From a virus: a stretch of DNA of 64,000 bases. The first letter of the stretch is position 1, and the number at the start of each line of letters is the position of its first letter. Made by a program: the position numbers and the translations under genes. Of the stretch, positions 1-64,000 are shown one piece after another. The DNA is taken from positions 62,001 to 126,000 of IMG/VR virus record IMGVR_UViG_3300039183_000005; one strand, given 5' to 3'. Below the pieces are notes generated by a model. That model was not told the DNA's origin and made no database searches. It was given only the letters and a program-made list of their open reading frames with translations.

Positions 1-3000
1 AGATCATTAGCCAATGAGCTTGATCGTAAATTTAGTCTTCCAAGATCACCAACTAGTAAAACATCAAATTTTAGTTCGCATGTCAATGTATCGTCAGACG
101 TAAAAGTATATGCTCAATATGGTGCCGACAATAATGAAAATATAAATTTATTAGGTTATTGGAATAATTTTAATTCATGGACACCTCTGACTTCAGATAG
201 TATATCACTTTTTATGTCTGGGATTCCAGCTTTTATAAATACTAGTGGCGACAAAGGCGGGTTATATCCATCTGGTGTTTCATTATATATCTATGGTATT
301 CAATCTGATAATATTGATTTGTTTACCAACGGTGCTGATAGCAGTGATGCTTCTGGAAGTTTGTTTATACATGGAATATTTAATTATGCTACTAGCCAAG
401 AATATTCTTTGTCTTATCCATCTGGTCTTCAATGTTATACTGTCGGTAGTGGCATAATTTCAGAAAGTGGTCAATTTCCACTTGTTATTGACGGATTTAA
501 TATACCTGAAGTATCCGGTGATCTTTTCATTAACGGTTATGATCTCTCTTCTGTGTCTGGCGATTTATTCATAAAAGCTCCTGAGCCAGCAGCATCTTCA
601 TTAAGTCTTTTCATCTATAATCCAGTTGATCTAGGACCAGGTTTAATTAGAGAAGCTGATGCTGTATTTTATTTGAGATATTATCATGATGGCCCAGATT
701 CAGCAGGTGATATACAGGAATTTGTAAATAACCAAACATGGTATATTCCAGAAACCTTATTTCAACACAGTCCGTTTATTGGCGTATCCGGTAAAGTGGT
801 TGAAAATGTTGGATCATCAGAAATAATTGAACCATTTGCTCCGACTTTCGGAGATGGCACTTATCCGCAATTTAATGATCTTGGCGGACCTAATTATCGT
901 GAAGCACTAGACACTGACTACCGCACCCCTGGAGGTGGATGGCAGTCCACTAAACTTGGTTATTCTGAAAGCACCAAATATCAACAAAATACTTGTGGCC
1001 CAATTGATGATTATCAATATCCCGGTTCTAGTAGTTTTACTACAGTTTTTTGGATGTCCGGTGCTCATACATCGGGGAATGTTGCTGAAGTAGGTTGGTT
1101 CAGAAAAGATAATGTTGAAGATTTAGATATTGCCCTAGCAGTTCACACTGTTGGTATTCGTATTGAAAGTGAAAGTGGTCTCACTGTCATAACTAATATG
1201 CGTGATGTGCCATATGAACAACCCAGCGGAGGTGGTTTATGGTGGGGCGGTACCACTCACTACGGAACTCCAACTGGAACAGACTGGACATGGCGCAGTG
1301 CAAATGAATACTGGACGTGGACAGAAGAATGGCCAACTGTACATATAGAACATAATCCAATTACTTTTGTAGCCTTACATGCGGATTTTATAGCTAGTGG
1401 TGTCGATGGTGGTCATCCCAATCACATGAAGGTATATCTGAGTCTGGATGGTCAACCATGGACGTATATTGGTTCTGGATTAACCGGTCCACCAGCAAGC
1501 TCTCTATATAGCTACAGTGATCCAAGAAATAGAAAAGCTGAAAATTGTGTTGGCGTTAGACAGCAAGGTATTAATGTCAGTGGCGGAATTATTCCTGCGG
1601 AGATTGGTGGCGTTAAACAGGGTAGTATTATTCTGTCAGAAAATGTTCTGTGGACTGATGCAGATAAATTTACCAACGGTGAATTAAGTGCTTTATACAG
1701 TGTTGTTGATCAATATTATCGGCCACTTAATGAGTATAGACCTACTATCGTTCCGCCGTCAACATATATTAAAAGAACGTTCAGTGATTTTATATATAGT
1801 CCAGCAGATATCAGTGTTGGATATAATCCAGGAGAAATTTGTTCTGGCATATTGGTAACGATTGAAGTTGGCCTTGGAGCCTACGGAGATGCTGCATCAG
1901 CTTATCTTATTGAAGAAAATATCCCATCTGGCGTATATGTCCGTAATATTAGTCGTTCTAGTGGTACATCTGCATATTACAATCAGGGATCGCGTCCTGC
2001 TGGTGGTCAAGCGGCTTTTAATGATCCACAAAGTGGTATAATATTACCTTATGATTTTGATGTCGGTAATATCTATGAATCACAAATTCGCTGGATAAAT
2101 CATGATAATAATCCAGAACCAAATCAACGTCGATCGCCACAACCAATTAAAACATTTACATACGAATTATATCCACAACATTATTCAGCATTGCCATATG
2201 TTGATATATTCGAATTTAATGGTAGCGGTATTTTCTTCGGTGGATCAATTGGCAGTGGAACGTTTGATCTAGAAACTATTAACGATAAGATATTGATTAC
2301 CAGTGGACTGACTGGTGGTATTATACAAAACGGATGTTCCTTGTATGTGTCTGGACCAATCGTATCCAGTGGAACAATCAATTTATATATTCGGACACAA
2401 GAAACATTTACAAGCGCCTACATTGGTACAGCCCAAAAAACACCGACAATCACAGATTTTATCTTTGCAGCAGATGGTGCAGCCGCTATTGAATCCATGC
2501 CAGGAATGGAATATGGTCCACCATTGTATACTAGGGGACCAATTCAGTATACAAATACATGTGATTTTGTTATATTTGGTCCAGAAGCCAACAATGTAGA
2601 TTTCTTTATCCATGGATATGCGCACATTGACACTAGCGGAAACTATCCATCTGGTTTATCGCTGCATATTGGAAATGGCCATGAATCCTCTGTTGCGTCT
2701 GGCAATTTGTTCATTAACGGTCCTGTCCTATCATCGGGCAATATGTATATGCACACTAGAGCTGGTGCCTTTGAACCGCCAATTGACTTGTTGACTATCG
2801 GACATATACTATATTCTGGCGATATAAGTGGATATATTAAGGGGCCTGAATTTATTTGCTCAAGTGGTAATTTTTCATATCCAGGTAATCAGGATGATTT
2901 TATATATCCATATGGTAATCCCAGTCCAACGTTATACATCCTACCACATACGAATGCTAGCGGAACATGTCCGTTATACATTGGTCCGCAGCGATTACGA

Positions 3001-3672
3001 GAAAATTGGATTCTATATTTAAAAACAGATAGCAATAGTAAAAATAATACATTAAATTTATTTGTTCATGGTTTTACATCAGTTTCCGGAGTAAATCAGA
3101 CATTCAATAATGCTTCTTTGTATATTGAAGCTATTGATGCTGATTATCCGTATACTGGAGGCGGGACAGAAAAGTGGACATTATTCCTCGATGCCCAAGA
3201 AGGTAATCCCACTAGTGACGAAGCGTGGTCACTATTTCTTAAGGCCGATTTAACGATACCAGCTAGTTATGATATGTATATTCGTGGCCATGCTTCTGGT
3301 CAGGCTCCAAATGGTATAGAAATTACTGATTTTATTGGTCTTGTATGTAGTGTTAATCCTGACGATCCAAGGCGAATTGGATTTATACCACATAATTCTG
3401 ATAATGATCCATGGACACTATTTTTGAAATGTGTTCCTGGTCATTTTGGCATAACTACACTTTATATGTCTGGTGCAGCTCCCACACTACTTGCTTCGTC
3501 TGGCAATTTATTTGTAGAAGGACTATTTGAACAAGAAACAGCCGCATTACAGCTTTATCTGATGGGAATCTCAGGAATATTTAATAACGGTCCAAGTGGG
3601 CTTTATCTATTTATTGATGCTGGTAGGCAGGTGTATAATACCAGCGGGAACATGTACACACATGGATATTAA
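1..3672 (+). CDS. Giant beta-repeat tail fibre/adhesin-like protein, 5' end missing
   Basis: The frame is open from base 1 with no stop, so the N-terminus lies outside the window and at least 1,223 residues are present. The first internal ATG (214) falls inside a repeat (SLFMSG) and is not a credible start. The chain is built of about thirty short strand-like units of the form (L/F)(F/Y)(I/V/L)-x-G, such as LFIHG, LFINGY, LYMSG and LFVEG, separated by Ser/Gly/Pro-rich turns ('YPSG', 'SSG'). At about 925-1725 it is interrupted by a segment resembling a LamG/concanavalin-type jelly roll (FTTVFWMSGAH, ending near FTNGELSALYS). Repetitive beta structure with an embedded lectin-like domain suggests a fibre or surface adhesin that contacts the host. 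It is followed after 11 bases by the next virion gene. The structural role is inferred; receptor and exact assembly position are unknown. Confidence 0.6.
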   Translation, partial: RSLANELDRKFSLPRSPTSKTSNFSSHVNVSSDVKVYAQYGADNNENINLLGYWNNFNSWTPLTSDSISLFMSGIPAFINTSGDKGGLYPSGVSLYIYGIQSDNIDLFTNGADSSDASGSLFIHGIFNYATSQEYSLSYPSGLQCYTVGSGIISESGQFPLVIDGFNIPEVSGDLFINGYDLSSVSGDLFIKAPEPAASSLSLFIYNPVDLGPGLIREADAVFYLRYYHDGPDSAGDIQEFVNNQTWYIPETLFQHSPFIGVSGKVVENVGSSEIIEPFAPTFGDGTYPQFNDLGGPNYREALDTDYRTPGGGWQSTKLGYSESTKYQQNTCGPIDDYQYPGSSSFTTVFWMSGAHTSGNVAEVGWFRKDNVEDLDIALAVHTVGIRIESESGLTVITNMRDVPYEQPSGGGLWWGGTTHYGTPTGTDWTWRSANEYWTWTEEWPTVHIEHNPITFVALHADFIASGVDGGHPNHMKVYLSLDGQPWTYIGSGLTGPPASSLYSYSDPRNRKAENCVGVRQQGINVSGGIIPAEIGGVKQGSIILSENVLWTDADKFTNGELSALYSVVDQYYRPLNEYRPTIVPPSTYIKRTFSDFIYSPADISVGYNPGEICSGILVTIEVGLGAYGDAASAYLIEENIPSGVYVRNISRSSGTSAYYNQGSRPAGGQAAFNDPQSGIILPYDFDVGNIYESQIRWINHDNNPEPNQRRSPQPIKTFTYELYPQHYSALPYVDIFEFNGSGIFFGGSIGSGTFDLETINDKILITSGLTGGIIQNGCSLYVSGPIVSSGTINLYIRTQETFTSAYIGTAQKTPTITDFIFAADGAAAIESMPGMEYGPPLYTRGPIQYTNTCDFVIFGPEANNVDFFIHGYAHIDTSGNYPSGLSLHIGNGHESSVASGNLFINGPVLSSGNMYMHTRAGAFEPPIDLLTIGHILYSGDISGYIKGPEFICSSGNFSYPGNQDDFIYPYGNPSPTLYILPHTNASGTCPLYIGPQRLRENWILYLKTDSNSKNNTLNLFVHGFTSVSGVNQTFNNASLYIEAIDADYPYTGGGTEKWTLFLDAQEGNPTSDEAWSLFLKADLTIPASYDMYIRGHASGQAPNGIEITDFIGLVCSVNPDDPRRIGFIPHNSDNDPWTLFLKCVPGHFGITTLYMSGAAPTLLASSGNLFVEGLFEQETAALQLYLMGISGIFNNGPSGLYLFIDAGRQVYNTSGNMYTHGY
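199..3672 (+). repeat. Degenerate protein-level LFIxG strand repeats
   Basis: Around thirty copies of a five-residue core (Leu/Phe)-(Phe/Tyr)-(Ile/Val/Leu)-x-(Gly/Ala) recur every 15-40 residues, often preceded by Ser-Gly. Variants late in the protein become W-x-LFL-x-A. The DNA copies are diverged, so this is an old protein repeat and not a recent tandem duplication. Two similar units (TTLFNEP, GGLYIDA) close the protein at 10308-13802. Confidence 0.55.
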
Positions 3673-3683
3673 GAGGAGATAAC

Positions 3684-5426
3684 ATGGCTTCAGTTGTATA
3701 TGATAATAAAGCAATTATTCCGGCACCATTAGTGTCAGTAAATAAAGTTTATCGCGCTGCCGGTGACGGCAGAAAACACGGAGTAGGATATGAAATTTCT
3801 TTAATAGGGACTATTTTACCATTTCGTGGTTCTCCAAGTGGTAATTATACGCTTGGTAATCCATCAGATGCTTTTTGGACTATCGGTGGATATCCGCCAG
3901 ACGAAACTTATATTGGTGGAGACGAACCTTTCGTTCGCCTTGAACGAAAACAAGAAGCTTTACGGTGGCTATTTAGTGAAGACGGTCTACAATTGGAATG
4001 GTATGGTGGTGCAGGTTCTCCTGTCAAATGCCGTCCAAAAATTAAATCAATCATTTTTCCAGAGGGACAATGGGCTGATCGTTGCGAATATCGTATTGAA
4101 TTAGAAGCCGAGTATCTTACCGGAATAATTGACGAAGATAGTTTTGATGGTTCTGGTATAAAAGATGTGTCAGAAGAATGGCAATTTAATGAAGTTCCCG
4201 GATATAGTGGTCAGGTTTATGAAATTAATCATATTGTAAGCGCTAAGGGAGAAATGACTTTTGATGAAGTTACTGGCAATCAGATTAACGCATGGAGTAA
4301 TGCTAAATCTTGGTGTGATTCGCGTATTACGGGTTTGCCAGATACAACATTTGTGCAATATGCTACCAATTTTGCTAATTGGGTAAATGGTGGTTATACT
4401 AAAAGTACCAATATAGCCGAAAATGATGGTAGCTATGCGATAACAGAAACATGGACTATTAGGTCTGCCAGCTTGGGCGAGACAGCAACAACCTATATTG
4501 AAAAATCTTTTACAGTTATTCATAATGCGGATACGGATTCGGTTGATATCAGTTATAACGGTACCATTTATGGTCTTAAAAATCAGGGGCGTACCGGTGG
4601 TGTTTCTGCTATAGCAGCAGCGAAAGCTGCTGTTCCGACAAATTCCGTAGCCAGGACAGCAACAATTTCCGCACTTGGCACATTGCTTGGCGAATATGTT
4701 ATTGCTACATCGCCGACACAGAAAAATGTTACAATAAATAATAAAGATGCTGTTGTAACCTTTAGTTTTAATTGGTCGGCTGGAGATGATGCTGATTATG
4801 GTCAGACCAATGAAGCTGTTATATCATACAACTCTGGAGATGGAGTTTATACCCTCGTTCTTAATGTTGATATTGATGGCAATGGTGATACAGCAGCTCA
4901 ACGTTTAATAAATGCTCGCAATAATATTCCGTCTGATTCTACCGCATTAACACTAGCACAATCATTAGTCGGAGCACAAAAGCCTGTTGGTGTTGTTTTC
5001 TCATCAGAATATACATCTAAATCAAGTGCTATTAATGAAGCTCAGGGTTCTTCTAGAACATCATGGACATGGACAGATAAGGATGACAATAACGTAGAAA
5101 TAGCTGTTGAAATTGCATATCCACAAATTGTTGCTGCTAAAATATCAATTCCTGGCCGTATAGCTGGACCAATTATACAAAGGATTAATACGGCAACAGC
5201 CAAGCAGATTACAGTAACATATCGTTCTGAAGGACATAGCGATAAACCAGATTCGGATATTATAGCTGATACAATGGATGATGCTGGTGGTGTTCCATAT
5301 GGACCTATGATTAGTCCATGGTATCCTGGGTCGTATATTCTTGATAATGATAGAGAAAACTGGAGTCCTACTACTGGAAAATATTCTAGAACTCGTGTTC
5401 ACACTGTTACGGAGAGTGGATCATAA
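3684..5426 (+). CDS. Virion structural protein, function unknown (580 aa)
   Basis: It starts at ATG 3684 with AGAGGAG just upstream and ends in a TAATG overlap with the next gene. I do not recognise a family. The N-terminal third has a compact globular look (VRLERKQEALRWLFSEDG, PKIKSIIFPEGQW, YRIELEAEYL). The middle and C-terminal parts are beta-rich with two similar passages (VDISYNGTIYGL and VISYNSGDGVYTL, each followed by an alanine-rich 'AxxAIP' stretch), hinting at an internal domain duplication. Its place between a fibre-like protein and a hub-like protein suggests a tail or baseplate component. No signal peptide or membrane segment is visible. Confidence 0.5.
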   Translation: MASVVYDNKAIIPAPLVSVNKVYRAAGDGRKHGVGYEISLIGTILPFRGSPSGNYTLGNPSDAFWTIGGYPPDETYIGGDEPFVRLERKQEALRWLFSEDGLQLEWYGGAGSPVKCRPKIKSIIFPEGQWADRCEYRIELEAEYLTGIIDEDSFDGSGIKDVSEEWQFNEVPGYSGQVYEINHIVSAKGEMTFDEVTGNQINAWSNAKSWCDSRITGLPDTTFVQYATNFANWVNGGYTKSTNIAENDGSYAITETWTIRSASLGETATTYIEKSFTVIHNADTDSVDISYNGTIYGLKNQGRTGGVSAIAAAKAAVPTNSVARTATISALGTLLGEYVIATSPTQKNVTINNKDAVVTFSFNWSAGDDADYGQTNEAVISYNSGDGVYTLVLNVDIDGNGDTAAQRLINARNNIPSDSTALTLAQSLVGAQKPVGVVFSSEYTSKSSAINEAQGSSRTSWTWTDKDDNNVEIAVEIAYPQIVAAKISIPGRIAGPIIQRINTATAKQITVTYRSEGHSDKPDSDIIADTMDDAGGVPYGPMISPWYPGSYILDNDRENWSPTTGKYSRTRVHTVTESGS

Positions 5427-7828
5427 TGGCTACCGTTATTTACGATGATACATTTGGTGCTAGATCAACGAAGGTCTTTGGATGTTCATTTAAGAGTATT
5501 ACTGCGCAAATGGGTTTTAATAGTCAGCCAATTGTTTTTACTGTTACGGTTGTAGAAGAAGAAGATCAGGATTTCACGCTCGATCAATATGATGTCCGTT
5601 CTGCCCAATACATATCATTTGGTGAACTGAGTATTCTTGGTATTGTACAAGGGTGGGAGGGTCCATCTGTCGATCCCAATGGTACTGGTGTCTATGCCGT
5701 ACGCTTAACAGATTGTAGAACAGTTTTAGATTCCGCAAATATTGCTAATGTTTATGTTGATGAACCTGAATCAAATGTTGCTTTGATCAATAGCAATATT
5801 GTTTACGTAGGTACAACAGGAAATGCTTCTGAGAATGTTGGGTCAAATCGTGAAGAAAATACTGGTGTATTATTTAGTACAATTATGGAACGAGTAGAAG
5901 CTGCGACACTACATTATGGCGATGATGTATTTGAAGTAGATATGAGTGAATTAGCTACTCTTACAAATTGGAGAGGTGAAGGTGTCAATCAGTACTATAT
6001 CGAAGGTGAAGTACGATCATTAGTATCAACAATTACAGAATTTTGCAATGCAGTTGGTGCTGAATGGTGGGTTGAATCTCGTAGAAAAAGTGTTATAGAT
6101 AATACAGTTGTAATACAAATTAAAGTTATACGTAGGCTTGATGGTATTGGAAATCCATTAGCACTAGAAATGGATAATTTAGTTGCTCTTCATGATGGTC
6201 ATGTGATTCGCAGAAAAGATGGCTATGAAAATCAGGATATTATTACACATAAAGTTATTTGGGGTGGAGTAAAACGTAAATTAAATCAAGTAAGCGATGT
6301 AGAAATTAAACAATTTTGGGGTTTTGATTCTGATGGTCAACCATTAACAACACCATCGTATACCATGCCAGATGAACCACAATCTCGCCGCATTCAAACA
6401 AGCGTTGCAGAGATGGAAAATGTTCTCAATGGAGACCTTGATGACATTATGGATGCAGATCAATTATCATCACTAAAAAGATATATTGATGATTTTTGGG
6501 GAAAAAGATTTTACTATACATTAAACAAAAATACCCTATCTGATTCCGGCAATGATTTACCTAATTATCCAGAGATTATACCTGCTGGATGGTGGGAGGG
6601 TACGACACCACCACATGGGGTACGTCAATTTGATCCTGATATTCTATTAAAAATGACTACAGAAGATGGTCGTTGGGGTCCATTTGTTCGTTTGTCTGAA
6701 CTTTTTCTAACAGGATCAGGAACAGTTGAATATCCCCTTATTCCACATTATATTACTTGGGCGCCAATTATACAAAATTCAAATAATTTAATTACGCGAG
6801 AAAGTGAATCGTATATGAAATGTACTTTAGAGCAATATGGTAGATATGTAATTATGGTTTTACCTACTGCTCTTACTCGTTATTTTGTTAACACAGAAAC
6901 CAACGAGATAGATAGTGATCGCGTAACTCGTCATAGCGCATTGTCATCTGCGTGGATACCTCTTATGGATCGTGGTATTCATTATGGACCATGGAGCAAT
7001 ACGTCTCTTGCTCGCAGTAGAGTTCCATCGCCAGGTGCTTCTGAGGTGTGTGTAGATAGAGATTTAGTTCCATGGACTTTTGGTGTTCGCGGTTTATCTC
7101 ATACTATAGCTATGTCGCAATTAACAGATATGGCAGAACAAAAAATAGATACTTTACCAGGATTGTCTATTATTAACACAGGGCAGCTTGAGGTAGCAGA
7201 TGTTCCAAAAGTTAACATAGGTCAAGCTGTCGGCCTTGGTGGAAGTATTACGGAAATATTTATACGTTTTGATACTAACGGCGTTTTAACTCGTTATGTT
7301 ATGAATTTATACACACGAGAACTTGGTGAGTTTAAACGTAGAAAACAGAGAGAACGCGAAGAGCAACAAGAAGAAGACGAAAAACAATTAGAAGACAAAT
7401 TTCCTGACAATAAAGATGATTTTGAAGAACCACCAGAGCCAGAACCCGCTCCAGAAGCGGAGGAAGCTCCAACCGGTCCAACGCCAGAAGTAATGGATTA
7501 TGTTTATCAAAAACCAGAAGGTGGTTTGGGTGTTATTTCCGTAAAGGAAGGTGGTCCATTTTATTCGGTTAGACGACTTAGCTATGCAGATATTGATCCA
7601 GATACATTTGCGGGTGGTCTTGATATAACAGGTTCATATTTTTTAGCAGAATGGAACAATGTAAGAAATCTTGCTGAGGCTGAAAACAGTCCTGGTCTAT
7701 TACCAGTTGGGACAAGAGTTACAGTTAGTATTTTTTCCGAATACGACGAACACGGCCCATACGTGGCATATATAGAACAAACTCCACAAGTATTTACTCC
7801 ACCAGTGGTCGATGAGGATGGAGGATAA
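5426..7828 (+). CDS. Putative tail hub/baseplate protein with acidic linker (800 aa)
   Basis: It starts at ATG 5426, sharing one base with the previous stop (TAATG), so translation is probably coupled. Residues 1 to about 620 look like one large mixed alpha/beta structural protein; the pattern 'ISFGELSILGIVQGW' and later 'VIRRLDGIGNP' is reminiscent of tail hub (gpD/gp27-like) proteins, but the match is weak. Residues around 625-690 form a charged linker rich in Glu, Asp, Lys, Gln and Pro (EREEQQEEDEKQLEDKF, then PEPEPAPEAEEAP). A separate C-terminal beta domain of roughly 110 residues follows. The hub assignment is inference from position and general look; other baseplate roles are possible. 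Confidence 0.4.
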   Translation: MATVIYDDTFGARSTKVFGCSFKSITAQMGFNSQPIVFTVTVVEEEDQDFTLDQYDVRSAQYISFGELSILGIVQGWEGPSVDPNGTGVYAVRLTDCRTVLDSANIANVYVDEPESNVALINSNIVYVGTTGNASENVGSNREENTGVLFSTIMERVEAATLHYGDDVFEVDMSELATLTNWRGEGVNQYYIEGEVRSLVSTITEFCNAVGAEWWVESRRKSVIDNTVVIQIKVIRRLDGIGNPLALEMDNLVALHDGHVIRRKDGYENQDIITHKVIWGGVKRKLNQVSDVEIKQFWGFDSDGQPLTTPSYTMPDEPQSRRIQTSVAEMENVLNGDLDDIMDADQLSSLKRYIDDFWGKRFYYTLNKNTLSDSGNDLPNYPEIIPAGWWEGTTPPHGVRQFDPDILLKMTTEDGRWGPFVRLSELFLTGSGTVEYPLIPHYITWAPIIQNSNNLITRESESYMKCTLEQYGRYVIMVLPTALTRYFVNTETNEIDSDRVTRHSALSSAWIPLMDRGIHYGPWSNTSLARSRVPSPGASEVCVDRDLVPWTFGVRGLSHTIAMSQLTDMAEQKIDTLPGLSIINTGQLEVADVPKVNIGQAVGLGGSITEIFIRFDTNGVLTRYVMNLYTRELGEFKRRKQREREEQQEEDEKQLEDKFPDNKDDFEEPPEPEPAPEAEEAPTGPTPEVMDYVYQKPEGGLGVISVKEGGPFYSVRRLSYADIDPDTFAGGLDITGSYFLAEWNNVRNLAEAENSPGLLPVGTRVTVSIFSEYDEHGPYVAYIEQTPQVFTPPVVDEDGG

Positions 7829-7833
7829 TATAT

Positions 7834-9630
7834 ATGTCGTTAGGTAATTTGCCAGATAATAAATTATTCAGTTTAGCTCTTCACGGTTATAACGCTTATC
7901 AACCAGAATGTGGTATTTTCTGTGGTGGATATCAAGGATTAATTTATCCCAATCCAACGACACTATCTTATCCTGGTTTTGATCCATATCAGTATCTTGA
8001 ATCGATAGCTTCGGAATATACACCAGATGTACAATATACTGGACTTGATATTGGTAATCCAGGTATCGACTATAAAAATCCAGGACACATTTTGGGTTTA
8101 CTGGATACATTTGGCAGAATGTCGTATGGAATTAGTATATTACGAGCGGTTCATAACGGAAATAGCGGTGATGATGGAATTAATCCTATAGTTGCGATAA
8201 ATATTCCAATGATTGGATTAGACGAAAATACAACACTGGGTTTAGACGACATCTATCCATCTATATCGGAAGCACCAGGTGACTGGGTAAATAGTTATTT
8301 GATTCTTGCAAATGGGACAGTTACCCCTGATCCGCGACCTTTCATATCTTTTTCTGCCGGTTCTGGTCATTCACCAATATTAAACCCATTAGACGCAGAA
8401 GCATTTAATAATCTTTTCTTGAATAAAACTATTTTGTCATATTACGGAATGCCTCAATATTTTAGATCAATAATCGAAGCACTATATTCTGCTGCTGAAC
8501 CGTTAGTGAGTAAAGCAGAATTGGATTTTACACTCAATAGTCCTCACATGTTTAATAATTATGCTCATTTAACTAATTTTTTCCCGAATATCAGCTCTTT
8601 AGATAATCACGAATTGCTTCCCGGTGGATTAGCTGTTAACCAATGTAAGGTATTGACTCCATCGGAGGCTCTAAAGATTACTACAGGCTTCGACAACTAT
8701 CATGATGGCGCAGATGGCATGAACGAATATAGGTCATTAACTGAGTTAAATTCTGTTATTAATCTTGTTCCGATACAAATGATAGGCGCCACCTATTGGT
8801 TGGATGATCATACTTCCCGTGTAGTTTATCCACCAGGTGGTGGCATTGTATATGAGGTTGATGAATGGACCGGACGAAGTTTTACAGTTGCTTCATACAT
8901 GATAGTTGATTTAGTTATAAATATTAGTGATATACCCATTGATCTTGACAATCCCGATCCTGGAACAGTTACCATTGAGGGTATTGTAAAGGTAAAACCT
9001 ATTATTACTAATCCAGAGGCTTATCGTTGGAATTTTACACATAGGCCCATTCCAGACCCCGATCCTGGATGGGAATATGATTCGCCATTATCTACGTTAA
9101 TAGATGGTGCCGAAGAATCGATAAATAGACAAGTACACATAGCTATGTCAATGACCAATAAGTATACTTGGGACAGAAGTTGGCTTGGTAGTGATCAAAT
9201 TTCCAGTGGAGAAACTTTCGGAGATCAGATTGAGGACTGGACACTTGGTGGCAATAGTAATATAGGTTTTTCGCCAGCAGATACAACAATACTTGAAGTT
9301 CCGTTTTCAAAAACTTTTACTCTTTGTGCTGGATGTACTAGTGTACGAATGCGTATTTTTTGCCGTAATCAACATAAAATCGGTTATGATGGTGACCTAA
9401 TGGTTCATCCAGATTATTGGGTTCCATATTCCATGCTTTATCCAGACTGGGTTTTATTATTGCCTAATATTGGCGAATATATTACTGTATATCCACGCGG
9501 TACAATATCTACAGGCTGGGAAAATGATCCAACTGCTGTAAAAAATGCAATGGATATGTCAAATATAGAAGTATCATTTACTATGGCTGGCACTAAATTT
9601 GACCCAATTGTTTATGAGGTGTCATTGTAA
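7834..9630 (+). CDS. Virion structural protein, function unknown (598 aa)
   Basis: It starts at ATG 7834, 5 bases after the preceding gene, and sits in the virion operon. The sequence is rich in Gly, Pro, Tyr and Asn like its neighbours, with no recognisable enzymatic motif. The start is MSLGNLPDNK; the C-terminus contains beta-rich passages (FTLCAGCTSVRMRIFC, VSFTMAGTKFDP). No membrane segment is seen. Context supports a tail or baseplate-attached structural component, but nothing in the sequence identifies a specific one. Confidence 0.45.
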   Translation: MSLGNLPDNKLFSLALHGYNAYQPECGIFCGGYQGLIYPNPTTLSYPGFDPYQYLESIASEYTPDVQYTGLDIGNPGIDYKNPGHILGLLDTFGRMSYGISILRAVHNGNSGDDGINPIVAINIPMIGLDENTTLGLDDIYPSISEAPGDWVNSYLILANGTVTPDPRPFISFSAGSGHSPILNPLDAEAFNNLFLNKTILSYYGMPQYFRSIIEALYSAAEPLVSKAELDFTLNSPHMFNNYAHLTNFFPNISSLDNHELLPGGLAVNQCKVLTPSEALKITTGFDNYHDGADGMNEYRSLTELNSVINLVPIQMIGATYWLDDHTSRVVYPPGGGIVYEVDEWTGRSFTVASYMIVDLVINISDIPIDLDNPDPGTVTIEGIVKVKPIITNPEAYRWNFTHRPIPDPDPGWEYDSPLSTLIDGAEESINRQVHIAMSMTNKYTWDRSWLGSDQISSGETFGDQIEDWTLGGNSNIGFSPADTTILEVPFSKTFTLCAGCTSVRMRIFCRNQHKIGYDGDLMVHPDYWVPYSMLYPDWVLLLPNIGEYITVYPRGTISTGWENDPTAVKNAMDMSNIEVSFTMAGTKFDPIVYEVSL

Positions 9631-9660
9631 GGTGTATAAAAAATAGGGAGGTAGAAAATC

Positions 9661-10296
9661 ATGGCTACATTAGCAATATATGCTGGCGAAGACACCTTGG
9701 TCTCCGCGAGTTCTGGTTTGGGATTTTTTGGGGATAATGGTTTTGGAGATGCTATAGAAATAGGTGACTATAATGGCCATACATTCGTAACAAATGCAAG
9801 TGGTACTGTACAAGGATTTGAATGTAACAATAATAAATATGATGGTGCTTCTGGTGTTATTTATGGACAAGAAGGTTCTGGAATGGCTTTAAGGCAATTG
9901 CCAAATGAATTAGCTACCGTAAATGTACGATTCACTCACAATTCGGCAGTATATTGCCAGGAAGCCAGACTGTGGGTATTTGATGGAAGTTTTACGGGGG
10001 CATTAGCAAATAAAGAAACACCAGCAGAAAACCTTATTTTTTATGTCGCCGAGATACGCCATCCAAATAATTTACAAACAATAACCAGTCTTTATTCGGA
10101 TGCATCTTGGTCAAATGTAATCGCATCTGGTTCTAATTATATAGCATTAGTTAATTCTCCAGGTCTAAATGGCATTCGCCAGGGAGGTTTTGAGCAATTA
10201 AGCACTCAACATGATTGGTATGTTGCTATGACATGTACTCCAACACAATTAGGAGATAAATCCTTCGGAATGACATTTGAAATCGAATACCTATAG
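9661..10296 (+). CDS. Small virion protein, paralogue A (211 aa)
   Basis: The start at ATG 9661 is supported by GGGAGGT about 8 bases upstream. The protein is clearly related to the product of 13892-14533: both open with MA-x-(L/I)-x-x-YAG, share SSGLGFFG near residue 18, a (F/Y)xxNxxKYD-xxSGVI segment in the middle, and end with HDWYV-x-(M/L) and E(I/Y)L-type tails finishing in EYL. No known domain is recognised. Two copies flanking a huge fibre-like gene suggest homologous structural subunits, for example sleeve or collar proteins around the fibre. Its codon usage is AT-rich like its neighbours, unlike paralogue B. Confidence 0.5.
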   Translation: MATLAIYAGEDTLVSASSGLGFFGDNGFGDAIEIGDYNGHTFVTNASGTVQGFECNNNKYDGASGVIYGQEGSGMALRQLPNELATVNVRFTHNSAVYCQEARLWVFDGSFTGALANKETPAENLIFYVAEIRHPNNLQTITSLYSDASWSNVIASGSNYIALVNSPGLNGIRQGGFEQLSTQHDWYVAMTCTPTQLGDKSFGMTFEIEYL

Positions 10297-10307
10297 GAGT
10301 TTAAATT

Positions 10308-13300
10308 ATGCGCATGTATACATTACATTATCCACCAGGTCTCATCCATCGTAGTCAGGTGTGTAGTGATTTAGCTCAAGGTAATATGCCATATAAAATT
10401 GATGGATTTGATAATGGTAATGGTAGAATTGGTCTTAACTTTCTGGGTGCTGATAATGCTCGCATAGTATCTAACAAAGAAATTGCTGATAATTATGATG
10501 TGAAAGGCGGACATGGAGAGTATTGTCTGGAAATAAAATCTGTTGATTTGATTGATTCACCTCAATATGCATTTTATTTACCACTTGGTGGATATGGTGG
10601 TACTATTGATGATATTGATGGTTTCTATCTAAAGTTTGATTTTATGTATACCAATACTAGTTCGGGAATAGTTATACAGTTTAACCGAGCTTATGTTGAC
10701 AATGTTTCAAGAGAATTTTCAATATATTTAGAAAATGGATATTTAACTGTCGCTGGATGCAAACATATCCATCCCAACCCAACAGATTCAGAACCTCCCA
10801 CATACAGACGAGATTCATGGATTTCTAGAGAAGATGGAAAATTAGGAACCATTTATATTGCCCCAGACAAATGGCATGAAATTCAGATGTTCATACAACC
10901 ACGAAAAGGGTGGGACGTAAGTGACGTTGGCCCAACACCAGGACCAATTGGTTACTATGCAGTTAATCCATTTGTTACATTTTTTGAGCGATATGAACAG
11001 GCTCCTGCTGCTATTCCTACCATAGCTAGTTCTGAAGCTTTGGGTAGTAGTGGTCTGTATGGTCTCAGGTTAAATTCATGGCCAGCCGATGGTCAACCAA
11101 TGTATCCTAATACTATGTTGCCAGGACAAGATCAGTCTGCTTGGCCACCAGAAAATTATGCTAGTGGACAATACTTCTATGCAGAAGAATTAGGTATGGT
11201 TTACATATGGGTAAATGGTAAACTTGATATTCAACATACCACTAACATGGTTAATGAAAGAGATGGTGAATATTTCGATAGTCATTTGCGGATATATCCT
11301 GGCTACTCCATAACTGGTAATGATGGTCGTTTCTTTTTCAATAATATTATACTTAATGATTTTCGTGATCCCTCTGGTTCATATCCTTCTAAAATATTTG
11401 ATCCATTATACTCAAACCATTCTGGTTTAGAATGGAATCCTGGATATAAATTAAAATTTACGGCCATTGAACTAGATACTGATTATTGGAGAGATGATTC
11501 TTTTGGTAGCTATTATGGCAGGAAACATAATACTTGGATGCCAGATTATCCCAGAGGTGCTTTGGTCCCAAGTGGAAATCCATATTTTGTTGACGCCCCA
11601 AATCGATTTGGTGCGCCTACAGATCGTATGATTCCACACGGAACTAAATTAACGTGTGTTCAAGTTGCCTTTGATGGTGAAATACAAGACTTTAAGTCAA
11701 ACAAAGGAAATAGTGGATGGCATACAGATTATCCACATCAAAATTATCATTACCAATTAGTACAGCCACAAGATAGTCAGCCCCTATCTAGTGCCAGCGA
11801 TAGACCTAGCTTAGAGGTACAAGCACAGGGCGATGTAGAACTATTTTATTTGAAACGCCCACTTTCTGTGTCTGGCGAACAACCATTGGCTGGTGGTTAT
11901 TTCGGCATGAATGGACCAAAAGATTATGCGCCAATAATTTATCCAGAATTAGGCGATACTGAATTGCCAACTATTTATCGTGTATGGACGTGTATTTGGG
12001 ATCACAATACCAGCCCACATACTCCAAAAGACCAAATGCATCATATGATTCGTGTACCGTCTGGTGTTAGTGGGCATGTTGATTATATATCTGACAATCC
12101 AACTGCTGGTACTAGGCTATGGTCTTCATATCCAAGCGGAAGTGCTGCTTTCACTGATGGCTTTTCAATGGCAGATTGGCCATACAATCCAATTACTGGT
12201 AATCCATGGACGTGGGATGATTTAGAAACACTTCAGATAGGTGCTTCTAGCGTCGTTCATAATATATTAAATAATCAATATCTTATAACTATCTATCTAT
12301 TAATTGAACATGCTAGTCATATTGATCCAAATATTAGTATTCTTGGAGATAATCTTCTGGAAGATAATGTTGCCGATGATATTCCATTTTTTATGCAAAC
12401 GAAAGAAATGTATCGTCCTGGGTGGAGATTATGGGAAGAGGGTATCAATCGTACATATTACAATAAATGGAATATTAGTCCAATATTCCAAATAAAAAGA
12501 ACTGATCGTCAATCAACAGATGGTCAAGCAACTATTATTAATCCTGTATACAGCGGTGTTATAGAATATGATTACAAAATACGATATATCAACGGAGAAA
12601 TTATACAGGGTGAAAATTATCGTCGTTTTGACGAACATTTTAACCAGGTTTGGGTCTATACCATTGATGGAATGACTCCATCAGAAACAATTCAACCTAG
12701 ATTACCGATGAGACAAGAAGTTATTACAGATGCCAGTGGAAATTATTTTTCTTATCTTGGTCATCCTGTTCTAGAATGGAATACTAAGCGATATCCAACG
12801 GATAGCAATTTATCTCCACTGGATTATTTTCCATATATTGTGTACGACTATAATACTATTTATGTAATTCCTTTGTCTGCACATAATATCTCAGATACTA
12901 TCGACCCCAACGATATTTATCGTACATGGACTGATGCAACATCAAGACCAAGTAATAGTGGCAATTGGACTATCAATAAACAACAAAATGTATTTAATTT
13001 TGCTATTAATCGAGATAGTTATTTTCATCCATTTAGCCCATCTGCTGTTGCTAATCATGCATTGACACATCCAAATGAAACTTTAGATTATACATTTCCA
13101 GAATCACGAAGCGGTCACGATTATTATTTTCAGGCGCCAAACTTGCCTTCTGGTTCAGTATCTCAATCCATATTGCTTACAGATAAGCTTGGTATTCCAG
13201 AAGAAGCTATTGATCATGGTTTATATAATTTCCACATGGGATTATATCAGACTACGGCGAATCAAGCCATCAACGATACGGGAGAGGGAAAATTTGATTT

Positions 13301-13802
13301 TTATAGTGGCGATCCAGGAATAGATACTCATATATCTGGATATACATTCGGGCAAGACGCAACAGTAGGGTGGCATCTTAATGAAACATCCGGTTCCTTA
13401 CCGTCTGGAACACGACAAGTTGTATTTACATTTAATGCCATTAGGAATACTGATGATGGCAAAAAATCTCCTGGCGGGACACTTGGTGGTACTTCAAATT
13501 TTGCTTCTTTTGATGAACCATTTTTTGTACTTAATTTAGCTTCTGATGTTGCTACTTATTCACATCATCCAGCGGATGTAAATCAAGATAATAGAATAAA
13601 TAACGTGGAATTAGCTAATTATATTTCTCAATGGCAAAACGGTGCATTATCCATTGGAGAAATGAAAAAATATCTCACAAAGGCTGAAGAAATTTGGCAA
13701 CATGGTCCAACCACTTTATTTAATGAACCATCTGGTGGTCTATATATTGATGCCGATGATGGACCAAATCCAGAAAATTGGGAACCTTCTGGATATGTGT
13801 AA
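10308..13802 (+). CDS. Giant lectin-like fibre protein with terminal dockerin-like EF-hand (1164 aa)
   Basis: The start at ATG 10308 follows TAGGAGT; MRMYTLHYPPG opens the chain. Residues of about 20-200 and again further on have the look of concanavalin-type beta sandwiches (GGHGEYCLEIKSVDL, FYLKFDFMYTN, PDKWHEIQMFI), a fold common in carbohydrate-binding fibre proteins. Near the end, residues 1090-1101 read DVNQDNRINNVE, matching the Ca-binding loop DxNxDxxI...E of dockerin/EF-hand repeats, followed by a helix (LANYISQWQNG). The last 30 residues return to LFxxP/LYIDA strand units seen in the first gene of the window. Probable receptor-binding or virion decoration protein; the specific ligand is unknown. 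Confidence 0.5.
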   Translation: MRMYTLHYPPGLIHRSQVCSDLAQGNMPYKIDGFDNGNGRIGLNFLGADNARIVSNKEIADNYDVKGGHGEYCLEIKSVDLIDSPQYAFYLPLGGYGGTIDDIDGFYLKFDFMYTNTSSGIVIQFNRAYVDNVSREFSIYLENGYLTVAGCKHIHPNPTDSEPPTYRRDSWISREDGKLGTIYIAPDKWHEIQMFIQPRKGWDVSDVGPTPGPIGYYAVNPFVTFFERYEQAPAAIPTIASSEALGSSGLYGLRLNSWPADGQPMYPNTMLPGQDQSAWPPENYASGQYFYAEELGMVYIWVNGKLDIQHTTNMVNERDGEYFDSHLRIYPGYSITGNDGRFFFNNIILNDFRDPSGSYPSKIFDPLYSNHSGLEWNPGYKLKFTAIELDTDYWRDDSFGSYYGRKHNTWMPDYPRGALVPSGNPYFVDAPNRFGAPTDRMIPHGTKLTCVQVAFDGEIQDFKSNKGNSGWHTDYPHQNYHYQLVQPQDSQPLSSASDRPSLEVQAQGDVELFYLKRPLSVSGEQPLAGGYFGMNGPKDYAPIIYPELGDTELPTIYRVWTCIWDHNTSPHTPKDQMHHMIRVPSGVSGHVDYISDNPTAGTRLWSSYPSGSAAFTDGFSMADWPYNPITGNPWTWDDLETLQIGASSVVHNILNNQYLITIYLLIEHASHIDPNISILGDNLLEDNVADDIPFFMQTKEMYRPGWRLWEEGINRTYYNKWNISPIFQIKRTDRQSTDGQATIINPVYSGVIEYDYKIRYINGEIIQGENYRRFDEHFNQVWVYTIDGMTPSETIQPRLPMRQEVITDASGNYFSYLGHPVLEWNTKRYPTDSNLSPLDYFPYIVYDYNTIYVIPLSAHNISDTIDPNDIYRTWTDATSRPSNSGNWTINKQQNVFNFAINRDSYFHPFSPSAVANHALTHPNETLDYTFPESRSGHDYYFQAPNLPSGSVSQSILLTDKLGIPEEAIDHGLYNFHMGLYQTTANQAINDTGEGKFDFYSGDPGIDTHISGYTFGQDATVGWHLNETSGSLPSGTRQVVFTFNAIRNTDDGKKSPGGTLGGTSNFASFDEPFFVLNLASDVATYSHHPADVNQDNRINNVELANYISQWQNGALSIGEMKKYLTKAEEIWQHGPTTLFNEPSGGLYIDADDGPNPENWEPSGYV

Positions 13803-13845
13803 GAAATTAAGTATCACTTAAATATGATTTTGTGTGATATTGGTG

Positions 13846-13851
13846 TATAAT
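13846..13851 (+). promoter_or_regulatory. Candidate -10 box ahead of paralogue B
   Basis: A perfect TATAAT lies in the 89-base gap before the strongly expressed-looking gene at 13892. No convincing -35 box is seen at 16-18 bases upstream (the hexamer there is TATGAT), and the GRAACA box of the minus-strand promoters is absent. It may be a late promoter with a different upstream element, or a chance match in AT-rich DNA. Confidence 0.3.
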
Positions 13852-13875
13852 ATAGTGATAAAATATATGTTTTAG

Positions 13876-13886
13876 AAAGGAGGTGA
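13876..13886 (+). promoter_or_regulatory. Near-perfect Shine-Dalgarno sequence that fixes the start at 13892
   Basis: AAAGGAGGTGA is complementary to the 16S rRNA 3' end over at least nine bases and sits 5 bases before ATG 13892. A GTG at 13883 in the same frame is part of this site and is therefore not the start. It is the strongest ribosome binding site in the window. Confidence 0.8.
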
Positions 13887-13891
13887 AAGAT

Positions 13892-14533
13892 ATGGCAGCA
13901 GCGATTGATTTCTATGCAGGGCAAGGTGGTGGAACATGGGTAGACCTAAATTCGTCTGGTCTAGGCTTTTTCGGTGCATCATTTGGGACTTCGGTTCAAG
14001 TCGGGGAGTATCAAGATAGTACCTATATTAGCGCGAGTGATGGTAGTGCCCCAGCAGGTCCAGAAGCTACTAACTGCAAGTATGATACCGTGACTTCCGG
14101 TGTAATTATCGATGGTGCTGCGGCAATAGTGCCGTCAGCGGTAGTGATTAACTCCGGTACACTGAATATCCGTTTCACATTTGATTCAGCAGTTAAGACT
14201 CAAAACTGTGAACTTCGCATTTTTGATAGAGTTAGTATTACCAATGGGGCTGAAGGTGTAACGACTCAAGTGCTTCAGGTGTGCAATGGTGGTTCTGGTG
14301 TTAGTTCTAGCGGTACCGCACTCGCACCAGCCAGTCACCCAGGTTGGGTAGCTCCATCTGGTTCTGGTGTTACTGTTCCGCTTCTAAGCAGCGCTGGTAG
14401 TGGTGGTCTAAGTCCATCTGGAACGGATACTCAGGATACACGACACGACTGGTACGTTTGTCTTTCTGCTAGTCCGTTGAGTATTGGGTCTAAAGAGGCG
14501 TTCGGACTCTATGTGCAACTTGAGTATTTGTAA
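13892..14533 (+). CDS. Probably abundant virion protein, paralogue B (213 aa)
   Basis: The start ATG 13892 is chosen because the strong Shine-Dalgarno sequence overlaps the upstream in-frame GTG. The protein (MAAAIDFYAG, SSGLGFFG, CKYDTVTSGVI, RHDWYV, LEYL) is a paralogue of the product at 9661-10296. Codon choice is visibly GC-richer and more uniform than in neighbouring genes, and the gene is framed by a TATAAT-containing gap and a good terminator. Together these features suggest an own transcription unit and high expression, as expected for a repeated virion subunit. The family is not recognised, so whether it is a tube, decoration or fibre-associated protein cannot be said. Confidence 0.55.
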   Translation: MAAAIDFYAGQGGGTWVDLNSSGLGFFGASFGTSVQVGEYQDSTYISASDGSAPAGPEATNCKYDTVTSGVIIDGAAAIVPSAVVINSGTLNIRFTFDSAVKTQNCELRIFDRVSITNGAEGVTTQVLQVCNGGSGVSSSGTALAPASHPGWVAPSGSGVTVPLLSSAGSGGLSPSGTDTQDTRHDWYVCLSASPLSIGSKEAFGLYVQLEYL

Positions 14534-14556
14534 ACTATTGTAACATAAGAACTTAT

Positions 14557-14603
14557 GGGAGGATATTGGTTGACCCGACGATCATAGTCCTCCCTTTTCT
14601 TTT
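14557..14603 (+). terminator. Rho-independent terminator after paralogue B
   Basis: GGGAGGA (14557-14563) pairs perfectly with TCCTCCC (14588-14594), giving a 7-bp GC-rich stem; the loop can form a further short TGGT/ATCA helix. It is followed directly by TTTTCTTTT. It lies 23 bases after the stop of the upstream gene. Confidence 0.8.
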
Positions 14604-14656
14604 GGGGATATAATAGGACACGAAGACTAATATATCGATATTTTTGAAAGTATTTT

Positions 14657-14971
14657 ATGTGGCAAAAAGAAATAGGATTGGATGGAGAGGTTTACGATTC
14701 AAAATCGGAAGCTAATGTAGCAGATTGGTTTTTTTTAAATGACATTACATATGAGCCTCACAAACGACTTCCGAAGCCAAGTCGTAGCATTTGTGATTTT
14801 TATTTACCGGATTATGATTTATGGGTTGAATATGATGGTTTGATGGAAGTTCGTTCAGATGACAAACTAAATAGAAAAAGTATATTCTATAAGAAACATG
14901 GCCTGAAATTTTTAATCATTACAAGGAACAATTGGCAGAGAGACTTGTTGGAACGGATAGAATTGGGATAA
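14657..14971 (+). CDS. Small PD-(D/E)XK nuclease-like protein (104 aa)
   Basis: Residues around 15-60 read SKSEANVADWFFLND, then DFYLPDYDLWVEYDG, matching the pattern E...D-x(8)-E-x-D of Vsr/DUF559-type PD-(D/E)XK nucleases, in which the helix Glu, the strand Asp and the ExD pair bind metal. The C-terminal FLIITRNNW fits the last core strand. The length is close to a minimal nuclease domain. Such proteins in phages act as resolvases, nicking enzymes or DNA repair nucleases; the substrate cannot be told. A comparable but distinct nuclease is at 44919-45278. It is the first gene after the strong terminator, so it needs its own promoter or read-through; TATAAT occurs at 14609 but lacks a -35 box. 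Confidence 0.55.
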   Translation: MWQKEIGLDGEVYDSKSEANVADWFFLNDITYEPHKRLPKPSRSICDFYLPDYDLWVEYDGLMEVRSDDKLNRKSIFYKKHGLKFLIITRNNWQRDLLERIELG

Positions 14972-14975
14972 TAAA

Positions 14976-15326
14976 ATGACAAAGAAACAGCAGACCTTAT
15001 ATGCAGTAATTAGTTTGTTGGTAGGTATTTTCGGAGGCGTAATTGGGACAGCATTTTGCATGGGTGCAGAAAAACAACGTATTCAAGATTCTATTATGGC
15101 AACAAATGTCCGTATTACTAATGTGGAAGAAAAACAAAATATTTCTAAGACGAATGCCGAAAAAGAGATAAATCACTATGTAGAAGTAATAGCAGCCAAC
15201 ATGACTCAATTACAAGAAAATATAATCAGATTAAATATCATAGTCGGGAATTTACGAACAGATGTTCAAGTATTAAAGGCGTTAATGGAACGAATGGAAG
15301 ATTATCTGAAAATTATAAAAGATTAA
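14976..15326 (+). CDS. Membrane-anchored coiled-coil protein (116 aa)
   Basis: The start at ATG 14976 is preceded by GGGATAATAAA. Residues of about 8-28 (LYAVISLLVGIFGGVIGTAF) form one hydrophobic segment rich in small residues. The remainder is a charged amphipathic helix with heptad spacing of Val, Ile, Leu and Met, predicted as coiled coil to the C-terminus. Topology resembles phage holin-associated, spanin-like or superinfection-exclusion proteins, but there is no diagnostic motif or lipobox. It is the last plus-strand gene and ends two bases from the stop of the convergent minus-strand block. Confidence 0.4.
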   Translation: MTKKQQTLYAVISLLVGIFGGVIGTAFCMGAEKQRIQDSIMATNVRITNVEEKQNISKTNAEKEINHYVEVIAANMTQLQENIIRLNIIVGNLRTDVQVLKALMERMEDYLKIIKD

Positions 15327-15328
15327 TT

Positions 15329-15802
15329 TTAACGCCATTGATATATAATTTCTATAGCATGACGCAATAGTGTACCAAGCACACATGCCTCCCCATTACT
15401 AATAGTATGTTGTACTACCGTTTTCTCTTCTCCCCTTTTGACACTTAAATAGATACGAAGTCTTCCGTGTTCATCTTTTGCAAAATATAACACAGCGTTA
15501 CCATTTTGATTTGAATGGAATAAACCCTTGTGTTTTTTCTTGCTATTATCGAATGGTCCTACTCCATTTTGCAATCCCACCAAAACTGCTAAGAGTTCGC
15601 CAATATCGGAATCTCCCAGTTTAAATCTGATTTTGTTTTCCCATGAAAATTTAGCATTGCCTTTAGTATCTTTCTCGGCCTGATTTGCCATCTCCAAGAA
15701 AACGCAATCTTTCTTTGAGCTTAGAGACCATTGGCTAGCCGCTCCATTTCCATCATTTTTAGCCTTATATAATATAAAATTTTCAGGAAATTCTTTTGCC
15801 AT
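15329..15802 (-). CDS. Possible single-stranded nucleic acid-binding protein, whirly/PUR-like (157 aa)
   Basis: The start ATG 15802 (MAKEFPENF) is preferred over an upstream in-frame codon because GAAAGGA lies 8 bases upstream and the ATG shares a base with the stop of the preceding homing endonuclease gene (TAATG). The protein alternates strands and a long C-terminal helix: WSLSSKK, KIRFKLGDSDIGELLAVLVG, GNAVLYFAKDEHGRLRIYLSVKRG, ending LLRHAIEIIYQW. This strand-strand-helix arrangement with aromatic/basic strands recalls whirly- and PUR-type ssDNA/RNA-binding folds, but the resemblance is by eye only. It is the last gene of the P4 unit that also contains SSB and an annealing protein, which agrees with a nucleic acid role. 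Confidence 0.35.
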   Translation of the reverse strand: MAKEFPENFILYKAKNDGNGAASQWSLSSKKDCVFLEMANQAEKDTKGNAKFSWENKIRFKLGDSDIGELLAVLVGLQNGVGPFDNSKKKHKGLFHSNQNGNAVLYFAKDEHGRLRIYLSVKRGEEKTVVQHTISNGEACVLGTLLRHAIEIIYQWR

Positions 15803-16428
15803 TATTTTTTCCTTTCTACTGGTGTTGTTAAAGACTTTTCTACTGACCACTTACGACGAATACGACCTTTTAGAACATTGATAGGAATTCCGGTTTCTTC
15901 ACTCCATTCGACTAGAAGCTGTGTTCTATTATTATACGTTAAGTAATGATTATCTCTTCTATTCCTTGCTTGTTCTTTTTTTGTTGCCCATCGACAATTT
16001 TCTTTGCAATAATTGCCATTATTATTTATTCGATCAATTGAATGATTTTTAGTTGGACGCTCCCCAATATCATTGAGAAAATTTATAAATTTCGTCCAAT
16101 GCTTACAAACCTTAATGCCTCGACCACCATATAGATAATAATTCCTAGCATTTGGATCATTGCATCGTTGAATCATTGCCTCCCAAGACTGATAAGTTTT
16201 GTTATTTTGACTTCTGCCATGTATTGTGAAACGTTTTGATGCTTCTTTTTTCTGTACACATCCACAACTTTTAGTATGTCCACTTTTAAGATTGGAATTA
16301 AGGACAATTATTTCACTTTTATCTATACAGTTACATCTGCATAACCAACGAGTATGTCCCCATTTATTCTTCCCAACCTGTTTTATTACTTCAAGCCTTC
16401 CAAATTTTTGTCCCACTAGATCAATCAC
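15802..16428 (-). CDS. AP2/HNH-type homing endonuclease (208 aa)
   Basis: It starts at GTG 16428, overlapping the preceding stop (GTGATTGA), with AGAAGGAAC upstream. Order: an N-terminal zinc-ribbon module opening with (V/L)IDLVGQKFGRL and Cys pairs WLCRCNC...SCGC; a central HNH module with YSWEAM-like helix, RCNDPN, YGGRGIKVC; the HNH core SIDRINNNGNYCKENCRW; and a C-terminal DNA-binding tail (W-x-E..G-I...RI-RR-W). The closest relative is the gene at 63059-63706; an orphan N-terminal module is at 49561-49701. Members are selfish free-standing endonucleases common in phages. It sits between the annealing protein and the terminal gene without interrupting either. Confidence 0.85.
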   Translation of the reverse strand: MIDLVGQKFGRLEVIKQVGKNKWGHTRWLCRCNCIDKSEIIVLNSNLKSGHTKSCGCVQKKEASKRFTIHGRSQNNKTYQSWEAMIQRCNDPNARNYYLYGGRGIKVCKHWTKFINFLNDIGERPTKNHSIDRINNNGNYCKENCRWATKKEQARNRRDNHYLTYNNRTQLLVEWSEETGIPINVLKGRIRRKWSVEKSLTTPVERKK

Positions 16429-17326
16429 TTTTTGAAGTTCCTTCTTTCATCTTCCGCATTTCAGTAGCAGTAGCAAGTGCATCTTCGTACGTTAATGATT
16501 GTAGGTTGACATCACCTGTTTTCTCATTTAGCTTGTAGTCAATTCCAAGTTTATTTAATACTTCTGCAATATCAAAACCATGGCGTTCTGATATCAGCCT
16601 AATCATACTGATTTGACTTGTGTGAATTGGACCGCCCTTTTGAATATCAGATGCCGTTGCTACCGTTTTATTAACTTCCTCGGCAGAAACAGTTTTCTTT
16701 AGACACAGGGCATTTCGAAATACCCGCCCCTTTGCCCGAGTATCCGCCATGGCCACCAAATATGTCGCATAATCTTCTAAACAATTTTCGCTATGTGCAT
16801 CGGCCAATGCTTCAAATCTTTTTTCTCTTCCTTCTGGTGTTAGAAATACGCACCACGCTTTTGCACATGCGCGAAATCTATTTTCTTCGGTTGGAACAGC
16901 ATCGAGATTACATCCTTCCTCTATTATTTCTCCCACCAATTTCCCAGCAACACGCCTAAGTCCTTCTACCCGTGGATTTTGACCGTCCATCTCGTCATCT
17001 AAAAATTTTCCGAGAACATATTGTGTCCATCCAGGATCATTTGGCGTTGGCGGATCAATCTCTTCTGGATTATTGTCGCTATAATGGTCGTTCTCCAAAT
17101 TTAATTCTACTGCCACACCAACATCATCATCTTCTTTTGCTTCAGTAAGCACCTCCAATCCCAGTTCACCCTGTTTATGCGCTTGAAGTTTTTCTAATAA
17201 TGCCGGTCTTTTGAGACTCTTGCCTTGTGCGTCTAGCAGTTGTTCCTCAGTATATCCAGCGCTAAGAAGTGCTTCTTTAAGTTCTAATTTACCCATCCTT
17301 GTCGGTGGTTTCAATTCTGTCTGCAT
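16421..17326 (-). CDS. Putative single-strand annealing protein (Rad52/RecT-superfamily-like, 301 aa)
   Basis: The start at ATG 17326 has GGAGATG upstream. The first 100 residues are an acidic, flexible region with a LELKEALLSAGYTEEQLL helix. Residues of about 100-220 hold the candidate annealing core, ending in YATYLVAMADTRAKGRVF followed by RNALCL, similar to the 'AxTRAxGRALR' helix of phage Rad52/RecT-type annealing proteins. The C-terminal part (ISMIRLISERHGFDIAEVL, LQSLTYEDALATA) resembles the small helical tail often attached to these proteins. Location in the same unit as SSB supports a recombination role. It overlaps the upstream gene by 38 bases. Identification is moderate; a sequence-profile search would settle it. 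Confidence 0.5.
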   Translation of the reverse strand: MQTELKPPTRMGKLELKEALLSAGYTEEQLLDAQGKSLKRPALLEKLQAHKQGELGLEVLTEAKEDDDVGVAVELNLENDHYSDNNPEEIDPPTPNDPGWTQYVLGKFLDDEMDGQNPRVEGLRRVAGKLVGEIIEEGCNLDAVPTEENRFRACAKAWCVFLTPEGREKRFEALADAHSENCLEDYATYLVAMADTRAKGRVFRNALCLKKTVSAEEVNKTVATASDIQKGGPIHTSQISMIRLISERHGFDIAEVLNKLGIDYKLNEKTGDVNLQSLTYEDALATATEMRKMKEGTSKSD

Positions 17327-17906
17327 TTTTCATCTCCGTTAATACGAATTTCGTAAGTTTTTCTGCGTTACAATCTGATATAACATCATCACATATTTTG
17401 ATTTTAAATTCATTTTCAATTAATTCTTTGTGTGATTCATGTCTAGCAATGATTCTAACTCTCTGGTCGCAAAAAGCAGAAAGTAAATCACTTGATTCGA
17501 TGTGCGGTTTATCAATAAATTCAGGATCAAAAGCATAATGATAAACTAAAGATGCATTACTTGCCAAAGCTTCAATTGTGGTACCAATACTAGTGGTTAT
17601 CAGCGGATAATGATGCCACCTTATCAATTCAGACATACCAAAAATTGGACAAAGAGGTGGTAAACACGGTGGAATAAGATGTTGTGTAAAAATACATATA
17701 TCCAAACCAGCATAAGTGCGACACAATAAATTTATACTGTTAAGTCCCAAATATGTTAAATGTGATACGGCTAAGTGATTAAACACAAAGCCTACGACTG
17801 CTCTATCATCATTCAATTTTAAACCAAATTTTGCCATTTCTTTCGATGCTTGTTTCTTGCGATTAACGGCTTCTTTGTGTTTTGTGTTTTTTTGTTTTTT
17901 AGCCAC
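17289..17906 (-). CDS. Unknown protein at the end of the glycosyltransferase cluster (205 aa)
   Basis: It starts at GTG 17906, overlapping the end of the GT2 gene by 8 bases; AGGGG lies about 10 bases upstream. The first 25 residues are very Lys-rich (MAKKQKNTKHKEAVNRKKQ). The rest has Rossmann-like alternation (VVGFVFNHLAVSHLTYLG, GLDICIFTQHL, YPLITTSIGTTIEALAS), which would fit part of a GT-B glycosyltransferase or a sugar-related protein. A position between a glycosyltransferase and the annealing protein gives no firm function. No catalytic motif is identified. Confidence 0.4.
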   Translation of the reverse strand: MAKKQKNTKHKEAVNRKKQASKEMAKFGLKLNDDRAVVGFVFNHLAVSHLTYLGLNSINLLCRTYAGLDICIFTQHLIPPCLPPLCPIFGMSELIRWHHYPLITTSIGTTIEALASNASLVYHYAFDPEFIDKPHIESSDLLSAFCDQRVRIIARHESHKELIENEFKIKICDDVISDCNAEKLTKFVLTEMKNADRIETTDKDG

Positions 17907-18669
17907 CTTGGTTGCCCCTACGTTGAGATGTAATTTGTTTTGCCATCATTTCGCATTGAGCAATAGACTGTGATGTGGCTTGGTCTACTTCTGTTACTAT
18001 ATTATGATGTAATGGTGCCGGAATGTGATAAATTAATCCGATTTCAGATATTCTGAGTAGCAATTCATAATCATATCGGAATTGCATTTGTTCATTAAAA
18101 CCACTTTTAAGTTTTGGAAATATTTGCGGTCGCACAAAAAAATTCATATCATATGGAAAATTGGTTAACAATCTTTGCATATCAAATGAACATCTGAAAA
18201 CTCTTTCTTCCCTTCCATCTGGATAGTGATTATCACAATCACTAACAACACAAGCGATAGCCGGTTGCTGGCTACAAACATAAATAGCCTGAGATATTTT
18301 GTCCGGTGTATACCAACTTGTTGGGTCCATAAAACCAAATAGTGTTATACCTTGCCACTTCATTTGTAGAGCAATATTTAATGTATGACCAATTGTGCTA
18401 AGTTGTTTCCTAAAAATTCTTATTGGTACTCCATCTAATTCGCCATCAAATTGTGGTGGTAAACCAGTTTTGTCGTCAATTGTGATTGGTTTGGCATCTA
18501 GCAGTTTACACAATACGTCGTATGTATTATCTGTGCTATCGTTGTCGCCCACAATAATTTGGTCGGCTGGACGGATACTTTTCGTTACCGATCTAATTGC
18601 TCTTTCTATCGTCGTTGCATTATTATGAGTAGCTATGATTATACAAACCTTTTCTTTATCTTTTATCAT
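17899..18669 (-). CDS. Family 2-type glycosyltransferase (256 aa)
   Basis: The N-terminus IKDKEKVCIIIATHNNATT is the classic GT-A/GT2 opening, followed by AIRSV and IIVGDNDSTDNTYDVL, where the Asp pair begins the nucleotide-binding loop; MDPTSWY...VVSDCDNHYPDG may supply the metal-binding DxD region. Start ATG 18669 overlaps the previous stop as ATGA; another ATG at 18678 adds three residues and cannot be excluded. Expected role: transfer of a sugar from a nucleotide donor during glycan assembly. It lies in a row of carbohydrate genes (17289-25431). Confidence 0.75.
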   Translation of the reverse strand: MIKDKEKVCIIIATHNNATTIERAIRSVTKSIRPADQIIVGDNDSTDNTYDVLCKLLDAKPITIDDKTGLPPQFDGELDGVPIRIFRKQLSTIGHTLNIALQMKWQGITLFGFMDPTSWYTPDKISQAIYVCSQQPAIACVVSDCDNHYPDGREERVFRCSFDMQRLLTNFPYDMNFFVRPQIFPKLKSGFNEQMQFRYDYELLLRISEIGLIYHIPAPLHHNIVTEVDQATSQSIAQCEMMAKQITSQRRGNQGG

Positions 18670-19430
18670 ACCAGCCATGACTCCGCAAACAACCAGGAAA
18701 GACCCATACCAGTTTCTTCTTCTTCTATCCATAGTCTTTGTGTAAAAGATTCTTTTATTGGAGATTTCATCAATTCTTTGTATGGCATGGTAATGAATAA
18801 TCCATAATTAAGTTCTTGTGGTATAGTAGCTGTTGAACCGATCGCAAACGGAAAAGTCCAGTGAATAACACGACTAGAAACATGTTGAACCTTCCTGGCC
18901 AGTGTATGAAGATTAAATAATGTATTTCCAGCAGAAATTGCCATAAAAAATGGAGACTTAACCTGTTTGGAAACTCTTCGCAAAGTATCTCCACGTTGAT
19001 CAATAGTCTCGTGTTCACTACTGCTATCCACTACTGTTTGGATCGAATGCTTTTTGGCTTGTAAATATTGAAGTGCTAAATTTTTTCTTTCACCAAAACC
19101 AGTAGTATCCATAATAATAACTTTTTTGGCATATGGACGATACCAATTTGGACCCAATGTTTTCTCTAAGTCTCCTGCGGTGTTATGAGCTTCATCAAAA
19201 AATACCAATAAATCAAATCTCAACGCCATTTCGTCGATTACTTTCTCGTGTAATTGAGACATATCGGCAGTATTCTGTTTTTTAGCCCACTTGCGACTTC
19301 TGCACATTCGACAATAACCAGGAGCGAATACACGACCATTCTTAGAAACGCATAATTGTTTTATTGCACAGCCTTTTCCTGTATCGTCACTAACGAAAAA
19401 ACAGCAACCTTCACAACCAGTTGTTATCAT
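18666..19430 (-). CDS. Cys-rich putative glycosyltransferase-like protein (254 aa)
   Basis: Residues 5-45 carry nine cysteines (CEGCC, GCAIKQLC, YCRMCRSRKW), a likely metal-binding module that could hold zinc or an iron-sulfur cluster. The remainder looks like a nucleotide-binding alpha/beta protein (FDLLVFFDEAHNTAGDLEKTL, KVIIMDTTGFGERKNLALQYL), with a pattern similar to glycosyltransferases that begin with a strand followed by a short acidic loop. It overlaps both neighbours by 4 bases, so it is translated with the methyltransferase and the GT2. The family is not recognised with certainty. Confidence 0.4.
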   Translation of the reverse strand: MITTGCEGCCFFVSDDTGKGCAIKQLCVSKNGRVFAPGYCRMCRSRKWAKKQNTADMSQLHEKVIDEMALRFDLLVFFDEAHNTAGDLEKTLGPNWYRPYAKKVIIMDTTGFGERKNLALQYLQAKKHSIQTVVDSSSEHETIDQRGDTLRRVSKQVKSPFFMAISAGNTLFNLHTLARKVQHVSSRVIHWTFPFAIGSTATIPQELNYGLFITMPYKELMKSPIKESFTQRLWIEEEETGMGLSWLFAESWLV

Positions 19431-19897
19431 TTTATTGCCTCTACATAAATTGCCACACCTTCGTAACGTTTAAGAGTTATCGTTAATCCGATTTCTTGTA
19501 ATAAATCCACTAATGTCATTGCGTCAATAACGGATATCCTAGAATCAACGCCCTCTTGTGTTCCGAAAATCATTTGTGAATATTCTGATAAATTGAATTG
19601 TCCTTGAGAAAAGGCTTTGGCTATAGCGTAACAATCCGGCACTAGTATTTTAAGTATACCACCTGCGACTAATTTCTGTGACCAATTTGTTAGGGTTCGT
19701 CTAATCGCTTTTATGGGCAAATATTCAAGACAATCTATAGCTAAAATTTCGTTAACAGTTTCATACTCAGTTAACCAATCTAGCGTCTGTATATCTCCTT
19801 GTCGATATATTTCCGGTGGTACCTGACCAGGAGGCAAACGGTCGATATTTATATATCCTGATCTAATGTCGTTGCCGCAGCCCAAGTTTAACTTCAT
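19427..19897 (-). CDS. SAM-dependent methyltransferase, small class I (156 aa)
   Basis: The N-terminus MKLNLGCGNDIRSGYINID is the signature of small predicted methyltransferases (COG4627 type): the glycine-rich SAM loop LGCGND followed by the GYxNID strand. Downstream, EILAIDCLEYLP and AGGILKILVPDCYAI match motifs IV and VI (HVLEHL..G..LRPGG...VPD). It is shorter than many class I enzymes, but all core motifs are present. Inference: it methylates a sugar or lipid-linked glycan built by the adjacent glycosyltransferases. Confidence 0.75.
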   Translation of the reverse strand: MKLNLGCGNDIRSGYINIDRLPPGQVPPEIYRQGDIQTLDWLTEYETVNEILAIDCLEYLPIKAIRRTLTNWSQKLVAGGILKILVPDCYAIAKAFSQGQFNLSEYSQMIFGTQEGVDSRISVIDAMTLVDLLQEIGLTITLKRYEGVAIYVEAIK

Positions 19898-19907
19898 TAT
19901 TTATCTC

Positions 19908-20927
19908 CTATACCCAACGACCTGCTGGACATTTTGCCACTTTCCAAAATACCCTGTTCCACTCATCAAGAAACTTTTGTTGACCGAAATTTTTCAATAT
20001 TGTTTTCCTACCGGCAGCACCAATTTCGCGAGCCATATCTTGATCTGCTATTAATTCTTGAAGTCTTTCTTTCATGGTTATTGGATCATTGGTTATAAAA
20101 CCATTAATACCATCCTCGATAAATTCTGGCATTGCAGTAGTTGCTGTCGTAACAATAGGACATCCCACAGACATAGCTTCTAGTAAGCTGAATGGAGTTG
20201 TCGACCATAAAGTTGTATTCAGAAAAACCGAAGCATGACGATAAAGTTCCCTTAGATGATCAACGTTATCGGCATTTTTTGAAAATCCAGGACTATCTCC
20301 CCATGGATTTGTTGCCAAGCCATTTGTCACTTCCTGATATAGGTCAAATCCGCAAATTCTGTTTCTTTGTGGGTAATTCCACACAGCAGTCATGACTTTA
20401 CCATCGCCACCAATCCATCCATTCCAGTAGTCAGTTTGCATACCGTGCTTTATAACCGTAATATTTGGATCATTTAAATCACGGAACCATGCTCCAACAC
20501 TGAAATCGGCCATGAAAATGTCATGATCGCACGGTAAACTTCCTATTCGTTTTATGGTTTCATCATCCCAATCTGGCCACGGTAAAGTATGTTGAGCACA
20601 TAATAGTGGACAATTAAGTTGCTGTGATAATTGAACCATTATTGGATAATGATCAATTGAATTCTGAGAAAGTACCAAATCAAAGGCGATATCAATTTTT
20701 AGTTGATCGCGGATATCTTGACCTTGCAAGACAAAGAAATTAGGTGGTAATTTTCGTTCGCTAGAATTCCATCGATGGAATTTGGGATGTTGTAAAACAT
20801 AAAAATTATGGCCTGTTTCGGCTAATGTTGCACTGTACCCCTCGTGATTGTTGGCATATAGAATATTTAGGGGACGTTTGGGGTCGCGATTAATACTTCT
20901 CAAAGCTGTGGAAAGCGGTGCGGTCAT
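19908..20927 (-). CDS. GT-B glycosyltransferase, family 4-like (339 aa)
   Basis: ATG 20927 (MTAPLSTALRSINRD) is chosen because GGGAGA lies upstream and the ATG shares a base with the preceding stop (TAATG). The C-terminal half has the donor-binding signature: LYRHASVFLNTTLWSTTPFSLLEAM then SVGCPIVTTATTAMPEFI and DGINGFI, with the Glu of 'LEAMSxGCPIV' in the place expected for GT4 enzymes. The N-terminal half (LNILYANNHEGY) is the acceptor Rossmann domain. Expected to transfer a sugar with retention of configuration. It belongs to the P4-driven carbohydrate cluster. Confidence 0.75.
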   Translation of the reverse strand: MTAPLSTALRSINRDPKRPLNILYANNHEGYSATLAETGHNFYVLQHPKFHRWNSSERKLPPNFFVLQGQDIRDQLKIDIAFDLVLSQNSIDHYPIMVQLSQQLNCPLLCAQHTLPWPDWDDETIKRIGSLPCDHDIFMADFSVGAWFRDLNDPNITVIKHGMQTDYWNGWIGGDGKVMTAVWNYPQRNRICGFDLYQEVTNGLATNPWGDSPGFSKNADNVDHLRELYRHASVFLNTTLWSTTPFSLLEAMSVGCPIVTTATTAMPEFIEDGINGFITNDPITMKERLQELIADQDMAREIGAAGRKTILKNFGQQKFLDEWNRVFWKVAKCPAGRWV

Positions 20928-21112
20928 TATTCGTTCTCCCTTGGTCGTCCATGACATATAGCACGATCTGCATTGCATTGAGCACAAACATCACGACCAG
21001 CTTTTGTTTCTGAATAAATTAATGGACCAGCTATTTCTGGTGGAAGTGTACATGTTTCGGGCACATATCCTTGTTGTATCATCAATTTTTTACCTAATTT
21101 TCCCCTAAACAT
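20927..21112 (-). CDS. Small Cys-containing protein (61 aa)
   Basis: ATG 21112 shares a base with the preceding stop, and the stop overlaps the start of the downstream glycosyltransferase, so it is embedded in a translationally coupled row. The C-terminus CAQCNADRAICHGR provides three cysteines and a histidine, a possible single zinc site. A YVPETCTLPPEI stretch precedes it. No family recognised. Confidence 0.45.
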   Translation of the reverse strand: MFRGKLGKKLMIQQGYVPETCTLPPEIAGPLIYSETKAGRDVCAQCNADRAICHGRPRENE

Positions 21113-21345
21113 TATGATGTTCCTGTAATTTCTTTTAATTCTATATCATTTAAAGCCAATTGTAAATCAATTACCATCGCCATTAAAGATACAATCTCTT
21201 TATCTTTATCTGAATTAATACCACCATGAATCAGTCTTTTGGCTTGATTAGTTTTGACGCCATTAATATGCCAATAATCTCTAAGTGTTTGCAAAGCTTC
21301 ATCTTGAAGTCTAGTCATTCTCACTTTTTTCTCTAATTCTGTCAT
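21112..21345 (-). CDS. Small helical protein, unknown (77 aa)
   Basis: ATG 21345 (MTELEKKVRM) is preferred to GTG 21357 because GGAG overlaps that GTG and lies 6 bases before this ATG. The product is almost wholly helical, with QDEALQTLRDYW in the middle and an acidic end. Such small proteins between glycosyltransferase genes have no assignable function from sequence. Confidence 0.4.
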   Translation of the reverse strand: MTELEKKVRMTRLQDEALQTLRDYWHINGVKTNQAKRLIHGGINSDKDKEIVSLMAMVIDLQLALNDIELKEITGTS

Positions 21346-21360
21346 CATACTCTCCACAAA

Positions 21361-22536
21361 TTATATCAAGTATTTTTTGGCTATTTGTCCAACCTTGTCA
21401 TAGCTAAATTCTGCTACACGTTTTTTAGCAGCTTCTCCCTTAATATGCAATTTTCCGTCTTGCCATTCAGAATACGCCTGCTTCATACAATAAATTAAAT
21501 GTTCTATATCTGGATCGTACCAATATTCATCCCCAGTATATAAATCTGGGAACGAATCAGTCATGCCGAAACAGGGCGTCAATTGGCCCCTTATCAGCCA
21601 TCCACAGTTAACCTCTCCGGGATATTTGAACATATGTTTTTTGGGTTCCCAATATCTAAATGCTTGTGGATAAGTAAGTTCTGGAAAATAACCCCAGTTG
21701 CTCAAAATTACCGGATTTCCAAATCCAAGACTATCAAATGCCCCTAATCCAATTGCCTCACCATGGCTGGCCGAAACAAAAACATCACACGCACGATGAA
21801 GCTGATCAAGCTTTTGATCTGGTAGAAAATCCGTGATACACACTACTGGAGGATAATGTGGATGCTTAGCATATATATGTAGTGATTTTTTCACATCTTC
21901 AATTGTTGTTTTTAATATGTTAGTCACTTCGTCTGACGTTTTGCTTGGAATATGTACCTTTAGCACAAGGGCAACATCATCTCTAATACTGAATGCTGAA
22001 TAGAATGCTCTTAAAATTGCTACAACATTTTTCCTACGATTCATTTCTCCAATAGTATAAAATACGCACTTATTTTTGAGTTGTGGTATAGATAATGGTT
22101 CTGGAGCATTATCAAACCTGGCGGTGTCACATGAACATGGAAATATTTTAACGGGTACATTTACATCACTGTCCTTGACAGCTTGCGCATTTTGTATCGA
22201 TGGTACCCATATCTCATCCATAAGATTGCAACAATGGCTCCAGTTTGATCTTTTAAAATTTGTAGTTTCGCAACAAAACAAACCTATATTTCTTACTCCG
22301 AATTTATATTCAAACATATGTGGAAGCACATGCTGTATAACTACATCAACATTATCAGTATCTTTGTTTTCAAGATGTTCTACTTTCCGTGCTAATTCGT
22401 TATTTCTGGATTGAGATAATCTAACAGCACGCGATACAACATTAATATCACCCGCCTCAAGTGCCAACATATTATGTACGGCTTGATTAGAATATCCAGT
22501 ACCGTCGCGAAGTGGTGAAATATAGCATATTTTCAT
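21361..22536 (-). CDS. GT-B glycosyltransferase, family 4-like (391 aa)
   Basis: The N-terminus MKICYISPLRDGTGYSNQAV is a typical GT4 acceptor domain; FYTIGEMNRRKNV is the interdomain strand; the donor domain contains VCITDFLPDQKLDQLHRACDVFVS, ASHGEAIGLGAFDSL and GFGNPVILSNWGYFPEL, matching the EX7E-type nucleotide-sugar site (Glu in HGEAIGL; the second position reads D in this copy). ATG 22536 directly abuts the stop of the intein-containing glycosyltransferase. It is closely similar in architecture to that gene and to 19908-20927. Confidence 0.8.
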   Translation of the reverse strand: MKICYISPLRDGTGYSNQAVHNMLALEAGDINVVSRAVRLSQSRNNELARKVEHLENKDTDNVDVVIQHVLPHMFEYKFGVRNIGLFCCETTNFKRSNWSHCCNLMDEIWVPSIQNAQAVKDSDVNVPVKIFPCSCDTARFDNAPEPLSIPQLKNKCVFYTIGEMNRRKNVVAILRAFYSAFSIRDDVALVLKVHIPSKTSDEVTNILKTTIEDVKKSLHIYAKHPHYPPVVCITDFLPDQKLDQLHRACDVFVSASHGEAIGLGAFDSLGFGNPVILSNWGYFPELTYPQAFRYWEPKKHMFKYPGEVNCGWLIRGQLTPCFGMTDSFPDLYTGDEYWYDPDIEHLIYCMKQAYSEWQDGKLHIKGEAAKKRVAEFSYDKVGQIAKKYLI

Positions 22537-25431
22537 TTAAATCACCGTCACATTTACTTGGTCTAGGACTTCACGCTTTAGTGATGCGAGTCGTTTTTCT
22601 TCCATTATATTCGCTTGGTGAACCATCTCCATAAAATGTTCAACAAATGCTTTTCGATCAAATGGTACACGACGATCACCAACAGTTTTCGATCCGCTAT
22701 TAAGTGATTTTAACCATTCACCGGCAAAATGCGTTTGTAACATATCGGGTCGATTCCAAACTTTACCAATAACCCAGTTTACAAATTCGCTATTGTTCAT
22801 ATTGTTATTTGGCGGAACTAAATTCGGACGATGAATACGAGGTGTCGGACATAACCAAGTAGTTTTCTGATCTTTAATGGGTGTTTCACGTATTACTTGA
22901 CCCCAAATTGCTGCTGTTCTTTCCCACCCACGACGACGCATTGGTTGGTCTTGTCCGTATGTCGGCACTAATTCTTCAGCGTATGCTCTTGTTCGTTTAG
23001 ATTTTTCCCCCCTAACAGTTTCATTTTGTTTAAGAAATTTATCTAATTTATTAGCAAAATCAATATTGCTAGGGAGAGCACGTTTTTGTTCTGTTTCTAT
23101 GATTGCCTCCCAGAAAAAACGTTCTACATCAATTGGGATACTTGTGGGACATTGAAAATAATCTTCCATAGCCGAATATTTTGGTGCAGCGACAGGAACA
23201 CCACAAGCCATTGCTTCCCAAGCTGGCATACCTGCTCCTTCGCAATTGTGCTGTAATCCTTCAAGTGTTACGTAATGATGATCATCCTCTACGTCTATAT
23301 TAACAACTTCACCACTAAAATCACTTTTTTCGCATGATTCAATTTTTACAAAAACAAATCCATCTTTATACAGGGTTTCGTGTGATTTCCGTTGTCCATC
23401 TATTCTTATTTCAAAACGATACATTGGTAATCTATTATCTCGATACGTTATAGAACAATTATAGTACCAACCAATTTTTTCTAATATTGGACCCAATAAT
23501 TTAGCAATATGCAAAGATGTTGTACTATATGTGTTGGTCCATGGTCGCTTTTTATTTTTTTGGGAACCATCTCCAGCTATCAATCCCCTTATAAGTGCTT
23601 CTTGTAATCCAGTGGGCCACAAATGGCATCCATACGGTAATTGCTTTGTATTATCCTTGTGATATAGCAGTGGTCTAAGCTGTTTCGTAAAGTCGACACT
23701 ATTAATATCAACATCCTTAGCATTTCTACCATGTTTAGTACAATCCCTAATACATCTCCGCTTTCCCATTTTATTTGCAATTTTTTGTATTTTTTCTAAA
23801 TTGATATTATCACTACCATGTAGAGTAATACGATTGTTGCCATTGCTAATATTAGCCTTGCCGTCAGCCGCAAATAATCCCAAATAGTACGCCATATCTT
23901 CATCTAAAAATGGTAGATCATAATTTGGTATAATTTCTTCTGTTGGTATGCGATTGACTAATAAATCACCTGGCTGCAATTCATCTGTTCTTTTGTATAT
24001 AAATGTGAGTTCAGGACAAGTAAATTCAGTACCGACCTGCACAGATGGAATATTTTCGAAACCAAACTCATTGGCTATTGGAACAACGATTTGTTGCTCA
24101 ATGCGGTCGGAGATACGATTGTGAAAATTTTGCATTTCTGCACTAACCATATTTTTGTTTTGATGATAATGTTCTCTGTTAACAATACTTTCTATTCCTT
24201 TGGATAGTCCAGTTCTATCTACAACCAGCCATGGATGATTATCCGTTGCCGTAATTGACCACGGTCTTCCCTTAATTTTTACATCGAAACATTTGTCGGA
24301 TGGATTTCTCATAGTCTTATAAACACGATGTAATTTACCATCCTTGCCGACAACCATATTGCCCACTTGAATATCGCCAATCGCTTCCCATCCATCCGAA
24401 GTCATAATGGGTGTGTCAGGATGCAAACAGATAGAATATTGAACGTATAGATCAAACGTTTTCATAATATCTGCTAACACATTACGTGGACATGAATGAT
24501 TTGCATTCGGTGGATGAGCAGCCAATTTTCCACATTTACGACAAACCATCATTTCACCATTGAAAAATGATGGATAGGCAGTTTGACAATTGCTACACAA
24601 ATAAGTCATAATGACCTTATTGCCAATTTTGAAATCGCGAATAGCTTTTCCTATGTCGTATCCGACATCTGGATAGCTAGTGTGAAGATAAAGGAATGTT
24701 CGTTTTGCTAATTCTAAGTGCCCCTTGGTTTTGGATTGATGGAGCCACATCGAAAATGCTTCTATTAAATCATAATACAGCTTGCGCTTTTGGTTTCGCA
24801 TGACCGTACCGACAATTAAAGAATTTGGATCAATTCCCAATCTGGCTTTATGATCCCTTTTATTTTCTGGCGGTTTAAACATTTCAAGATCAACACCAGG
24901 AGATGCTATCGTAACAAGATTTGTTCCTCGTCTGCCAGTTCTCTTTAGTAAATCCATACCATATTCAGAATATGTGAGAACACGATCGCATCGTTTATAT
25001 GTATCTAACCACAATTCTCTTTCGGGTTCTCCATCAATTGTCGGCATCCAAATAAATTTAAAATTATTGCGCAATGGCGAACGTTCAATAAATTCATCCA
25101 TCCACCAATCTCGGATCGAACAAACAATATCAGGCTTGAAATCCAAACATACATCATCAAATTTTGCTTCACCAAACTGATTTGTTGGGCTAGACATATA
25201 TTGCTGCATAGCCGCTTGATTGCTTCGAGCAGGTGCTACTGGATAAAATTTCCACGGAACTTGTTGGCAACGTGGATCATCATCGTGCGCGTAAGACCCC
25301 ATCTCAGCGCATAAAAATTCTCCAGTCGCATGTAATCGGCTAATTACTTCATTTAAATACGTGCTGAAACCAGTAGCAAGAAAACTCGCCTCACCGGTGA
25401 ATAAAACTCTACGCTTGCGATTAGACTCCAT
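22537..25431 (-). CDS. GT-B glycosyltransferase interrupted by an intein (964 aa precursor)
   Basis: ATG 25431 is preferred to GTG 25437 because GGAG lies 5 bases before the ATG. Residues 1-334 are the N-extein: an acceptor Rossmann domain (RVLFTGEASFLATGFSTYL), an interdomain region (LIVGTVMRNQKRKLYYDLI) and an inserted zinc ribbon with Cys at 279, 282, 297 and 300. Residues 335-729 are the intein. The C-extein resumes at Cys730 (CEGAGMPAWEAMACGVPVAA), the EX7E donor-binding motif of GT4 enzymes. After splicing, a 569-residue glycosyltransferase would form; without splicing the donor site is split, so activity should depend on splicing. It is read from the same unit as sigma-like gene 25421-26008, overlapping it by 11 bases. 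Confidence 0.8.
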   Translation of the reverse strand: MESNRKRRVLFTGEASFLATGFSTYLNEVISRLHATGEFLCAEMGSYAHDDDPRCQQVPWKFYPVAPARSNQAAMQQYMSSPTNQFGEAKFDDVCLDFKPDIVCSIRDWWMDEFIERSPLRNNFKFIWMPTIDGEPERELWLDTYKRCDRVLTYSEYGMDLLKRTGRRGTNLVTIASPGVDLEMFKPPENKRDHKARLGIDPNSLIVGTVMRNQKRKLYYDLIEAFSMWLHQSKTKGHLELAKRTFLYLHTSYPDVGYDIGKAIRDFKIGNKVIMTYLCSNCQTAYPSFFNGEMMVCRKCGKLAAHPPNANHSCPRNVLADIMKTFDLYVQYSICLHPDTPIMTSDGWEAIGDIQVGNMVVGKDGKLHRVYKTMRNPSDKCFDVKIKGRPWSITATDNHPWLVVDRTGLSKGIESIVNREHYHQNKNMVSAEMQNFHNRISDRIEQQIVVPIANEFGFENIPSVQVGTEFTCPELTFIYKRTDELQPGDLLVNRIPTEEIIPNYDLPFLDEDMAYYLGLFAADGKANISNGNNRITLHGSDNINLEKIQKIANKMGKRRCIRDCTKHGRNAKDVDINSVDFTKQLRPLLYHKDNTKQLPYGCHLWPTGLQEALIRGLIAGDGSQKNKKRPWTNTYSTTSLHIAKLLGPILEKIGWYYNCSITYRDNRLPMYRFEIRIDGQRKSHETLYKDGFVFVKIESCEKSDFSGEVVNIDVEDDHHYVTLEGLQHNCEGAGMPAWEAMACGVPVAAPKYSAMEDYFQCPTSIPIDVERFFWEAIIETEQKRALPSNIDFANKLDKFLKQNETVRGEKSKRTRAYAEELVPTYGQDQPMRRRGWERTAAIWGQVIRETPIKDQKTTWLCPTPRIHRPNLVPPNNNMNNSEFVNWVIGKVWNRPDMLQTHFAGEWLKSLNSGSKTVGDRRVPFDRKAFVEHFMEMVHQANIMEEKRLASLKREVLDQVNVTVI
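23245..24429 (-). mobile_element. Intein with LAGLIDADG homing endonuclease (395 aa)
   Basis: Block A begins with Cys335 (CLHPDTPIMTSDGWEAIGDI). Block B is TATDNHPWLVV with the T-x-x-H pair (Thr396, His399). The two LAGLIDADG helices read YYLGLFAADG (515-524) and LIRGLIAGDG (613-622), 98 residues apart. Block F is VVNIDVEDDHHYV; block G ends LQHN with penultimate His728 and terminal Asn729, followed by Cys730 as the +1 nucleophile. All splicing and endonuclease residues are present, so the element looks active. Its target is the conserved nucleotide-sugar motif of a glycosyltransferase. Confidence 0.92.
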
Positions 25432-26008
25432 AATCACTCCGCATTAATTTAGGTCGTAAATTTTTAATCCTAGAATACCGTTGATTACGACTAAGTTCCA
25501 AATGTTCTAAATTTTCATCAAATTGTGCCTGTAAAAATTCTTTGTCTTCTGACGTAAGATCATCACATAACAAAAGATCATCAAAGACAAAAAATGGCTC
25601 AGATTCGTACGTAGGTTCTTGAAATAACATATGCCAAGGTTCGGTAAAAATAAGTCGGCGTAAATTAGCTAATTTCTCACTGGTGATATTCAATTCTTGA
25701 CATATCTCCTGTTCTGTCTTGCCTTCAGCCAATAATATTTCCAATTGATGAACTTTCTTTTTGATTCTACGTGGCGCAGATATAGTATACATAGCATCTA
25801 ATGCTGCATTTCTCATTGTATTTGCTATTGCTATAATTGCATATGCCTTTAAATTACGATGTTTTTGTTTCTTGCCACGAATCGTTGCTAATGTTAAATG
25901 CCCTATCTGTATGTAATCTTCTTCATTAGCGCAATTACTGGAATAAATAGCAGCAATTCTTTTTGCTAAGCAAACTATGAATTTATCTAAAGACTGCCAT
26001 CTTCCCAT
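25421..26008 (-). CDS. Sigma-70-like RNA polymerase sigma factor or related regulator (195 aa)
   Basis: Residues of about 27-72 read NEEDYIQIGHLTLATIRGK followed by NLKAYAIIAIANTMRNAALDA, matching sigma region 2 (the 'DLxQEGxLAL...F..YA...I...I' pattern). Residues near 88-125 (KVHQLEILLAEGKTEQEICQEL followed by NITSEKLANLRRLI) resemble a region 3/4 helix-turn-helix. The C-terminus (LTSEDKEFLQAQF, NQRYSRIKNLRPKL) could be a degenerate region 4. It is diverged, so an anti-sigma or transcription adaptor role is possible. It lies between SSB and the intein-bearing glycosyltransferase in the P4 unit. A second sigma-like protein is at 56668-57174. Confidence 0.6.
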   Translation of the reverse strand: MGRWQSLDKFIVCLAKRIAAIYSSNCANEEDYIQIGHLTLATIRGKKQKHRNLKAYAIIAIANTMRNAALDAMYTISAPRRIKKKVHQLEILLAEGKTEQEICQELNITSEKLANLRRLIFTEPWHMLFQEPTYESEPFFVFDDLLLCDDLTSEDKEFLQAQFDENLEHLELSRNQRYSRIKNLRPKLMRSDYGV

Positions 26009-26021
26009 TAATGTTCATTTC

Positions 26022-26438
26022 TTAAAACGGAATATCATCATTATCGACAGGAGGCGGCGCTGACATAGTATTAGTAGTTGACGATTTTGATTCGCCAGAT
26101 TTCTTCTTTCCATTCTTTTCGCACAATTGAAAATCTCGAATAGTTACGGAATATGCTACTCGCTTCTGACCATCCTTTTCCCATGAATCCTGCTTCATAT
26201 ATCCGCATACATAAATCGGCTGACCCTTCTTAACCAACTCCATCATTTTTTCAGCACGAGTACCCCAAACTTGAGCGCGTAAAAAACATGCCTCCTGTTG
26301 CCATTTTTGATCCCTATCCTGATAACTCCGATTGAATGCCAAATTAACGGTACACACAGATGTCCCATTCTGTCCAACACTTCTTAGTTCTGGGTCTGCC
26401 GTTGCGACACCCACACCAAATACACCTAATTCTGCCAT
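26022..26438 (-). CDS. ssb: Single-stranded DNA-binding protein (138 aa)
   Basis: The OB-fold motifs of bacterial SSB are clear: VATADPELRS, TVNLAFNRSY, FLRAQVWGTRAEKMMELVKKG, YVCGYMKQDSWEKDGQKR and VTIRDFQLC. The low-complexity Ser/Thr linker leads to the acidic tip DNDDIPF, which in SSB proteins recruits polymerase, primase and repair partners. AAAGGATAAA precedes ATG 26438. It is the first gene after promoter P4 and coats ssDNA at the phage replication fork. Confidence 0.95.
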   Translation of the reverse strand: MAELGVFGVGVATADPELRSVGQNGTSVCTVNLAFNRSYQDRDQKWQQEACFLRAQVWGTRAEKMMELVKKGQPIYVCGYMKQDSWEKDGQKRVAYSVTIRDFQLCEKNGKKKSGESKSSTTNTMSAPPPVDNDDIPF

Positions 26439-26478
26439 TTTATTATCCTTTACACAAGTAGACTGACCAATTCTTCTT

Positions 26479-26507
26479 ATTATACGTTAAAGTCTAATAT
26501 TTGTTTC
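26479..26507 (-). promoter_or_regulatory. Promoter P4 (GAAACA - 17 - TATAAT) for ssb unit
   Basis: Read on the minus strand: TTTTAT, GAAACA (26507-26502), 17-base spacer, TATAAT (26484-26479). Transcription should start near 26472, leaving a leader of about 34 bases with an AAAGGA site before ssb. Identical layout recurs at P1, P2 and P3. The 75-base gap it occupies holds no gene. Confidence 0.7.
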
Positions 26508-26513
26508 ATAAAA

Positions 26514-28361
26514 TTACATTAATTTTTGCATGTCGCGAATTATAAAGCTACCATTTTTTTTCTCTCCGTAGATTAAACATATCAGATCATCCTTACAAAA
26601 TGCTTTTAGTCGCCCAAACGCATCGGGAAATACCACAGCATGATCAATCGAATATGTAGAATCGGATATAGTCAAAAAACACATGGGTTGCCCTGGATTA
26701 CTACCTCTCTTTGTTTTCGTATGTTTTACTCTATCTATAATGGCACAAACCACAATAGATTCGTTATTCGGAGCTTTAGCTATTTCTAAACAAGTATGAG
26801 TTGCTAGACTATCATCCGCATCATCTGCTGGTGAACATGATAAAGCTATTCCTAAGAAATGTTTCTCTGCTGTTGCATTCGCGGCATTACTATCTTCTAT
26901 TGGATTTTCCAGCATAGCCGCTTTCGCTGCTATTATTTTTCGCCTGTTATCGCTTGCGCATGGAGGTTTAACAACATCGTCTCGGTAGCCATTTTCAAGC
27001 ATTAATTCTTCTATTTTTTTCTTAGTCCTACTACCTATTCCGTCTAGCCATGTCTTCTTCTCAGCTAAAGATGTGCATACAAATTTACTATCTCCATCCC
27101 TAATGCCGTCAAATGCCGAATCAGCTTGATCTAAGTAATTAACTGCGGCGGTTACAAGTTCTTTTTTTGTCATTTGGCTCAAAGTTTTTGTTTTACTTCC
27201 TGGCGGTTGGGCCATTTGATTTAAGATTTCTTGTGTTGACATTTCGCCCTGTTTTAATTGCTCAAAAAAATAAATTTTCTCTTTATTTGTTAGGCCCTTA
27301 ATTTCTATTTTTTTACCAGTTGAATCGTGTCCGGTGGTGCCAAGAATAACTTCTAATTCTCGAACCATTTCACTACGACCCATATTATAACAATCGCAAG
27401 CGCCAGCTTTAATTAGTGCTATACCAACATTGCGATGAAAGTCTGGAACTGCTGACAAAAAATTGGCCCAAGTATCTAGAGAGTCCTTTCCTGACGTTTC
27501 TGAGGCCGCTGTGACAATCTTTTGAATAGCAGATGTCCCAACACCCCTAATATGCGCTAGGCCGAAAGCAACGCCATTTTGTGGTTTTGGAGTCATCTGA
27601 AAATGAATGTTTCCACGTCGAATATCAGGTGGAAGAATTTCCACTCCAAATAATCTTGCGTCCTGTACTAATTTATAAATTTCTTCTTTTGGATCACCCT
27701 TGTATTGTGAATAGGTAAGATAGCTGGTGAAAAATTCTTGTGGAAAGTGACATTTAATCCAAGCCGTTTGATAAGCTATAAATGCATAAGATACAGCATG
27801 ACTTTTATTGAATGAATATCGTTGACACTTTTCTATCCATCCAAAAATTTCTTCTGCAATACCACGAGCAATTTTACTATGCTTTTGAGCCCCATTGACA
27901 AATCTATTTTTAAGTTTCGCCATAAGTTCCGGCTTCTTTTTGCCTATGGCTTTTCTTAATTCGTCAGCAACTTCAAGACTAAATCCAGCAATATCTGTAG
28001 CAATTTTGATCGCCTGTTCTTGATAAACGAGACAACCATATGTAGACTCAAGAATCGGCTTTAAGGATTGATGTAGATATACGTGTTTTTTCCTTCCAAA
28101 TTTAATGTCTACATAATCTTGAGTCATCGAACTTTCAAGGGGTCCAGGTCTTAAGAGAGCAGTTAATGCGGCAAGTTCTTCTATATTTTGTGGTTTTACT
28201 TTCTTAGCCCAATCTTGACCTAGATTTTTTTCAAGTTGAAAAACTCCAACGGTATGGCCACCACCAATTAACCGCCATACAGCGGGGCAATCCAGGGGAA
28301 TATCGTTTACACTAAATTTACCTTTCTCGACCTTGCATTTGCAATTTGTAAATTCGATCAT
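26514..28361 (-). CDS. dnaE: DNA polymerase III alpha, C-terminal piece of a split DnaE (615 aa)
   Basis: The chain starts where full-length DnaE passes from the palm into the fingers: NDIPLDCPAVW, then HTVGVFQLEKNLG, LTALLRPGPLESSM, YGCLVYQEQAIKIA and the long KSHAVSYAFIAYQTAWIKCHFP helix. A helix-hairpin-helix region and an OB-like domain (VVCAIIDRVKHTKTKRG...FLTISDSTYSIDHAVVFP) complete the C-terminus. The catalytic aspartates are not here but in the partner at 36629-38971. No intein sequence exists at either end, so the halves must associate as separate chains. It has its own promoter, P3, only five bases before ATG 28361, and no Shine-Dalgarno sequence on that transcript. Confidence 0.9.
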   Translation of the reverse strand: MIEFTNCKCKVEKGKFSVNDIPLDCPAVWRLIGGGHTVGVFQLEKNLGQDWAKKVKPQNIEELAALTALLRPGPLESSMTQDYVDIKFGRKKHVYLHQSLKPILESTYGCLVYQEQAIKIATDIAGFSLEVADELRKAIGKKKPELMAKLKNRFVNGAQKHSKIARGIAEEIFGWIEKCQRYSFNKSHAVSYAFIAYQTAWIKCHFPQEFFTSYLTYSQYKGDPKEEIYKLVQDARLFGVEILPPDIRRGNIHFQMTPKPQNGVAFGLAHIRGVGTSAIQKIVTAASETSGKDSLDTWANFLSAVPDFHRNVGIALIKAGACDCYNMGRSEMVRELEVILGTTGHDSTGKKIEIKGLTNKEKIYFFEQLKQGEMSTQEILNQMAQPPGSKTKTLSQMTKKELVTAAVNYLDQADSAFDGIRDGDSKFVCTSLAEKKTWLDGIGSRTKKKIEELMLENGYRDDVVKPPCASDNRRKIIAAKAAMLENPIEDSNAANATAEKHFLGIALSCSPADDADDSLATHTCLEIAKAPNNESIVVCAIIDRVKHTKTKRGSNPGQPMCFLTISDSTYSIDHAVVFPDAFGRLKAFCKDDLICLIYGEKKNGSFIIRDMQKLM

Positions 28362-28366
28362 ACCAT

Positions 28367-28395
28367 ATTATACCTCTAAATTCACCTGCTGTTCC
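28367..28395 (-). promoter_or_regulatory. Promoter P3 (GGAACA - 17 - TATAAT) for the DnaE C-terminal piece
   Basis: Minus strand: TTTAT, GGAACA (28395-28390), 17 bases, TATAAT (28372-28367). The -10 box ends five bases before ATG 28361, so the transcript would begin at or next to the start codon (leaderless). An AGAGG lies upstream of the -10 box and would be present only on read-through transcripts. Confidence 0.7.
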
Positions 28396-28401
28396 ATAAA
28401 G

Positions 28402-29229
28402 TTAAAAATTTTCGTATGCCAGAGCAATAGTCTTTAATATGCCTCCAATCTTTGGCGATAGGACCGATAACTGATAAAACAACGGTGTTTGCACAGCAGC
28501 TAAGATTTCTGGCTTATGAATTCGATAACCTCTGGCACCTTGAAGTCCTTTGATTCCACCACATTCAGCTAAACGAATATGTGTACCGTGATGGTTTGAC
28601 GTTGCGAGAGATGGCCAATATGTATCGGATAGATTGCCTGGTGGTTCTCCAAGGTCAGATTCTATAATTATTCGTAATAGTAGCTGTTCGTTAAAACCCT
28701 GTTCTGGAAAATCTATTGAACCATCTTTAAGCCTTGAACGATATTTATTTATTAGTGGCCTAATAGCTTCGAACCATTCTTTTGGCTTAATCACATGAAT
28801 TCCACCAAGTCGTCTAGGTCCGGCCTGTAGTGGACGAATAAAATTACTATATGGGATTCCCAACTCATTACAATGTGCAAGATGTTGATCCATATATGAT
28901 GGAATCTCTCGGTAAATTGCCATATCAACATCGCCGATGGACATACAATCATACTGATCGAATGATGGTTCATACACGAGCCATCGCAAGCATTTGATTG
29001 TATTAGCATCTGTATGTGTATATTCAGGAAATGCTCGTTCTCGAATTTCGAAATTGCCAGACAGCAAAGTGAGCATTTGGCGAATATTGTCCATCAAGTT
29101 TTCGTCAAGCAAAATTAATTTATGTGCCTTCGGATATGCTCGATTGAGGAAGTATAGGAACCACGGTATATATTTTTGGTATGGTTTATTAGCAACGGTC
29201 ATAAAACACATTCTACTTTCGTCAGCCAT
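28402..29229 (-). CDS. Putative GT-A glycosyltransferase (275 aa)
   Basis: The N-terminus (CFMTVANKPYQKYIPWFLYF, HKLILLDENL) is a nucleotide-binding strand-helix pair. DCMSIGDVDMAIYREIPSY contains the DxD metal-binding motif, and RLGGIHVIKPKEWF resembles the conserved strand after the acceptor site in GT8-like enzymes. It shares a TAATG overlap with the DxD-type transferase upstream. It is the last gene of the glycan cassette before promoter P3. The sugar donor and acceptor are unknown. Confidence 0.55.
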   Translation of the reverse strand: MADESRMCFMTVANKPYQKYIPWFLYFLNRAYPKAHKLILLDENLMDNIRQMLTLLSGNFEIRERAFPEYTHTDANTIKCLRWLVYEPSFDQYDCMSIGDVDMAIYREIPSYMDQHLAHCNELGIPYSNFIRPLQAGPRRLGGIHVIKPKEWFEAIRPLINKYRSRLKDGSIDFPEQGFNEQLLLRIIIESDLGEPPGNLSDTYWPSLATSNHHGTHIRLAECGGIKGLQGARGYRIHKPEILAAVQTPLFYQLSVLSPKIGGILKTIALAYENF

Positions 29230-29975
29230 TAAATATTCATTGCCTTTCTAAAAATTTGTCCAATCAAAGTCGAAGAGTTCAACAATTGTTGTTCGGTCAT
29301 ATTAAGTATTGGACTGCGAGTCTGTTTAAACATTTGATGATATAACATAAATCCATATACTTCTTGTGTAGAATACTTATCAAGGCATTCTATCCCGTCA
29401 AATAAATATGCATTCCAGGAGGCAATGGGCATAATCATTTTACAGTCAAGGTGATGATACTTCTGTCCTCTGACGGCATGACGAATTACCGCTGGGCCGA
29501 GACTGCCCCACTGAAAGACATGACCTTCTGGATGAAGCTCCAACATATGATCTATATACGCCGCCGCTTTTGTGATTATCTTTCCCTTTGGTTCAGACAC
29601 CAATAAGCCACTTTCTGGCTCTCCATATTTGAGTGATGGAGATGCTGTTGCTATCAAATCTATCCCATCCCTCAATAGTTCAAACATTGGAAAAAGACTT
29701 TTGAATAGAACCAAGTCGGAATCTAGCCAGATGCCACCATGCTCTGCTAAAAGATGGTATCTTAAATAATTCGATTTATTGTTAATTTGCGCAATTTTGA
29801 AGAAACTATCTGGTATATTTGGTAGGAATTGCTTTACATTTTCTGGGGTAACCAAATAAATATCAAAATCATTCCCACAGTGTTTAGATATTATCTTCCA
29901 GCAAAGCTGGACATATGCCGGAGGTTCTGATTGTCCTGGTGGGTTTTCCCAAAATAGCCATATTGCATTTTGCAT
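29229..29975 (-). CDS. DXD-type sugar transferase (Gly_transf_sug/GT32-like, 248 aa)
   Basis: The N-terminus (AIWLFWENPPGQSEPPAYVQ) and the motif NNKSNYLRYHLLAEHGGIW followed by LDSDLVL are the hallmark of the 'sugar-binding region containing DXD motif' family, which includes capsule and mannosyl transferases. The DxD is LDSDL. Downstream, GSLGPAVIRHAV fits the conserved 'tGP...t' segment. The expected role is to add a hexose or similar sugar within a surface-type glycan. Confidence 0.8.
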   Translation of the reverse strand: MQNAIWLFWENPPGQSEPPAYVQLCWKIISKHCGNDFDIYLVTPENVKQFLPNIPDSFFKIAQINNKSNYLRYHLLAEHGGIWLDSDLVLFKSLFPMFELLRDGIDLIATASPSLKYGEPESGLLVSEPKGKIITKAAAYIDHMLELHPEGHVFQWGSLGPAVIRHAVRGQKYHHLDCKMIMPIASWNAYLFDGIECLDKYSTQEVYGFMLYHQMFKQTRSPILNMTEQQLLNSSTLIGQIFRKAMNI

Positions 29976-29987
29976 TACATATTCCCT

Positions 29988-30563
29988 TTATCTTAATACT
30001 GATGGTAATAACATGTGTCGATAGTCTCCAGCATAAATATGTAGATTGCTAATGCCTTCGGCCTTTAGTCGTTCTCGCAATTCATCTTCTTGATGTTTTG
30101 CTGTAGGAGATTTTCTAACATCGAAATCTATTAACACAGCTTTTACCTTATTGTATTCTCCAGAATCGAGTAGATTCGTGACAATAGAACATTCACTTCC
30201 TTCGCAATTCAATTTCAAAAATACTTCATCTTCTTTTGATATATTATTTCTAAACCACTCTGAAGCTTCAACAAAATAACACAAGTCATCTTTCTTCTGT
30301 GGATTACAGGTTGTTTGGTAATCATCCCAAATCGTTCCACCTTGTGAACCAGAGTTATGCAGTATCATATCGCACGTTTTAGAGAACAGCCCAAAGCCGC
30401 AAACTGTTACTTTCGGATTATTGTCAAATTTTCGGTGCAATATTTTTAGACATACAGGAGATGGTTCAAAAGTAAATATATGATCTATTTTAAATCGTGG
30501 TTGCAACAATAATTCCACTGTTTGCCCTTCGTGCCCTCCGACATCAAGGAATATTCGACTCAT
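29988..30563 (-). CDS. FkbM-family methyltransferase (191 aa)
   Basis: ATG 30563 (MSRIFLDVGGHEGQT) is chosen because GGAGG lies 7-8 bases upstream; a longer in-frame start at 30590 lacks one. LDVGGHEGQTVELLL is the SAM loop, IFTFEPSPVCLKIL the acidic motif, and VFLKLNCEGSECSIV the FkbM signature (KxDxEGxE, here with Asn replacing Asp). FkbM enzymes methylate hydroxyl groups of sugars and natural products, fitting the cassette. Confidence 0.75.
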   Translation of the reverse strand: MSRIFLDVGGHEGQTVELLLQPRFKIDHIFTFEPSPVCLKILHRKFDNNPKVTVCGFGLFSKTCDMILHNSGSQGGTIWDDYQTTCNPQKKDDLCYFVEASEWFRNNISKEDEVFLKLNCEGSECSIVTNLLDSGEYNKVKAVLIDFDVRKSPTAKHQEDELRERLKAEGISNLHIYAGDYRHMLLPSVLR

Positions 30564-31407
30564 GCCATTTCCTCCAATCCGTATAAACAAAACGAGCTAA
30601 AAAAACATCGTCATGTATATGAAATGCAAATTTTAATTTGGGCAATAAGCCCGTGACTTTAAGTTGCTTAAAAGCAAATTCATGATTTGACGGCACACCC
30701 TGCCTAAGAAAAGTTTCTATGTTTTTATATAAGTTACCGAATTTATCCATAATTTCAGAACCACCAAAAAACCAATAATCGGCCAGTGCTTGATAATGTG
30801 GGTTATGTGGGTATCCGATATGGGTATGATGAAGTGTCGGATCATTTTTCTTATTCCATCCGTGGAAAAACCAATCTTCGTGTCTAATGCCTTGTCCGTT
30901 TGGCATCTTCATTACACACCAATTTGATGCATAAAAATTATTTGGATCAAATTGATCGAAATGCACGTCTGTAAGCCAAGCTACATCAAATCGTCCGATC
31001 ATAACCATATCATATTTGAATCCATGCTGTTGTTCATAATTTCGCTTAAGCTTCATGCACTGATAAATACTATACCATCTAGCAATCGTAATCTGCGTTT
31101 TGGAGGTAACGCCATCGGGATAATCCTTATCGACCATACCTCCTTTAATGTTAAATTTTGGATCATGTTCAAACATAGCGTCTTTTGGATTATATGCCTC
31201 TATTAGCGATTGTTTTACTTCGATACTTGGCGTGTGCATAAATACGTCTATATCGTTATGGGCGAACAGATGCTTTTTGTAGTGTTCAAAACCCCTTTCC
31301 CACTCAACGGGCGTTCTCTTTCCTGTCTTGCCATTCCACATTTGGCCACCCACAACCTTTTTGCCGGGGTGTGAAGCCATACCGTTTAAACATAGTGCTA
31401 TTTTCAA
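30544..31407 (-). CDS. Putative glycosyltransferase or glycan-modifying protein (287 aa)
   Basis: It starts at TTG 31407, five bases after AGGAGG and overlapping the previous stop. MKIALCLNGMA opens like a nucleotide-binding strand, DIDVFMHTPS and YDMVMIGRFDVAWL resemble the R(F/P)D-containing motif of a group of poorly characterised capsule-locus transferases. C-terminal HIHDDVFLARF may be the acceptor-side motif. Assignment depends mainly on context. Confidence 0.45.
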   Translation of the reverse strand: MKIALCLNGMASHPGKKVVGGQMWNGKTGKRTPVEWERGFEHYKKHLFAHNDIDVFMHTPSIEVKQSLIEAYNPKDAMFEHDPKFNIKGGMVDKDYPDGVTSKTQITIARWYSIYQCMKLKRNYEQQHGFKYDMVMIGRFDVAWLTDVHFDQFDPNNFYASNWCVMKMPNGQGIRHEDWFFHGWNKKNDPTLHHTHIGYPHNPHYQALADYWFFGGSEIMDKFGNLYKNIETFLRQGVPSNHEFAFKQLKVTGLLPKLKFAFHIHDDVFLARFVYTDWRKWHESNIP

Positions 31408-32120
31408 AACAACCTCCTTGCTGTTCCTATTCCATAATCTGGGAATTTTTCATTAATCATTTTGTCATTCACTAATTGTTTGTTGAACAAAGTTTCATCA
31501 ATTGCATCAAATACTGCTTTCGGACCTATGTGAATATTTGTATCACGCATAATAACAGTACCGAATGGTGATAAAAATTCCGTGAAACACCAATCATTGA
31601 TAGTCATTTCTATTGAATGATCACCATCAATCATAAGCAAATCTATTGTTGACATTCCAAGTTTTAACATATATTCCCGTATTCTATGTCTGAATTTGGA
31701 ATCAATAGTTATGGTGTATATGTTTTGGGCTGGATTGTTTATAGCAGAATTATCATTTATGTCGACACCAAGATACACGCAATTACAATGTTTTTCTTCT
31801 AATATGGCTCTGGTTGTTGACAATAATGGTTCTTGATATACATTTATTCCAATTTCCAATATATTTTTAGTTGATGGTAGCACTAAACTTCTTATTAGAT
31901 CGGTATGAACTTTTCTTACAGATGGTCCGTTGTGAACTAGAGGTATATTTGGTTCTATATTCGATTCAATGCACATTGGTAATCCAAAACCCTCCCCAAC
32001 ACGTGTAAACATTCTTTGCTCTTTATCGGAATACTCTGGTTCTATTGTTGGACAATATTTTAGACCATGAATTATAGATGGTTTTCTTTTCCAGTTTCGC
32101 ATCATATCTTTTTCTGACAT
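31404..32120 (-). CDS. Class I SAM-dependent methyltransferase (238 aa)
   Basis: STKNILEIGINVYQEPLLS is the SAM-binding loop in a variant form, CVYLGVDIND the following acidic strand, and STIDLLMIDGDHSIEMTIND carries the D-G-D-H motif typical of CmcI/Methyltransf_24-type enzymes that act on sugars or small molecules. GTVIMRDTNIH is the next strand. GGAGTAAAA precedes ATG 32120. It ends overlapping the next gene by 4 bases. Confidence 0.7.
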   Translation of the reverse strand: MSEKDMMRNWKRKPSIIHGLKYCPTIEPEYSDKEQRMFTRVGEGFGLPMCIESNIEPNIPLVHNGPSVRKVHTDLIRSLVLPSTKNILEIGINVYQEPLLSTTRAILEEKHCNCVYLGVDINDNSAINNPAQNIYTITIDSKFRHRIREYMLKLGMSTIDLLMIDGDHSIEMTINDWCFTEFLSPFGTVIMRDTNIHIGPKAVFDAIDETLFNKQLVNDKMINEKFPDYGIGTARRLF

Positions 32121-32122
32121 TT

Positions 32123-32689
32123 TTACTCCAATACTTTAAATATCTTACGTTCTTCTCCGGATGTAGTCATATCTACAAAAGAAACTACTTCACACTTTCT
32201 ATTGAATTTAGATACCCATTCGTTAAATGCCTTTTCTTCGTGATCATTAAATTCTGGATCATGTTTATAGAACCATTCATCAAAAACAATAATAGTTCCA
32301 TTTACAATGTAATCATTTAAAGTCCACAGTACTTCTTTCGCAGAACTGTAAATGTCTGAGTCAATATGTAATAATGCAATCGGCTGTGCAGTTTTCAAAT
32401 ATTCAGGTAATGTATCGGAAAACCATCCAACATAGAATTTTACACCGTCTATTTGTGGTACCTCGCCATCTGTAGAAAAATATCCAGGTGGCACAACTTC
32501 CTTTCCGTTTTTGTCAATCCATGGTTCTGGCAGACCAGCGAAAGAATCGAATCCAAACACCAGAAACGAATTATCTAGCGTCTGCCTTATGGTGCGAATA
32601 GTATCGCCCCTACAAACACCGAATTCTAAAACGTGTTTATATCGATCGTTTAATAGTGTGAGTCCATATTGCAAGCTAGAATATTTCAC
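32123..32689 (-). CDS. TylF/MycF-like sugar O-methyltransferase (188 aa)
   Basis: GTG 32689 is chosen because GAAAGG stands 7 bases upstream; a TTG at 32716 lacks a site. KHVLEFGVCRGDTIRTI is the SAM loop, VFGFDSFAGLPEPW the TylF signature (FDSFxGLP), and IALLHIDSDIYSSAKEVL the metal-binding D-x-D region of the family. TylF/MycF enzymes are metal-dependent O-methyltransferases of deoxysugars, here probably decorating a phage-made or host glycan. Confidence 0.8.
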   Translation of the reverse strand: MKYSSLQYGLTLLNDRYKHVLEFGVCRGDTIRTIRQTLDNSFLVFGFDSFAGLPEPWIDKNGKEVVPPGYFSTDGEVPQIDGVKFYVGWFSDTLPEYLKTAQPIALLHIDSDIYSSAKEVLWTLNDYIVNGTIIVFDEWFYKHDPEFNDHEEKAFNEWVSKFNRKCEVVSFVDMTTSGEERKIFKVLE

Positions 32690-33344
32690 GACAAGACCTT
32701 TCTTTATAGATATCAAATACTTTACTAAAATTAGCTAAAAATTCTTGATCTTCAGTTGAAACATCAAACGGTTTATTATTGGGCGGATGCCAGCCAACTG
32801 TTTTTGTTATTGTAAACGATGATTTTCTTTTCCATCCGAGTCGTTGTTGAACCTTATCAAGAATAACTTCTTGGTCTTTTCGCATTTGTTCATAGGTTAT
32901 GGTCAAATCTGCATACGACAACCAAAACATATTTGTTAACAACCATAATTCTGGTGGCGTTGCGAGTTGGTCCTGTATCCAACTTCTTCTTGGTTGAGAT
33001 ACTATTTTGTCATCAAAATAAATTTTGCAATCACCTGTTATTCTAGGCATTTTTCTATATGGCGTTCTTATAAAATCTGAAAAATTATTTAATTTAATAC
33101 CATTTCGTTCTCTCATTCTAAATACAGACATTAAAACGTGTTGGATATTGCGGCTACAATGAAATATATATGCTCGTCTAAATTTTTCTCGTATCTCGGT
33201 ATCAAATTTATGTCCACCAAACATATCCATATACTTTTTATATGGAGTGACGAAATTGTCAAATATAGTTTTTAGTACCCAATGTGTTCCGCTTCTTGGA
33301 TGTGTAACCAGTCGCAATCTGTCTTTCTTAAATTTTGGCTTCAT
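32676..33344 (-). CDS. Sulfotransferase-like protein (222 aa)
   Basis: LVTHPRSGTHWVLKTI matches the 5' phosphosulfate-binding loop of PAPS-dependent sulfotransferases (P-(K/R)-S-G-T-x-W). FHCSRNIQHVLMSVFRM corresponds to the 3' phosphate-binding segment (R-x(3)-D-x(3)-S, with the central residue changed). The overall length fits small bacterial and phage sulfotransferases. Expected reaction: transfer of sulfate from PAPS to a glycan hydroxyl. GAGG precedes ATG 33344. Confidence 0.75.
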   Translation of the reverse strand: MKPKFKKDRLRLVTHPRSGTHWVLKTIFDNFVTPYKKYMDMFGGHKFDTEIREKFRRAYIFHCSRNIQHVLMSVFRMRERNGIKLNNFSDFIRTPYRKMPRITGDCKIYFDDKIVSQPRRSWIQDQLATPPELWLLTNMFWLSYADLTITYEQMRKDQEVILDKVQQRLGWKRKSSFTITKTVGWHPPNNKPFDVSTEDQEFLANFSKVFDIYKERSCREIF

Positions 33345-34905
33345 TATTAACCTCTAAAAGATTCATTAACATCAATTTTCCCAAATGAAACAACATATCG
33401 GCATATGGCTGGTGATGCAGTACTGCTATATTTAAATAAATCAAAGCAGTTAAAACTTCTACTTTATGAAAATCATAGTGATTTTTTATGAGATATTTAC
33501 GAAACCAGGCTTCGCAATCAATAAGCGTTTGTCGCCTAAGTAGATCAAAATTAACTATATTACCATCTACATTAGCTTTATATAAACCATTGCGTATGAT
33601 ACCATGCGCAACAATTAGACCATGCCGCAATTTGGCCAGATCATAGTATATATCTCCGTAACCTATAAGACCACCAAAATTTTGTCGCCAGTCTAGCAGC
33701 TTAAAATCATTACCAGTATCTATTGTATTTTCAAAATGTAAATCACCGTGAAATCTTACTGGAATACCTTCCGATATCCATTTCCAGTTTACGCTATTGA
33801 GTAATTCTTTTATTGGTGGAACAACAACACTATTAATACATTGTGATGAATCTCTGCGACAAAATCGTTCAAAATATTCCCGTACTCGCCGAAATGTTTT
33901 GTCTTGATAAAATTTACGGTAGATTTCTCTTACTTCGACGGTAAGAAGTTGTCGATCTTCCCATAAACCTTCCAACCATTCTAAAAAGTCTTTAAATCTA
34001 GATAAAGTAATAGTGTCAGATAATACTTTACCATTTACTTTTCTATAACAATACATATTTTGTGTACTGTTTTCTATCTGTGGAATATATCCATTTAAAG
34101 ATAATTTAGCTCGCTGTACTCTTTGTGCTATAAATTTTTTATCAGTAGAAAATTTAATAACACGATTATTACAAAACCAAATATGTTCTTGTGTTTTTGG
34201 TAAGATATTTGGATCATCTTCTTTGCTAAATATTTTATTAGCACAATTCAACGCTTCAACAGTACCGGTGTCATACCACGTAAATTTTATTCCATGTACG
34301 GGTTGATTTTTTATCATTAACGCTAATGCAAATGATTCTCCCTGATTGATTGTTCCTTCTTCTAGTGCTTGGTCCATAGCAATCCAAAATGTTCTATAAT
34401 CATTGATACCACAAACGCCAACATATGCTTTTGCTTCTGTGTGGTCCCCCTTTTCCCCTATGTTTTTAATTATGGTATTATCCCAAGAATCAACAACGAC
34501 TGAACGATAATCATTGCCAGCTCGAATATCTGCATAGCCTATCCAATCACAATCGGGCGGTGGAACATCTTCTGTCACAATAGCATCGTTGGTAAAAAAG
34601 ATAAATGGACATTGCAATATATCTTTATAATTACATAAATCCGCCGTAAGACCCTTTCTCTTAGCCCAAACAAAAGTAAAATTGCGATCAGGATAAGCTA
34701 ATGTGAGAAATTCTTTTACCAATTCCCCTTTGTGTCCTAAGTCGATAATGATTTCTATATCCTTAGGAAACTTTTCTATAATATATGAAATAATGGGGCG
34801 ATTGGCAACTGGAACCAATGTTTTGTTCACATGGTCACAATGATTACCAAGCCTAGAGCCTACACCGGCAGTTGGTATTAATACTTTATATTTATTTGCG
34901 TCCAT
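33328..34905 (-). CDS. Bifunctional sugar nucleotidyltransferase - APH/choline kinase-like fusion (525 aa)
   Basis: Residues of about 6-235 are a nucleotidyltransferase: KVLIPTAGVGSRLGNHCDHV with the G-x-G-(S/T)-R-L loop, NKTLVPVANRPIISYII, and FFTNDAIV as the metal-binding strand. Residues of about 250-520 are a phosphotransferase: VRFHGDLHFENTIDTG contains the catalytic HGDLHxxN, and KLLDWRQNFGG the metal-binding D. A sugar-activating pair in one chain (phosphorylation, then NTP coupling) is inferred. Of three in-frame starts (GTG 34920, ATG 34911, ATG 34905), the last is closest to the domain; none has a strong site. Confidence 0.8.
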   Translation of the reverse strand: MDANKYKVLIPTAGVGSRLGNHCDHVNKTLVPVANRPIISYIIEKFPKDIEIIIDLGHKGELVKEFLTLAYPDRNFTFVWAKRKGLTADLCNYKDILQCPFIFFTNDAIVTEDVPPPDCDWIGYADIRAGNDYRSVVVDSWDNTIIKNIGEKGDHTEAKAYVGVCGINDYRTFWIAMDQALEEGTINQGESFALALMIKNQPVHGIKFTWYDTGTVEALNCANKIFSKEDDPNILPKTQEHIWFCNNRVIKFSTDKKFIAQRVQRAKLSLNGYIPQIENSTQNMYCYRKVNGKVLSDTITLSRFKDFLEWLEGLWEDRQLLTVEVREIYRKFYQDKTFRRVREYFERFCRRDSSQCINSVVVPPIKELLNSVNWKWISEGIPVRFHGDLHFENTIDTGNDFKLLDWRQNFGGLIGYGDIYYDLAKLRHGLIVAHGIIRNGLYKANVDGNIVNFDLLRRQTLIDCEAWFRKYLIKNHYDFHKVEVLTALIYLNIAVLHHQPYADMLFHLGKLMLMNLLEVNNEAKI

Positions 34906-35239
34906 AATCATCTTTAACACGAACTACATCGTCCAATTCTGGAGTCGATGTCTCTAGATATATTACGTCAGTTATTCCTTCCATACGATGTGTTCTACCA
35001 GGAACAATAGTATGGCAATCTCCAGGATTTAAAACTATATCTTCCCAAGTTGAATCCGAACCTTCAAAATTTGTGGTGAATAATAATGTACCACTTATTA
35101 CCAAAATTGTTTCCCTTTTTTGTTCGTGATATTGTAAACTACAGCGATTTCCAGCTTTCATAAATAGTCGTTTTACAACGTACTTATCGTTAACTTCTAA
35201 AATTTCTTCATAACCCCATGGCTTTTCTATTCTTTTCAT
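34892..35239 (-). CDS. Cupin protein, mannose-6-phosphate isomerase type II-like (115 aa)
   Basis: MKRIEKPWGYEEIL is the standard opening of phosphomannose isomerase-type cupins (W-G). AGNRCSLQYHEQKRETILVISG is cupin motif 1 (H-x-H/E replaced by YHEQKRE, G), and LNPGDCHTIVPGRTHRM motif 2 with the metal-binding His. It likely isomerises or epimerises a phosphorylated sugar in the pathway that feeds the nucleotidyltransferase-kinase, whose gene it overlaps by 14 bases. Confidence 0.75.
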   Translation of the reverse strand: MKRIEKPWGYEEILEVNDKYVVKRLFMKAGNRCSLQYHEQKRETILVISGTLLFTTNFEGSDSTWEDIVLNPGDCHTIVPGRTHRMEGITDVIYLETSTPELDDVVRVKDDYGRK

Positions 35240-35243
35240 ATTA

Positions 35244-36284
35244 TTATCCTAACGCAAATAAATAATGTTCAATTACCTTGCTTATCTCATTAACTATATT
35301 TTCCTTGATATTAATTTTTTTAGCCAATTTTTCAACTAACTCCTGATATGTTGACCCATTAAAATGGTAATGACCAGCAATAAGTGTAAATAACATCCAC
35401 TGCGGATTAGTCGAAAACCAGTCTACATTAAATCCGCGAACAACAGCAATGCGTGATTGATCAACCCATTTGCGCCATCGATCACCATTCATGACTTCTG
35501 AAACAAATTTCCGTGTGTCAATACCATAAATCAGAGCTTGCGACAATACATAGTTTGTTTGTACAACACCGAGCTGTGGCGCTATATTAACTGCATCAAC
35601 AACTCCCTTTCTCCAATTTATATCTTCTGTACTTAGGTAATCTGCATTATGTTCCTTTAATTTCACATTAAGGGTTTTTAATTCATAATGTATTATGCCA
35701 GTATGATACACTTTGAAGTTGCTAGTATTATGAATTTCTCGCACTAGGCTTCCAGTTTGCACGACATAAAAGAGAGGGTTAGCCACTTGCTGACACGTTT
35801 TAACGTCTGAAACAATTTTGTCCACATCTGTTTCTGTCACGCCGATATTTTCATCTGTACCAATTTCAAACATTACATCTGATTTAATTCCAATAGCAAA
35901 TTTCATCAATTCTTGGGTATGCCGTAATTTTTCTTCGTGCGATACTTTCATGTGGCATAAGTCAATATGAATCAAATCGAATCCATTTTCTAGGTCGTTT
36001 CGTATAGTTTCTCTTGTCGCATCTAAATTGTATTCTGGTTCCAATCCAAAACCTGGACCACAATGATCGCGACAGATCATAATTTTTGCTTTTCGATATT
36101 TTCTGCGCATTTTGGCTACATATTCAACATATTCTTTTGTGGTAAAAACATATCCATTTTTTGCATTGACTTGATTGCGAGAACAAATTAGCATTAATGG
36201 TTGCTTAAATTTATGAGAATACCTAAAAACAGCTTCAACAACTTCTTTACTCATCGGTCCACAGGCTAACTTAGATATTGACAT
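35244..36284 (-). CDS. GatZ/KbaZ-like TIM-barrel protein (346 aa)
   Basis: The N-terminal PLMLICSRNQVNAKNGYVFT and MICRDHCGPGFGLEPEYN correspond to the conserved 'ATSNQVN..GGY' and 'GGDHLGP' motifs of the class II tagatose-bisphosphate aldolase accessory subunit family (GatZ/KbaZ), a sugar-phosphate TIM barrel. FDLIHIDLCHMKVSHEEKL and VMFEIGTDEN provide further barrel strands. The Gly-rich motifs are altered (RDH for GDH), so substrate may differ. It overlaps the HAD gene by 14 bases; the two likely act in one pathway. Confidence 0.7.
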   Translation of the reverse strand: MSISKLACGPMSKEVVEAVFRYSHKFKQPLMLICSRNQVNAKNGYVFTTKEYVEYVAKMRRKYRKAKIMICRDHCGPGFGLEPEYNLDATRETIRNDLENGFDLIHIDLCHMKVSHEEKLRHTQELMKFAIGIKSDVMFEIGTDENIGVTETDVDKIVSDVKTCQQVANPLFYVVQTGSLVREIHNTSNFKVYHTGIIHYELKTLNVKLKEHNADYLSTEDINWRKGVVDAVNIAPQLGVVQTNYVLSQALIYGIDTRKFVSEVMNGDRWRKWVDQSRIAVVRGFNVDWFSTNPQWMLFTLIAGHYHFNGSTYQELVEKLAKKINIKENIVNEISKVIEHYLFALG

Positions 36285-36642
36285 CGGTCATACCCTCATT
36301 TCGTTTCAAGTTAACACATGCCGCTGTTTTCCCTTTACGATCAAGTTTTACGTCATTAATTACCACACGTTGTCCCCGTGGCAGATTCATTATTAAATTA
36401 TGATAATGCAAATCTACCTCATTCAATTGTTGCTCTGTAATCAATCTAAGACTTTCTGGCCGACCAGTTGTTAAGATAATAGTATATCCCTTTCTAATCC
36501 ACTCACAGAATTTGTCCTTTACTCCTGGTAGTACCACTGGTTTTTGGGTCGCTATGGCTAGTTTACCAGGATGGAAAAAAATACAACCATCGATATCGCA
36601 AAAAATTGTTTTGACATGAATTGCATGGTCAATTCGTGACAT
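36271..36642 (-). CDS. HAD-superfamily phosphatase (123 aa)
   Basis: IFCDIDGCIFFH contains the nucleophile D-x-D of HAD phosphatases, TIILTTGRPESLR is motif II (TGR), and VVINDVKLDRKG is the C-terminal acidic motif. Small HAD proteins of this type remove phosphate from sugar phosphates such as KDO-8-P. It overlaps the end of the DnaE N-terminal piece by 14 bases, so the first gene of the glycan cassette is translationally coupled to the polymerase fragment. Confidence 0.8.
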   Translation of the reverse strand: MSRIDHAIHVKTIFCDIDGCIFFHPGKLAIATQKPVVLPGVKDKFCEWIRKGYTIILTTGRPESLRLITEQQLNEVDLHYHNLIMNLPRGQRVVINDVKLDRKGKTAACVNLKRNEGMTDVNI

Positions 36643-38971
36643 TTACAGGCTCCTCGTCAAAAATTTCATTTCCATTATCTTCGTTTATTAAATCCTGAGC
36701 TTTCCAAAGTTTATCCAATGCTGTAACTCCAAGAAGATCAAATTTAACAGCACCCATAGCTTCAGCGCTTGACATTTCTAAACCAACTACACGATCCTTA
36801 TTTTTAACATCATATACTAGTGGAACCAATTCTGCTATTGGTCTATCTGCAATTACAACTCCAGCGGCATGTTTTGATTGAGATTTTTTAGTTCCTTCAA
36901 TTCTCATCGCTTGGTCAAATAATGGTTTATACCATTCGTAGGCGTCCTGAACTTGTTCTACATGATGTATAGCCCACTGTAAAATACCGTAATTATCACC
37001 CTGTTCTTCTCTGGCTTGTCTCAATTCATCTGCTATCGTTGCTTCGTCTGGAATATGCTGTGTAATATCGTTGCATAAATCATGAGGTGTCATATTTACA
37101 TCATCTGGACTTTTCCCTTCTTTCACAGCTTTAACTTTCATAAGACGCTTTACTTCATCAGGATTAGCTCTGAATACCTCTTTGAGTGCTGCCTTTCCCT
37201 GTAGTCGTCCAAATGTAATCATTTGCGCCACATATTCTTCGCCCCATCGCTTTTTGAGATAGGAAATAACTTCACTGCGGAATATAACGCCTATATCTGT
37301 GTCTATGTCTGGGAGGCTAATGTGGCCATCATGGGTTTTAACCTTTTTATTTATATCAAGCTCATTACGTCCAGCTAATGTCAACCCAAGTCCACATGCT
37401 AAGTGAGAATTTGAAAGATTATCGGCAGGTTTTTCTTTGATCATATCGAATAGATACATCCACATACGTGGGTTCTTTTTATCAATCCATTCGACTTCTT
37501 CTCTCATGGTATCTGTAAATTCTACTTTTCCCCATTTTATTCGTCTAGCAAGATGCATGGCCACAGCTTTGCGCTCAGCATCAACATCTCTAGTATGCAA
37601 CATTTCGAAGTTATCAGACATCCACGACATAAAATCAATTGATCCTACATCGAAATGCGGCGGAATATTACGACTTACGTTATAGAATCGTTCAAAGTAA
37701 AGACCATATTCGATTGGATCAATTCCAGTAATCCCTGTCAAATAATTAACTAACGATCCAGCACCAGAGCCACGCCCCTTACCTCTTGGGCCGTTACGGC
37801 TATCAATAAACTTACAAACATCCCAAACAATAAGGAAGTAATCTGCCAGTCCAGCTTCTTGTATAACGATTAATTCTTTTTGTAATCGATCCCAATAGAT
37901 TTTTTTCTGTCTAGAATCTAGATTGGCAAGTTTTGACTTAGCCCCCTCTATACATAAGTACTTAAGGTAGGCGTTGGAATCAAGTCCTAGTTTAGTAGCT
38001 TCTTGATTTGTAAATACTGGTAGATACGGATTGTGTCCAAGCGACGAATATTCTATTCGATCAGCAATATTTAGCGTTGCTTGAAGTTCCGCTTCGGTAA
38101 ATTTTTTGCGCATTTCTTCATATGATGGAATGTAGTAGTTATCTGAAATGAAAAAATCCATTACGTCACCAGTCTGTTGTCTCCTTCTTTCTTGATCTTC
38201 CTTAGTTGTGTGGAGCTGTGCGCACAACAATAGTCGTTGATCTTCTGCATCTTCTCTTTTACAATAATGAGCATCAATTGTAGCTACTGTTGGAACTCCT
38301 GTTTCTTTGCTTAATTCCCTTAAGCACTCTACTACTACTGTTTGAATTCCCATCCCCTCATCTTGTAGTTCTAAATAATAGTTGTCTGCCCCGAAAATTG
38401 ATATATGTTTTTGGATAATCGCTTTGCCAACATCTTTCCAGTTTGGTTTAAGATATTTTCTTGCCTCGGAAACGTTGTTGTTATGACCAGCTATAATAGC
38501 GGCTTTAAAATCTACAAACAGAGATGTAGGCAACTCTCCTGCAATACACGCCGTCAGGAAAATAAAATTTCCACGCTTAGCAAACGGAGCAATGCCTTCT
38601 AAGTGTATACGTGGTTTGCGGTAAAAATAGTCCGGCCTGTTCATTTCCGAAACCAAAGCCATCAAATCTTTAATTCCATTATCATTTTTTGCTAGAATAA
38701 TAAGATGATATCTTTTGTTGTTTTCTGTTGTTTTGATATCGGCTTCCAGTGGACAAATATATGCTTCTATTCCAATAATTGGTTTAATTTTTTTCTTTTT
38801 TGCTGCGTCGTAAAATGCTTTCATACCGGCAATCGATCCATGATCTGTCAGCGCACATTCCGGCAGACCTAATTCTACGCATCGATTTACGATATCTTTT
38901 GGGGATGGTACTCCATCAAGAAGGCTATAGTACGAATGAAGGTGGAGTGGAATATATACAGTTTGACTCAT
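36629..38971 (-). CDS. dnaE: DNA polymerase III alpha, N-terminal piece of a split DnaE (780 aa)
   Basis: ATG 38971 is preferred to ATG 38974 because AGGAG stands 5 bases before it. Residues 7-250 are the PHP domain (HLHSYYSLLDG, LTDHGSIAG, IDAHY). The palm starts with RGKGRGSGAGSLVNYL and holds catalytic Asp at LPDIDTDIG and in GAVKFDLLGV, so all three active-site aspartates are on this piece. An extra ~120-residue segment lies between YFERFYN and LPDID, where ordinary DnaE continues without a gap. The chain ends in an acidic tail 14 bases inside the HAD gene. The missing fingers and C-terminal domains are encoded 8.3 kb downstream (26514-28361). Confidence 0.92.
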   Translation of the reverse strand: MSQTVYIPLHLHSYYSLLDGVPSPKDIVNRCVELGLPECALTDHGSIAGMKAFYDAAKKKKIKPIIGIEAYICPLEADIKTTENNKRYHLIILAKNDNGIKDLMALVSEMNRPDYFYRKPRIHLEGIAPFAKRGNFIFLTACIAGELPTSLFVDFKAAIIAGHNNNVSEARKYLKPNWKDVGKAIIQKHISIFGADNYYLELQDEGMGIQTVVVECLRELSKETGVPTVATIDAHYCKREDAEDQRLLLCAQLHTTKEDQERRRQQTGDVMDFFISDNYYIPSYEEMRKKFTEAELQATLNIADRIEYSSLGHNPYLPVFTNQEATKLGLDSNAYLKYLCIEGAKSKLANLDSRQKKIYWDRLQKELIVIQEAGLADYFLIVWDVCKFIDSRNGPRGKGRGSGAGSLVNYLTGITGIDPIEYGLYFERFYNVSRNIPPHFDVGSIDFMSWMSDNFEMLHTRDVDAERKAVAMHLARRIKWGKVEFTDTMREEVEWIDKKNPRMWMYLFDMIKEKPADNLSNSHLACGLGLTLAGRNELDINKKVKTHDGHISLPDIDTDIGVIFRSEVISYLKKRWGEEYVAQMITFGRLQGKAALKEVFRANPDEVKRLMKVKAVKEGKSPDDVNMTPHDLCNDITQHIPDEATIADELRQAREEQGDNYGILQWAIHHVEQVQDAYEWYKPLFDQAMRIEGTKKSQSKHAAGVVIADRPIAELVPLVYDVKNKDRVVGLEMSSAEAMGAVKFDLLGVTALDKLWKAQDLINEDNGNEIFDEEPVNVTN

Positions 38972-39680
38972 CATCTCTCCTTATGTGTTTGATGTTTTTT
39001 TATACGATCTATGGTGACAATATGTACGTTGAACAGTTTAGCAATTTCTTTTGAAGAAACTTGTTTTTTAATCAATAATCTAATTTCCGTCAAATCATCT
39101 GTTGTTAATTTAGAACTACCAATATTAATACGATTTTTAATTGATAATCCATGAGTTAAATGTTTCCACAATCTCCCATTTTCAATATTTGATATTGTTG
39201 ATTGACTTACATTGAATTGTTTTGCTATTTGATGTTGAGGCATACCATTCGCTACAAGTTTCAGAATCTCTATTACATGTTTTTCATGAAGTTTAGAATT
39301 ACCATTTTTTGGCCACGACTTATATCTGGATTATTAGAAAACCAATGGTTACCATCCTTTATCATATCTTGCATATTATTTTGATGAGTATCCCATCTTA
39401 AATTCTCTATTGAATTATTTTCAGAATTACCATCATTGTGACAAACTTCCATATTATTTACACGAGGCCCAACAAAAGCTAATAATATCAACTGATGAAC
39501 ATAAAATTTTGTTTTAATTTTATTTTTCCACAATGAAACCATTAATCTATATTTATTTCCATTTTTGTTTTTCCATGGTTTTAATATTTTATTGCGTAAT
39601 ATGCTTTTTATTCTACCAGAATTAGAAGCTTGATACAATCCTTCATACCCAGGAATATCTTTCCATTGTTCTTTATCCAT
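38971..39680 (-). pseudogene. HNH homing endonuclease broken by a frameshift
   Basis: 39680-39273 reads a NUMOD4-HNH endonuclease: WKDIPGYEGLYQASNSGRIKS, then HQLILLAFVGPRVNNMEVCHND and NSIENLRWDTHQNN. At a run of six T (39305-39310 on the plus strand) the frame is lost, giving a short wrong tail. In the -1 frame the sequence continues NGNSKLHEKHVIEILKLV and joins, without a stop, a 90-residue stretch with two helix-turn-helix units (HQIAKQFNVSQSTISNIENG and SSKEIAKLFNVHIVTIDRIK). The whole equals the layout of the intact gene at 50774-51277 with an extra unit. Either a real one-base indel or a homopolymer error in the assembly. It lies directly before dnaE. Confidence 0.75.
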
Positions 39681-40632
39681 TAGCTATCTCCACGGATTTA
39701 CCAGTGATCACTTGGTCTCCACAGTCAAAACCAGCGTACCGATCCTCAACATACTCACTTCCCAATGTGTGTAAATCACTCCATATTCTATCGCATATAC
39801 CATTATTATTAAAGCCACACATCCGACAAGTCCATTTTCGATTACGTCTTACCAAAGTGTCTTTTTTTATTGTTGTAAAAAAACGATGGAGAGCAGCTAT
39901 AGTCATAGCTATATCTTCCTGGGACAAAGCAATTGTTATTGGGCCACCATCGTTAGTATAGTAGAAGGTAATAAGAATGTTTTTATATTTAGGGTATAGG
40001 AAATATGCTGCTAAATGATATAATCTTGATTGAACTTCTCTCATTAACAATACTTCGTCCATTGGTTTTTGAGTATAAAAATCCTTTCGGTTTCCTGTCT
40101 TCCAATCAACAATTTCAATAGTTTCTTCGTCAAGCTCATGAACAAGGTCGATAAAACCACGAACAGCAAATTGATGTGGCTTACCATCTTTATCTTGGCA
40201 TAGCCATTCTTCTCCTGGCAGTTCTATTGCGAACCAACGCTCTATATCAATAATACCGTTGAGGTTATATGGATTATAAAATGGATCATCTAATACAGTT
40301 TCTAACGCAATCCTACACTTTTTGAAATCAGCAGCTTCTTTATATTCACCAGTATTTTTATCAATTCGAGTAGTCACGCGACGAATAATAACTTCTGGCG
40401 ATTTGGCCGTCAGTTCATCCCATGCACGATTCAATAACCACATTGGATCAACATTTGTTTTACCACGTTTGCGAAGCCTAGCCATCCACTCTAGTGTTTG
40501 GTGAACAATTTTACCCTGCAAGGCCGCTTTTCCGGTACCTGATTCTATTCCCAATATATATTGAAGAAAATAGGAAAACGGACAATGGTTATATAATTTA
40601 ATTGCACTTGCACTACATTTAACCACTCTCAT
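39673..40632 (-). CDS. PD-(D/E)XK nuclease, Cas4/RecB-like (319 aa)
   Basis: The N-terminus SASAIKLYNHCPFSYFLQYI and LQGKIVHQTLEWM are the opening helices of Cas4/AddB-type nucleases (the Cys and H-x-x-L/E positions). The catalytic core is RGFIDLVHELDEETIEIVDWKTG, giving D...D-W-K. The C-terminus WTCRMCGFNNNGICDRIW supplies three cysteines which, with the N-terminal Cys, can hold an iron-sulfur cluster. A role in end processing during recombination-dependent replication is inferred. A paralogue is at 49698-50651. Confidence 0.8.
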   Translation of the reverse strand: MRVVKCSASAIKLYNHCPFSYFLQYILGIESGTGKAALQGKIVHQTLEWMARLRKRGKTNVDPMWLLNRAWDELTAKSPEVIIRRVTTRIDKNTGEYKEAADFKKCRIALETVLDDPFYNPYNLNGIIDIERWFAIELPGEEWLCQDKDGKPHQFAVRGFIDLVHELDEETIEIVDWKTGNRKDFYTQKPMDEVLLMREVQSRLYHLAAYFLYPKYKNILITFYYTNDGGPITIALSQEDIAMTIAALHRFFTTIKKDTLVRRNRKWTCRMCGFNNNGICDRIWSDLHTLGSEYVEDRYAGFDCGDQVITGKSVEIANG

Positions 40633-40636
40633 TATG

Positions 40637-41326
40637 TCAATCCCCGGAAGTTTGTTCTTGTCTCATTCTTTTCAGCTCATAATTTATATCTATATTAGAT
40701 AGTTTATTATGTGATGCTTGTTTCCATTCCTCAATTCTTGGAGTCACATCATCTAAATCTGTTCTTCCAATGATAGTAAAATGTAGAATACATGCCGCAT
40801 TAAAAAAGATTGCACTAAGATGGTCTTCGTCTGTCATATCGTTCATAACAGCAAATATATGTCTCATCAAACTAGCATGAAAAACGCTTAATGGCATTCC
40901 CTTGGACCAATTCCATGGGTCATATTTTTTGGCACCACCACCATAATGATTGGCAAGACGTAAATATGTCTTTGGTGAAATTAAATGTAAACCACCGTAT
41001 GAATTATCTGGTATTTTCAAAAAACGATCTGTTTCCTGGTTTCTGATAGCTTCTAGGACAATCCATATCAGTTCTAATAAAAGATCGTTATTGACTGTTT
41101 CTCCCCATGATAATCCTAAATTCCACATGATTAATTTCAAATCATTACTAATAGATTCTGGTAAATCTCTAATCATCTTTTTGCGCGGATAAAAATCAAT
41201 TACTTTACGAATCACTGTCATTGGTATCAGATCAAATCGTGGTTTATCGTGATCAACATCCCTTTTGGCTCCGGTATCAAAATCACGTCTTTCACCAGAG
41301 TCCTTAATATCAAATCGATTCGACAT
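40637..41326 (-). CDS. dATP/dGTP diphosphohydrolase-like (MazG-related) protein (229 aa)
   Basis: ATG 41326 (MSNRFDIKDSG) is preferred because GGAGATGGAAA precedes it. GAKRDVDHDKPRFDLIPM, LANHYGGGAKKYDPWNWSKG and HASLMRHIFAVMNDMTDEDH followed by LSAIFFNAACIL are the conserved stretches of the phage dGTP/dATP diphosphohydrolase N-terminal-type family (formerly DUF5664). A ~70-residue helical stretch is inserted between the first two motifs. The enzyme would hydrolyse dNTPs, shaping the nucleotide pool beside RNR, dCMP deaminase and ThyX. The specific substrate cannot be deduced. Confidence 0.7.
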   Translation of the reverse strand: MSNRFDIKDSGERRDFDTGAKRDVDHDKPRFDLIPMTVIRKVIDFYPRKKMIRDLPESISNDLKLIMWNLGLSWGETVNNDLLLELIWIVLEAIRNQETDRFLKIPDNSYGGLHLISPKTYLRLANHYGGGAKKYDPWNWSKGMPLSVFHASLMRHIFAVMNDMTDEDHLSAIFFNAACILHFTIIGRTDLDDVTPRIEEWKQASHNKLSNIDINYELKRMRQEQTSGD

Positions 41327-42482
41327 TTTCCATCTCCATCCTATAACTATCCGACAATATTTTTGACTTAGATGTTTGCTGCAAAATAGGACCAATTTTT
41401 TCTGCTATATCGTCTGGCAACATTTCCCCAATATCTTTTACATCATCTGGTGTAATACAAAATACTCTAAAATAATGCGTCAAATCTTGTTCTAATTTCA
41501 CCATAGCCCTTTTGCCAGCTTCATCATTATCAACCGTACAGATAATGGTTAAAGCTCCAGTATTTTGCAACATTAACCGTTGTTGTCGCGACATATTCAG
41601 ACCCAATAAAGCTACACTATTTCGTATACCAGCCATTTCGTAAGCCCACACATCTCCTGGACCTTCACACAAAATTGCTGTACCAGTTTTGCTAATGAAC
41701 GGCTTGGCATACCAAATATTATAAAGGCATGATTCGCCGTGAAAATCTTTGGAGTGTTTCCATTTCGTATATAATCCACTATATTGTGAGTCTGGACACG
41801 ACAATCGTTCTGGGTGATGATGCATTCCGCACTTGGGACATTTATCGTAAATACTTCTACCAGACCAACCCACTACATACCTTCCAGTAATATCTAATAT
41901 CGGGAAAAACGCTCGTTTATACATTGATTTATTTTTGGTGTTGCAAAATGATATATGATACTTAGCAATTATTTCAGGTGATACTCCACGGTTTGGATAA
42001 TATACTTGATCTGGTTTTAATTGAGAAACAACTGTTGCTAGCGGTATCCCTTTTTTTCGTGTTGCTATTTGTCGTTTTTTATGTTGCTTAATAATTTTGG
42101 CTATTTCCACATCTTGGGCAGTTGTAGCATTTTGGTTAAACTCACTTAATCCAAGCGTTTGAGCTACGAAATTAACGGCTTGCTGAAAACTCCATTGCTT
42201 TTCTGTCTTGCGACTCATGGCACCACGAACTAAACCGAATACACTATTTGACGGACCAGTAACAGGGTCGCGATGACATCCCCTAGTTTTACATTGCCAA
42301 TGATTGGATTTAATAGCCCAAAAAACAGCACGGCAATTATCGCCACCATGAACTGGACATGCCATTTGTAAATAGTCGTGTCGTTCCGTGTACTCTATTC
42401 CCATCGAGTCTAAAACTTCGGCTATTCGCTCACAAGCACGATCCTGAATAAAAGATACATCCGAAGACCTAAACCTTTTCAT
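41310..42482 (-). CDS. DNA primase, DnaG-like (390 aa)
   Basis: ATG 42482 (MKRFRSSDVSF) is preferred to TTG 42512. The N-terminal zinc site reads MACPVHGGDN followed by HWQCKTRGCH. The centre includes FPILDITGRYVVGWSGR and an unusual Cys/His-rich insertion (CPKCGMHHHPERLSC). The TOPRIM domain follows: TAILCEGPGDVWAYEMAGI with the catalytic Glu, LLGLNMSRQQ, and IICTVDNDEAGKRAM with the D-x-D pair. It synthesises RNA primers at the phage fork and lies next to the DnaB-like helicase, overlapping it by 14 bases. Confidence 0.9.
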   Translation of the reverse strand: MKRFRSSDVSFIQDRACERIAEVLDSMGIEYTERHDYLQMACPVHGGDNCRAVFWAIKSNHWQCKTRGCHRDPVTGPSNSVFGLVRGAMSRKTEKQWSFQQAVNFVAQTLGLSEFNQNATTAQDVEIAKIIKQHKKRQIATRKKGIPLATVVSQLKPDQVYYPNRGVSPEIIAKYHISFCNTKNKSMYKRAFFPILDITGRYVVGWSGRSIYDKCPKCGMHHHPERLSCPDSQYSGLYTKWKHSKDFHGESCLYNIWYAKPFISKTGTAILCEGPGDVWAYEMAGIRNSVALLGLNMSRQQRLMLQNTGALTIICTVDNDEAGKRAMVKLEQDLTHYFRVFCITPDDVKDIGEMLPDDIAEKIGPILQQTSKSKILSDSYRMEMENVESI

Positions 42483-43911
42483 TAACCTTATTCTCCAAGA
42501 TGGATTGTGCAATTACAGAAAATGATTTGCCTTCAGATAATTTTCCAATTTCAAGTTTGTCTATAATGTTGATATATTCTCCACTTTCCATACCAGCGCC
42601 AAATCGTGTATCTGTCACTACAAGTTTTTTGGTTCCATTCGATGGTGGGTCTTCATTTAATTCTGTTTGGCTTTTTTTCTTTAAAATTGTAAAATTAGAA
42701 CATAGCCATCCAATTCTATCTGATCCAGAAACTACCTCAGCACCTTCTTTTGCTACGCCATCACGATTCAATTGAACCGTAGCAAGAACTGGAAGTTTAA
42801 ATTTTGTAGCAAAATTATGTAAAGCTGTTATTAAAAAACCCAGCAATTGATATTCTTGTAAATTATTTTTAAACCCACTAGCATCCATTAGTTTCAAATA
42901 ATCATAGATAATCAAACATGGTTTTGCTGCGCCACTATTAGTAAATCCAACGGTTTTAGACAACCATCTTCTGGCTATGGACATGATAGAATGTGGAGCC
43001 AAACCCGCTACTGAGAAATGATCTATGGATAAACTTTCTATATGTTTTTGGCATCCCCATATGGCTTCTGATTCATGTTCGTTGTGTTTAAATTGACCAG
43101 TTTCTACATGATGTAAATCCACACCAGAAACCAAGGAAGACAATCTATGCAATTGTGTGTCACTGGTAAGCTCTGTATCCAAATATAATACGGGTATTCC
43201 ATTTTCTGCCATATTACGGGCCACATTAATGCAAAAAAACGACTTCCCAGCCTTTTGCCTCGCGCCAACCACATTAACTGTAGCTGGCCTAAAACCCCCA
43301 CCTATTGCAATATCCCATGCAGGAAATCCAGTTGGTAAACCAATAATATCTTTTGGTGTTTCAGATAGAGCCGTCATCACATTACCGAATTTTTTGCCAA
43401 GAGATATAATAGCTGCATCTTGATTCATTATTTGACCAGTGAATTCAAATACCGGTTCTTCTATTTGAGCGATAATATCATCTATATTTTCTACACCAGT
43501 TATTTTTTTTAAATTAGATTGAATTGTTGCCGCAGCTAAATATCCACGTCTGGCTAGAGAAAGTTTGTATACTGCTACAACTAATGATCGGATATTATCT
43601 TTATATGATCCGACTTCTTCAACTATAGCATCTAAGTATTCCGAATATTTACCATCATTGGCAAAATTATCATATCCCAAAATTTTTGCCGCAGCCCGAA
43701 TACTTGGAACATCAAAAGTTTTAGTATCTTCTTCATGAACCAAATAAGAAATAATGCTAAATAATTCCTGATTATATTTCCAATAAAAATCTTTAACACC
43801 TATTATGTCTTCGACTTCGAAGAAGCAGTCAGCACCATACGTAGTAATACCAGCGAGTATCGCTCGTTCCATGCCTGAATCTTGCAATATGGCGTTGGAT
43901 TTATTTCCCAT
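42469..43911 (-). CDS. Replicative DNA helicase, DnaB-like (480 aa)
   Basis: The N-terminal helical domain (MERAILAGITTYGADCFFEV) is DnaB-type. The RecA-like core begins at about residue 190: IGLPTGFPAWDIAIGGGFRP, then Walker A VGARQKAGKS, IPVLYLDTELTSD, Walker B CLIIYDYLKLM, and LPVLATVQLNRD as the conserved DnaB H3/H4 region. The arrangement next to primase fits a phage primosome. Walker A differs slightly from GxxxxGKT in its alanine/serine choice (QKAGKS) but keeps the Lys. Confidence 0.9.
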   Translation of the reverse strand: MGNKSNAILQDSGMERAILAGITTYGADCFFEVEDIIGVKDFYWKYNQELFSIISYLVHEEDTKTFDVPSIRAAAKILGYDNFANDGKYSEYLDAIVEEVGSYKDNIRSLVVAVYKLSLARRGYLAAATIQSNLKKITGVENIDDIIAQIEEPVFEFTGQIMNQDAAIISLGKKFGNVMTALSETPKDIIGLPTGFPAWDIAIGGGFRPATVNVVGARQKAGKSFFCINVARNMAENGIPVLYLDTELTSDTQLHRLSSLVSGVDLHHVETGQFKHNEHESEAIWGCQKHIESLSIDHFSVAGLAPHSIMSIARRWLSKTVGFTNSGAAKPCLIIYDYLKLMDASGFKNNLQEYQLLGFLITALHNFATKFKLPVLATVQLNRDGVAKEGAEVVSGSDRIGWLCSNFTILKKKSQTELNEDPPSNGTKKLVVTDTRFGAGMESGEYINIIDKLEIGKLSEGKSFSVIAQSILENKVNEKV

Positions 43912-44513
43912 TAACCTAATTTACTTCTTTTACCACGAAGACATTTTGAACACTTTTGACCCATTTCACCATCTGGTCTGTCGGATTCAAATATTTCTTC
44001 ACACTCATTACATTTAACCTTATAGGTTTCCATCGACCTTCGTTTGAGTTTCAATTTATTTTTCTTGGCTTTTTCTGCTTTAATTTTATTGTGTTCTACC
44101 TCTTCTGAACTTGGATTGTTTGTAATAAACCTAACACCATCGGTTTTCTTTTGTATTACTGTCTTTTTATTATCATCAAGTTGAAGAGTTGAATCGTTTG
44201 CGTCTAAAATAATTTCCTTCTTTATTTTTTTCTTCCCACTCGTTTTGGGCCGACCGCGTTTTTTTCTTTTTGGTTGTTTAGGTTCTACAATTATTGAGTG
44301 TACAATGGTTTCTTCTGTCGGTAAAGCTTCAGAAGCTATATTAACAATTTGCTGTAAAACATTATGTAACTGCTGTGTTTGATTAGATTGCTCAGAGTAT
44401 AACTGTTCTGCCGGTAACGACAAAGCTATCCCGGTTAATCGTTCATAACCTTTACAAACAGTTTCCCAATTACCTTGACGTATACCTTCTGCAATATATT
44501 CAATTGGACTCAT
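43911..44513 (-). CDS. AT-hook and zinc-ribbon protein of unknown role (200 aa)
   Basis: The N-terminal 40 residues (MSPIEYIAEGIRQGNWETVC) form helices, followed by a Gln-rich stretch. KRKKRGRPKTSGKKK is an AT-hook-like DNA-binding motif with the RGRP core. The C-terminus VKCNECEEIFESDRPDG...QKCSKCLRGKR is a four-Cys zinc ribbon. DNA binding is therefore likely. It is co-translated with DnaB (TAATG-type junction), so a helicase-loading or origin-related role is conceivable but not shown. Confidence 0.5.
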   Translation of the reverse strand: MSPIEYIAEGIRQGNWETVCKGYERLTGIALSLPAEQLYSEQSNQTQQLHNVLQQIVNIASEALPTEETIVHSIIVEPKQPKRKKRGRPKTSGKKKIKKEIILDANDSTLQLDDNKKTVIQKKTDGVRFITNNPSSEEVEHNKIKAEKAKKNKLKLKRRSMETYKVKCNECEEIFESDRPDGEMGQKCSKCLRGKRSKLG

Positions 44514-44929
44514 CGATTGTTTCCTTCATTATATCTGGCCCTTATTAGACTGCCAATACTTTGTCCTATCAGTTCTATCCTACGAGCTAAATATGCTATA
44601 CGTTCTATCCTTAATTCCGCCAATCGCACCCATTGATTTAATTTTGGACGATCATCTCCGAACAGGCGATTTATCACTTGATTCGACCATTTTATAAATG
44701 TCTGACATTCATTGGCTTTTTGTTGTATAAACAACGCATATTGTGCTAAAATAACTGTATCTTCTGATAATTGTATAGACGATCGTTCTCTAAGTTTTTC
44801 TCTCGTAAATTCTAAAATAGTTTCTACTTCTGTGCTGGATGGCCGATATTGTGGCAATCCCAGAGATTTAATCCATTCATCAATTTGATCTCGATATTTT
44901 TTTTTCTCATCGATTAAACTACTCATCAT
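44510..44929 (-). CDS. Helical protein of unknown function in the replication unit (139 aa)
   Basis: It starts at ATG 44929 inside the end of the nuclease gene and overlaps the next start by 4 bases. The product is fully helical (STEVETILEFTREKLRER, ILAQYALFIQQKANECQTFI, LAELRIERIAYLARRIELIG). No family recognised. Position between the resolvase-like nuclease and the DnaB module suggests a small helicase or recombination accessory protein. Confidence 0.4.
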   Translation of the reverse strand: MMSSLIDEKKKYRDQIDEWIKSLGLPQYRPSSTEVETILEFTREKLRERSSIQLSEDTVILAQYALFIQQKANECQTFIKWSNQVINRLFGDDRPKLNQWVRLAELRIERIAYLARRIELIGQSIGSLIRARYNEGNNR

Positions 44930-45278
44930 AAATCTCTATAAGTTTAAATCCATTAAGATTACACCAGTCACGTTTTTTTTGATCAATATCTTGTTGGCGA
45001 TGAAAATCTTGTTTGGTTGCATGAAAATGTTTAATATGTTTAGTGTGTTGTCTACCATGACATTCTATTATCAAATTAATGGATGGTATAAAAAAATCAA
45101 GAATAAAATTATCTCCAGGAATTATTACCTCTTCGTAAATCATATCATGAGGATATTGAGACATTAATTGTTGGCCAATATTATGTTGAAATTTTGATTT
45201 TGATTTTTCTCTTGTGCGAATAAGCTTATTTTTCAAACGTAATCTGACTGTTCCCCCGTTTAATAATTTTACTTCCAT
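44919..45278 (-). CDS. PD-(D/E)XK endonuclease, resolvase-like (119 aa)
   Basis: KSKFQHNIGQQLMSQYP is the first helix with its conserved Gln/His; YEEVIIPGDNFILDFFIP and SINLIIECHGRQH supply the D...E-x-H/Q catalytic pattern of Vsr/DUF559-type nucleases; the last strand is GFKLIEIYDE. The basic N-terminus (RLRLKNKLIRTREKSKSK) may contact DNA. It is probably a structure-specific or Holliday junction-type nuclease for recombination intermediates, given the RecA-like neighbour. Confidence 0.6.
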   Translation of the reverse strand: MEVKLLNGGTVRLRLKNKLIRTREKSKSKFQHNIGQQLMSQYPHDMIYEEVIIPGDNFILDFFIPSINLIIECHGRQHTKHIKHFHATKQDFHRQQDIDQKKRDWCNLNGFKLIEIYDE

Positions 45279-45280
45279 AG

Positions 45281-45835
45281 TTACACTGCGATATCTTTAT
45301 CATTAAATTTAGTCATCAAACCTATCATACCATTATACAAAACACATTCTATCCCGGCTTCATACATCATTTTCCATGCATATCTTATTGATTCTACCCA
45401 AGTATTATGCGATGATGCTATAGCCATAAGTTGAGCATGGCCCACCACTCGTCTAATTCCAGCTTCTATAATAGCTTTAGCGCATTCCGAACACGCATAA
45501 AATGGGCAATACAAAATGGCATTATTGGTCGATTTGCCATGGCGAGCCGCGTTGAATATAGCGCCATTTTCTGCATGTATTATCGTTTGTAATTTTATTG
45601 ATCTATTATCGAGACGAGATATTGTTTCTTTTACGCCGATAGGAAATTTGTTTGTTGAATATGTAATAATTTTATTATTTGATCCTACTAATATTGCTCC
45701 ATTTTTTGTTCTTGGATCAGGACTCATAGCATTACCGTGTGTATATGCAAGACGCAAAAAGTGTCCATCATCGCTCCTAGTGCTAACAGCGAATGGTGTC
45801 TGTAACCAGTTGAGTTGTTCCATGAGATTGTCCAT
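45281..45835 (-). CDS. Deoxycytidylate (dCMP) deaminase family protein (184 aa)
   Basis: TIIHAENGAIFNAAR is the zinc-binding and catalytic H-A-E motif, and LYCPFYACSECAKAIIEAGI is the P-C-x-x-C zinc motif. MSPDPRTKNGAILVGSNN is the substrate loop of the dCMP deaminase family. It would make dUMP for ThyX (58763-59590). AAGGAAAATAAA precedes ATG 45835. Confidence 0.88.
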   Translation of the reverse strand: MDNLMEQLNWLQTPFAVSTRSDDGHFLRLAYTHGNAMSPDPRTKNGAILVGSNNKIITYSTNKFPIGVKETISRLDNRSIKLQTIIHAENGAIFNAARHGKSTNNAILYCPFYACSECAKAIIEAGIRRVVGHAQLMAIASSHNTWVESIRYAWKMMYEAGIECVLYNGMIGLMTKFNDKDIAV

Positions 45836-45848
45836 TTTATTTTCCTTA

Positions 45849-46892
45849 TTATTGTGAAAATATTGTATTTCTTATTTCTGTCTCTATTATTTTTAGTTCA
45901 TTGTGTTTACTTTCTTTTAGAAAATTAGAAAGTTTAGCTAATCCGTGAAACTTAGGACAACTTTTCCCATTGTCAGACGCAAGCATAGGAATAGAATACC
46001 ATGCACCGGCTTTTTCAATTAATCCAAGATTTTCTGCTACCGTTATAACATCTCTTATAACATCGATACCGCTACCATATCTGAGGGGTAATATACATGG
46101 TAAGAATGGTCGTCCTAACGCGGATGATTGAATTGTAATATGCATATCATGACCGTCTGGAGCATTAGTTTCTTCATTCCGCTCCCATTGTTGTGCCCAT
46201 GTCACTTTTAGCCAAACAGAACATGCATATTGAATAGCAACTCCACCCTTTTCTATATATTTTGGACCACGAGGTTCTCTATTTGTCATCATCTGTGATA
46301 TAAAAATAAGTATTATATTATTTGCATCTACGATCTGTTGTGCTCGACGAAAAAATGCTGATAGTAATTTCGCTGGTCCAGCCATATCTTTATTTGATCC
46401 GATTTGTTCTTCTTGTTCTGTCATCGTTGAAAGTGCAGCAAGACTATCAACAACTATAACAGCTTTTTTTTGAGTTTTCACAATGCGCTCTATAATATTA
46501 AGATAATCTTCTGCTGTAAGTGGTTTATCTATCTGATGTGGAACTACCTGCAATTTATGCTGATTAAGTCCCTGAATAGTTGACAACAGTGATGGTGTAC
46601 ATCTCTTTTCAGCATTAATATAAAATGTTGGACGATTGAGAATTTGTGCATTTCTAAGCAACTCTAAACAAAGAGTAGTTTTGCCGATTTTTTGTTTACC
46701 GGTGATAAGACATATAGTTCCATCGGGAATACCGCCGTTTAATGCAATATCCAAAGAAAGCGGAGTATTTAAAACCTCTTTAGTTCTTGGTGGCATGGCC
46801 TTATCTGCCGTTGCAATAATACCTTCTCCATACATTCTCTTTAGAAAATCATCAAGAGATTCCTCGATAACTTTAGATTTACCTTTAGCCAT
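45849..46892 (-). CDS. RecA/UvsX-like recombinase (347 aa)
   Basis: LSLDIALNGGIPDGTICLIT and GKQKIGKTTLCLELL carry the Walker A loop; PTFYINAEKRC, AVIVVDSLAALSTMTEQEEQ (Walker B) and ANNIILIFISQMMTNREPRG (L2-flanking strand with NQ replaced by SQ) match RecA/UvsX. The C-terminal part has a small helical domain. It would form filaments on ssDNA for strand exchange with SSB and the annealing protein. It overlaps the upstream gene by 8 bases. Confidence 0.85.
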   Translation of the reverse strand: MAKGKSKVIEESLDDFLKRMYGEGIIATADKAMPPRTKEVLNTPLSLDIALNGGIPDGTICLITGKQKIGKTTLCLELLRNAQILNRPTFYINAEKRCTPSLLSTIQGLNQHKLQVVPHQIDKPLTAEDYLNIIERIVKTQKKAVIVVDSLAALSTMTEQEEQIGSNKDMAGPAKLLSAFFRRAQQIVDANNIILIFISQMMTNREPRGPKYIEKGGVAIQYACSVWLKVTWAQQWERNEETNAPDGHDMHITIQSSALGRPFLPCILPLRYGSGIDVIRDVITVAENLGLIEKAGAWYSIPMLASDNGKSCPKFHGLAKLSNFLKESKHNELKIIETEIRNTIFSQ

Positions 46893-47355
46893 TTTCCGCT
46901 TCTCTCAATTTTGTTAACACATTTTTTTCACCAGTATCTACGAAAGTGGCATTTTTCTTTTGATCAATTTCTTTATGTGGTGATTTTTGAGCCAATGTCG
47001 TTCGTTGTTCGTTTAATTGTCCTATCCTAATATTTGTAAGTCTAATAACTTTGTTTATTGTTTTTTTGGAAACAAGTGCTTTTATGTTATATTCTTTTAT
47101 AATTTGAATTAATGCTGTTCTAGTAATAATATCAGTAAAATCTAATGATTTATTAAGATTCGATATTCCACGTATTTCTCGCTTATATTTAGGTGCCCAA
47201 TATTTTTTGTCTGACCAAAATCTAGCGCTAATTCTTGGGTTTGTATTGAGACATACCAATTCTATGATATAATTGCGAAATGTAACGTATAACCCAGGTG
47301 TAGTTGGGGAAGCATATTGATGTTTATCGTCTTTAGATTGATTTCGTACTGCCAC
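46885..47355 (-). CDS. Unknown basic protein upstream of the recombinase (156 aa)
   Basis: It starts at GTG 47355 in a TAGTG overlap. The product is basic with a beta-rich N-terminus (GLYVTFRNYIIELVC) and helical C-terminus (RTALIQIIKEYNIKALV). No family is recognised. Its fixed place ahead of the RecA-like gene suggests a recombination accessory, but the sequence gives no direct evidence. Confidence 0.4.
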   Translation of the reverse strand: MAVRNQSKDDKHQYASPTTPGLYVTFRNYIIELVCLNTNPRISARFWSDKKYWAPKYKREIRGISNLNKSLDFTDIITRTALIQIIKEYNIKALVSKKTINKVIRLTNIRIGQLNEQRTTLAQKSPHKEIDQKKNATFVDTGEKNVLTKLREAENG

Positions 47356-47795
47356 TAAAGATTCCGTATTAAAAAGAAGCCTGAATTAGAAACTGTACGA
47401 TCTTCGGTAAACGAATGATCAAAGCTAGGCTGTCGATACCAAGCGACATTAACCTTTTGCCCATCATAATAACCTATGCCTAAATATTCGTGCTGTGCGC
47501 CATTCCAGATAGCATATCTTTTTCGACCAAAAAAATACCCCTTTTGATTAGGTGGCATTGTAATGTTTACACCGTTAGGTGCCTGAAGTCTCAGTTCTGT
47601 AATAGCAATACTCGGATTATCTTTTATCCATTCGGCGAGTCTCGCCCAAGCGTGCCTTTGGTTTGGACGATTATCCTGAATTACTGTCCGACCATTTGAC
47701 AAAGAGGCTAAAAATCGTATCTTAGGTGTATAAGGTACGACAGCAAATGATAACTTATTGTCATTTATAGTATTATCCATCTTTGTTTTGTCCAT
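47355..47795 (-). CDS. Unknown protein (146 aa)
   Basis: Three in-frame ATGs (47819, 47795, 47780) lie within the end of the previous gene; none has a clear ribosome site, so the start is uncertain. The core is beta-rich (IRFLASLSNGRTVIQ, YFFGRKRYAIWNG, LGIGYYDGQKVNVAW). No family recognised. Confidence 0.4.
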   Translation of the reverse strand: MDKTKMDNTINDNKLSFAVVPYTPKIRFLASLSNGRTVIQDNRPNQRHAWARLAEWIKDNPSIAITELRLQAPNGVNITMPPNQKGYFFGRKRYAIWNGAQHEYLGIGYYDGQKVNVAWYRQPSFDHSFTEDRTVSNSGFFLIRNL

Positions 47796-48105
47796 ATGGT
47801 GAACGACCCAATTGTTCATCTGCCCTTGCTGATTCTGGAGATGTCATGGCGTGAACACCTTTGCCAATATTTAACCCCTTACGACCGTCTGGTGGCTTAA
47901 TACACATGACACTATCACTCATAGGATTAGATTTCGACGGACCTTTTGAATCCTTTTCTGTGGTTGCACTGGAGACAAAAGTCTCAAATTTGGCCACTGC
48001 TTTGTCAATAAAAGCCTGTCTTGTCTTTGCCGTCTTGCGGCCAAGATTTACGGTCGAATTTTCCAAAAATTTTAAAAAATCTTCTTTAAATTCATCGAAT
48101 GTCAT
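47773..48105 (-). CDS. Unknown protein (110 aa)
   Basis: AAAGGAG stands 8 bases before ATG 48105. The N-terminal 45 residues are helical and charged (FDEFKEDFLKFLENS, AFIDKAVAKFETFV); the rest is Ser/Pro/Gly-rich and probably flexible. It overlaps both neighbours. No family recognised. Confidence 0.45.
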   Translation of the reverse strand: MTFDEFKEDFLKFLENSTVNLGRKTAKTRQAFIDKAVAKFETFVSSATTEKDSKGPSKSNPMSDSVMCIKPPDGRKGLNIGKGVHAMTSPESARADEQLGRSPYGQNKDG

Positions 48106-48403
48106 TTCTAAATCTCCTTTGTGCTAAGATATATGGGGTTCTATTCCGACTTCTCAAAAATGCCGTATACTGTTGATAACACTCATGGCTACATGTCCTA
48201 AGCTTCCAAAACATTCCACCACGTTCCCTATCTCGTTTATGTAAATTACTATTTGTTTCTAGCGGATCAAATAGGTCTCCATCATTAGAAGCTAAAACTA
48301 AAAATCTAGTCCCAGATCGCTTAGCCAAAATATCAAAATTTTGTTTCGCATTTTTTGCAATCTCATGTGGTGTACCATTGATGTCAACAACAATTATTTT
48401 CAC
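48092..48403 (-). CDS. Unknown small basic protein (103 aa)
   Basis: It starts at GTG 48403 in a GTGA overlap with the zinc-ribbon gene. MKIIVVDINGTPHEIAKNAK is followed by FLVLASNDGDLFDP and a basic C-terminus (QRRFRNDIR). CSHEC is the only notable Cys pair. No family recognised. Confidence 0.4.
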   Translation of the reverse strand: MKIIVVDINGTPHEIAKNAKQNFDILAKRSGTRFLVLASNDGDLFDPLETNSNLHKRDRERGGMFWKLRTCSHECYQQYTAFLRSRNRTPYILAQRRFRNDIR

Positions 48404-48726
48404 TTATTCCACGCCTTAAATAAAACATCTGCTTCTGGAGCATCAATATCATTATCTAGGATATCAAATCCCATTTGATCACTAGGCGCACCTGGATGAA
48501 ATTGTCCAGGAATTTGTTTTACATATGAAAAGCCATTACATTCACAGCACTTTACTGCCACACGTGTTAAGACTTCCGTTTTATTACTCCCGTCAACGGT
48601 GGTTAACTGAAGTACTAAAAGTCTTTTCCCACAGTCGGCACAATCAAAATCAATTAAACCTCTACTTTGTAATCCTTTAAGTTGCTTATCATCTCCGTTA
48701 ACTTGATTTGTTCGAATCTCTGCCAT
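48400..48726 (-). CDS. Zinc-ribbon protein (108 aa)
   Basis: FDCADCGKRLLVLQL and VKCCECNGFSYVKQI supply a C-x-x-C...C-x-x-C zinc ribbon around beta strands. GGAGAAAT precedes ATG 48726, which shares a base with the previous stop. Small zinc ribbons in phage early regions often act in transcription or as nucleic acid adaptors; a specific role is not visible. Confidence 0.5.
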   Translation of the reverse strand: MAEIRTNQVNGDDKQLKGLQSRGLIDFDCADCGKRLLVLQLTTVDGSNKTEVLTRVAVKCCECNGFSYVKQIPGQFHPGAPSDQMGFDILDNDIDAPEADVLFKAWNK

Positions 48727-49040
48727 TAATCTATTTCTCCATATTCTATATATTTTTTCGGATTTTTCAGCACACTCTTATTTATTGGTCCATCTCGCCA
48801 AAATGGTTTTTCATTCTTGTTTTTCCCCTCGCTTAGTCTATCGAGTTTCTTTTTATTACTTCTACCTCCGTGACACGGTGTCTCGGTCCCTTTAATAATT
48901 ACAGCACCACCAATACCTATTAATTTTATTAATTCATGTCTATGACAATCTGGACATTCAATCAATGGTTCGGCGGACATAGCGTGAAATGTCTCAAACG
49001 TGTAACCGCAAGCTTTACATTCGTACTCATAGGTTGGCAT
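48726..49040 (-). CDS. FmdB-type zinc-ribbon protein (104 aa)
   Basis: MPTYEYECKACGYTFE is the signature start of the FmdB putative regulatory zinc-ribbon family, with the second Cys pair in ECPDCHRHEL. The C-terminal half is basic and flexible. It is the first gene after promoter P2, whose -10 box ends only five bases before ATG 49040; GGAGG lies upstream of that box and is usable only on longer transcripts. Confidence 0.8.
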   Translation of the reverse strand: MPTYEYECKACGYTFETFHAMSAEPLIECPDCHRHELIKLIGIGGAVIIKGTETPCHGGRSNKKKLDRLSEGKNKNEKPFWRDGPINKSVLKNPKKYIEYGEID

Positions 49041-49045
49041 GTATT

Positions 49046-49074
49046 ATTATACCTCCAAATAACTATTTTGTTTC
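49046..49074 (-). promoter_or_regulatory. Promoter P2 (GAAACA - 17 - TATAAT) for the replication unit
   Basis: Minus strand: TTTTTAT, GAAACA (49074-49069), 17 bases, TATAAT (49051-49046). Spacing equals that of P1, P3 and P4. The first gene would be transcribed leaderless or nearly so. It governs the zinc-ribbon, recombination and replisome genes down to at least dnaE. Confidence 0.7.
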
Positions 49075-49089
49075 ATAAAAATCTTTTTT

Positions 49090-49128
49090 TTATAAAAATA
49101 GCATGACACACAAGGTATGGATTGTCAT
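49090..49128 (-). terminator. Weak candidate terminator after RNase H
   Basis: On the minus strand ATGACA (49128-49123) pairs with TGTCAT (49108-49103), leaving a 14-base loop, followed by GCTATTTTTA. The 6-bp stem is AT-rich, so termination may be partial. It lies just between the end of the P1 unit and promoter P2, where a terminator would be expected. Confidence 0.35.
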
Positions 49129-49547
49129 CGTCGTTTTTTTGAACATTTTCCACTTTTTCTATTAAATACTTCGTTTACTAAAGCATCTGCGCATTTGTTT
49201 TCTCGTCGTGGAACCCATTTGATTGTGTGGTCTTCGAATTGTTCTAACAGTTCTAGCACACAATCTCTGTGTTTTATAAGTTCTGGTTTATTGGTTTTAA
49301 AAGCCATGGTAACTTGTTTTATTACCAATTGACTATCGCCAATAATATGAACGATATCTACTCCAGCTTTTAAACATCCTCGTAGGCCAGCAATAAGGGC
49401 TCTGTATTCGCTAACATTTGATGATCCAGTCCCACATGTTTTATTCCCCGATGCTATAACTTCTCGATCATCTATTGACGTTAAAATCCAGCCATATACC
49501 ATTTGCCCTCGCCTAACACCTCCGTCAAAATGTAAAATACATTCCAA
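49125..49547 (-). CDS. Ribonuclease H, type I (140 aa)
   Basis: LHFDGGVRRGQMVYGW contains the first catalytic Asp (D8), NVSEYRALIAGLRGCL the Glu (E47), VHIIGDSQLVIKQV the second Asp (D71), and WVPRRENKCADALVNE the last Asp (D121); all four metal ligands are present. It removes RNA primers and RNA-DNA hybrids. AAAGG precedes ATG 49547. It is the last gene of the P1 unit. Confidence 0.9.
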   Translation of the reverse strand: MECILHFDGGVRRGQMVYGWILTSIDDREVIASGNKTCGTGSSNVSEYRALIAGLRGCLKAGVDIVHIIGDSQLVIKQVTMAFKTNKPELIKHRDCVLELLEQFEDHTIKWVPRRENKCADALVNEVFNRKSGKCSKKRR

Positions 49548-49560
49548 TACAATTTACCTT

Positions 49561-49701
49561 TCATTTGAGTAATTTACTTGATGCTATTGTTTCATTTCCG
49601 CAATCACATTTACAAAGCCATAGAATTCTTTTATCTTTGTTCTTTCCATGTGCCTTGATAGCAGTCAACCTGCCAAACTTTTTTTCTGTTAAATCTATCA
49701 A
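49561..49701 (-). pseudogene. Orphan N-terminal zinc-ribbon module of an AP2/HNH homing endonuclease (46 codons)
   Basis: From TTG 49701, which overlaps the stop of the nuclease gene and has GGGGAG 8 bases upstream, the frame reads LIDLTEKKFGRLTAIKAHGK, then RILWLCKCDCGNETIASSKLLK and stops at 49561. This equals the first ~46 residues of the endonucleases at 63059-63706 and 15802-16428 (LIDLTGKRFGRL, WLCRCDCG). The HNH core is absent. The retained start site suggests either a remnant of a deleted homing endonuclease or a short stand-alone zinc-ribbon peptide. Confidence 0.65.
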
Positions 49702-50651
49702 AACGGAGTCTCCCCATCTTCAACTTCAGTTTTCGCGCCACTACACATATCTTTGAAGAAACATCTTTCACATGCATGTTCGTTATCTGTTTTGGAAAAA
49801 TAATCCGGATTATCTTTGTTTTCAAATGCTTCTTTAAGGAGTGGATATTCACTACGTATGATACCAGCTTGTCTTTTTATGTGTTGCATGGTTACATTAA
49901 GGTGTGGTGCCGCCCGTTCCCCAAGCTCTGCATATGCGGCTAGATATACTGGAATGATTATAATATCTTCTGGCTTTTTCGCCCATCCTTGTTTGAGTGC
50001 ATACATACTATATGTCGTTAATTGATCTATTGCACTATCGCTGACACGACCGGTTTTCCAATCTAAAAGATATACTTTTCCACGATACCGAAATCCACAG
50101 TCAATTTTTACACTTACTTCTTCACCTGTGTTTAATTGGAATTTTTGGAAGTCCTCAAGAGTCAGCCAATCATCCTTATCTAGACTCTGTAAAATTTCGA
50201 ACAACGGTATATTATAGAACGCTTTTATGGACGCCAGAACTTTATGTTTGTAGCTATCTAGGCGGTCTTTGGAAATTTCTTCTTGATAGAAATGTTCTGC
50301 TAGGTTAACATTTTGCTTTGGACTACTATGCCATCTCTTATCTTTTGACTGCTTCCAACCTTTACGAAGTGCTTGGATACCATCGTGTTGTGCTTGCTCA
50401 AGCGTTCTCCATTTTCCCGTTTGACGACCAGTTGTAATGATGCCTTCAATAATATTGTGAACTACGGAGCCGACGAACATTGGAAGATTGGTCATGTTTT
50501 TTAGCATATATGCTCGACGTTTTTCTTGCGGTGCGTTAGTTAACCACCCATTCCACGCAACGTGATACGTTAGATGATATCTCCATAAACATTCGCGGAG
50601 ACATCTCACTCTTGATTCACTCCATGCATATGTTTGTTCTATTTTACTCAT
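49698..50651 (-). CDS. PD-(D/E)XK nuclease, RecB/Cas4-like (317 aa)
   Basis: SESRVRCLRECLWRYHLTYH and MFVGSVVHNIIEGII are the N-terminal helices with Cys and His; VSVKIDCGFRYRGKVYLLDW and KTGRVSDSAIDQLTTYSMY carry the D...D-W-K catalytic residues and the following Gln/Tyr helix; HACERCFFKDMC has the C-terminal cysteines of the iron-sulfur type. It is a paralogue of 39673-40632 with little residue identity outside the motifs. It likely trims DNA ends. Confidence 0.78.
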   Translation of the reverse strand: MSKIEQTYAWSESRVRCLRECLWRYHLTYHVAWNGWLTNAPQEKRRAYMLKNMTNLPMFVGSVVHNIIEGIITTGRQTGKWRTLEQAQHDGIQALRKGWKQSKDKRWHSSPKQNVNLAEHFYQEEISKDRLDSYKHKVLASIKAFYNIPLFEILQSLDKDDWLTLEDFQKFQLNTGEEVSVKIDCGFRYRGKVYLLDWKTGRVSDSAIDQLTTYSMYALKQGWAKKPEDIIIIPVYLAAYAELGERAAPHLNVTMQHIKRQAGIIRSEYPLLKEAFENKDNPDYFSKTDNEHACERCFFKDMCSGAKTEVEDGETPF

Positions 50652-50663
50652 TATCTTAACTTT

Positions 50664-50770
50664 CTATCGACAATATTTGCATTTAACAGTTCTATTCTCT
50701 CCACAAGTGGCCTGAGCACAACTAGCTTCATCGTCTACTATTCGCATAGATCACATTTACAAATTTTCAT
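50664..50770 (-). pseudogene. Frameshifted mini zinc-finger gene
   Basis: ATG 50770 with AAAGGA upstream begins MKICKCDLCE and meets TAG after ten codons. In the -1 frame from that point the sequence reads IVDDEASCAQATCGENRTVK then CKYCR and stops at 50664. Joined, this is a ~36-residue peptide with four Cys-x-Cys/Cys-x2-Cys elements, a plausible small zinc finger. The 107-base length shows the two parts are out of phase by one. It may be a decayed gene, a programmed frameshift or a sequence error. Otherwise the 122-base gap holds nothing recognisable. Confidence 0.4.
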
Positions 50771-50773
50771 TTT

Positions 50774-51277
50774 TTATCCTTTGCAATATCGCCACGATCT
50801 TCCACATTTAATATCGGAGATAGTCATTCGAGCAACACCAAAAATATCAGCAATTTGTCTCTGTAATAAATTGCCTTTTAGCAATAATTCTTTTATTTGC
50901 ATAACTTGTTTTGTTGTTAATTTTGATTTTCCATTTCTTTGACCCCTATTTGTTCTCTTGTGTCGTATTTTATCTCGCTCATTATCACGGCGTGTTCCCC
51001 AAGTTAAATTATCGACATAATTATTTTGCTTATCTCCGTCCAAATGTCGTACTTCATAATTGGCTGTTGGTGGGAAGCCGATAAAAGCAAAAGCTACTAA
51101 ACGGTGTATTCTACAATATTTTCTGTTGTTATTAGCTCTTAGGTCTACTAAACAATATCCGTTTGATATACGCGGTTTTAATATTTTTCCAGTTTGTATC
51201 CTTTTCACATGACCGATATTAGATACTTCATAATAATTTTCGTATCCAATGATTGGTTTCCAAATTTCTCTATTCAT
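50774..51277 (-). CDS. NUMOD4-HNH homing endonuclease (167 aa)
   Basis: IWKPIIGYENYYEVSNIGHVK is the NUMOD4 DNA-binding motif; IHRLVAFAFIGFPP and YEVRHLDGDKQNNYVDNLTW give the HNH core (H-L-D...N...N-L); the C-terminal KLTTKQVMQIKELLLKG and QRQIADIFGVARMTISDIK form a helix-turn-helix. All parts are intact. It is the intact counterpart of the frameshifted gene at 38971-39680. It sits between the phosphoesterase and the mini zinc-finger gene. Confidence 0.88.
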   Translation of the reverse strand: MNREIWKPIIGYENYYEVSNIGHVKRIQTGKILKPRISNGYCLVDLRANNNRKYCRIHRLVAFAFIGFPPTANYEVRHLDGDKQNNYVDNLTWGTRRDNERDKIRHKRTNRGQRNGKSKLTTKQVMQIKELLLKGNLLQRQIADIFGVARMTISDIKCGRSWRYCKG

Positions 51278-51307
51278 TCAATATCTACCAATATGTAATT
51301 TTATTAA

Positions 51308-52492
51308 CTAGTCAACCCAAATTGGTGCTTCTACAGTTTTCCCGTGTTTAGGATGTACCAAGAAAAATGTTTGTTGCGGTTTTTCAAACGGCGCTTTTAT
51401 ATTGATACTATATGGTCCATATCCGATAATAGACCCATTCCCAACGAAATTCTTGGCAGACAATCTTTGATGCCAATGGCCAAAAACGTCGATATCTGCT
51501 TTCCTACCCTTGTTCCATTCCGCAATGGCCTTATTGAGTGGAATGGTAATTCCTCCAACACCACCAGCATAACGAATATAATTACCATGATGAAACCTTA
51601 AATTATATCCATACACATTGAGGTAATTAAAATATCCTCTAGATAACTTAAATTCTACAGTATCAGATTGTTCATAATGAGACATGAGGAAGTTATATAT
51701 CAACCATTCAAAACTGTTTTCTACGCTGGTTGAAATTCTGATTTTTTTCGTTGTCCTACCATGATTTCCAATACTTGTAACTATAATTATCTTTTTAAAG
51801 CCACCATGTTCCACTAGAAAATTTATAGCAGAAATACACATTTTATAAACACCGATACTGGCTTCAACGGGAGATAGTGCGTTGCCCTCTATCAAATCTT
51901 CGTGGATATAACCACTAATTAAATCTCCACCAAGCCATAAAACTAAAGTATTAATATCTGACTTGCTTCTGCACATTTCAATTAGTTTTAGTCCATTCGT
52001 AAAAATATTATTGAATCTTTTTCCAGCTATTTCAATATTATATTCATTCAAGCCGTCTACCGTTTTCGGATCGACAGTTTCTTCGTAGTGTAAGTCTGAA
52101 CAACATAATACTGCGGTTGATTCTGATGATTTGCCATTTCTTACCACTTTGATTTCTTTGTGATTAATAAATTCCATATTTCTGCTGAACAAATCCATAG
52201 CACTAAGTCGTTGTTTCTGAGTGTCGAATATTCTTAAAAGTTCATCATATTTTCTTTGAAGTTCTCTTTTTTCTTTTGCTATAGATTTTAATTTAGAATC
52301 TAATCCAATTTGTTGGTCTGAAGACAACAATGGTGCTCCTGACACATATCCTTTGTCGATAGCTTTGTGATATCTGCCGCTTAGCGTTTTCCTTGCAATC
52401 CCAGTTTGCTTAGCCGCTTCTGTAATTGACCCGTATTTAGCAACCGCATCTACGGCTTCTTGCAAAATAATACGTTCACTATTCATCTGCAT
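51308..52492 (-). CDS. Metallophosphoesterase with N-terminal helix-turn-helix (394 aa)
   Basis: ATG 52492 is chosen because AGGCG lies just upstream. The first 50 residues form a helix-turn-helix (YGSITEAAKQTGIARKTLSG), followed by a coiled coil (LKSIAKEKRELQRKYDELL). The calcineurin-like core comprises VLCCSDLHYEE, VLWLGGDLISG, VTSIGNHGR, LRFHHGN and DVFGHWHQR, i.e. D-x-H, GGD, GNH, H and GHWH metal ligands. It may be a DNA-acting phosphoesterase, since the HTH suggests DNA binding; the exact substrate is unknown. Confidence 0.8.
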   Translation of the reverse strand: MQMNSERIILQEAVDAVAKYGSITEAAKQTGIARKTLSGRYHKAIDKGYVSGAPLLSSDQQIGLDSKLKSIAKEKRELQRKYDELLRIFDTQKQRLSAMDLFSRNMEFINHKEIKVVRNGKSSESTAVLCCSDLHYEETVDPKTVDGLNEYNIEIAGKRFNNIFTNGLKLIEMCRSKSDINTLVLWLGGDLISGYIHEDLIEGNALSPVEASIGVYKMCISAINFLVEHGGFKKIIIVTSIGNHGRTTKKIRISTSVENSFEWLIYNFLMSHYEQSDTVEFKLSRGYFNYLNVYGYNLRFHHGNYIRYAGGVGGITIPLNKAIAEWNKGRKADIDVFGHWHQRLSAKNFVGNGSIIGYGPYSINIKAPFEKPQQTFFLVHPKHGKTVEAPIWVD

Positions 52493-52505
52493 CAACGCCT
52501 TTCTT

Positions 52506-54281
52506 TTATCCTTCTATGTCGCATATTCCACTCGGGCAATCGTTTATTGCCGCTTCTTCTTTCATCTGCTTTAGGTATTGTTTTGCTTTTTCTAGTGGTA
52601 TTGGTACTAGCGGAGATTTCCCTCGACTGCCATCTCTGTACACAGTAATTCCTTTGAGTTTACCAATATATTGTCTTATTTCTTTCGATAATTTTTCGAC
52701 CGAATAATTAGCCGATAAATTAATTGTCTTTGATATAGAATTATCCACATGTCTTTGACAAATAGCCTGCATTGCTAGGTGATCTTCTGGTACAATATCA
52801 TGGGCACATTGAAAATGTTTTGTATCTCTATTAGTTTCCAAAAACTTTTTTAATAATGGATGCACTACCACTTCGACAGCCCCATCTCTTTTGCCGTTAT
52901 TATGCATATCTTTATGTTTATTAAAACGCCGTTCATAAACTGGTTGAAACAATGGTTCTATGCCAGACGAACAACCAGCCATAATAGATGTTGTACCGGT
53001 AGGAGCAATGCAAAGTAAAGCGCAATTACGAAGACCATGTTCTTTGATAAGACGATGATGTCTTCGCGGAAGACATTTTTTAACAAACCCTGTTTTTATA
53101 TGTTTGTTCGCATCAAATGCGTGAAATGATCCCTTTTCGATTGCCAAAGTAATACTTGCGTGATAAGCCTGTTTTTTTATAAAGTCCATCATTTTATCTA
53201 CGATATCTCTTGCTGCTTGACTAGAATATTTCATACCTAACTCTAATAGCATATCATGAAGACCCATCACCCCAAGACCAATACGACGATGGTTTTCTGA
53301 CGTTTCCTGAATAACTGGAAGTGGATAATTATTTTGATCTAATACGTTATCTAAAAATCGCACACCCATGGCCACTGTTTCTTCTAATAAATCCCAATCA
53401 ATTTTACCATTAATAATATGTGTATGAAGATTAATTGCCCCAAGGCAACAACATCCATATTCTTCCAAAGTTACTTCGCCACATGGATTAGTTGAAGAAA
53501 ATTCTCCACCTGATACATAAGCAATTGTGTTTTGTTCATTGATCAAACTAACATTCAAAAATCCAGGATCACCATTTCTCCATGCATTTTGAATAATTTT
53601 ATTCCAAATATCTTTAACTTCAATTTTCCCTCTTTCTTCTCCATGCCACCTGAAAACTATTTCACCATCCTCATCCAACAGTTTAAGAAATTCATTGTCA
53701 ATAAGTACAGAAATGTTGGCATTATTCAATTCTTTATTGTCAAGTTTTGCTTCTAAAAATTCCAACAAATCAGGGTGTCTCCAATCCAAACAATAAAGTA
53801 GAGCTGATCTCCTACCTCCTCCCTCCCTCAACTCATTGCAAATACCATTAATTGCCCTCATTAAACTAACTGAACCAGTAGCCTCACCGCCCGTACCTCT
53901 GATTTTAGTACCTCTTGGTCTTATTTTCGAAAAATTAAGTCCAACGCCGCCACCGGTGCCAGAAATAATAGTGACATTTCGTAGAGCATCCCCCCATCCT
54001 TCTCGACTATCATTAACAGGAATCACAAAGCAACCAAGCATTTGTCCTCTTGGTCGTCCAGCGCCTCTCCAAATTCTACCGCCAGGAGAGAAACGATTTG
54101 TTTGTAATATGTCTAAAAATCTCGTAAAATATTCATCTCGCTTAGTTCCCATCTCTGCATCTGCAATCGTACGAGCGACACGTTCACATGCTTGGGAAAA
54201 TGTTTCTTCTTCGTGAATAGCGTATCTATCTTGAAAAATCTTTAAGGCAAATCCTTGCGGTGAATATTTTGCGATACTCAA
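52506..54281 (-). CDS. Adenosylcobalamin-dependent (class II) ribonucleotide reductase (591 aa)
   Basis: It starts at TTG 54281, 8 bases after GGAGGG; no ATG occurs before the conserved region. FSPGGRIWRGAG, SGTGGGVGLNFSKIR, TNPCGEVTLEEYGCCCLG, IAPTGTTSIMAG and YRDGSRG are class II NrdJ motifs, including the NPCGE radical-site region. The C-terminal CPSGIC supplies the shuttle Cys pair. No small subunit is needed. Vitamin B12 must come from the host. It makes dNTPs for phage replication. Confidence 0.9.
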   Translation of the reverse strand: MSIAKYSPQGFALKIFQDRYAIHEEETFSQACERVARTIADAEMGTKRDEYFTRFLDILQTNRFSPGGRIWRGAGRPRGQMLGCFVIPVNDSREGWGDALRNVTIISGTGGGVGLNFSKIRPRGTKIRGTGGEATGSVSLMRAINGICNELREGGGRRSALLYCLDWRHPDLLEFLEAKLDNKELNNANISVLIDNEFLKLLDEDGEIVFRWHGEERGKIEVKDIWNKIIQNAWRNGDPGFLNVSLINEQNTIAYVSGGEFSSTNPCGEVTLEEYGCCCLGAINLHTHIINGKIDWDLLEETVAMGVRFLDNVLDQNNYPLPVIQETSENHRRIGLGVMGLHDMLLELGMKYSSQAARDIVDKMMDFIKKQAYHASITLAIEKGSFHAFDANKHIKTGFVKKCLPRRHHRLIKEHGLRNCALLCIAPTGTTSIMAGCSSGIEPLFQPVYERRFNKHKDMHNNGKRDGAVEVVVHPLLKKFLETNRDTKHFQCAHDIVPEDHLAMQAICQRHVDNSISKTINLSANYSVEKLSKEIRQYIGKLKGITVYRDGSRGKSPLVPIPLEKAKQYLKQMKEEAAINDCPSGICDIEG

Positions 54282-54916
54282 CTATTAATCCCTCCTTCTA
54301 TGTGTATGCTTCCTGTGCTATCTTGACAATCGTATTCTGGTTGGTCTGAATTAGGTTGCTGCTTTAAATATGATGTGACTGCTTTCCGAAATGGTTTTAT
54401 AAAATGATTATAATGTCGCTGATATCTGGTGTATGATTGAGAGTCTGCAATTCGTAAAGCAAACCAATCTTTGATATTTACTGGTCCTACCTCTGCGACA
54501 AATTTTCGTATTGTTTTTTCTTTCATATCTATACTCACGTCGTACATATGTGTTCGAACCAAACGCATTATTTTATCTGTTAAATTTGCTGATGTTTTCC
54601 ATTCTGCAAGTTTAACCTTCGCTATGTTGGTTGATTCTTCGGCATGACCAGGAAATCTCGACTTAGAATTATCATCAATCATAAATACTTTACACTTACC
54701 TAGATCATGAAATAAGCCAGACAACAAAGTGACTGGGGTTTTAGGTTCGATTAAATCTATAACCAACATTGTATGTTCCCAAACCGATTGGCCATTTTGT
54801 TGAATAATCGAACGACTATTTTCCAGCTCTGGGAATTCTATATTAGATGTAATCCAGTAATCACTAGGTAAATCCGAAGTTGTCATTCCATTAATAATTT
54901 CGTCTATTTTGTTCAT
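54278..54916 (-). CDS. HD-domain phosphohydrolase (212 aa)
   Basis: SVWEHTMLVIDLI supplies the first His, LLSGLFHDLGKCKVF the H-D pair, FPGHAEESTNIAK the next His, and WFALRIADSQSY the distal Asp, as in HDIG/CCA-adding-enzyme-type HD domains. The metal-binding set looks complete. Substrate is unknown: nucleotide or phosphate ester. It overlaps both the protease and the RNR genes by 4 bases. Confidence 0.75.
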   Translation of the reverse strand: MNKIDEIINGMTTSDLPSDYWITSNIEFPELENSRSIIQQNGQSVWEHTMLVIDLIEPKTPVTLLSGLFHDLGKCKVFMIDDNSKSRFPGHAEESTNIAKVKLAEWKTSANLTDKIMRLVRTHMYDVSIDMKEKTIRKFVAEVGPVNIKDWFALRIADSQSYTRYQRHYNHFIKPFRKAVTSYLKQQPNSDQPEYDCQDSTGSIHIEGGINS

Positions 54917-55749
54917 TGACGAGATACCATATTTTGATTTATAAAATCTTTTGCCACTCCGACAGAAATAGCACGTGCTAAGTGCGGAATAATTTGGCCA
55001 TTACCAGCAACAACAACTCTAAATGGAATACCAATCATATAATAATGTTCATCATATTTTTTAAATAATCCACCACCACTTGATCCTGGAGTAATTTGGG
55101 CTGTGTTACCATAAATAGTCCATTCTTTTTCATTATTTTTCCCCGTAATTATTTGTGAGATAATTCCAGTTGTTGGTATAGGGCCACGTCCAAGCTGGCA
55201 CCCTATTGCAAATACCTCATCGAAAACACGTACTTTATTAAGCATATCTTCGTCTGCGATTTTGGCTACTGCAAATTTATATTGAGCACGAAATGATAAT
55301 AGTGCAAAATCATATTGCTTGTCCTCAGCAATCACTACTGCGTCATAGTGAAACAAATTTAAATTTGTGTGATCGAAAGCTGTTATATTGCAACCAGTAT
55401 CTATTTTTTTTGTTTCTATGACACCTGTTAGTGAATTAACTTTTAGTAGAATTATCATAAATCTACTATTGGTAATATGGGCGTTGGTTAGCACAATGTA
55501 TTCAAATGTTTCATCGATATCTGTTGTAAAACAATTAATAATAATTCCAGAACCACTACCAATACGAGTGCGCACTGAGACTGTTGTATCTCGCATTTCC
55601 AGTTGTTTAAGTGCTATTTTGTCAATTTTTATGGAAGTTTTTGTTGTATTATTTTTGTTAACACCAGCTTTGGTTATAGTGATAGAACCAATATACAAAA
55701 ATATGCCTAGAATTAATATGAAACTTATATACCACTTTGATCTATTCAT
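54913..55749 (-). CDS. Membrane-anchored or exported trypsin-like serine protease (278 aa)
   Basis: ATG 55749 (MNRSKWYISFILILGIFLYI) is chosen because GGGGATAAAC precedes it. The first 30 residues are a signal anchor. The S1 protease triad is in IVLTNAHITNS (His), YDFALLSFRA (Asp) and TPGSSGGGLF (Ser); a GSGSGIIINCF strand opens the barrel. It would act outside the cytoplasmic membrane. A phage-encoded exported trypsin-like protease next to a lipoprotein suggests a role at the host envelope, such as exclusion or lysis, by inference. Confidence 0.8.
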   Translation of the reverse strand: MNRSKWYISFILILGIFLYIGSITITKAGVNKNNTTKTSIKIDKIALKQLEMRDTTVSVRTRIGSGSGIIINCFTTDIDETFEYIVLTNAHITNSRFMIILLKVNSLTGVIETKKIDTGCNITAFDHTNLNLFHYDAVVIAEDKQYDFALLSFRAQYKFAVAKIADEDMLNKVRVFDEVFAIGCQLGRGPIPTTGIISQIITGKNNEKEWTIYGNTAQITPGSSGGGLFKKYDEHYYMIGIPFRVVVAGNGQIIPHLARAISVGVAKDFINQNMVSRQ

Positions 55750-55819
55750 AATGTTTATCCCCACAGCAATAAAAATTAAAATATCAAATATTAATAATAA
55801 TTATACAAAGTGTGTCAAA

Positions 55820-56266
55820 TTATTCAGAAAATTCATCTACCGCAGTAAGTGCCCCGTCGATAGCAGAGTAAATTAGAGATATAACTAATTCTTGATTTTC
55901 AGTAACATCTATGTTGGCAGATCGTAAATATCTTTCAATAACATCGATAATTGTTAATCCATAAATTTGACATTCATGTGGAAGCATTTCGTAAACCAAT
56001 TTTCTTGCACCAGCAAAATTTGGATTACCGGGCACCGCAAGCAAATCCCGCAAAGCAATTAAATATTTTTTAATTAGTTCTATATCATCTGGTGTTATTT
56101 CTGACTCAGTTAATGCTATACGAGTTGCTATTTTTGAAAACATGTTGATATCAATCTTAAGCTGTGCGACATTGTTTTGCCATCCATTATTATTGGATAT
56201 AGCGCAACCAATTATTGGAACAGATATAAATATTGATAAAACAAAAATAATCAGCCACTTCTTCAT
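55820..56266 (-). CDS. Putative lipoprotein (148 aa)
   Basis: MKKWLIIFVLSIFISVPIIG followed by CAIS is a signal peptide with a lipobox whose Cys21 would be lipidated. The mature part is helical (FSKIATRIALTESE, LIKKYLIALRDLLAVPG, YGLTIIDVIERYL). AGGAAGG lies upstream of ATG 56266. No family recognised. It directly precedes the exported protease in the operon. Confidence 0.65.
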   Translation of the reverse strand: MKKWLIIFVLSIFISVPIIGCAISNNNGWQNNVAQLKIDINMFSKIATRIALTESEITPDDIELIKKYLIALRDLLAVPGNPNFAGARKLVYEMLPHECQIYGLTIIDVIERYLRSANIDVTENQELVISLIYSAIDGALTAVDEFSE

Positions 56267-56328
56267 TTTTTACACCTTCCTATTAATTAAGCAATAGATT
56301 AACTCACTAAAAATTTATACACAATATA

Positions 56329-56658
56329 TCAATCATTTGGTTGATTTCTTTGCCACCTTTCACGACGTCTGTTCTTGGCTCGTTGATTTTCATTTTCTTC
56401 TTTTTGACGACCATATCTCCACGTACGTTTTTGTCGCTTTGTTCCACCAGGATTTATGGTTAGAGGATCAATCTGATAACAAGCTATACATTCAACCTCG
56501 CCACTTTTTGGATTTCTGTGGGCTTCCCTACATATTCCTTTGCACTTTGACTTATAGCCATCCCCGCAAGCACATAAGTCTACACCCACCAACCGCCTAA
56601 GTCGTTCAAATTTCTTCTTTTCTCTCTTTATTTTATTGCGCCCTCTTTCATTAGCCAT
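56329..56658 (-). CDS. Basic Cys-rich protein (109 aa)
   Basis: A very basic N-terminus (RGRNKIKREKKKFERLRRL) is followed by CACGDGYKSKCKGICREAHR and CIACYQ, six cysteines plus a histidine that could hold two zinc ions, then a basic Arg/Glu tail. Likely nucleic acid binding. GAGGTG precedes ATG 56658. No family recognised. Confidence 0.5.
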   Translation of the reverse strand: MANERGRNKIKREKKKFERLRRLVGVDLCACGDGYKSKCKGICREAHRNPKSGEVECIACYQIDPLTINPGGTKRQKRTWRYGRQKEENENQRAKNRRRERWQRNQPND

Positions 56659-56667
56659 AATTCATTT

Positions 56668-57174
56668 TCACCTCACAACACATACACGTCTCATTTTTCC
56701 AATCGCCCTTTCTCGAATGCGACATACTGTGGACGGAACGATATTTTGTTCAAGTGATACTTCCCTAATAGTTTTATCACCAAAAAATAGCCCATAAATT
56801 ATAGCTCGCTCATTGTCGCTAAGAAATGATATTAATTCCTCCACCATTATGCGCATATTTACATCAACGACAGGACTGGCTATGTCAAAAGCAGAATCAA
56901 TTGATACAATTTGGATACGTTTGGCCCTTTTTTCTGCGTCTAACATATGCATAAATAAACCATGTATTCTGCCATAAACAAAAGTTAAAAAAGAACCGCC
57001 TTGGCAATAACAAATCATACATTTTAATAATTCATCATTAGCTTTTGCTCTAAATTCTTCTGCCTGCAATCGATTAGATGCAATTCGAAATGCCAATTTG
57101 TTAATAAGTGGAGCATATTGCGAACAAGCAAAAGCGAAATATTGCTTTGTTATACGACGTTGTTGTTTTATCAT
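56668..57174 (-). CDS. Sigma-70-like RNA polymerase sigma factor (168 aa)
   Basis: Region 2 is represented by EEFRAKANDELLKCMICYC, SFLTFVYGRIHGLFMHMLDAE and KRAKRIQIVSIDS; region 4 is clear: LSDNERAIIYGLFFGDKTI then REVSLEQNIVPSTVCRIRERA and IGKMRR, a helix-turn-helix with the LS..ER opening typical of sigma-70 factors. Length fits an ECF-like or phage late sigma factor. It overlaps clpP by 4 bases. It may direct host RNA polymerase to the GRAACA-TATAAT promoters; this is inference. Confidence 0.75.
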   Translation of the reverse strand: MIKQQRRITKQYFAFACSQYAPLINKLAFRIASNRLQAEEFRAKANDELLKCMICYCQGGSFLTFVYGRIHGLFMHMLDAEKRAKRIQIVSIDSAFDIASPVVDVNMRIMVEELISFLSDNERAIIYGLFFGDKTIREVSLEQNIVPSTVCRIRERAIGKMRRVCVVR

Positions 57175-57824
57175 ATTTTAAATCTCTTATTAATGTTTTG
57201 TTCCATTCGTGGAGTCCATATTCCGTCAATAAGCCCTATTTTAATTGCCTGTCTAGGAGACATCCATTCGGTTTCATTCATTAGTTTAGTCAATTGTTTA
57301 ACTGTTAATTCAGTTCTTCTAGCTAATGATGCAACTTTTCGACTATAATCTTCTTCTACATGACCTGTCATCTTCGAATGTCTTTCGATTGATTCTGTCT
57401 GATTTTGTATAATCACTGAATGCAACATCATCGATGAATTTGTTGTAGCATAACGACAACCTTTTGTTCCGAATGCTGCTATCATGGCTGCCATTGAATG
57501 AGCTTGACCACGAACAATTGTATATATAGGACAACTACACGCTAACATTTGATCAATAATAGCATAGCCAGATGCCATACAGCCACCAGGGCTGTGAATA
57601 TATATATATATTGGTTCTTTTAGTAGCGAAAAGAGTTGTAAATAATTACAAATATGCGTAGATGTTATTTCATTAATTTCGCCAACAATAGAAAGCCTGC
57701 GTGTCCTTACAAGAAATTCTTCAATTATTTCATCGACACTAATTGGGATTGATGAATTTGTGTCACTTTCATACTTGTCACAATACTCATGATCATCTTG
57801 ATTTTTACCTTTATTAAACTTCAC
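57171..57824 (-). CDS. ClpP-like protease (217 aa)
   Basis: GTG 57824 is chosen because GGAG stands 6 bases before it; another GTG at 57860 lacks a site. RRLSIVGEINEITSTHICNY, YIYIHSPGGCMASGYAI, VRGQAHSMAAMIAAFG (catalytic Ser in the G-x-A-x-S-M context) and SSMMLHSVI (catalytic His) are ClpP motifs. In place of the usual Asp loop it has NETEWMSPRQAIKIGLID, so the Asp of the triad is not obvious. Phage ClpP proteins usually act in prohead maturation, but here the gene lies with early-type genes. It overlaps the recombinase by 11 bases. Confidence 0.85.
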   Translation of the reverse strand: MKFNKGKNQDDHEYCDKYESDTNSSIPISVDEIIEEFLVRTRRLSIVGEINEITSTHICNYLQLFSLLKEPIYIYIHSPGGCMASGYAIIDQMLACSCPIYTIVRGQAHSMAAMIAAFGTKGCRYATTNSSMMLHSVIIQNQTESIERHSKMTGHVEEDYSRKVASLARRTELTVKQLTKLMNETEWMSPRQAIKIGLIDGIWTPRMEQNINKRFKI

Positions 57825-58698
57825 TTTTGTCTCCAAATGGGTGATATTTTTTATGGACACCTATAAGTTTATTACTATCTATTGCAAGATAAGTTTGTGT
57901 TGTCGATAAGTATTGATGGCCCAACAGGGCTTGTATTAGTTCTAAATCTATATTGCGATTCATTAATTCTGTTGCACAACTTCTGCGCAACATATGTGCT
58001 GTAGTATGTCTTATGCCAGCCCGACGAGAAATAGATACTAACATATCGCTGATAGCGCGACGTGTCATTCGTTGTCCGTTTGATTTTACGAATACCGCAG
58101 TGGTTTTTGATTGACGGCCAGAATTTAAATACAATTTAATTGCTTCGGCACATCGCCAAGTTGTCGGAACCACCCTATCTCGACCACCCTTACCACGAAC
58201 ACGTATTTCACGTTTATTCAGATTAACGTCTTTGATATCTAAATTACACAATTCAGATACACGAAGACCACTGTGGTACATAGTTAATATAATAGCGATA
58301 TCACGGCGAATGTTAGTTGTTCTGCATGTGGATAAACGCTTTTCCACAGTGGCCACAAGAATATCCACATCTTTAGAATCCAATGCATTTGGTATTCTCC
58401 TGTTTATACGTATTGAGTCTATAGCATCGATGGTTCGAGAACTTAATAAGCCAAGACTTATGAGATGATGATATAAACATCTTATCGACATGCATTTTCT
58501 GCGAATTGTTGTTGGCTTATATCCAAGACTGCGAAGATGGCCCATAAAAGTTTCCACTAGTTGGGCAGTCAATTTTTGTGTTCCGCTAAAGTCGAGAAAT
58601 TCTTTGGCATCTTTTGTGTACGCAGATAGCGTTTCCTGTGTCAAACAAAGTTCAGTACGAATGTATGTTTCAAATCCATCCATAATTGCTGTGGACAT
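57814..58698 (-). CDS. Tyrosine recombinase, XerC/D-like (294 aa)
   Basis: The N-terminal SAM-like domain (FETYIRTELCLTQETLSAYT, FMGHLRSLGYKPTTIRRK) precedes the catalytic domain with MYHSGLRVSELCNL (Arg), RGKGGRDRVVP (Lys), TTAHMLRRSCATELM (H-x-x-R), LIQALLGHQYL (His) and STTQTYL (Tyr nucleophile). All catalytic residues are present. It is the first gene behind promoter P1. It may resolve genome multimers or integrate; no attachment site was identified. Confidence 0.9.
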   Translation of the reverse strand: MSTAIMDGFETYIRTELCLTQETLSAYTKDAKEFLDFSGTQKLTAQLVETFMGHLRSLGYKPTTIRRKCMSIRCLYHHLISLGLLSSRTIDAIDSIRINRRIPNALDSKDVDILVATVEKRLSTCRTTNIRRDIAIILTMYHSGLRVSELCNLDIKDVNLNKREIRVRGKGGRDRVVPTTWRCAEAIKLYLNSGRQSKTTAVFVKSNGQRMTRRAISDMLVSISRRAGIRHTTAHMLRRSCATELMNRNIDLELIQALLGHQYLSTTQTYLAIDSNKLIGVHKKYHPFGDKSEV

Positions 58699-58714
58699 TA
58701 CAATTTCTCATTCT

Positions 58715-58743
58715 ATTATACGAACAACCGGGGTGTTTGTTCC
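58715..58743 (-). promoter_or_regulatory. Promoter P1 (GGAACA - 17 - TATAAT) with an internal dyad
   Basis: Minus strand: GGAACA (58743-58738), 17 bases, TATAAT (58720-58715). A perfect 6-bp inverted repeat, GAACAA (58722-58727 on plus) and TTGTTC (58737-58742), with a 9-base gap, overlaps the -35 box and abuts the -10 box, a natural operator position. Transcription would begin near 58708, about 10 bases before the recombinase start. The TTTAT found upstream in the other three promoters is less clear here (AATATAC). Confidence 0.65.
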
Positions 58744-58762
58744 GTATATTTTCTTTTTTTCT

Positions 58763-59590
58763 CTATGCTCTACGGTAAATCGATTCAATTCCTTTTGTTC
58801 CATCGTCTAACACAACTTCTTTCATTCCATGAACAAAAAGCGGAGCTTTATCTTGTAAAATACGAAACACTTTAACCGCTAATTTTCTAATTTCAACATC
58901 TGCTGCTGGATTTGCTCGAAGTTCTATAAGATGACGAACCGCCCTAGCATTCATTGTAACACCGATTTTAGTTTCTGTCGCATTCGGAAGTACCGATCTT
59001 GCAGCTTGACGAGCTTTCTTTCTACGCTCAAGCTTACTCGAAATATCGGCATACATATCAGATAATTTACTGGTTAATTCTTCGTAAAGTTGCTTTGATC
59101 GTTCGCAATGCTCTGTCCACTCGCGATATGCATCTGGGTCTGCTTCCGCCAACTCTTGAATCGCTGGCGGAATTATGAAGGATACGTTGGATGAATCTAC
59201 ATAACGCTGACTTAATTGTGAGTATCCAACTCCTATTCGATGCCTTACTAGTTCGTGTGTTAAACTTCTACTTACATTCCATATCGCGAAATTAAATGTC
59301 GCATGTTCAAGGCAGGCACCATGAAAAGACTCTATAAGATTTTTAACATGATCATCATGACATCTCCCCTTTGCTGTCTCGCCCTTTTTCGGCCAAGACT
59401 GGTAACACATTCTACCGTTAAATTCTACTAACCATTCTCCATCATTGTCCCCAAGACTCATCATAGATTTTATATTGTCTTCAAATTCTTTCCATTCATA
59501 TCCATGTTCATCAAGGAATTTCATAATTCCATCAATTTCGATAATAGGCTTCCCTATCATTTCTACTCTTGGTTCTGTTACAAAAGACAT
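58763..59590 (-). CDS. thyX: Flavin-dependent thymidylate synthase (275 aa)
   Basis: WLVEFNGRMCYQSW, CLEHATFNFAIWNVSRS, LTHELVRHRIGVGYSQLSQR and LRANPAADVEIRKLA are ThyX regions. The signature is RHR-IGVGYSQL-S, with eight residues between RHR and S where the common motif has seven. A ~45-residue helical insert (YREWTEHCERSKQLYEEL) is usual for actinobacterial and phage forms. It makes dTMP from dUMP with FAD and folate. AAAGGAGAAC precedes ATG 59590. Confidence 0.9.
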   Translation of the reverse strand: MSFVTEPRVEMIGKPIIEIDGIMKFLDEHGYEWKEFEDNIKSMMSLGDNDGEWLVEFNGRMCYQSWPKKGETAKGRCHDDHVKNLIESFHGACLEHATFNFAIWNVSRSLTHELVRHRIGVGYSQLSQRYVDSSNVSFIIPPAIQELAEADPDAYREWTEHCERSKQLYEELTSKLSDMYADISSKLERRKKARQAARSVLPNATETKIGVTMNARAVRHLIELRANPAADVEIRKLAVKVFRILQDKAPLFVHGMKEVVLDDGTKGIESIYRRA

Positions 59591-59606
59591 ATTGTTCTCC
59601 TTTCGG

Positions 59607-59975
59607 TTATATTTGTTTTTTTTTCTTGGTTTTATATGCTTTTTGATTTTTAATAGCTTTTTCCAACAAACGAATCATTGGTACTACTTTTCTGTGATCA
59701 AGTGCTAAGCCATATTCTTTCGAGCAACTACCCAATGGACATTTTTTGCATTCTTTGTGTAGATAATGCTGACACAATGCACAGGATTCGTCGTCTATCG
59801 TTAAACCATCATCATCATCATATATTTCAAGTCCGCTAAACTTAACATTATGTTTCTTTCTATTTCGATATAATAGCCCCCTCCATTTTCTAAGAGAATG
59901 TTTCAATGCAAATCTTTTTGATACTTCGTACGCTGGTGTTTTATAAAATTCTTTTTTCCATGAATCTAAACTCAT
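59607..59975 (-). CDS. Small basic Cys-rich protein (122 aa)
   Basis: The N-terminus is basic and helical (SKRFALKHSLRKWRGLLYR); an acidic stretch (IYDDDDGLTIDDESC) leads into CALCQHYLHKECKKCPLGSC, six cysteines and a His that suggest zinc binding; the tail is Lys-rich. AAAGGATAAG precedes ATG 59975. No family recognised. Confidence 0.45.
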   Translation of the reverse strand: MSLDSWKKEFYKTPAYEVSKRFALKHSLRKWRGLLYRNRKKHNVKFSGLEIYDDDDGLTIDDESCALCQHYLHKECKKCPLGSCSKEYGLALDHRKVVPMIRLLEKAIKNQKAYKTKKKKQI

Positions 59976-60233
59976 TTACTTATCCTTTCTCAATTCTTTT
60001 AACATTTGACGCTTTTCTTCTTCGACTTTGTCCAAATCTATATTGAAAAACTCTGCCAAAAGTTTTTCTGTATTCAAATACGTTGGACTATATTCCATTT
60101 CATCCTCACCATCTATCAACTGACATATGGTCATTTCTTTAATATTTTGTAACCATTCCAAAAACTCACCAATTGCTTGAGACTTATCTTTGATAGCCAC
60201 CATTTTTTCACATTCTGGATATTTGTTTTTCAT
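59976..60233 (-). CDS. Unknown small acidic protein (85 aa)
   Basis: Helical and charged (KSQAIGEFLEWLQNIKEMTI, NIDLDKVEEEKRQMLKEL). It directly abuts the next gene start. No family recognised. Confidence 0.4.
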   Translation of the reverse strand: MKNKYPECEKMVAIKDKSQAIGEFLEWLQNIKEMTICQLIDGEDEMEYSPTYLNTEKLLAEFFNIDLDKVEEEKRQMLKELRKDK

Positions 60234-60243
60234 TTTTTTCTCA

Positions 60244-60606
60244 TTAATCCGCTATATATCCACCACAAGTTGCCAAGAACAACTGCCAATTCCTTACCCA
60301 TTTTATAAATTCTTCTGGTGTGCCACCCCATAGATGGTTAGCCTTATCCAAAACCTTCATTATTATTTCATCTGTGGTTCCAGCTATTTTGTCGGCTGTT
60401 GTCGCCGACATATGTTTATCCATTTGATATGGTACCCGGTGCCAGCCCTCCAACTTTCCTGTTTCTGGACAGGTAGGTAACCCTAGATGTTCATGAAGTA
60501 TTCCCAAGAGATCGCATCCGCATACATTTGCATCCCAACTACCATCGTCAAATTGAGACGAACAATGTGGTTTATTTTTTAAAATAGAACGATACGTTAA
60601 ACTCAT
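60244..60606 (-). CDS. Unknown protein (120 aa)
   Basis: AAGGAAAT precedes ATG 60606, which overlaps the preceding gene by 4 bases. The protein has CSSQFDDGSWDANVCGCDLL near the N-terminus and WGGTPEEFIKWVRNWQLFL near the end. No family recognised. Confidence 0.45.
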   Translation of the reverse strand: MSLTYRSILKNKPHCSSQFDDGSWDANVCGCDLLGILHEHLGLPTCPETGKLEGWHRVPYQMDKHMSATTADKIAGTTDEIIMKVLDKANHLWGGTPEEFIKWVRNWQLFLATCGGYIAD

Positions 60607-60944
60607 TTGATTTCCTTTCTAATATTTCGTATTGTTGTTCCAATTAAATCTCGTCGTGCTGGTTGATTATCCAAATAATCATCATAACGATCAATTTTTC
60701 TTATGAATTCTTTAAGCTTTATTTGTTGAGAACATAACACTATAAATCCAAACATATAGTTGTGCGGAACATCATTAGGCAATTTTTTAATTTTCATTAT
60801 TTCATTTTGCCAACCTTTTATATAATATCCATCTGGATACTTGATGTCAACAAAAAAATATCTATCTATATATGGTATTTGGCGATATCTAATTCTAAAA
60901 TAATATCCATTGATACTTTTTAATATCATAGTTGGTGGTTTCAT
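60603..60944 (-). CDS. Unknown protein, paralogue of 60997-61251 (113 aa)
   Basis: Opens MKPPTMILKSINGYYFRIRY and contains DRYFFVDIKYPDG, then a C-terminal helix LKEFIRKIDRYDDYLDN. The same order, (M)xxPTM...FRxRYR, DR-x(2)-x-DI, and a terminal (K/D)(I)-x-(R/K)YD helix, occurs in the next gene, so the two arose by duplication. AGGAAAC precedes ATG 60944. Function unknown. Confidence 0.45.
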   Translation of the reverse strand: MKPPTMILKSINGYYFRIRYRQIPYIDRYFFVDIKYPDGYYIKGWQNEIMKIKKLPNDVPHNYMFGFIVLCSQQIKLKEFIRKIDRYDDYLDNQPARRDLIGTTIRNIRKEIK

Positions 60945-60996
60945 TTTTGTTTCCTAAATTCATTCAACAACTGTACTTTTCTTTCAAATTTATTAT

Positions 60997-61251
60997 TTAA
61001 AATCCATCGAAATTACGATCGTATTTTTCTATTTTATCGAAAAAATCGTATAACTCTTTATACCATTCTACATGAATAAATGATAACAGTTGACATAAGA
61101 TTGATAAATTGCATTTACTCATATCAATTATAGATAATTCGTTAATATATCTATTTCCATCATTAATATCTATAATTAAAAGTCTATCCAATTTATTGCG
61201 AATTCTATACCTCAATCTAAATCTTCCTCTAACCATCGTTGGTGCTCTCAT
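60997..61251 (-). CDS. Unknown protein, paralogue of 60603-60944 (84 aa)
   Basis: ATG 61251 is preferred to TTG 61254; GGAG lies about 10 bases upstream. It opens MRAPTMVRGRFRLRYR, followed by DRLLIIDINDG, and ends LYDFFDKIEKYDRNFDG, a shorter version of its neighbour. Both lie just downstream of the BrxL-like gene. Confidence 0.42.
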   Translation of the reverse strand: MRAPTMVRGRFRLRYRIRNKLDRLLIIDINDGNRYINELSIIDMSKCNLSILCQLLSFIHVEWYKELYDFFDKIEKYDRNFDGF

Positions 61252-61269
61252 CAAAGTTTAACTCCTTAA

Positions 61270-61614
61270 TTATTTTTCTATTTTCATTTGTTTTAAGTCG
61301 ATTTGTTCAATATTTGACAACATTGTTTTCATCTTATTTATTTCTTTTTTAAGTAAACCGATACAATATCGCCTTGCTAATTCTGGATTTTTATATACAA
61401 ATTTTTTAGTTTCTGGCGCAGCAAAATCTTGATCGTCAGTACCAATCATAATTGTAGTAGTATTTGAATAATATCTTTTTGTAATGCCAACTACCCCACT
61501 TAACCTTTCAAACGATCGACAGCGTATTTTATATATTTTGCAACTACCTAACCAATAGCTTACCCAATAATAAACGTTTCCTTTTTTTATTTGATATCCA
61601 TCTTTGGTTTTCAT
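61270..61614 (-). CDS. Unknown small protein downstream of the BrxL-like gene (114 aa)
   Basis: It overlaps the end of the BrxL-like gene by 4 bases (translational coupling). The N-terminus is a beta-rich domain (GYQIKKGNVYYWVSYWLGSC, TTTIMIGTDDQDF), the C-terminus a charged helix (LARRYCIGLLKKEINKMKTM). No family recognised. Confidence 0.42.
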   Translation of the reverse strand: MKTKDGYQIKKGNVYYWVSYWLGSCKIYKIRCRSFERLSGVVGITKRYYSNTTTIMIGTDDQDFAAPETKKFVYKNPELARRYCIGLLKKEINKMKTMLSNIEQIDLKQMKIEK

Positions 61615-63062
61615 TTAATTTGATACTCCAGTTTAATACCACGAAACTCTCCGGGAGAAATTATCGCCAATTGATCTAATACTCTTTGTCTTAGACTAAC
61701 GGCAATATCCAAAACAGTTTTCAACTCATTTGGTTTAATTGTATCAACTCTCCTGTGCGGAAATATTAACTTTAACAATCCCGATCCTATTCGAATAAGT
61801 GATCTCTGATCTCTTTGACCCATTTGGCCAAAATTAACGTTTTGTAATATTACGTTGGCATAATTACGTTTTCTCATTCTATGCATTACTTCCGATATAT
61901 AATCAGCCATAAATCCAAAATCTTTTGCAAAATTAACTTCCCTAATTGGCCCAATGCGCCATCCAGGAACAAATCCGTGTATCCGATCAAGAAACGCCCT
62001 ATCTTGACTGACTATTTGAGGAAACGGAGAAAATAGATTTCGATATCTTGCGGTAACTTCTCTTTTTTCTCTATTGCAATCAATATTACCAACAAAAGTA
62101 ATGCTGCAATCAGATGCAAATTCGGCAGTTCCTCTACCAAACCTACCGCTATTCATAAAATCTTTCAATAAATCTATTAAATCTCCTTGTCCAGACCATT
62201 TATTGCCACCACGACTATTGGCAAATTCGTCGAAAGCAACAACATCTCGGTATCCTATTAATCCCAACCTATTACGAAGTTTATCGTAAAACAAAGAAGC
62301 AATGGTAGTTTGAGACCCAGAAATAACAAATCCGTAAGAGCTTAATGATTGATAGGCAAATGTCTTTCCAGTCATCGTAGGGCCTAGTTCAACCATATTC
62401 ACATTAGATTCAATAAAAGGAATCATCCTTACCATATACAACCATTTTTCTTCTTCAGAAAGATTGGTTGGATCAAACCCGATACTCGTTATCATTAAGT
62501 TGAGCCATTCTTCGTCTGAAAATTGTTCTCGACGCTTAATCCATATATCCACATTGATATCGGTTATTTGTATTGGTTTAAATTCGGTCAACAAAAACGG
62601 ATACAGTTTTTTCCTCATAACATAAGATTCGTCGTATACTATTTTAAAGATACCCCATGCTCCACTTGTTAATAACGTATCTCCGTATTCTACGATGAGG
62701 TGTGGATTGATGCGAACATACTGATTCCCTAGCGCCGTGACATCTACCCAATATTCATCCTTGCCTTCATCAAATCGACAACGGATACGACCAATCAGGG
62801 TGTACTCCCCCTGCTCCCTGATTCTGCTCTTAACCAATTCCTTTTTGTCAGACTCCATGAAATGCGCATCGAGAAGTTGGCTGATTTTTTCCATGCCAGG
62901 AGTGGGGTTTTCAGGGTTGACAGCTTCCGAAATCAAATAGTCGACCACGAAACTTGGGAGCTTACGAAATTGTTCGTTAAGACAGCCCAAACTTTTGTCT
63001 ATTATGATCCCGTGTTCAGGGAAAACCTCAGAAGCCTTTTGTTTCGCTGTAGTGACTGTCAT
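61611..63062 (-). CDS. BrxL-like AAA+ ATPase lacking the Lon protease domain (483 aa)
   Basis: The N-terminal region (PSFVVDYLISEAVN, ELVKSRIREQGEYTLIGRI) and the centre (SGAWGIFKIVY, FKPIQITDINVDIWIKRREQ, FSDEEWLNLMITSIGFDP) follow the BREX protein BrxL in order. The AAA+ core has Walker A GPTMTGKT (227-234) after NMVEL, ISGSQTTIASLFYDKL, Walker B VVAFDEF (Asp278, Glu279) and a sensor strand ITFVGNID. BrxL proteins continue into a Lon-like C-terminal domain; this one stops at the RQRVLDQL...F..I junction, so that domain is absent. GAGGTG precedes ATG 63062. No other BREX gene is nearby. Role unknown: anti-BREX decoy, exclusion factor or DNA translocase. Confidence 0.8.
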   Translation of the reverse strand: MTVTTAKQKASEVFPEHGIIIDKSLGCLNEQFRKLPSFVVDYLISEAVNPENPTPGMEKISQLLDAHFMESDKKELVKSRIREQGEYTLIGRIRCRFDEGKDEYWVDVTALGNQYVRINPHLIVEYGDTLLTSGAWGIFKIVYDESYVMRKKLYPFLLTEFKPIQITDINVDIWIKRREQFSDEEWLNLMITSIGFDPTNLSEEEKWLYMVRMIPFIESNVNMVELGPTMTGKTFAYQSLSSYGFVISGSQTTIASLFYDKLRNRLGLIGYRDVVAFDEFANSRGGNKWSGQGDLIDLLKDFMNSGRFGRGTAEFASDCSITFVGNIDCNREKREVTARYRNLFSPFPQIVSQDRAFLDRIHGFVPGWRIGPIREVNFAKDFGFMADYISEVMHRMRKRNYANVILQNVNFGQMGQRDQRSLIRIGSGLLKLIFPHRRVDTIKPNELKTVLDIAVSLRQRVLDQLAIISPGEFRGIKLEYQIK

Positions 63063-63706
63063 CTATTCACCTCATTATTTTTTCTTATGGGCACTGTCAG
63101 AGCCCTTTCAGTTGTCCAACCACGTTTCAGTCTCATAGAAAGTGTACCGCATTTAATGTTGATTTCTTCTGCCCACATTGCTATACACTGAGTTTTACCA
63201 TTATGTGTAACCAAATGATTGTCCCGTCTATTTCTACTGTTTATCTTGGGAGTAGTCCATCTGCAATTTTCTTTACAATAATTATTATCGTTATCTATTC
63301 GATCAATCTGGCACTTATCAGTTGGTGGAAGACCCATGTCTTTCAAAAAATTCTCAAACTTTAACCATCTTTCACAAACAGTAATACCGCGAGCACCATA
63401 GTGTTTATATTCCTTATTGTTTGGATTAGTACATCTTTGTATTATGCCTGCCCACCTATAATAGATATTACTGTTGCTCAATCCGTGTGTAGTTCTGTCT
63501 ATGTTGCGGCTTATCGTTTTTTCTAGACATAAACATCCGCAACTTTGAATCCTGTGACTTCTGAGGTGATCGCTACGAACAACTTTTTCTTTTCCGCAAT
63601 CACATCTACATAACCAACAACAATTTCCATGTCTTTTTTCTTGAGACTGCTCAACAACGACAAGCCTTCCGAATCTTTTTCCAGTAAGATCAATCAATTT
63701 CGACAT
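63059..63706 (-). CDS. AP2/HNH-type homing endonuclease (215 aa)
   Basis: Zinc-ribbon start SKLIDLTGKRFGRLVVVEQS with WLCRCDCGKEK and SCGCLCLE, then RCTNPNNKEYKHYGARGITV, HNH core CQIDRIDNDNNYCKENCRW, and a C-terminal WAEEINIKCGTLSMRLKRGW DNA-binding tail. It matches 15802-16428 over its whole length. It is inserted between the partial gene at the window edge and the BrxL-like gene, starting directly at the former's stop. Confidence 0.88.
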   Translation of the reverse strand: MSKLIDLTGKRFGRLVVVEQSQEKRHGNCCWLCRCDCGKEKVVRSDHLRSHRIQSCGCLCLEKTISRNIDRTTHGLSNSNIYYRWAGIIQRCTNPNNKEYKHYGARGITVCERWLKFENFLKDMGLPPTDKCQIDRIDNDNNYCKENCRWTTPKINSRNRRDNHLVTHNGKTQCIAMWAEEINIKCGTLSMRLKRGWTTERALTVPIRKNNEVNR

Positions 63707-64000
63707 CTACAGATCAATCCCAACTTCATCTAACACTTTTTCTAGCATACCGGACATTTTTAATCCAGTTATAATTTCCGATCCGAAGCCTAAAAGGCAT
63801 TTTCTTGCTAAATTTTCTGCATCATTTTTTGCTTTTTCTAATGATTTTCTTATTTTAATTCCATTAATTGATTTGCCTTTACACCAAATTCTATGCGACC
63901 ATCCAATAAGTCGCCGTCGATCATAATAACCGTATGGATATACTATTTTTGGTGTGCAAAATGCTTCTACAAAACCTATTTTGGATTGATAGCATGGAAA
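63707..64000 (-). CDS. Unknown protein, 5' end beyond the window (97+ aa)
   Basis: The frame is open from base 64000 to the stop at 63709-63707. The visible part reads FPCYQSKIGFVEAFCTPKIV, then PYGYYDRRRLIGWSHRIWCK and a helical end (SLEKAKNDAENLARKCLLG, MLEKVLDEVGIDL). It is basic with an aromatic-rich N-terminal part. No family recognised. The homing endonuclease start follows its stop immediately. Confidence 0.5.
   Translation of the reverse strand, partial: FPCYQSKIGFVEAFCTPKIVYPYGYYDRRRLIGWSHRIWCKGKSINGIKIRKSLEKAKNDAENLARKCLLGFGSEIITGLKMSGMLEKVLDEVGIDL

Follow-up and report, generated by a model that had tools for sequence, protein, structure and literature searches.

Known C-family replicases are, with few exceptions, made as one polypeptide. 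Cyanobacterial DnaE is encoded by two separate genes, and its product is joined by a split intein. Split phage PolIII-alpha is nevertheless already on record: in group 2.2 jumbo phages, the catalytic module consists of two proteins, encoded by distantly located genes and proposed to reconstitute (PMC7824862), Microbacterium cluster EF phages carry two DnaE genes (PMC7302621), and gp20 and gp18 in the Rossellomorea phage phiT1 deposit (PV767480) are a DnaE broken at the position homologous to the one described here, likewise with no intein seen. Beyond this family, the Methanothermobacter replicative polymerase PolB occurs as two polypeptides (cited in PMC7776575), and Aeh1 NrdA, with its genes-in-pieces, and T4 topoisomerase gene 60 exemplify split coding regions whose two chains reassemble, with endonuclease insertion as the cause (PMC2988022).

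The window, that is, the whole 64,000-nt stretch analysed here (positions 62,001-126,000 of the 168-kb record IMGVR_UViG_3300039183_000005), encodes a DnaE in two genes:

36629..38974, minus strand: dnaE-N, 781 aa, PHP domain and palm with all three catalytic Asp
26514..28361, minus strand: dnaE-C, 615 aa, fingers, HhH and C-terminal OB-type fold

By their ORF coordinates the two genes are separated by 8,267 bp, and together they make one DnaE of 1,396 residues. The catalytic Asp residues of dnaE-N are 556 and 558 (LPDIDTD) and 746 (VKFDLLG), while the fingers motifs GVFQLE and RPGPLE are found in dnaE-C. Pfam identified PHP and DNA_pol3_alpha on the former and DNA_pol3_finger and HHH_6 on the latter, Pfam and NCBIfam matches to bacterial DnaE (C-family PolIII-alpha) span both chains, and the OB fold of dnaE-C comes from structure prediction. 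Predicted separately, the two halves gave confident folds (pLDDT 85.2 and 88.5), both of which matched PolIII-alpha structures. The domain set of bacterial DnaE (PHP, three-Asp palm, fingers, HhH, C-terminal OB) is thus complete across the two chains jointly, and what sets this enzyme apart is that it is two ORFs 8.3 kb apart instead of a single polypeptide. The earlier note had read the two halves as one DnaE, which the complementary domains and the abutting profile and structure matches bear out; its dnaE-N ORF (36629-38971) also stands, with the start codon moved to 38974, since 38971 is the next Met.

In the alignment of the joined sequence with full-length DnaE that the same note had proposed, the matches of the halves abut at the break. 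Against Taq PolIII-alpha, dnaE-N reaches residue 647 and dnaE-C starts at 643; dnaE-C starts at residue 583 of E. coli alpha and at position 574 of 1022 in TIGR00594. When the joined halves were aligned with unsplit DnaE of phages and bacteria, the break mapped to a variable region downstream of the helix that follows KFDxLG and upstream of the IPLD...GVFQLE block, a region that is a short linker in unsplit enzymes. The dnaE-N tail (residues 769-781, about 13 aa, predicted to be disordered with pLDDT of about 31) and the conserved CxC-bearing head of dnaE-C (about 14 residues, MIxFxxCxCxVExGxF, with two Cys invariant across the window clade) are additional relative to unsplit enzymes, so that the statement that nothing was duplicated or lost holds for the DnaE core but not for these two ends. 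The break lies after the third catalytic Asp and before the fingers, in a variable linker that tolerates extra residues. One element falls within the tail itself:

36650..36655, minus strand: GAGGAG in the last dnaE-N codons, from its sequence the predicted ribosome-binding site for the following gene, which begins at ATG 36642 and overlaps dnaE-N at its end

The acidic nature of the N-tail may be explained by this service to the next gene.

Compared with the described systems, phiT1 has the same kind of break, its N-half ending in DQINQGVAV and its C-half beginning with MFDILDIPLDD before GVFQLE, but only a 49-codon ORF (gp19) stands between its halves and it is without the CxC head. Cyanobacterial DnaE likewise comes from two genes, but it is broken elsewhere and joined by the split intein. 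The group 2.2 jumbo phages have a minimal core without PHP or other domains plus a family B replicase, whereas the window DnaE has PHP and its record no PolB match, so that neither the absent PHP nor the family B companion of the split minimal PolIII-alpha applies to it; their division, described as one into NTP-binding and Mg/template-binding parts, would resemble the N1|N2 break of the relatives L026 and L145 described below and not the first break (PMC7824862). The DnaE genes of the Microbacterium cluster EF phages and of Bacillus phage Jayan are neighbours, broken near the PHP/palm border and just before the catalytic Asp pair, respectively, both unlike the window. Methanothermobacter PolB differs in being archaeal and of family B. 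Aeh1 NrdA and T4 gene 60 are other enzymes, in which the endonuclease is still in the gap; the window DnaE has what characterizes genes-in-pieces, namely uninterrupted relatives and an own start and stop for each piece.

The earlier note had the break for one genome only, but it is clade-wide, running through a family of large uncultured phages. IMG/VR searches with each half returned 20 records, 18 of which hold both halves, every time as separate ORFs, and the other two are a contig beginning near dnaE-C and an 11-kb contig. Profile searches added further split loci, including two bacterial MAG contigs. With phiT1 counted and the window left aside, about 30 contigs have the same break (33 by count, some being near-copies of each other). 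They come from many metagenomes and differ in the intervening genes, and the break is shared by window relatives of 55-84% identity as well as by distant ones. When all loci were scored by whether palm and finger matches fell in one or two reading frames, no fused copy was found inside the window clade, and more distant loci had unsplit DnaE genes, the uninterrupted phage relatives that had been suggested as a search target. Both halves are under purifying selection in the comparisons made (dN 0.10-0.19, with synonymous sites saturated or nearly so).

Expression of the two halves can be approached through a motif of the phage's own, present at three places in the window:

49046..49075, minus strand: promoter-motif copy at the head of the replication gene series, with equal 5-nt spacing to its ATG (49040)
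28367..28396, minus strand: dnaE-C promoter TGGAACA-N17-TATAAT, its -10 ending 5 nt before the ATG (28361)
26479..26508, minus strand: promoter-motif copy upstream of ssb, matching TGRAACA-N17-TATAAT
26022..26438, minus strand: ssb, downstream of dnaE-C

From the first of these, the gene series takes in recA-like, dnaB, primase and exonuclease genes and reaches dnaE-N. These are the only three exact matches to TGRAACA-N17-TATAAT in the window, and the 168-kb record holds 6 exact matches and 12 with at most one mismatch, whereas the reversed motif used as a control gave 0. Among the 16 nearest loci, 14 have TATAAT exactly 5 nt upstream of the dnaE-C ATG (15 of 17 when the window is counted), the exceptions being L012 with 6 nt and L016 with none, and the distant L104 has TTGACA-N17-TATAAT-5 nt-ATG before its C-half. 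The proposal that the second half has its own promoter is thereby given an exact motif whose spacing is kept in relatives. A generic sigma-70 promoter scan gave 58 sites against 62 +/- 7 in shuffles, hence no excess, and was set aside in favor of this motif. The predicted start of the dnaE-C transcript coincides with the ATG or falls within a few nucleotides of it, which would make the transcript leaderless or nearly so; AGAGG, a ribosome-site-like sequence overlapping just upstream of dnaE-C, is a candidate site for read-through transcripts. No terminator-like site was found on the minus strand between the halves, so that read-through is also possible.

The 8.3 kb between the halves is taken up by one cassette:

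28402..36642, minus strand: cargo between the halves, comprising HAD-like, KbaZ/FBP-aldolase-like, cupin (mannose-6-P isomerase-like), sulfotransferase-like, TylF methyltransferase-like, Caps_synth/DXD glycosyltransferase and unassigned ORFs

This spacing is incidental, given that it ranges from 2 bp to 18.2 kb across the relatives. L102 has adjacent halves (N up to 12109, C from 12112), other outer members have 0.7-2.7 kb between them, and in the window clade the distance is 1.0 to 18.2 kb; in that clade the gap contents differ and are mostly sugar/glycan genes, methyltransferases and HNH-type endonuclease ORFs, some of them assigned by eye. Gene turnover in the gap is high, with different gene sets in phages that have similar polymerases. 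Four loci (L103, L104, L145 and L146) carry a DnaQ-like exonuclease gene between the halves, and no DnaQ was found in the window's own 168-kb record. The halves would initially have been adjacent, and their junction could then have become a neutral landing site within the replication region, gathering cargo.

Three relatives, L026, L100 and L145 (the last a bacterial MAG contig), have a second break, which falls between palm motif 1 (FERFYN...GRN) and the catalytic Asp pair (LPDID). The second gap holds a LAGLIDADG endonuclease ORF in L145, GIY-YIG and HNH-like ORFs in L100 and an HNH-like ORF in L026, both HNH-like assignments being made by eye with no Pfam hit. HNH-type ORFs are also present in the first-break gaps of some relatives. 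The window's own 8.3-kb gap contains no endonuclease ORF, so that an endonuclease origin of its first break is argued by analogy, and one homing-endonuclease-like ORF lies near the upstream end of dnaE-N:

39273..39680, minus strand: NUMOD4-HNH ORF, possibly a relic of endonuclease traffic at the dnaE-N locus

Some relatives carry ordinary inteins, at four sites in all. One is G68|C69 of the N-half; the C-half has the other three, immediately before S77, before a Ser that stands in place of A138, and at FNK|SHA, the last being four residues downstream of the cyanobacterial DnaE site and not identical with it. Second breaks with endonuclease ORFs and inteins at four sites mark the DnaE gene as a repeated target of mobile elements, which points to gene fragmentation of the Aeh1 NrdA type (PMC2988022) as the likeliest origin of the split.

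In a tree of palm and fingers with 58 rows, 29 split rows and the unsplit L123 formed one clade (support 100/99), 25 of these split rows formed an all-split clade (100/100), and phiT1 was placed outside the main split clade. A topology uniting all 30 split rows to the exclusion of L123 was rejected by the AU test (p = 0.0014), which rejected neither a clade of the 29 split rows without phiT1 (p = 0.19) nor one of split rows, phiT1 and L123 (p = 0.206). From the rejection, either the split has two or more origins or a single origin was followed by re-fusion in L123; by analogy with the known genes-in-pieces, one or two ancestral events of gene fragmentation of the homing-endonuclease type are its most likely source.

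Other explanations of the locus were weighed against these data. Metagenome misassembly, with halves truly adjacent or fused and the cassette inserted by the assembler, could be suspected of a single IMG/VR contig without read data, but the same break recurs in many metagenome contigs, in the independently sequenced phiT1 and in two bacterial MAGs, the start, promoter and head of dnaE-C are conserved in relatives, and starts and stops are intact, with the ribosome-binding site of the next gene inside the dnaE-N tail; the split is no assembly artefact, and the probability left to this explanation is negligible. Covalent joining of the chains during or after expression, by split intein or RNA trans-splicing, has a precedent in cyanobacterial DnaE, and relatives of this DnaE carry the ordinary inteins listed above. 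We nonetheless regard it as very improbable: neither window half has a Hint or intein match in Pfam, the ends at the break (head of about 14 and tail of about 13 residues) are too short for an IntN after the N chain and an IntC before the C chain, the break is not at the cyanobacterial site, the relatives' inteins lie within one half and away from the break, and Rfam scans at or near the break revealed no intron in the window, L026 or L015. The original opinion that no split intein is involved was therefore sound.

It is also conceivable that this is a decayed or secondary polymerase, with host PolIII or an undetected enzyme replicating the phage and the halves acting as a PHP-palm nuclease and a DNA-binding fingers-OB protein. 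Some jumbo phages do pair a minimal split PolIII-alpha with a family B replicase (PMC7824862), and no clamp match was found in the 168-kb record. However, all three catalytic Asp are invariant, and the PHP metal-ligand candidates H11, H13, H45, E70, H90, C143, D234 and H236 are invariant in the window clade, as would suit an active PHP site; purifying selection on both halves is strong; and the genes sit beside dnaB, primase, recA-like and ssb genes. Searched family by family, the 168-kb record, a linear metagenome contig that may be incomplete, yielded a single finger match and a single NTPase/palm match, the latter in two pieces of the same gene, hence no second DnaE of the kind that the earlier note had named as fatal to its reading, and no family A or B polymerase. 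A secondary role is accordingly unlikely, although less remote than covalent joining, and the two halves very probably must meet to form a working replicase.

We thus give a probability of about 0.88 to the reading that the replicative polymerase of this phage is a bacterial-type DnaE of two non-covalently assembling chains, derived from gene fragmentation and supplied from promoters of one class. dnaE-N, with PHP, palm and the whole catalytic triad, and dnaE-C, with fingers, HhH and OB, would fold separately and assemble in trans, which we infer together with the activity of the complex and its route of origin. dnaE-N would be expressed from the promoter of the replication genes (49046-49075), where any read-through would start as well, and dnaE-C from its own promoter at 28367-28396; with both halves under promoters of the same class, we propose that supply can be matched despite the 8.3 kb between them. 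More tentatively, at somewhat under even odds, the sole polymerase with which the whole phage clade replicates may be an obligately multi-chain DnaE, the enzyme of L026, L100 and L145 being in three pieces (PHP-palm1, catalytic-Asp palm and fingers-OB), with homing endonucleases still cutting and the first break serving as a cargo recombination site.

Within the literature searched, what appears to be new is a complete PHP-to-OB DnaE, the only polymerase detected, that is broken in its catalytic core clade-wide, together with the separate conserved promoter, the widely varying spacing and the three-piece relatives of the split DnaE. Such a natural clade-wide break suggests that palm and fingers, made as separate chains, can probably come together, and it offers a ready split site for two-part assays, the same site being used by phiT1. 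The series from adjacent halves to halves 18 kb apart, in two- and three-piece forms, makes gene fragmentation by mobile endonucleases traceable and testable in an essential enzyme.

Three related DnaE loci on other contigs, one of them (L145) on a bacterial MAG contig, carry a second break within the N-half, between palm motif 1 and the catalytic Asp pair, with homing-endonuclease-type ORF(s) in the gap:
L026, 10001-12965
L100, 697-3980
L145, 1942-4935
Their polymerase is thus predicted from sequence to be a three-piece enzyme, encoded by twice-broken genes. At four loci a DnaQ-like exonuclease gene lies between the DnaE halves:
L103, 12677-13348
L104, 11913-12665
L145, 5110-5811
L146, 6790-7479

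Ordinary inteins, at four sites in all, were found in the split DnaE halves of L086, L010, L012, L015, L019 and L021, and three insertions occurred on contig G013. The window itself contained one intein-interrupted gene and two HNH-type ORFs:
22537-25437 (-), glycosyltransferase-like ORF, its intein with a LAGLIDADG domain
39273-39680 (-), HNH-type ORF, NUMOD4 and HNH_3 by Pfam
50774-51277 (-), putative HNH-type ORF, resembling the preceding one by eye

The conserved extra start of dnaE-C (26514-28361) contained a CxC pair (residues 7 and 9) that is invariant in the window phage's clade, and a third Cys is located at residue 25; these Cys residues could possibly form a metal site or docking element.

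The 168-kb record contained six perfect copies of the phage promoter motif TGRAACA-N17-TATAAT, those in the window being at 49046-49075, 28367-28396 and 26479-26508. At two of these three copies the -10 element stops 5 nt short of an ATG, which suggests that the transcripts may be leaderless or nearly so. A weakly matching ORF adjoining ssb is a candidate reader of this promoter class:
25421-26008 (-), sigma-factor-like ORF
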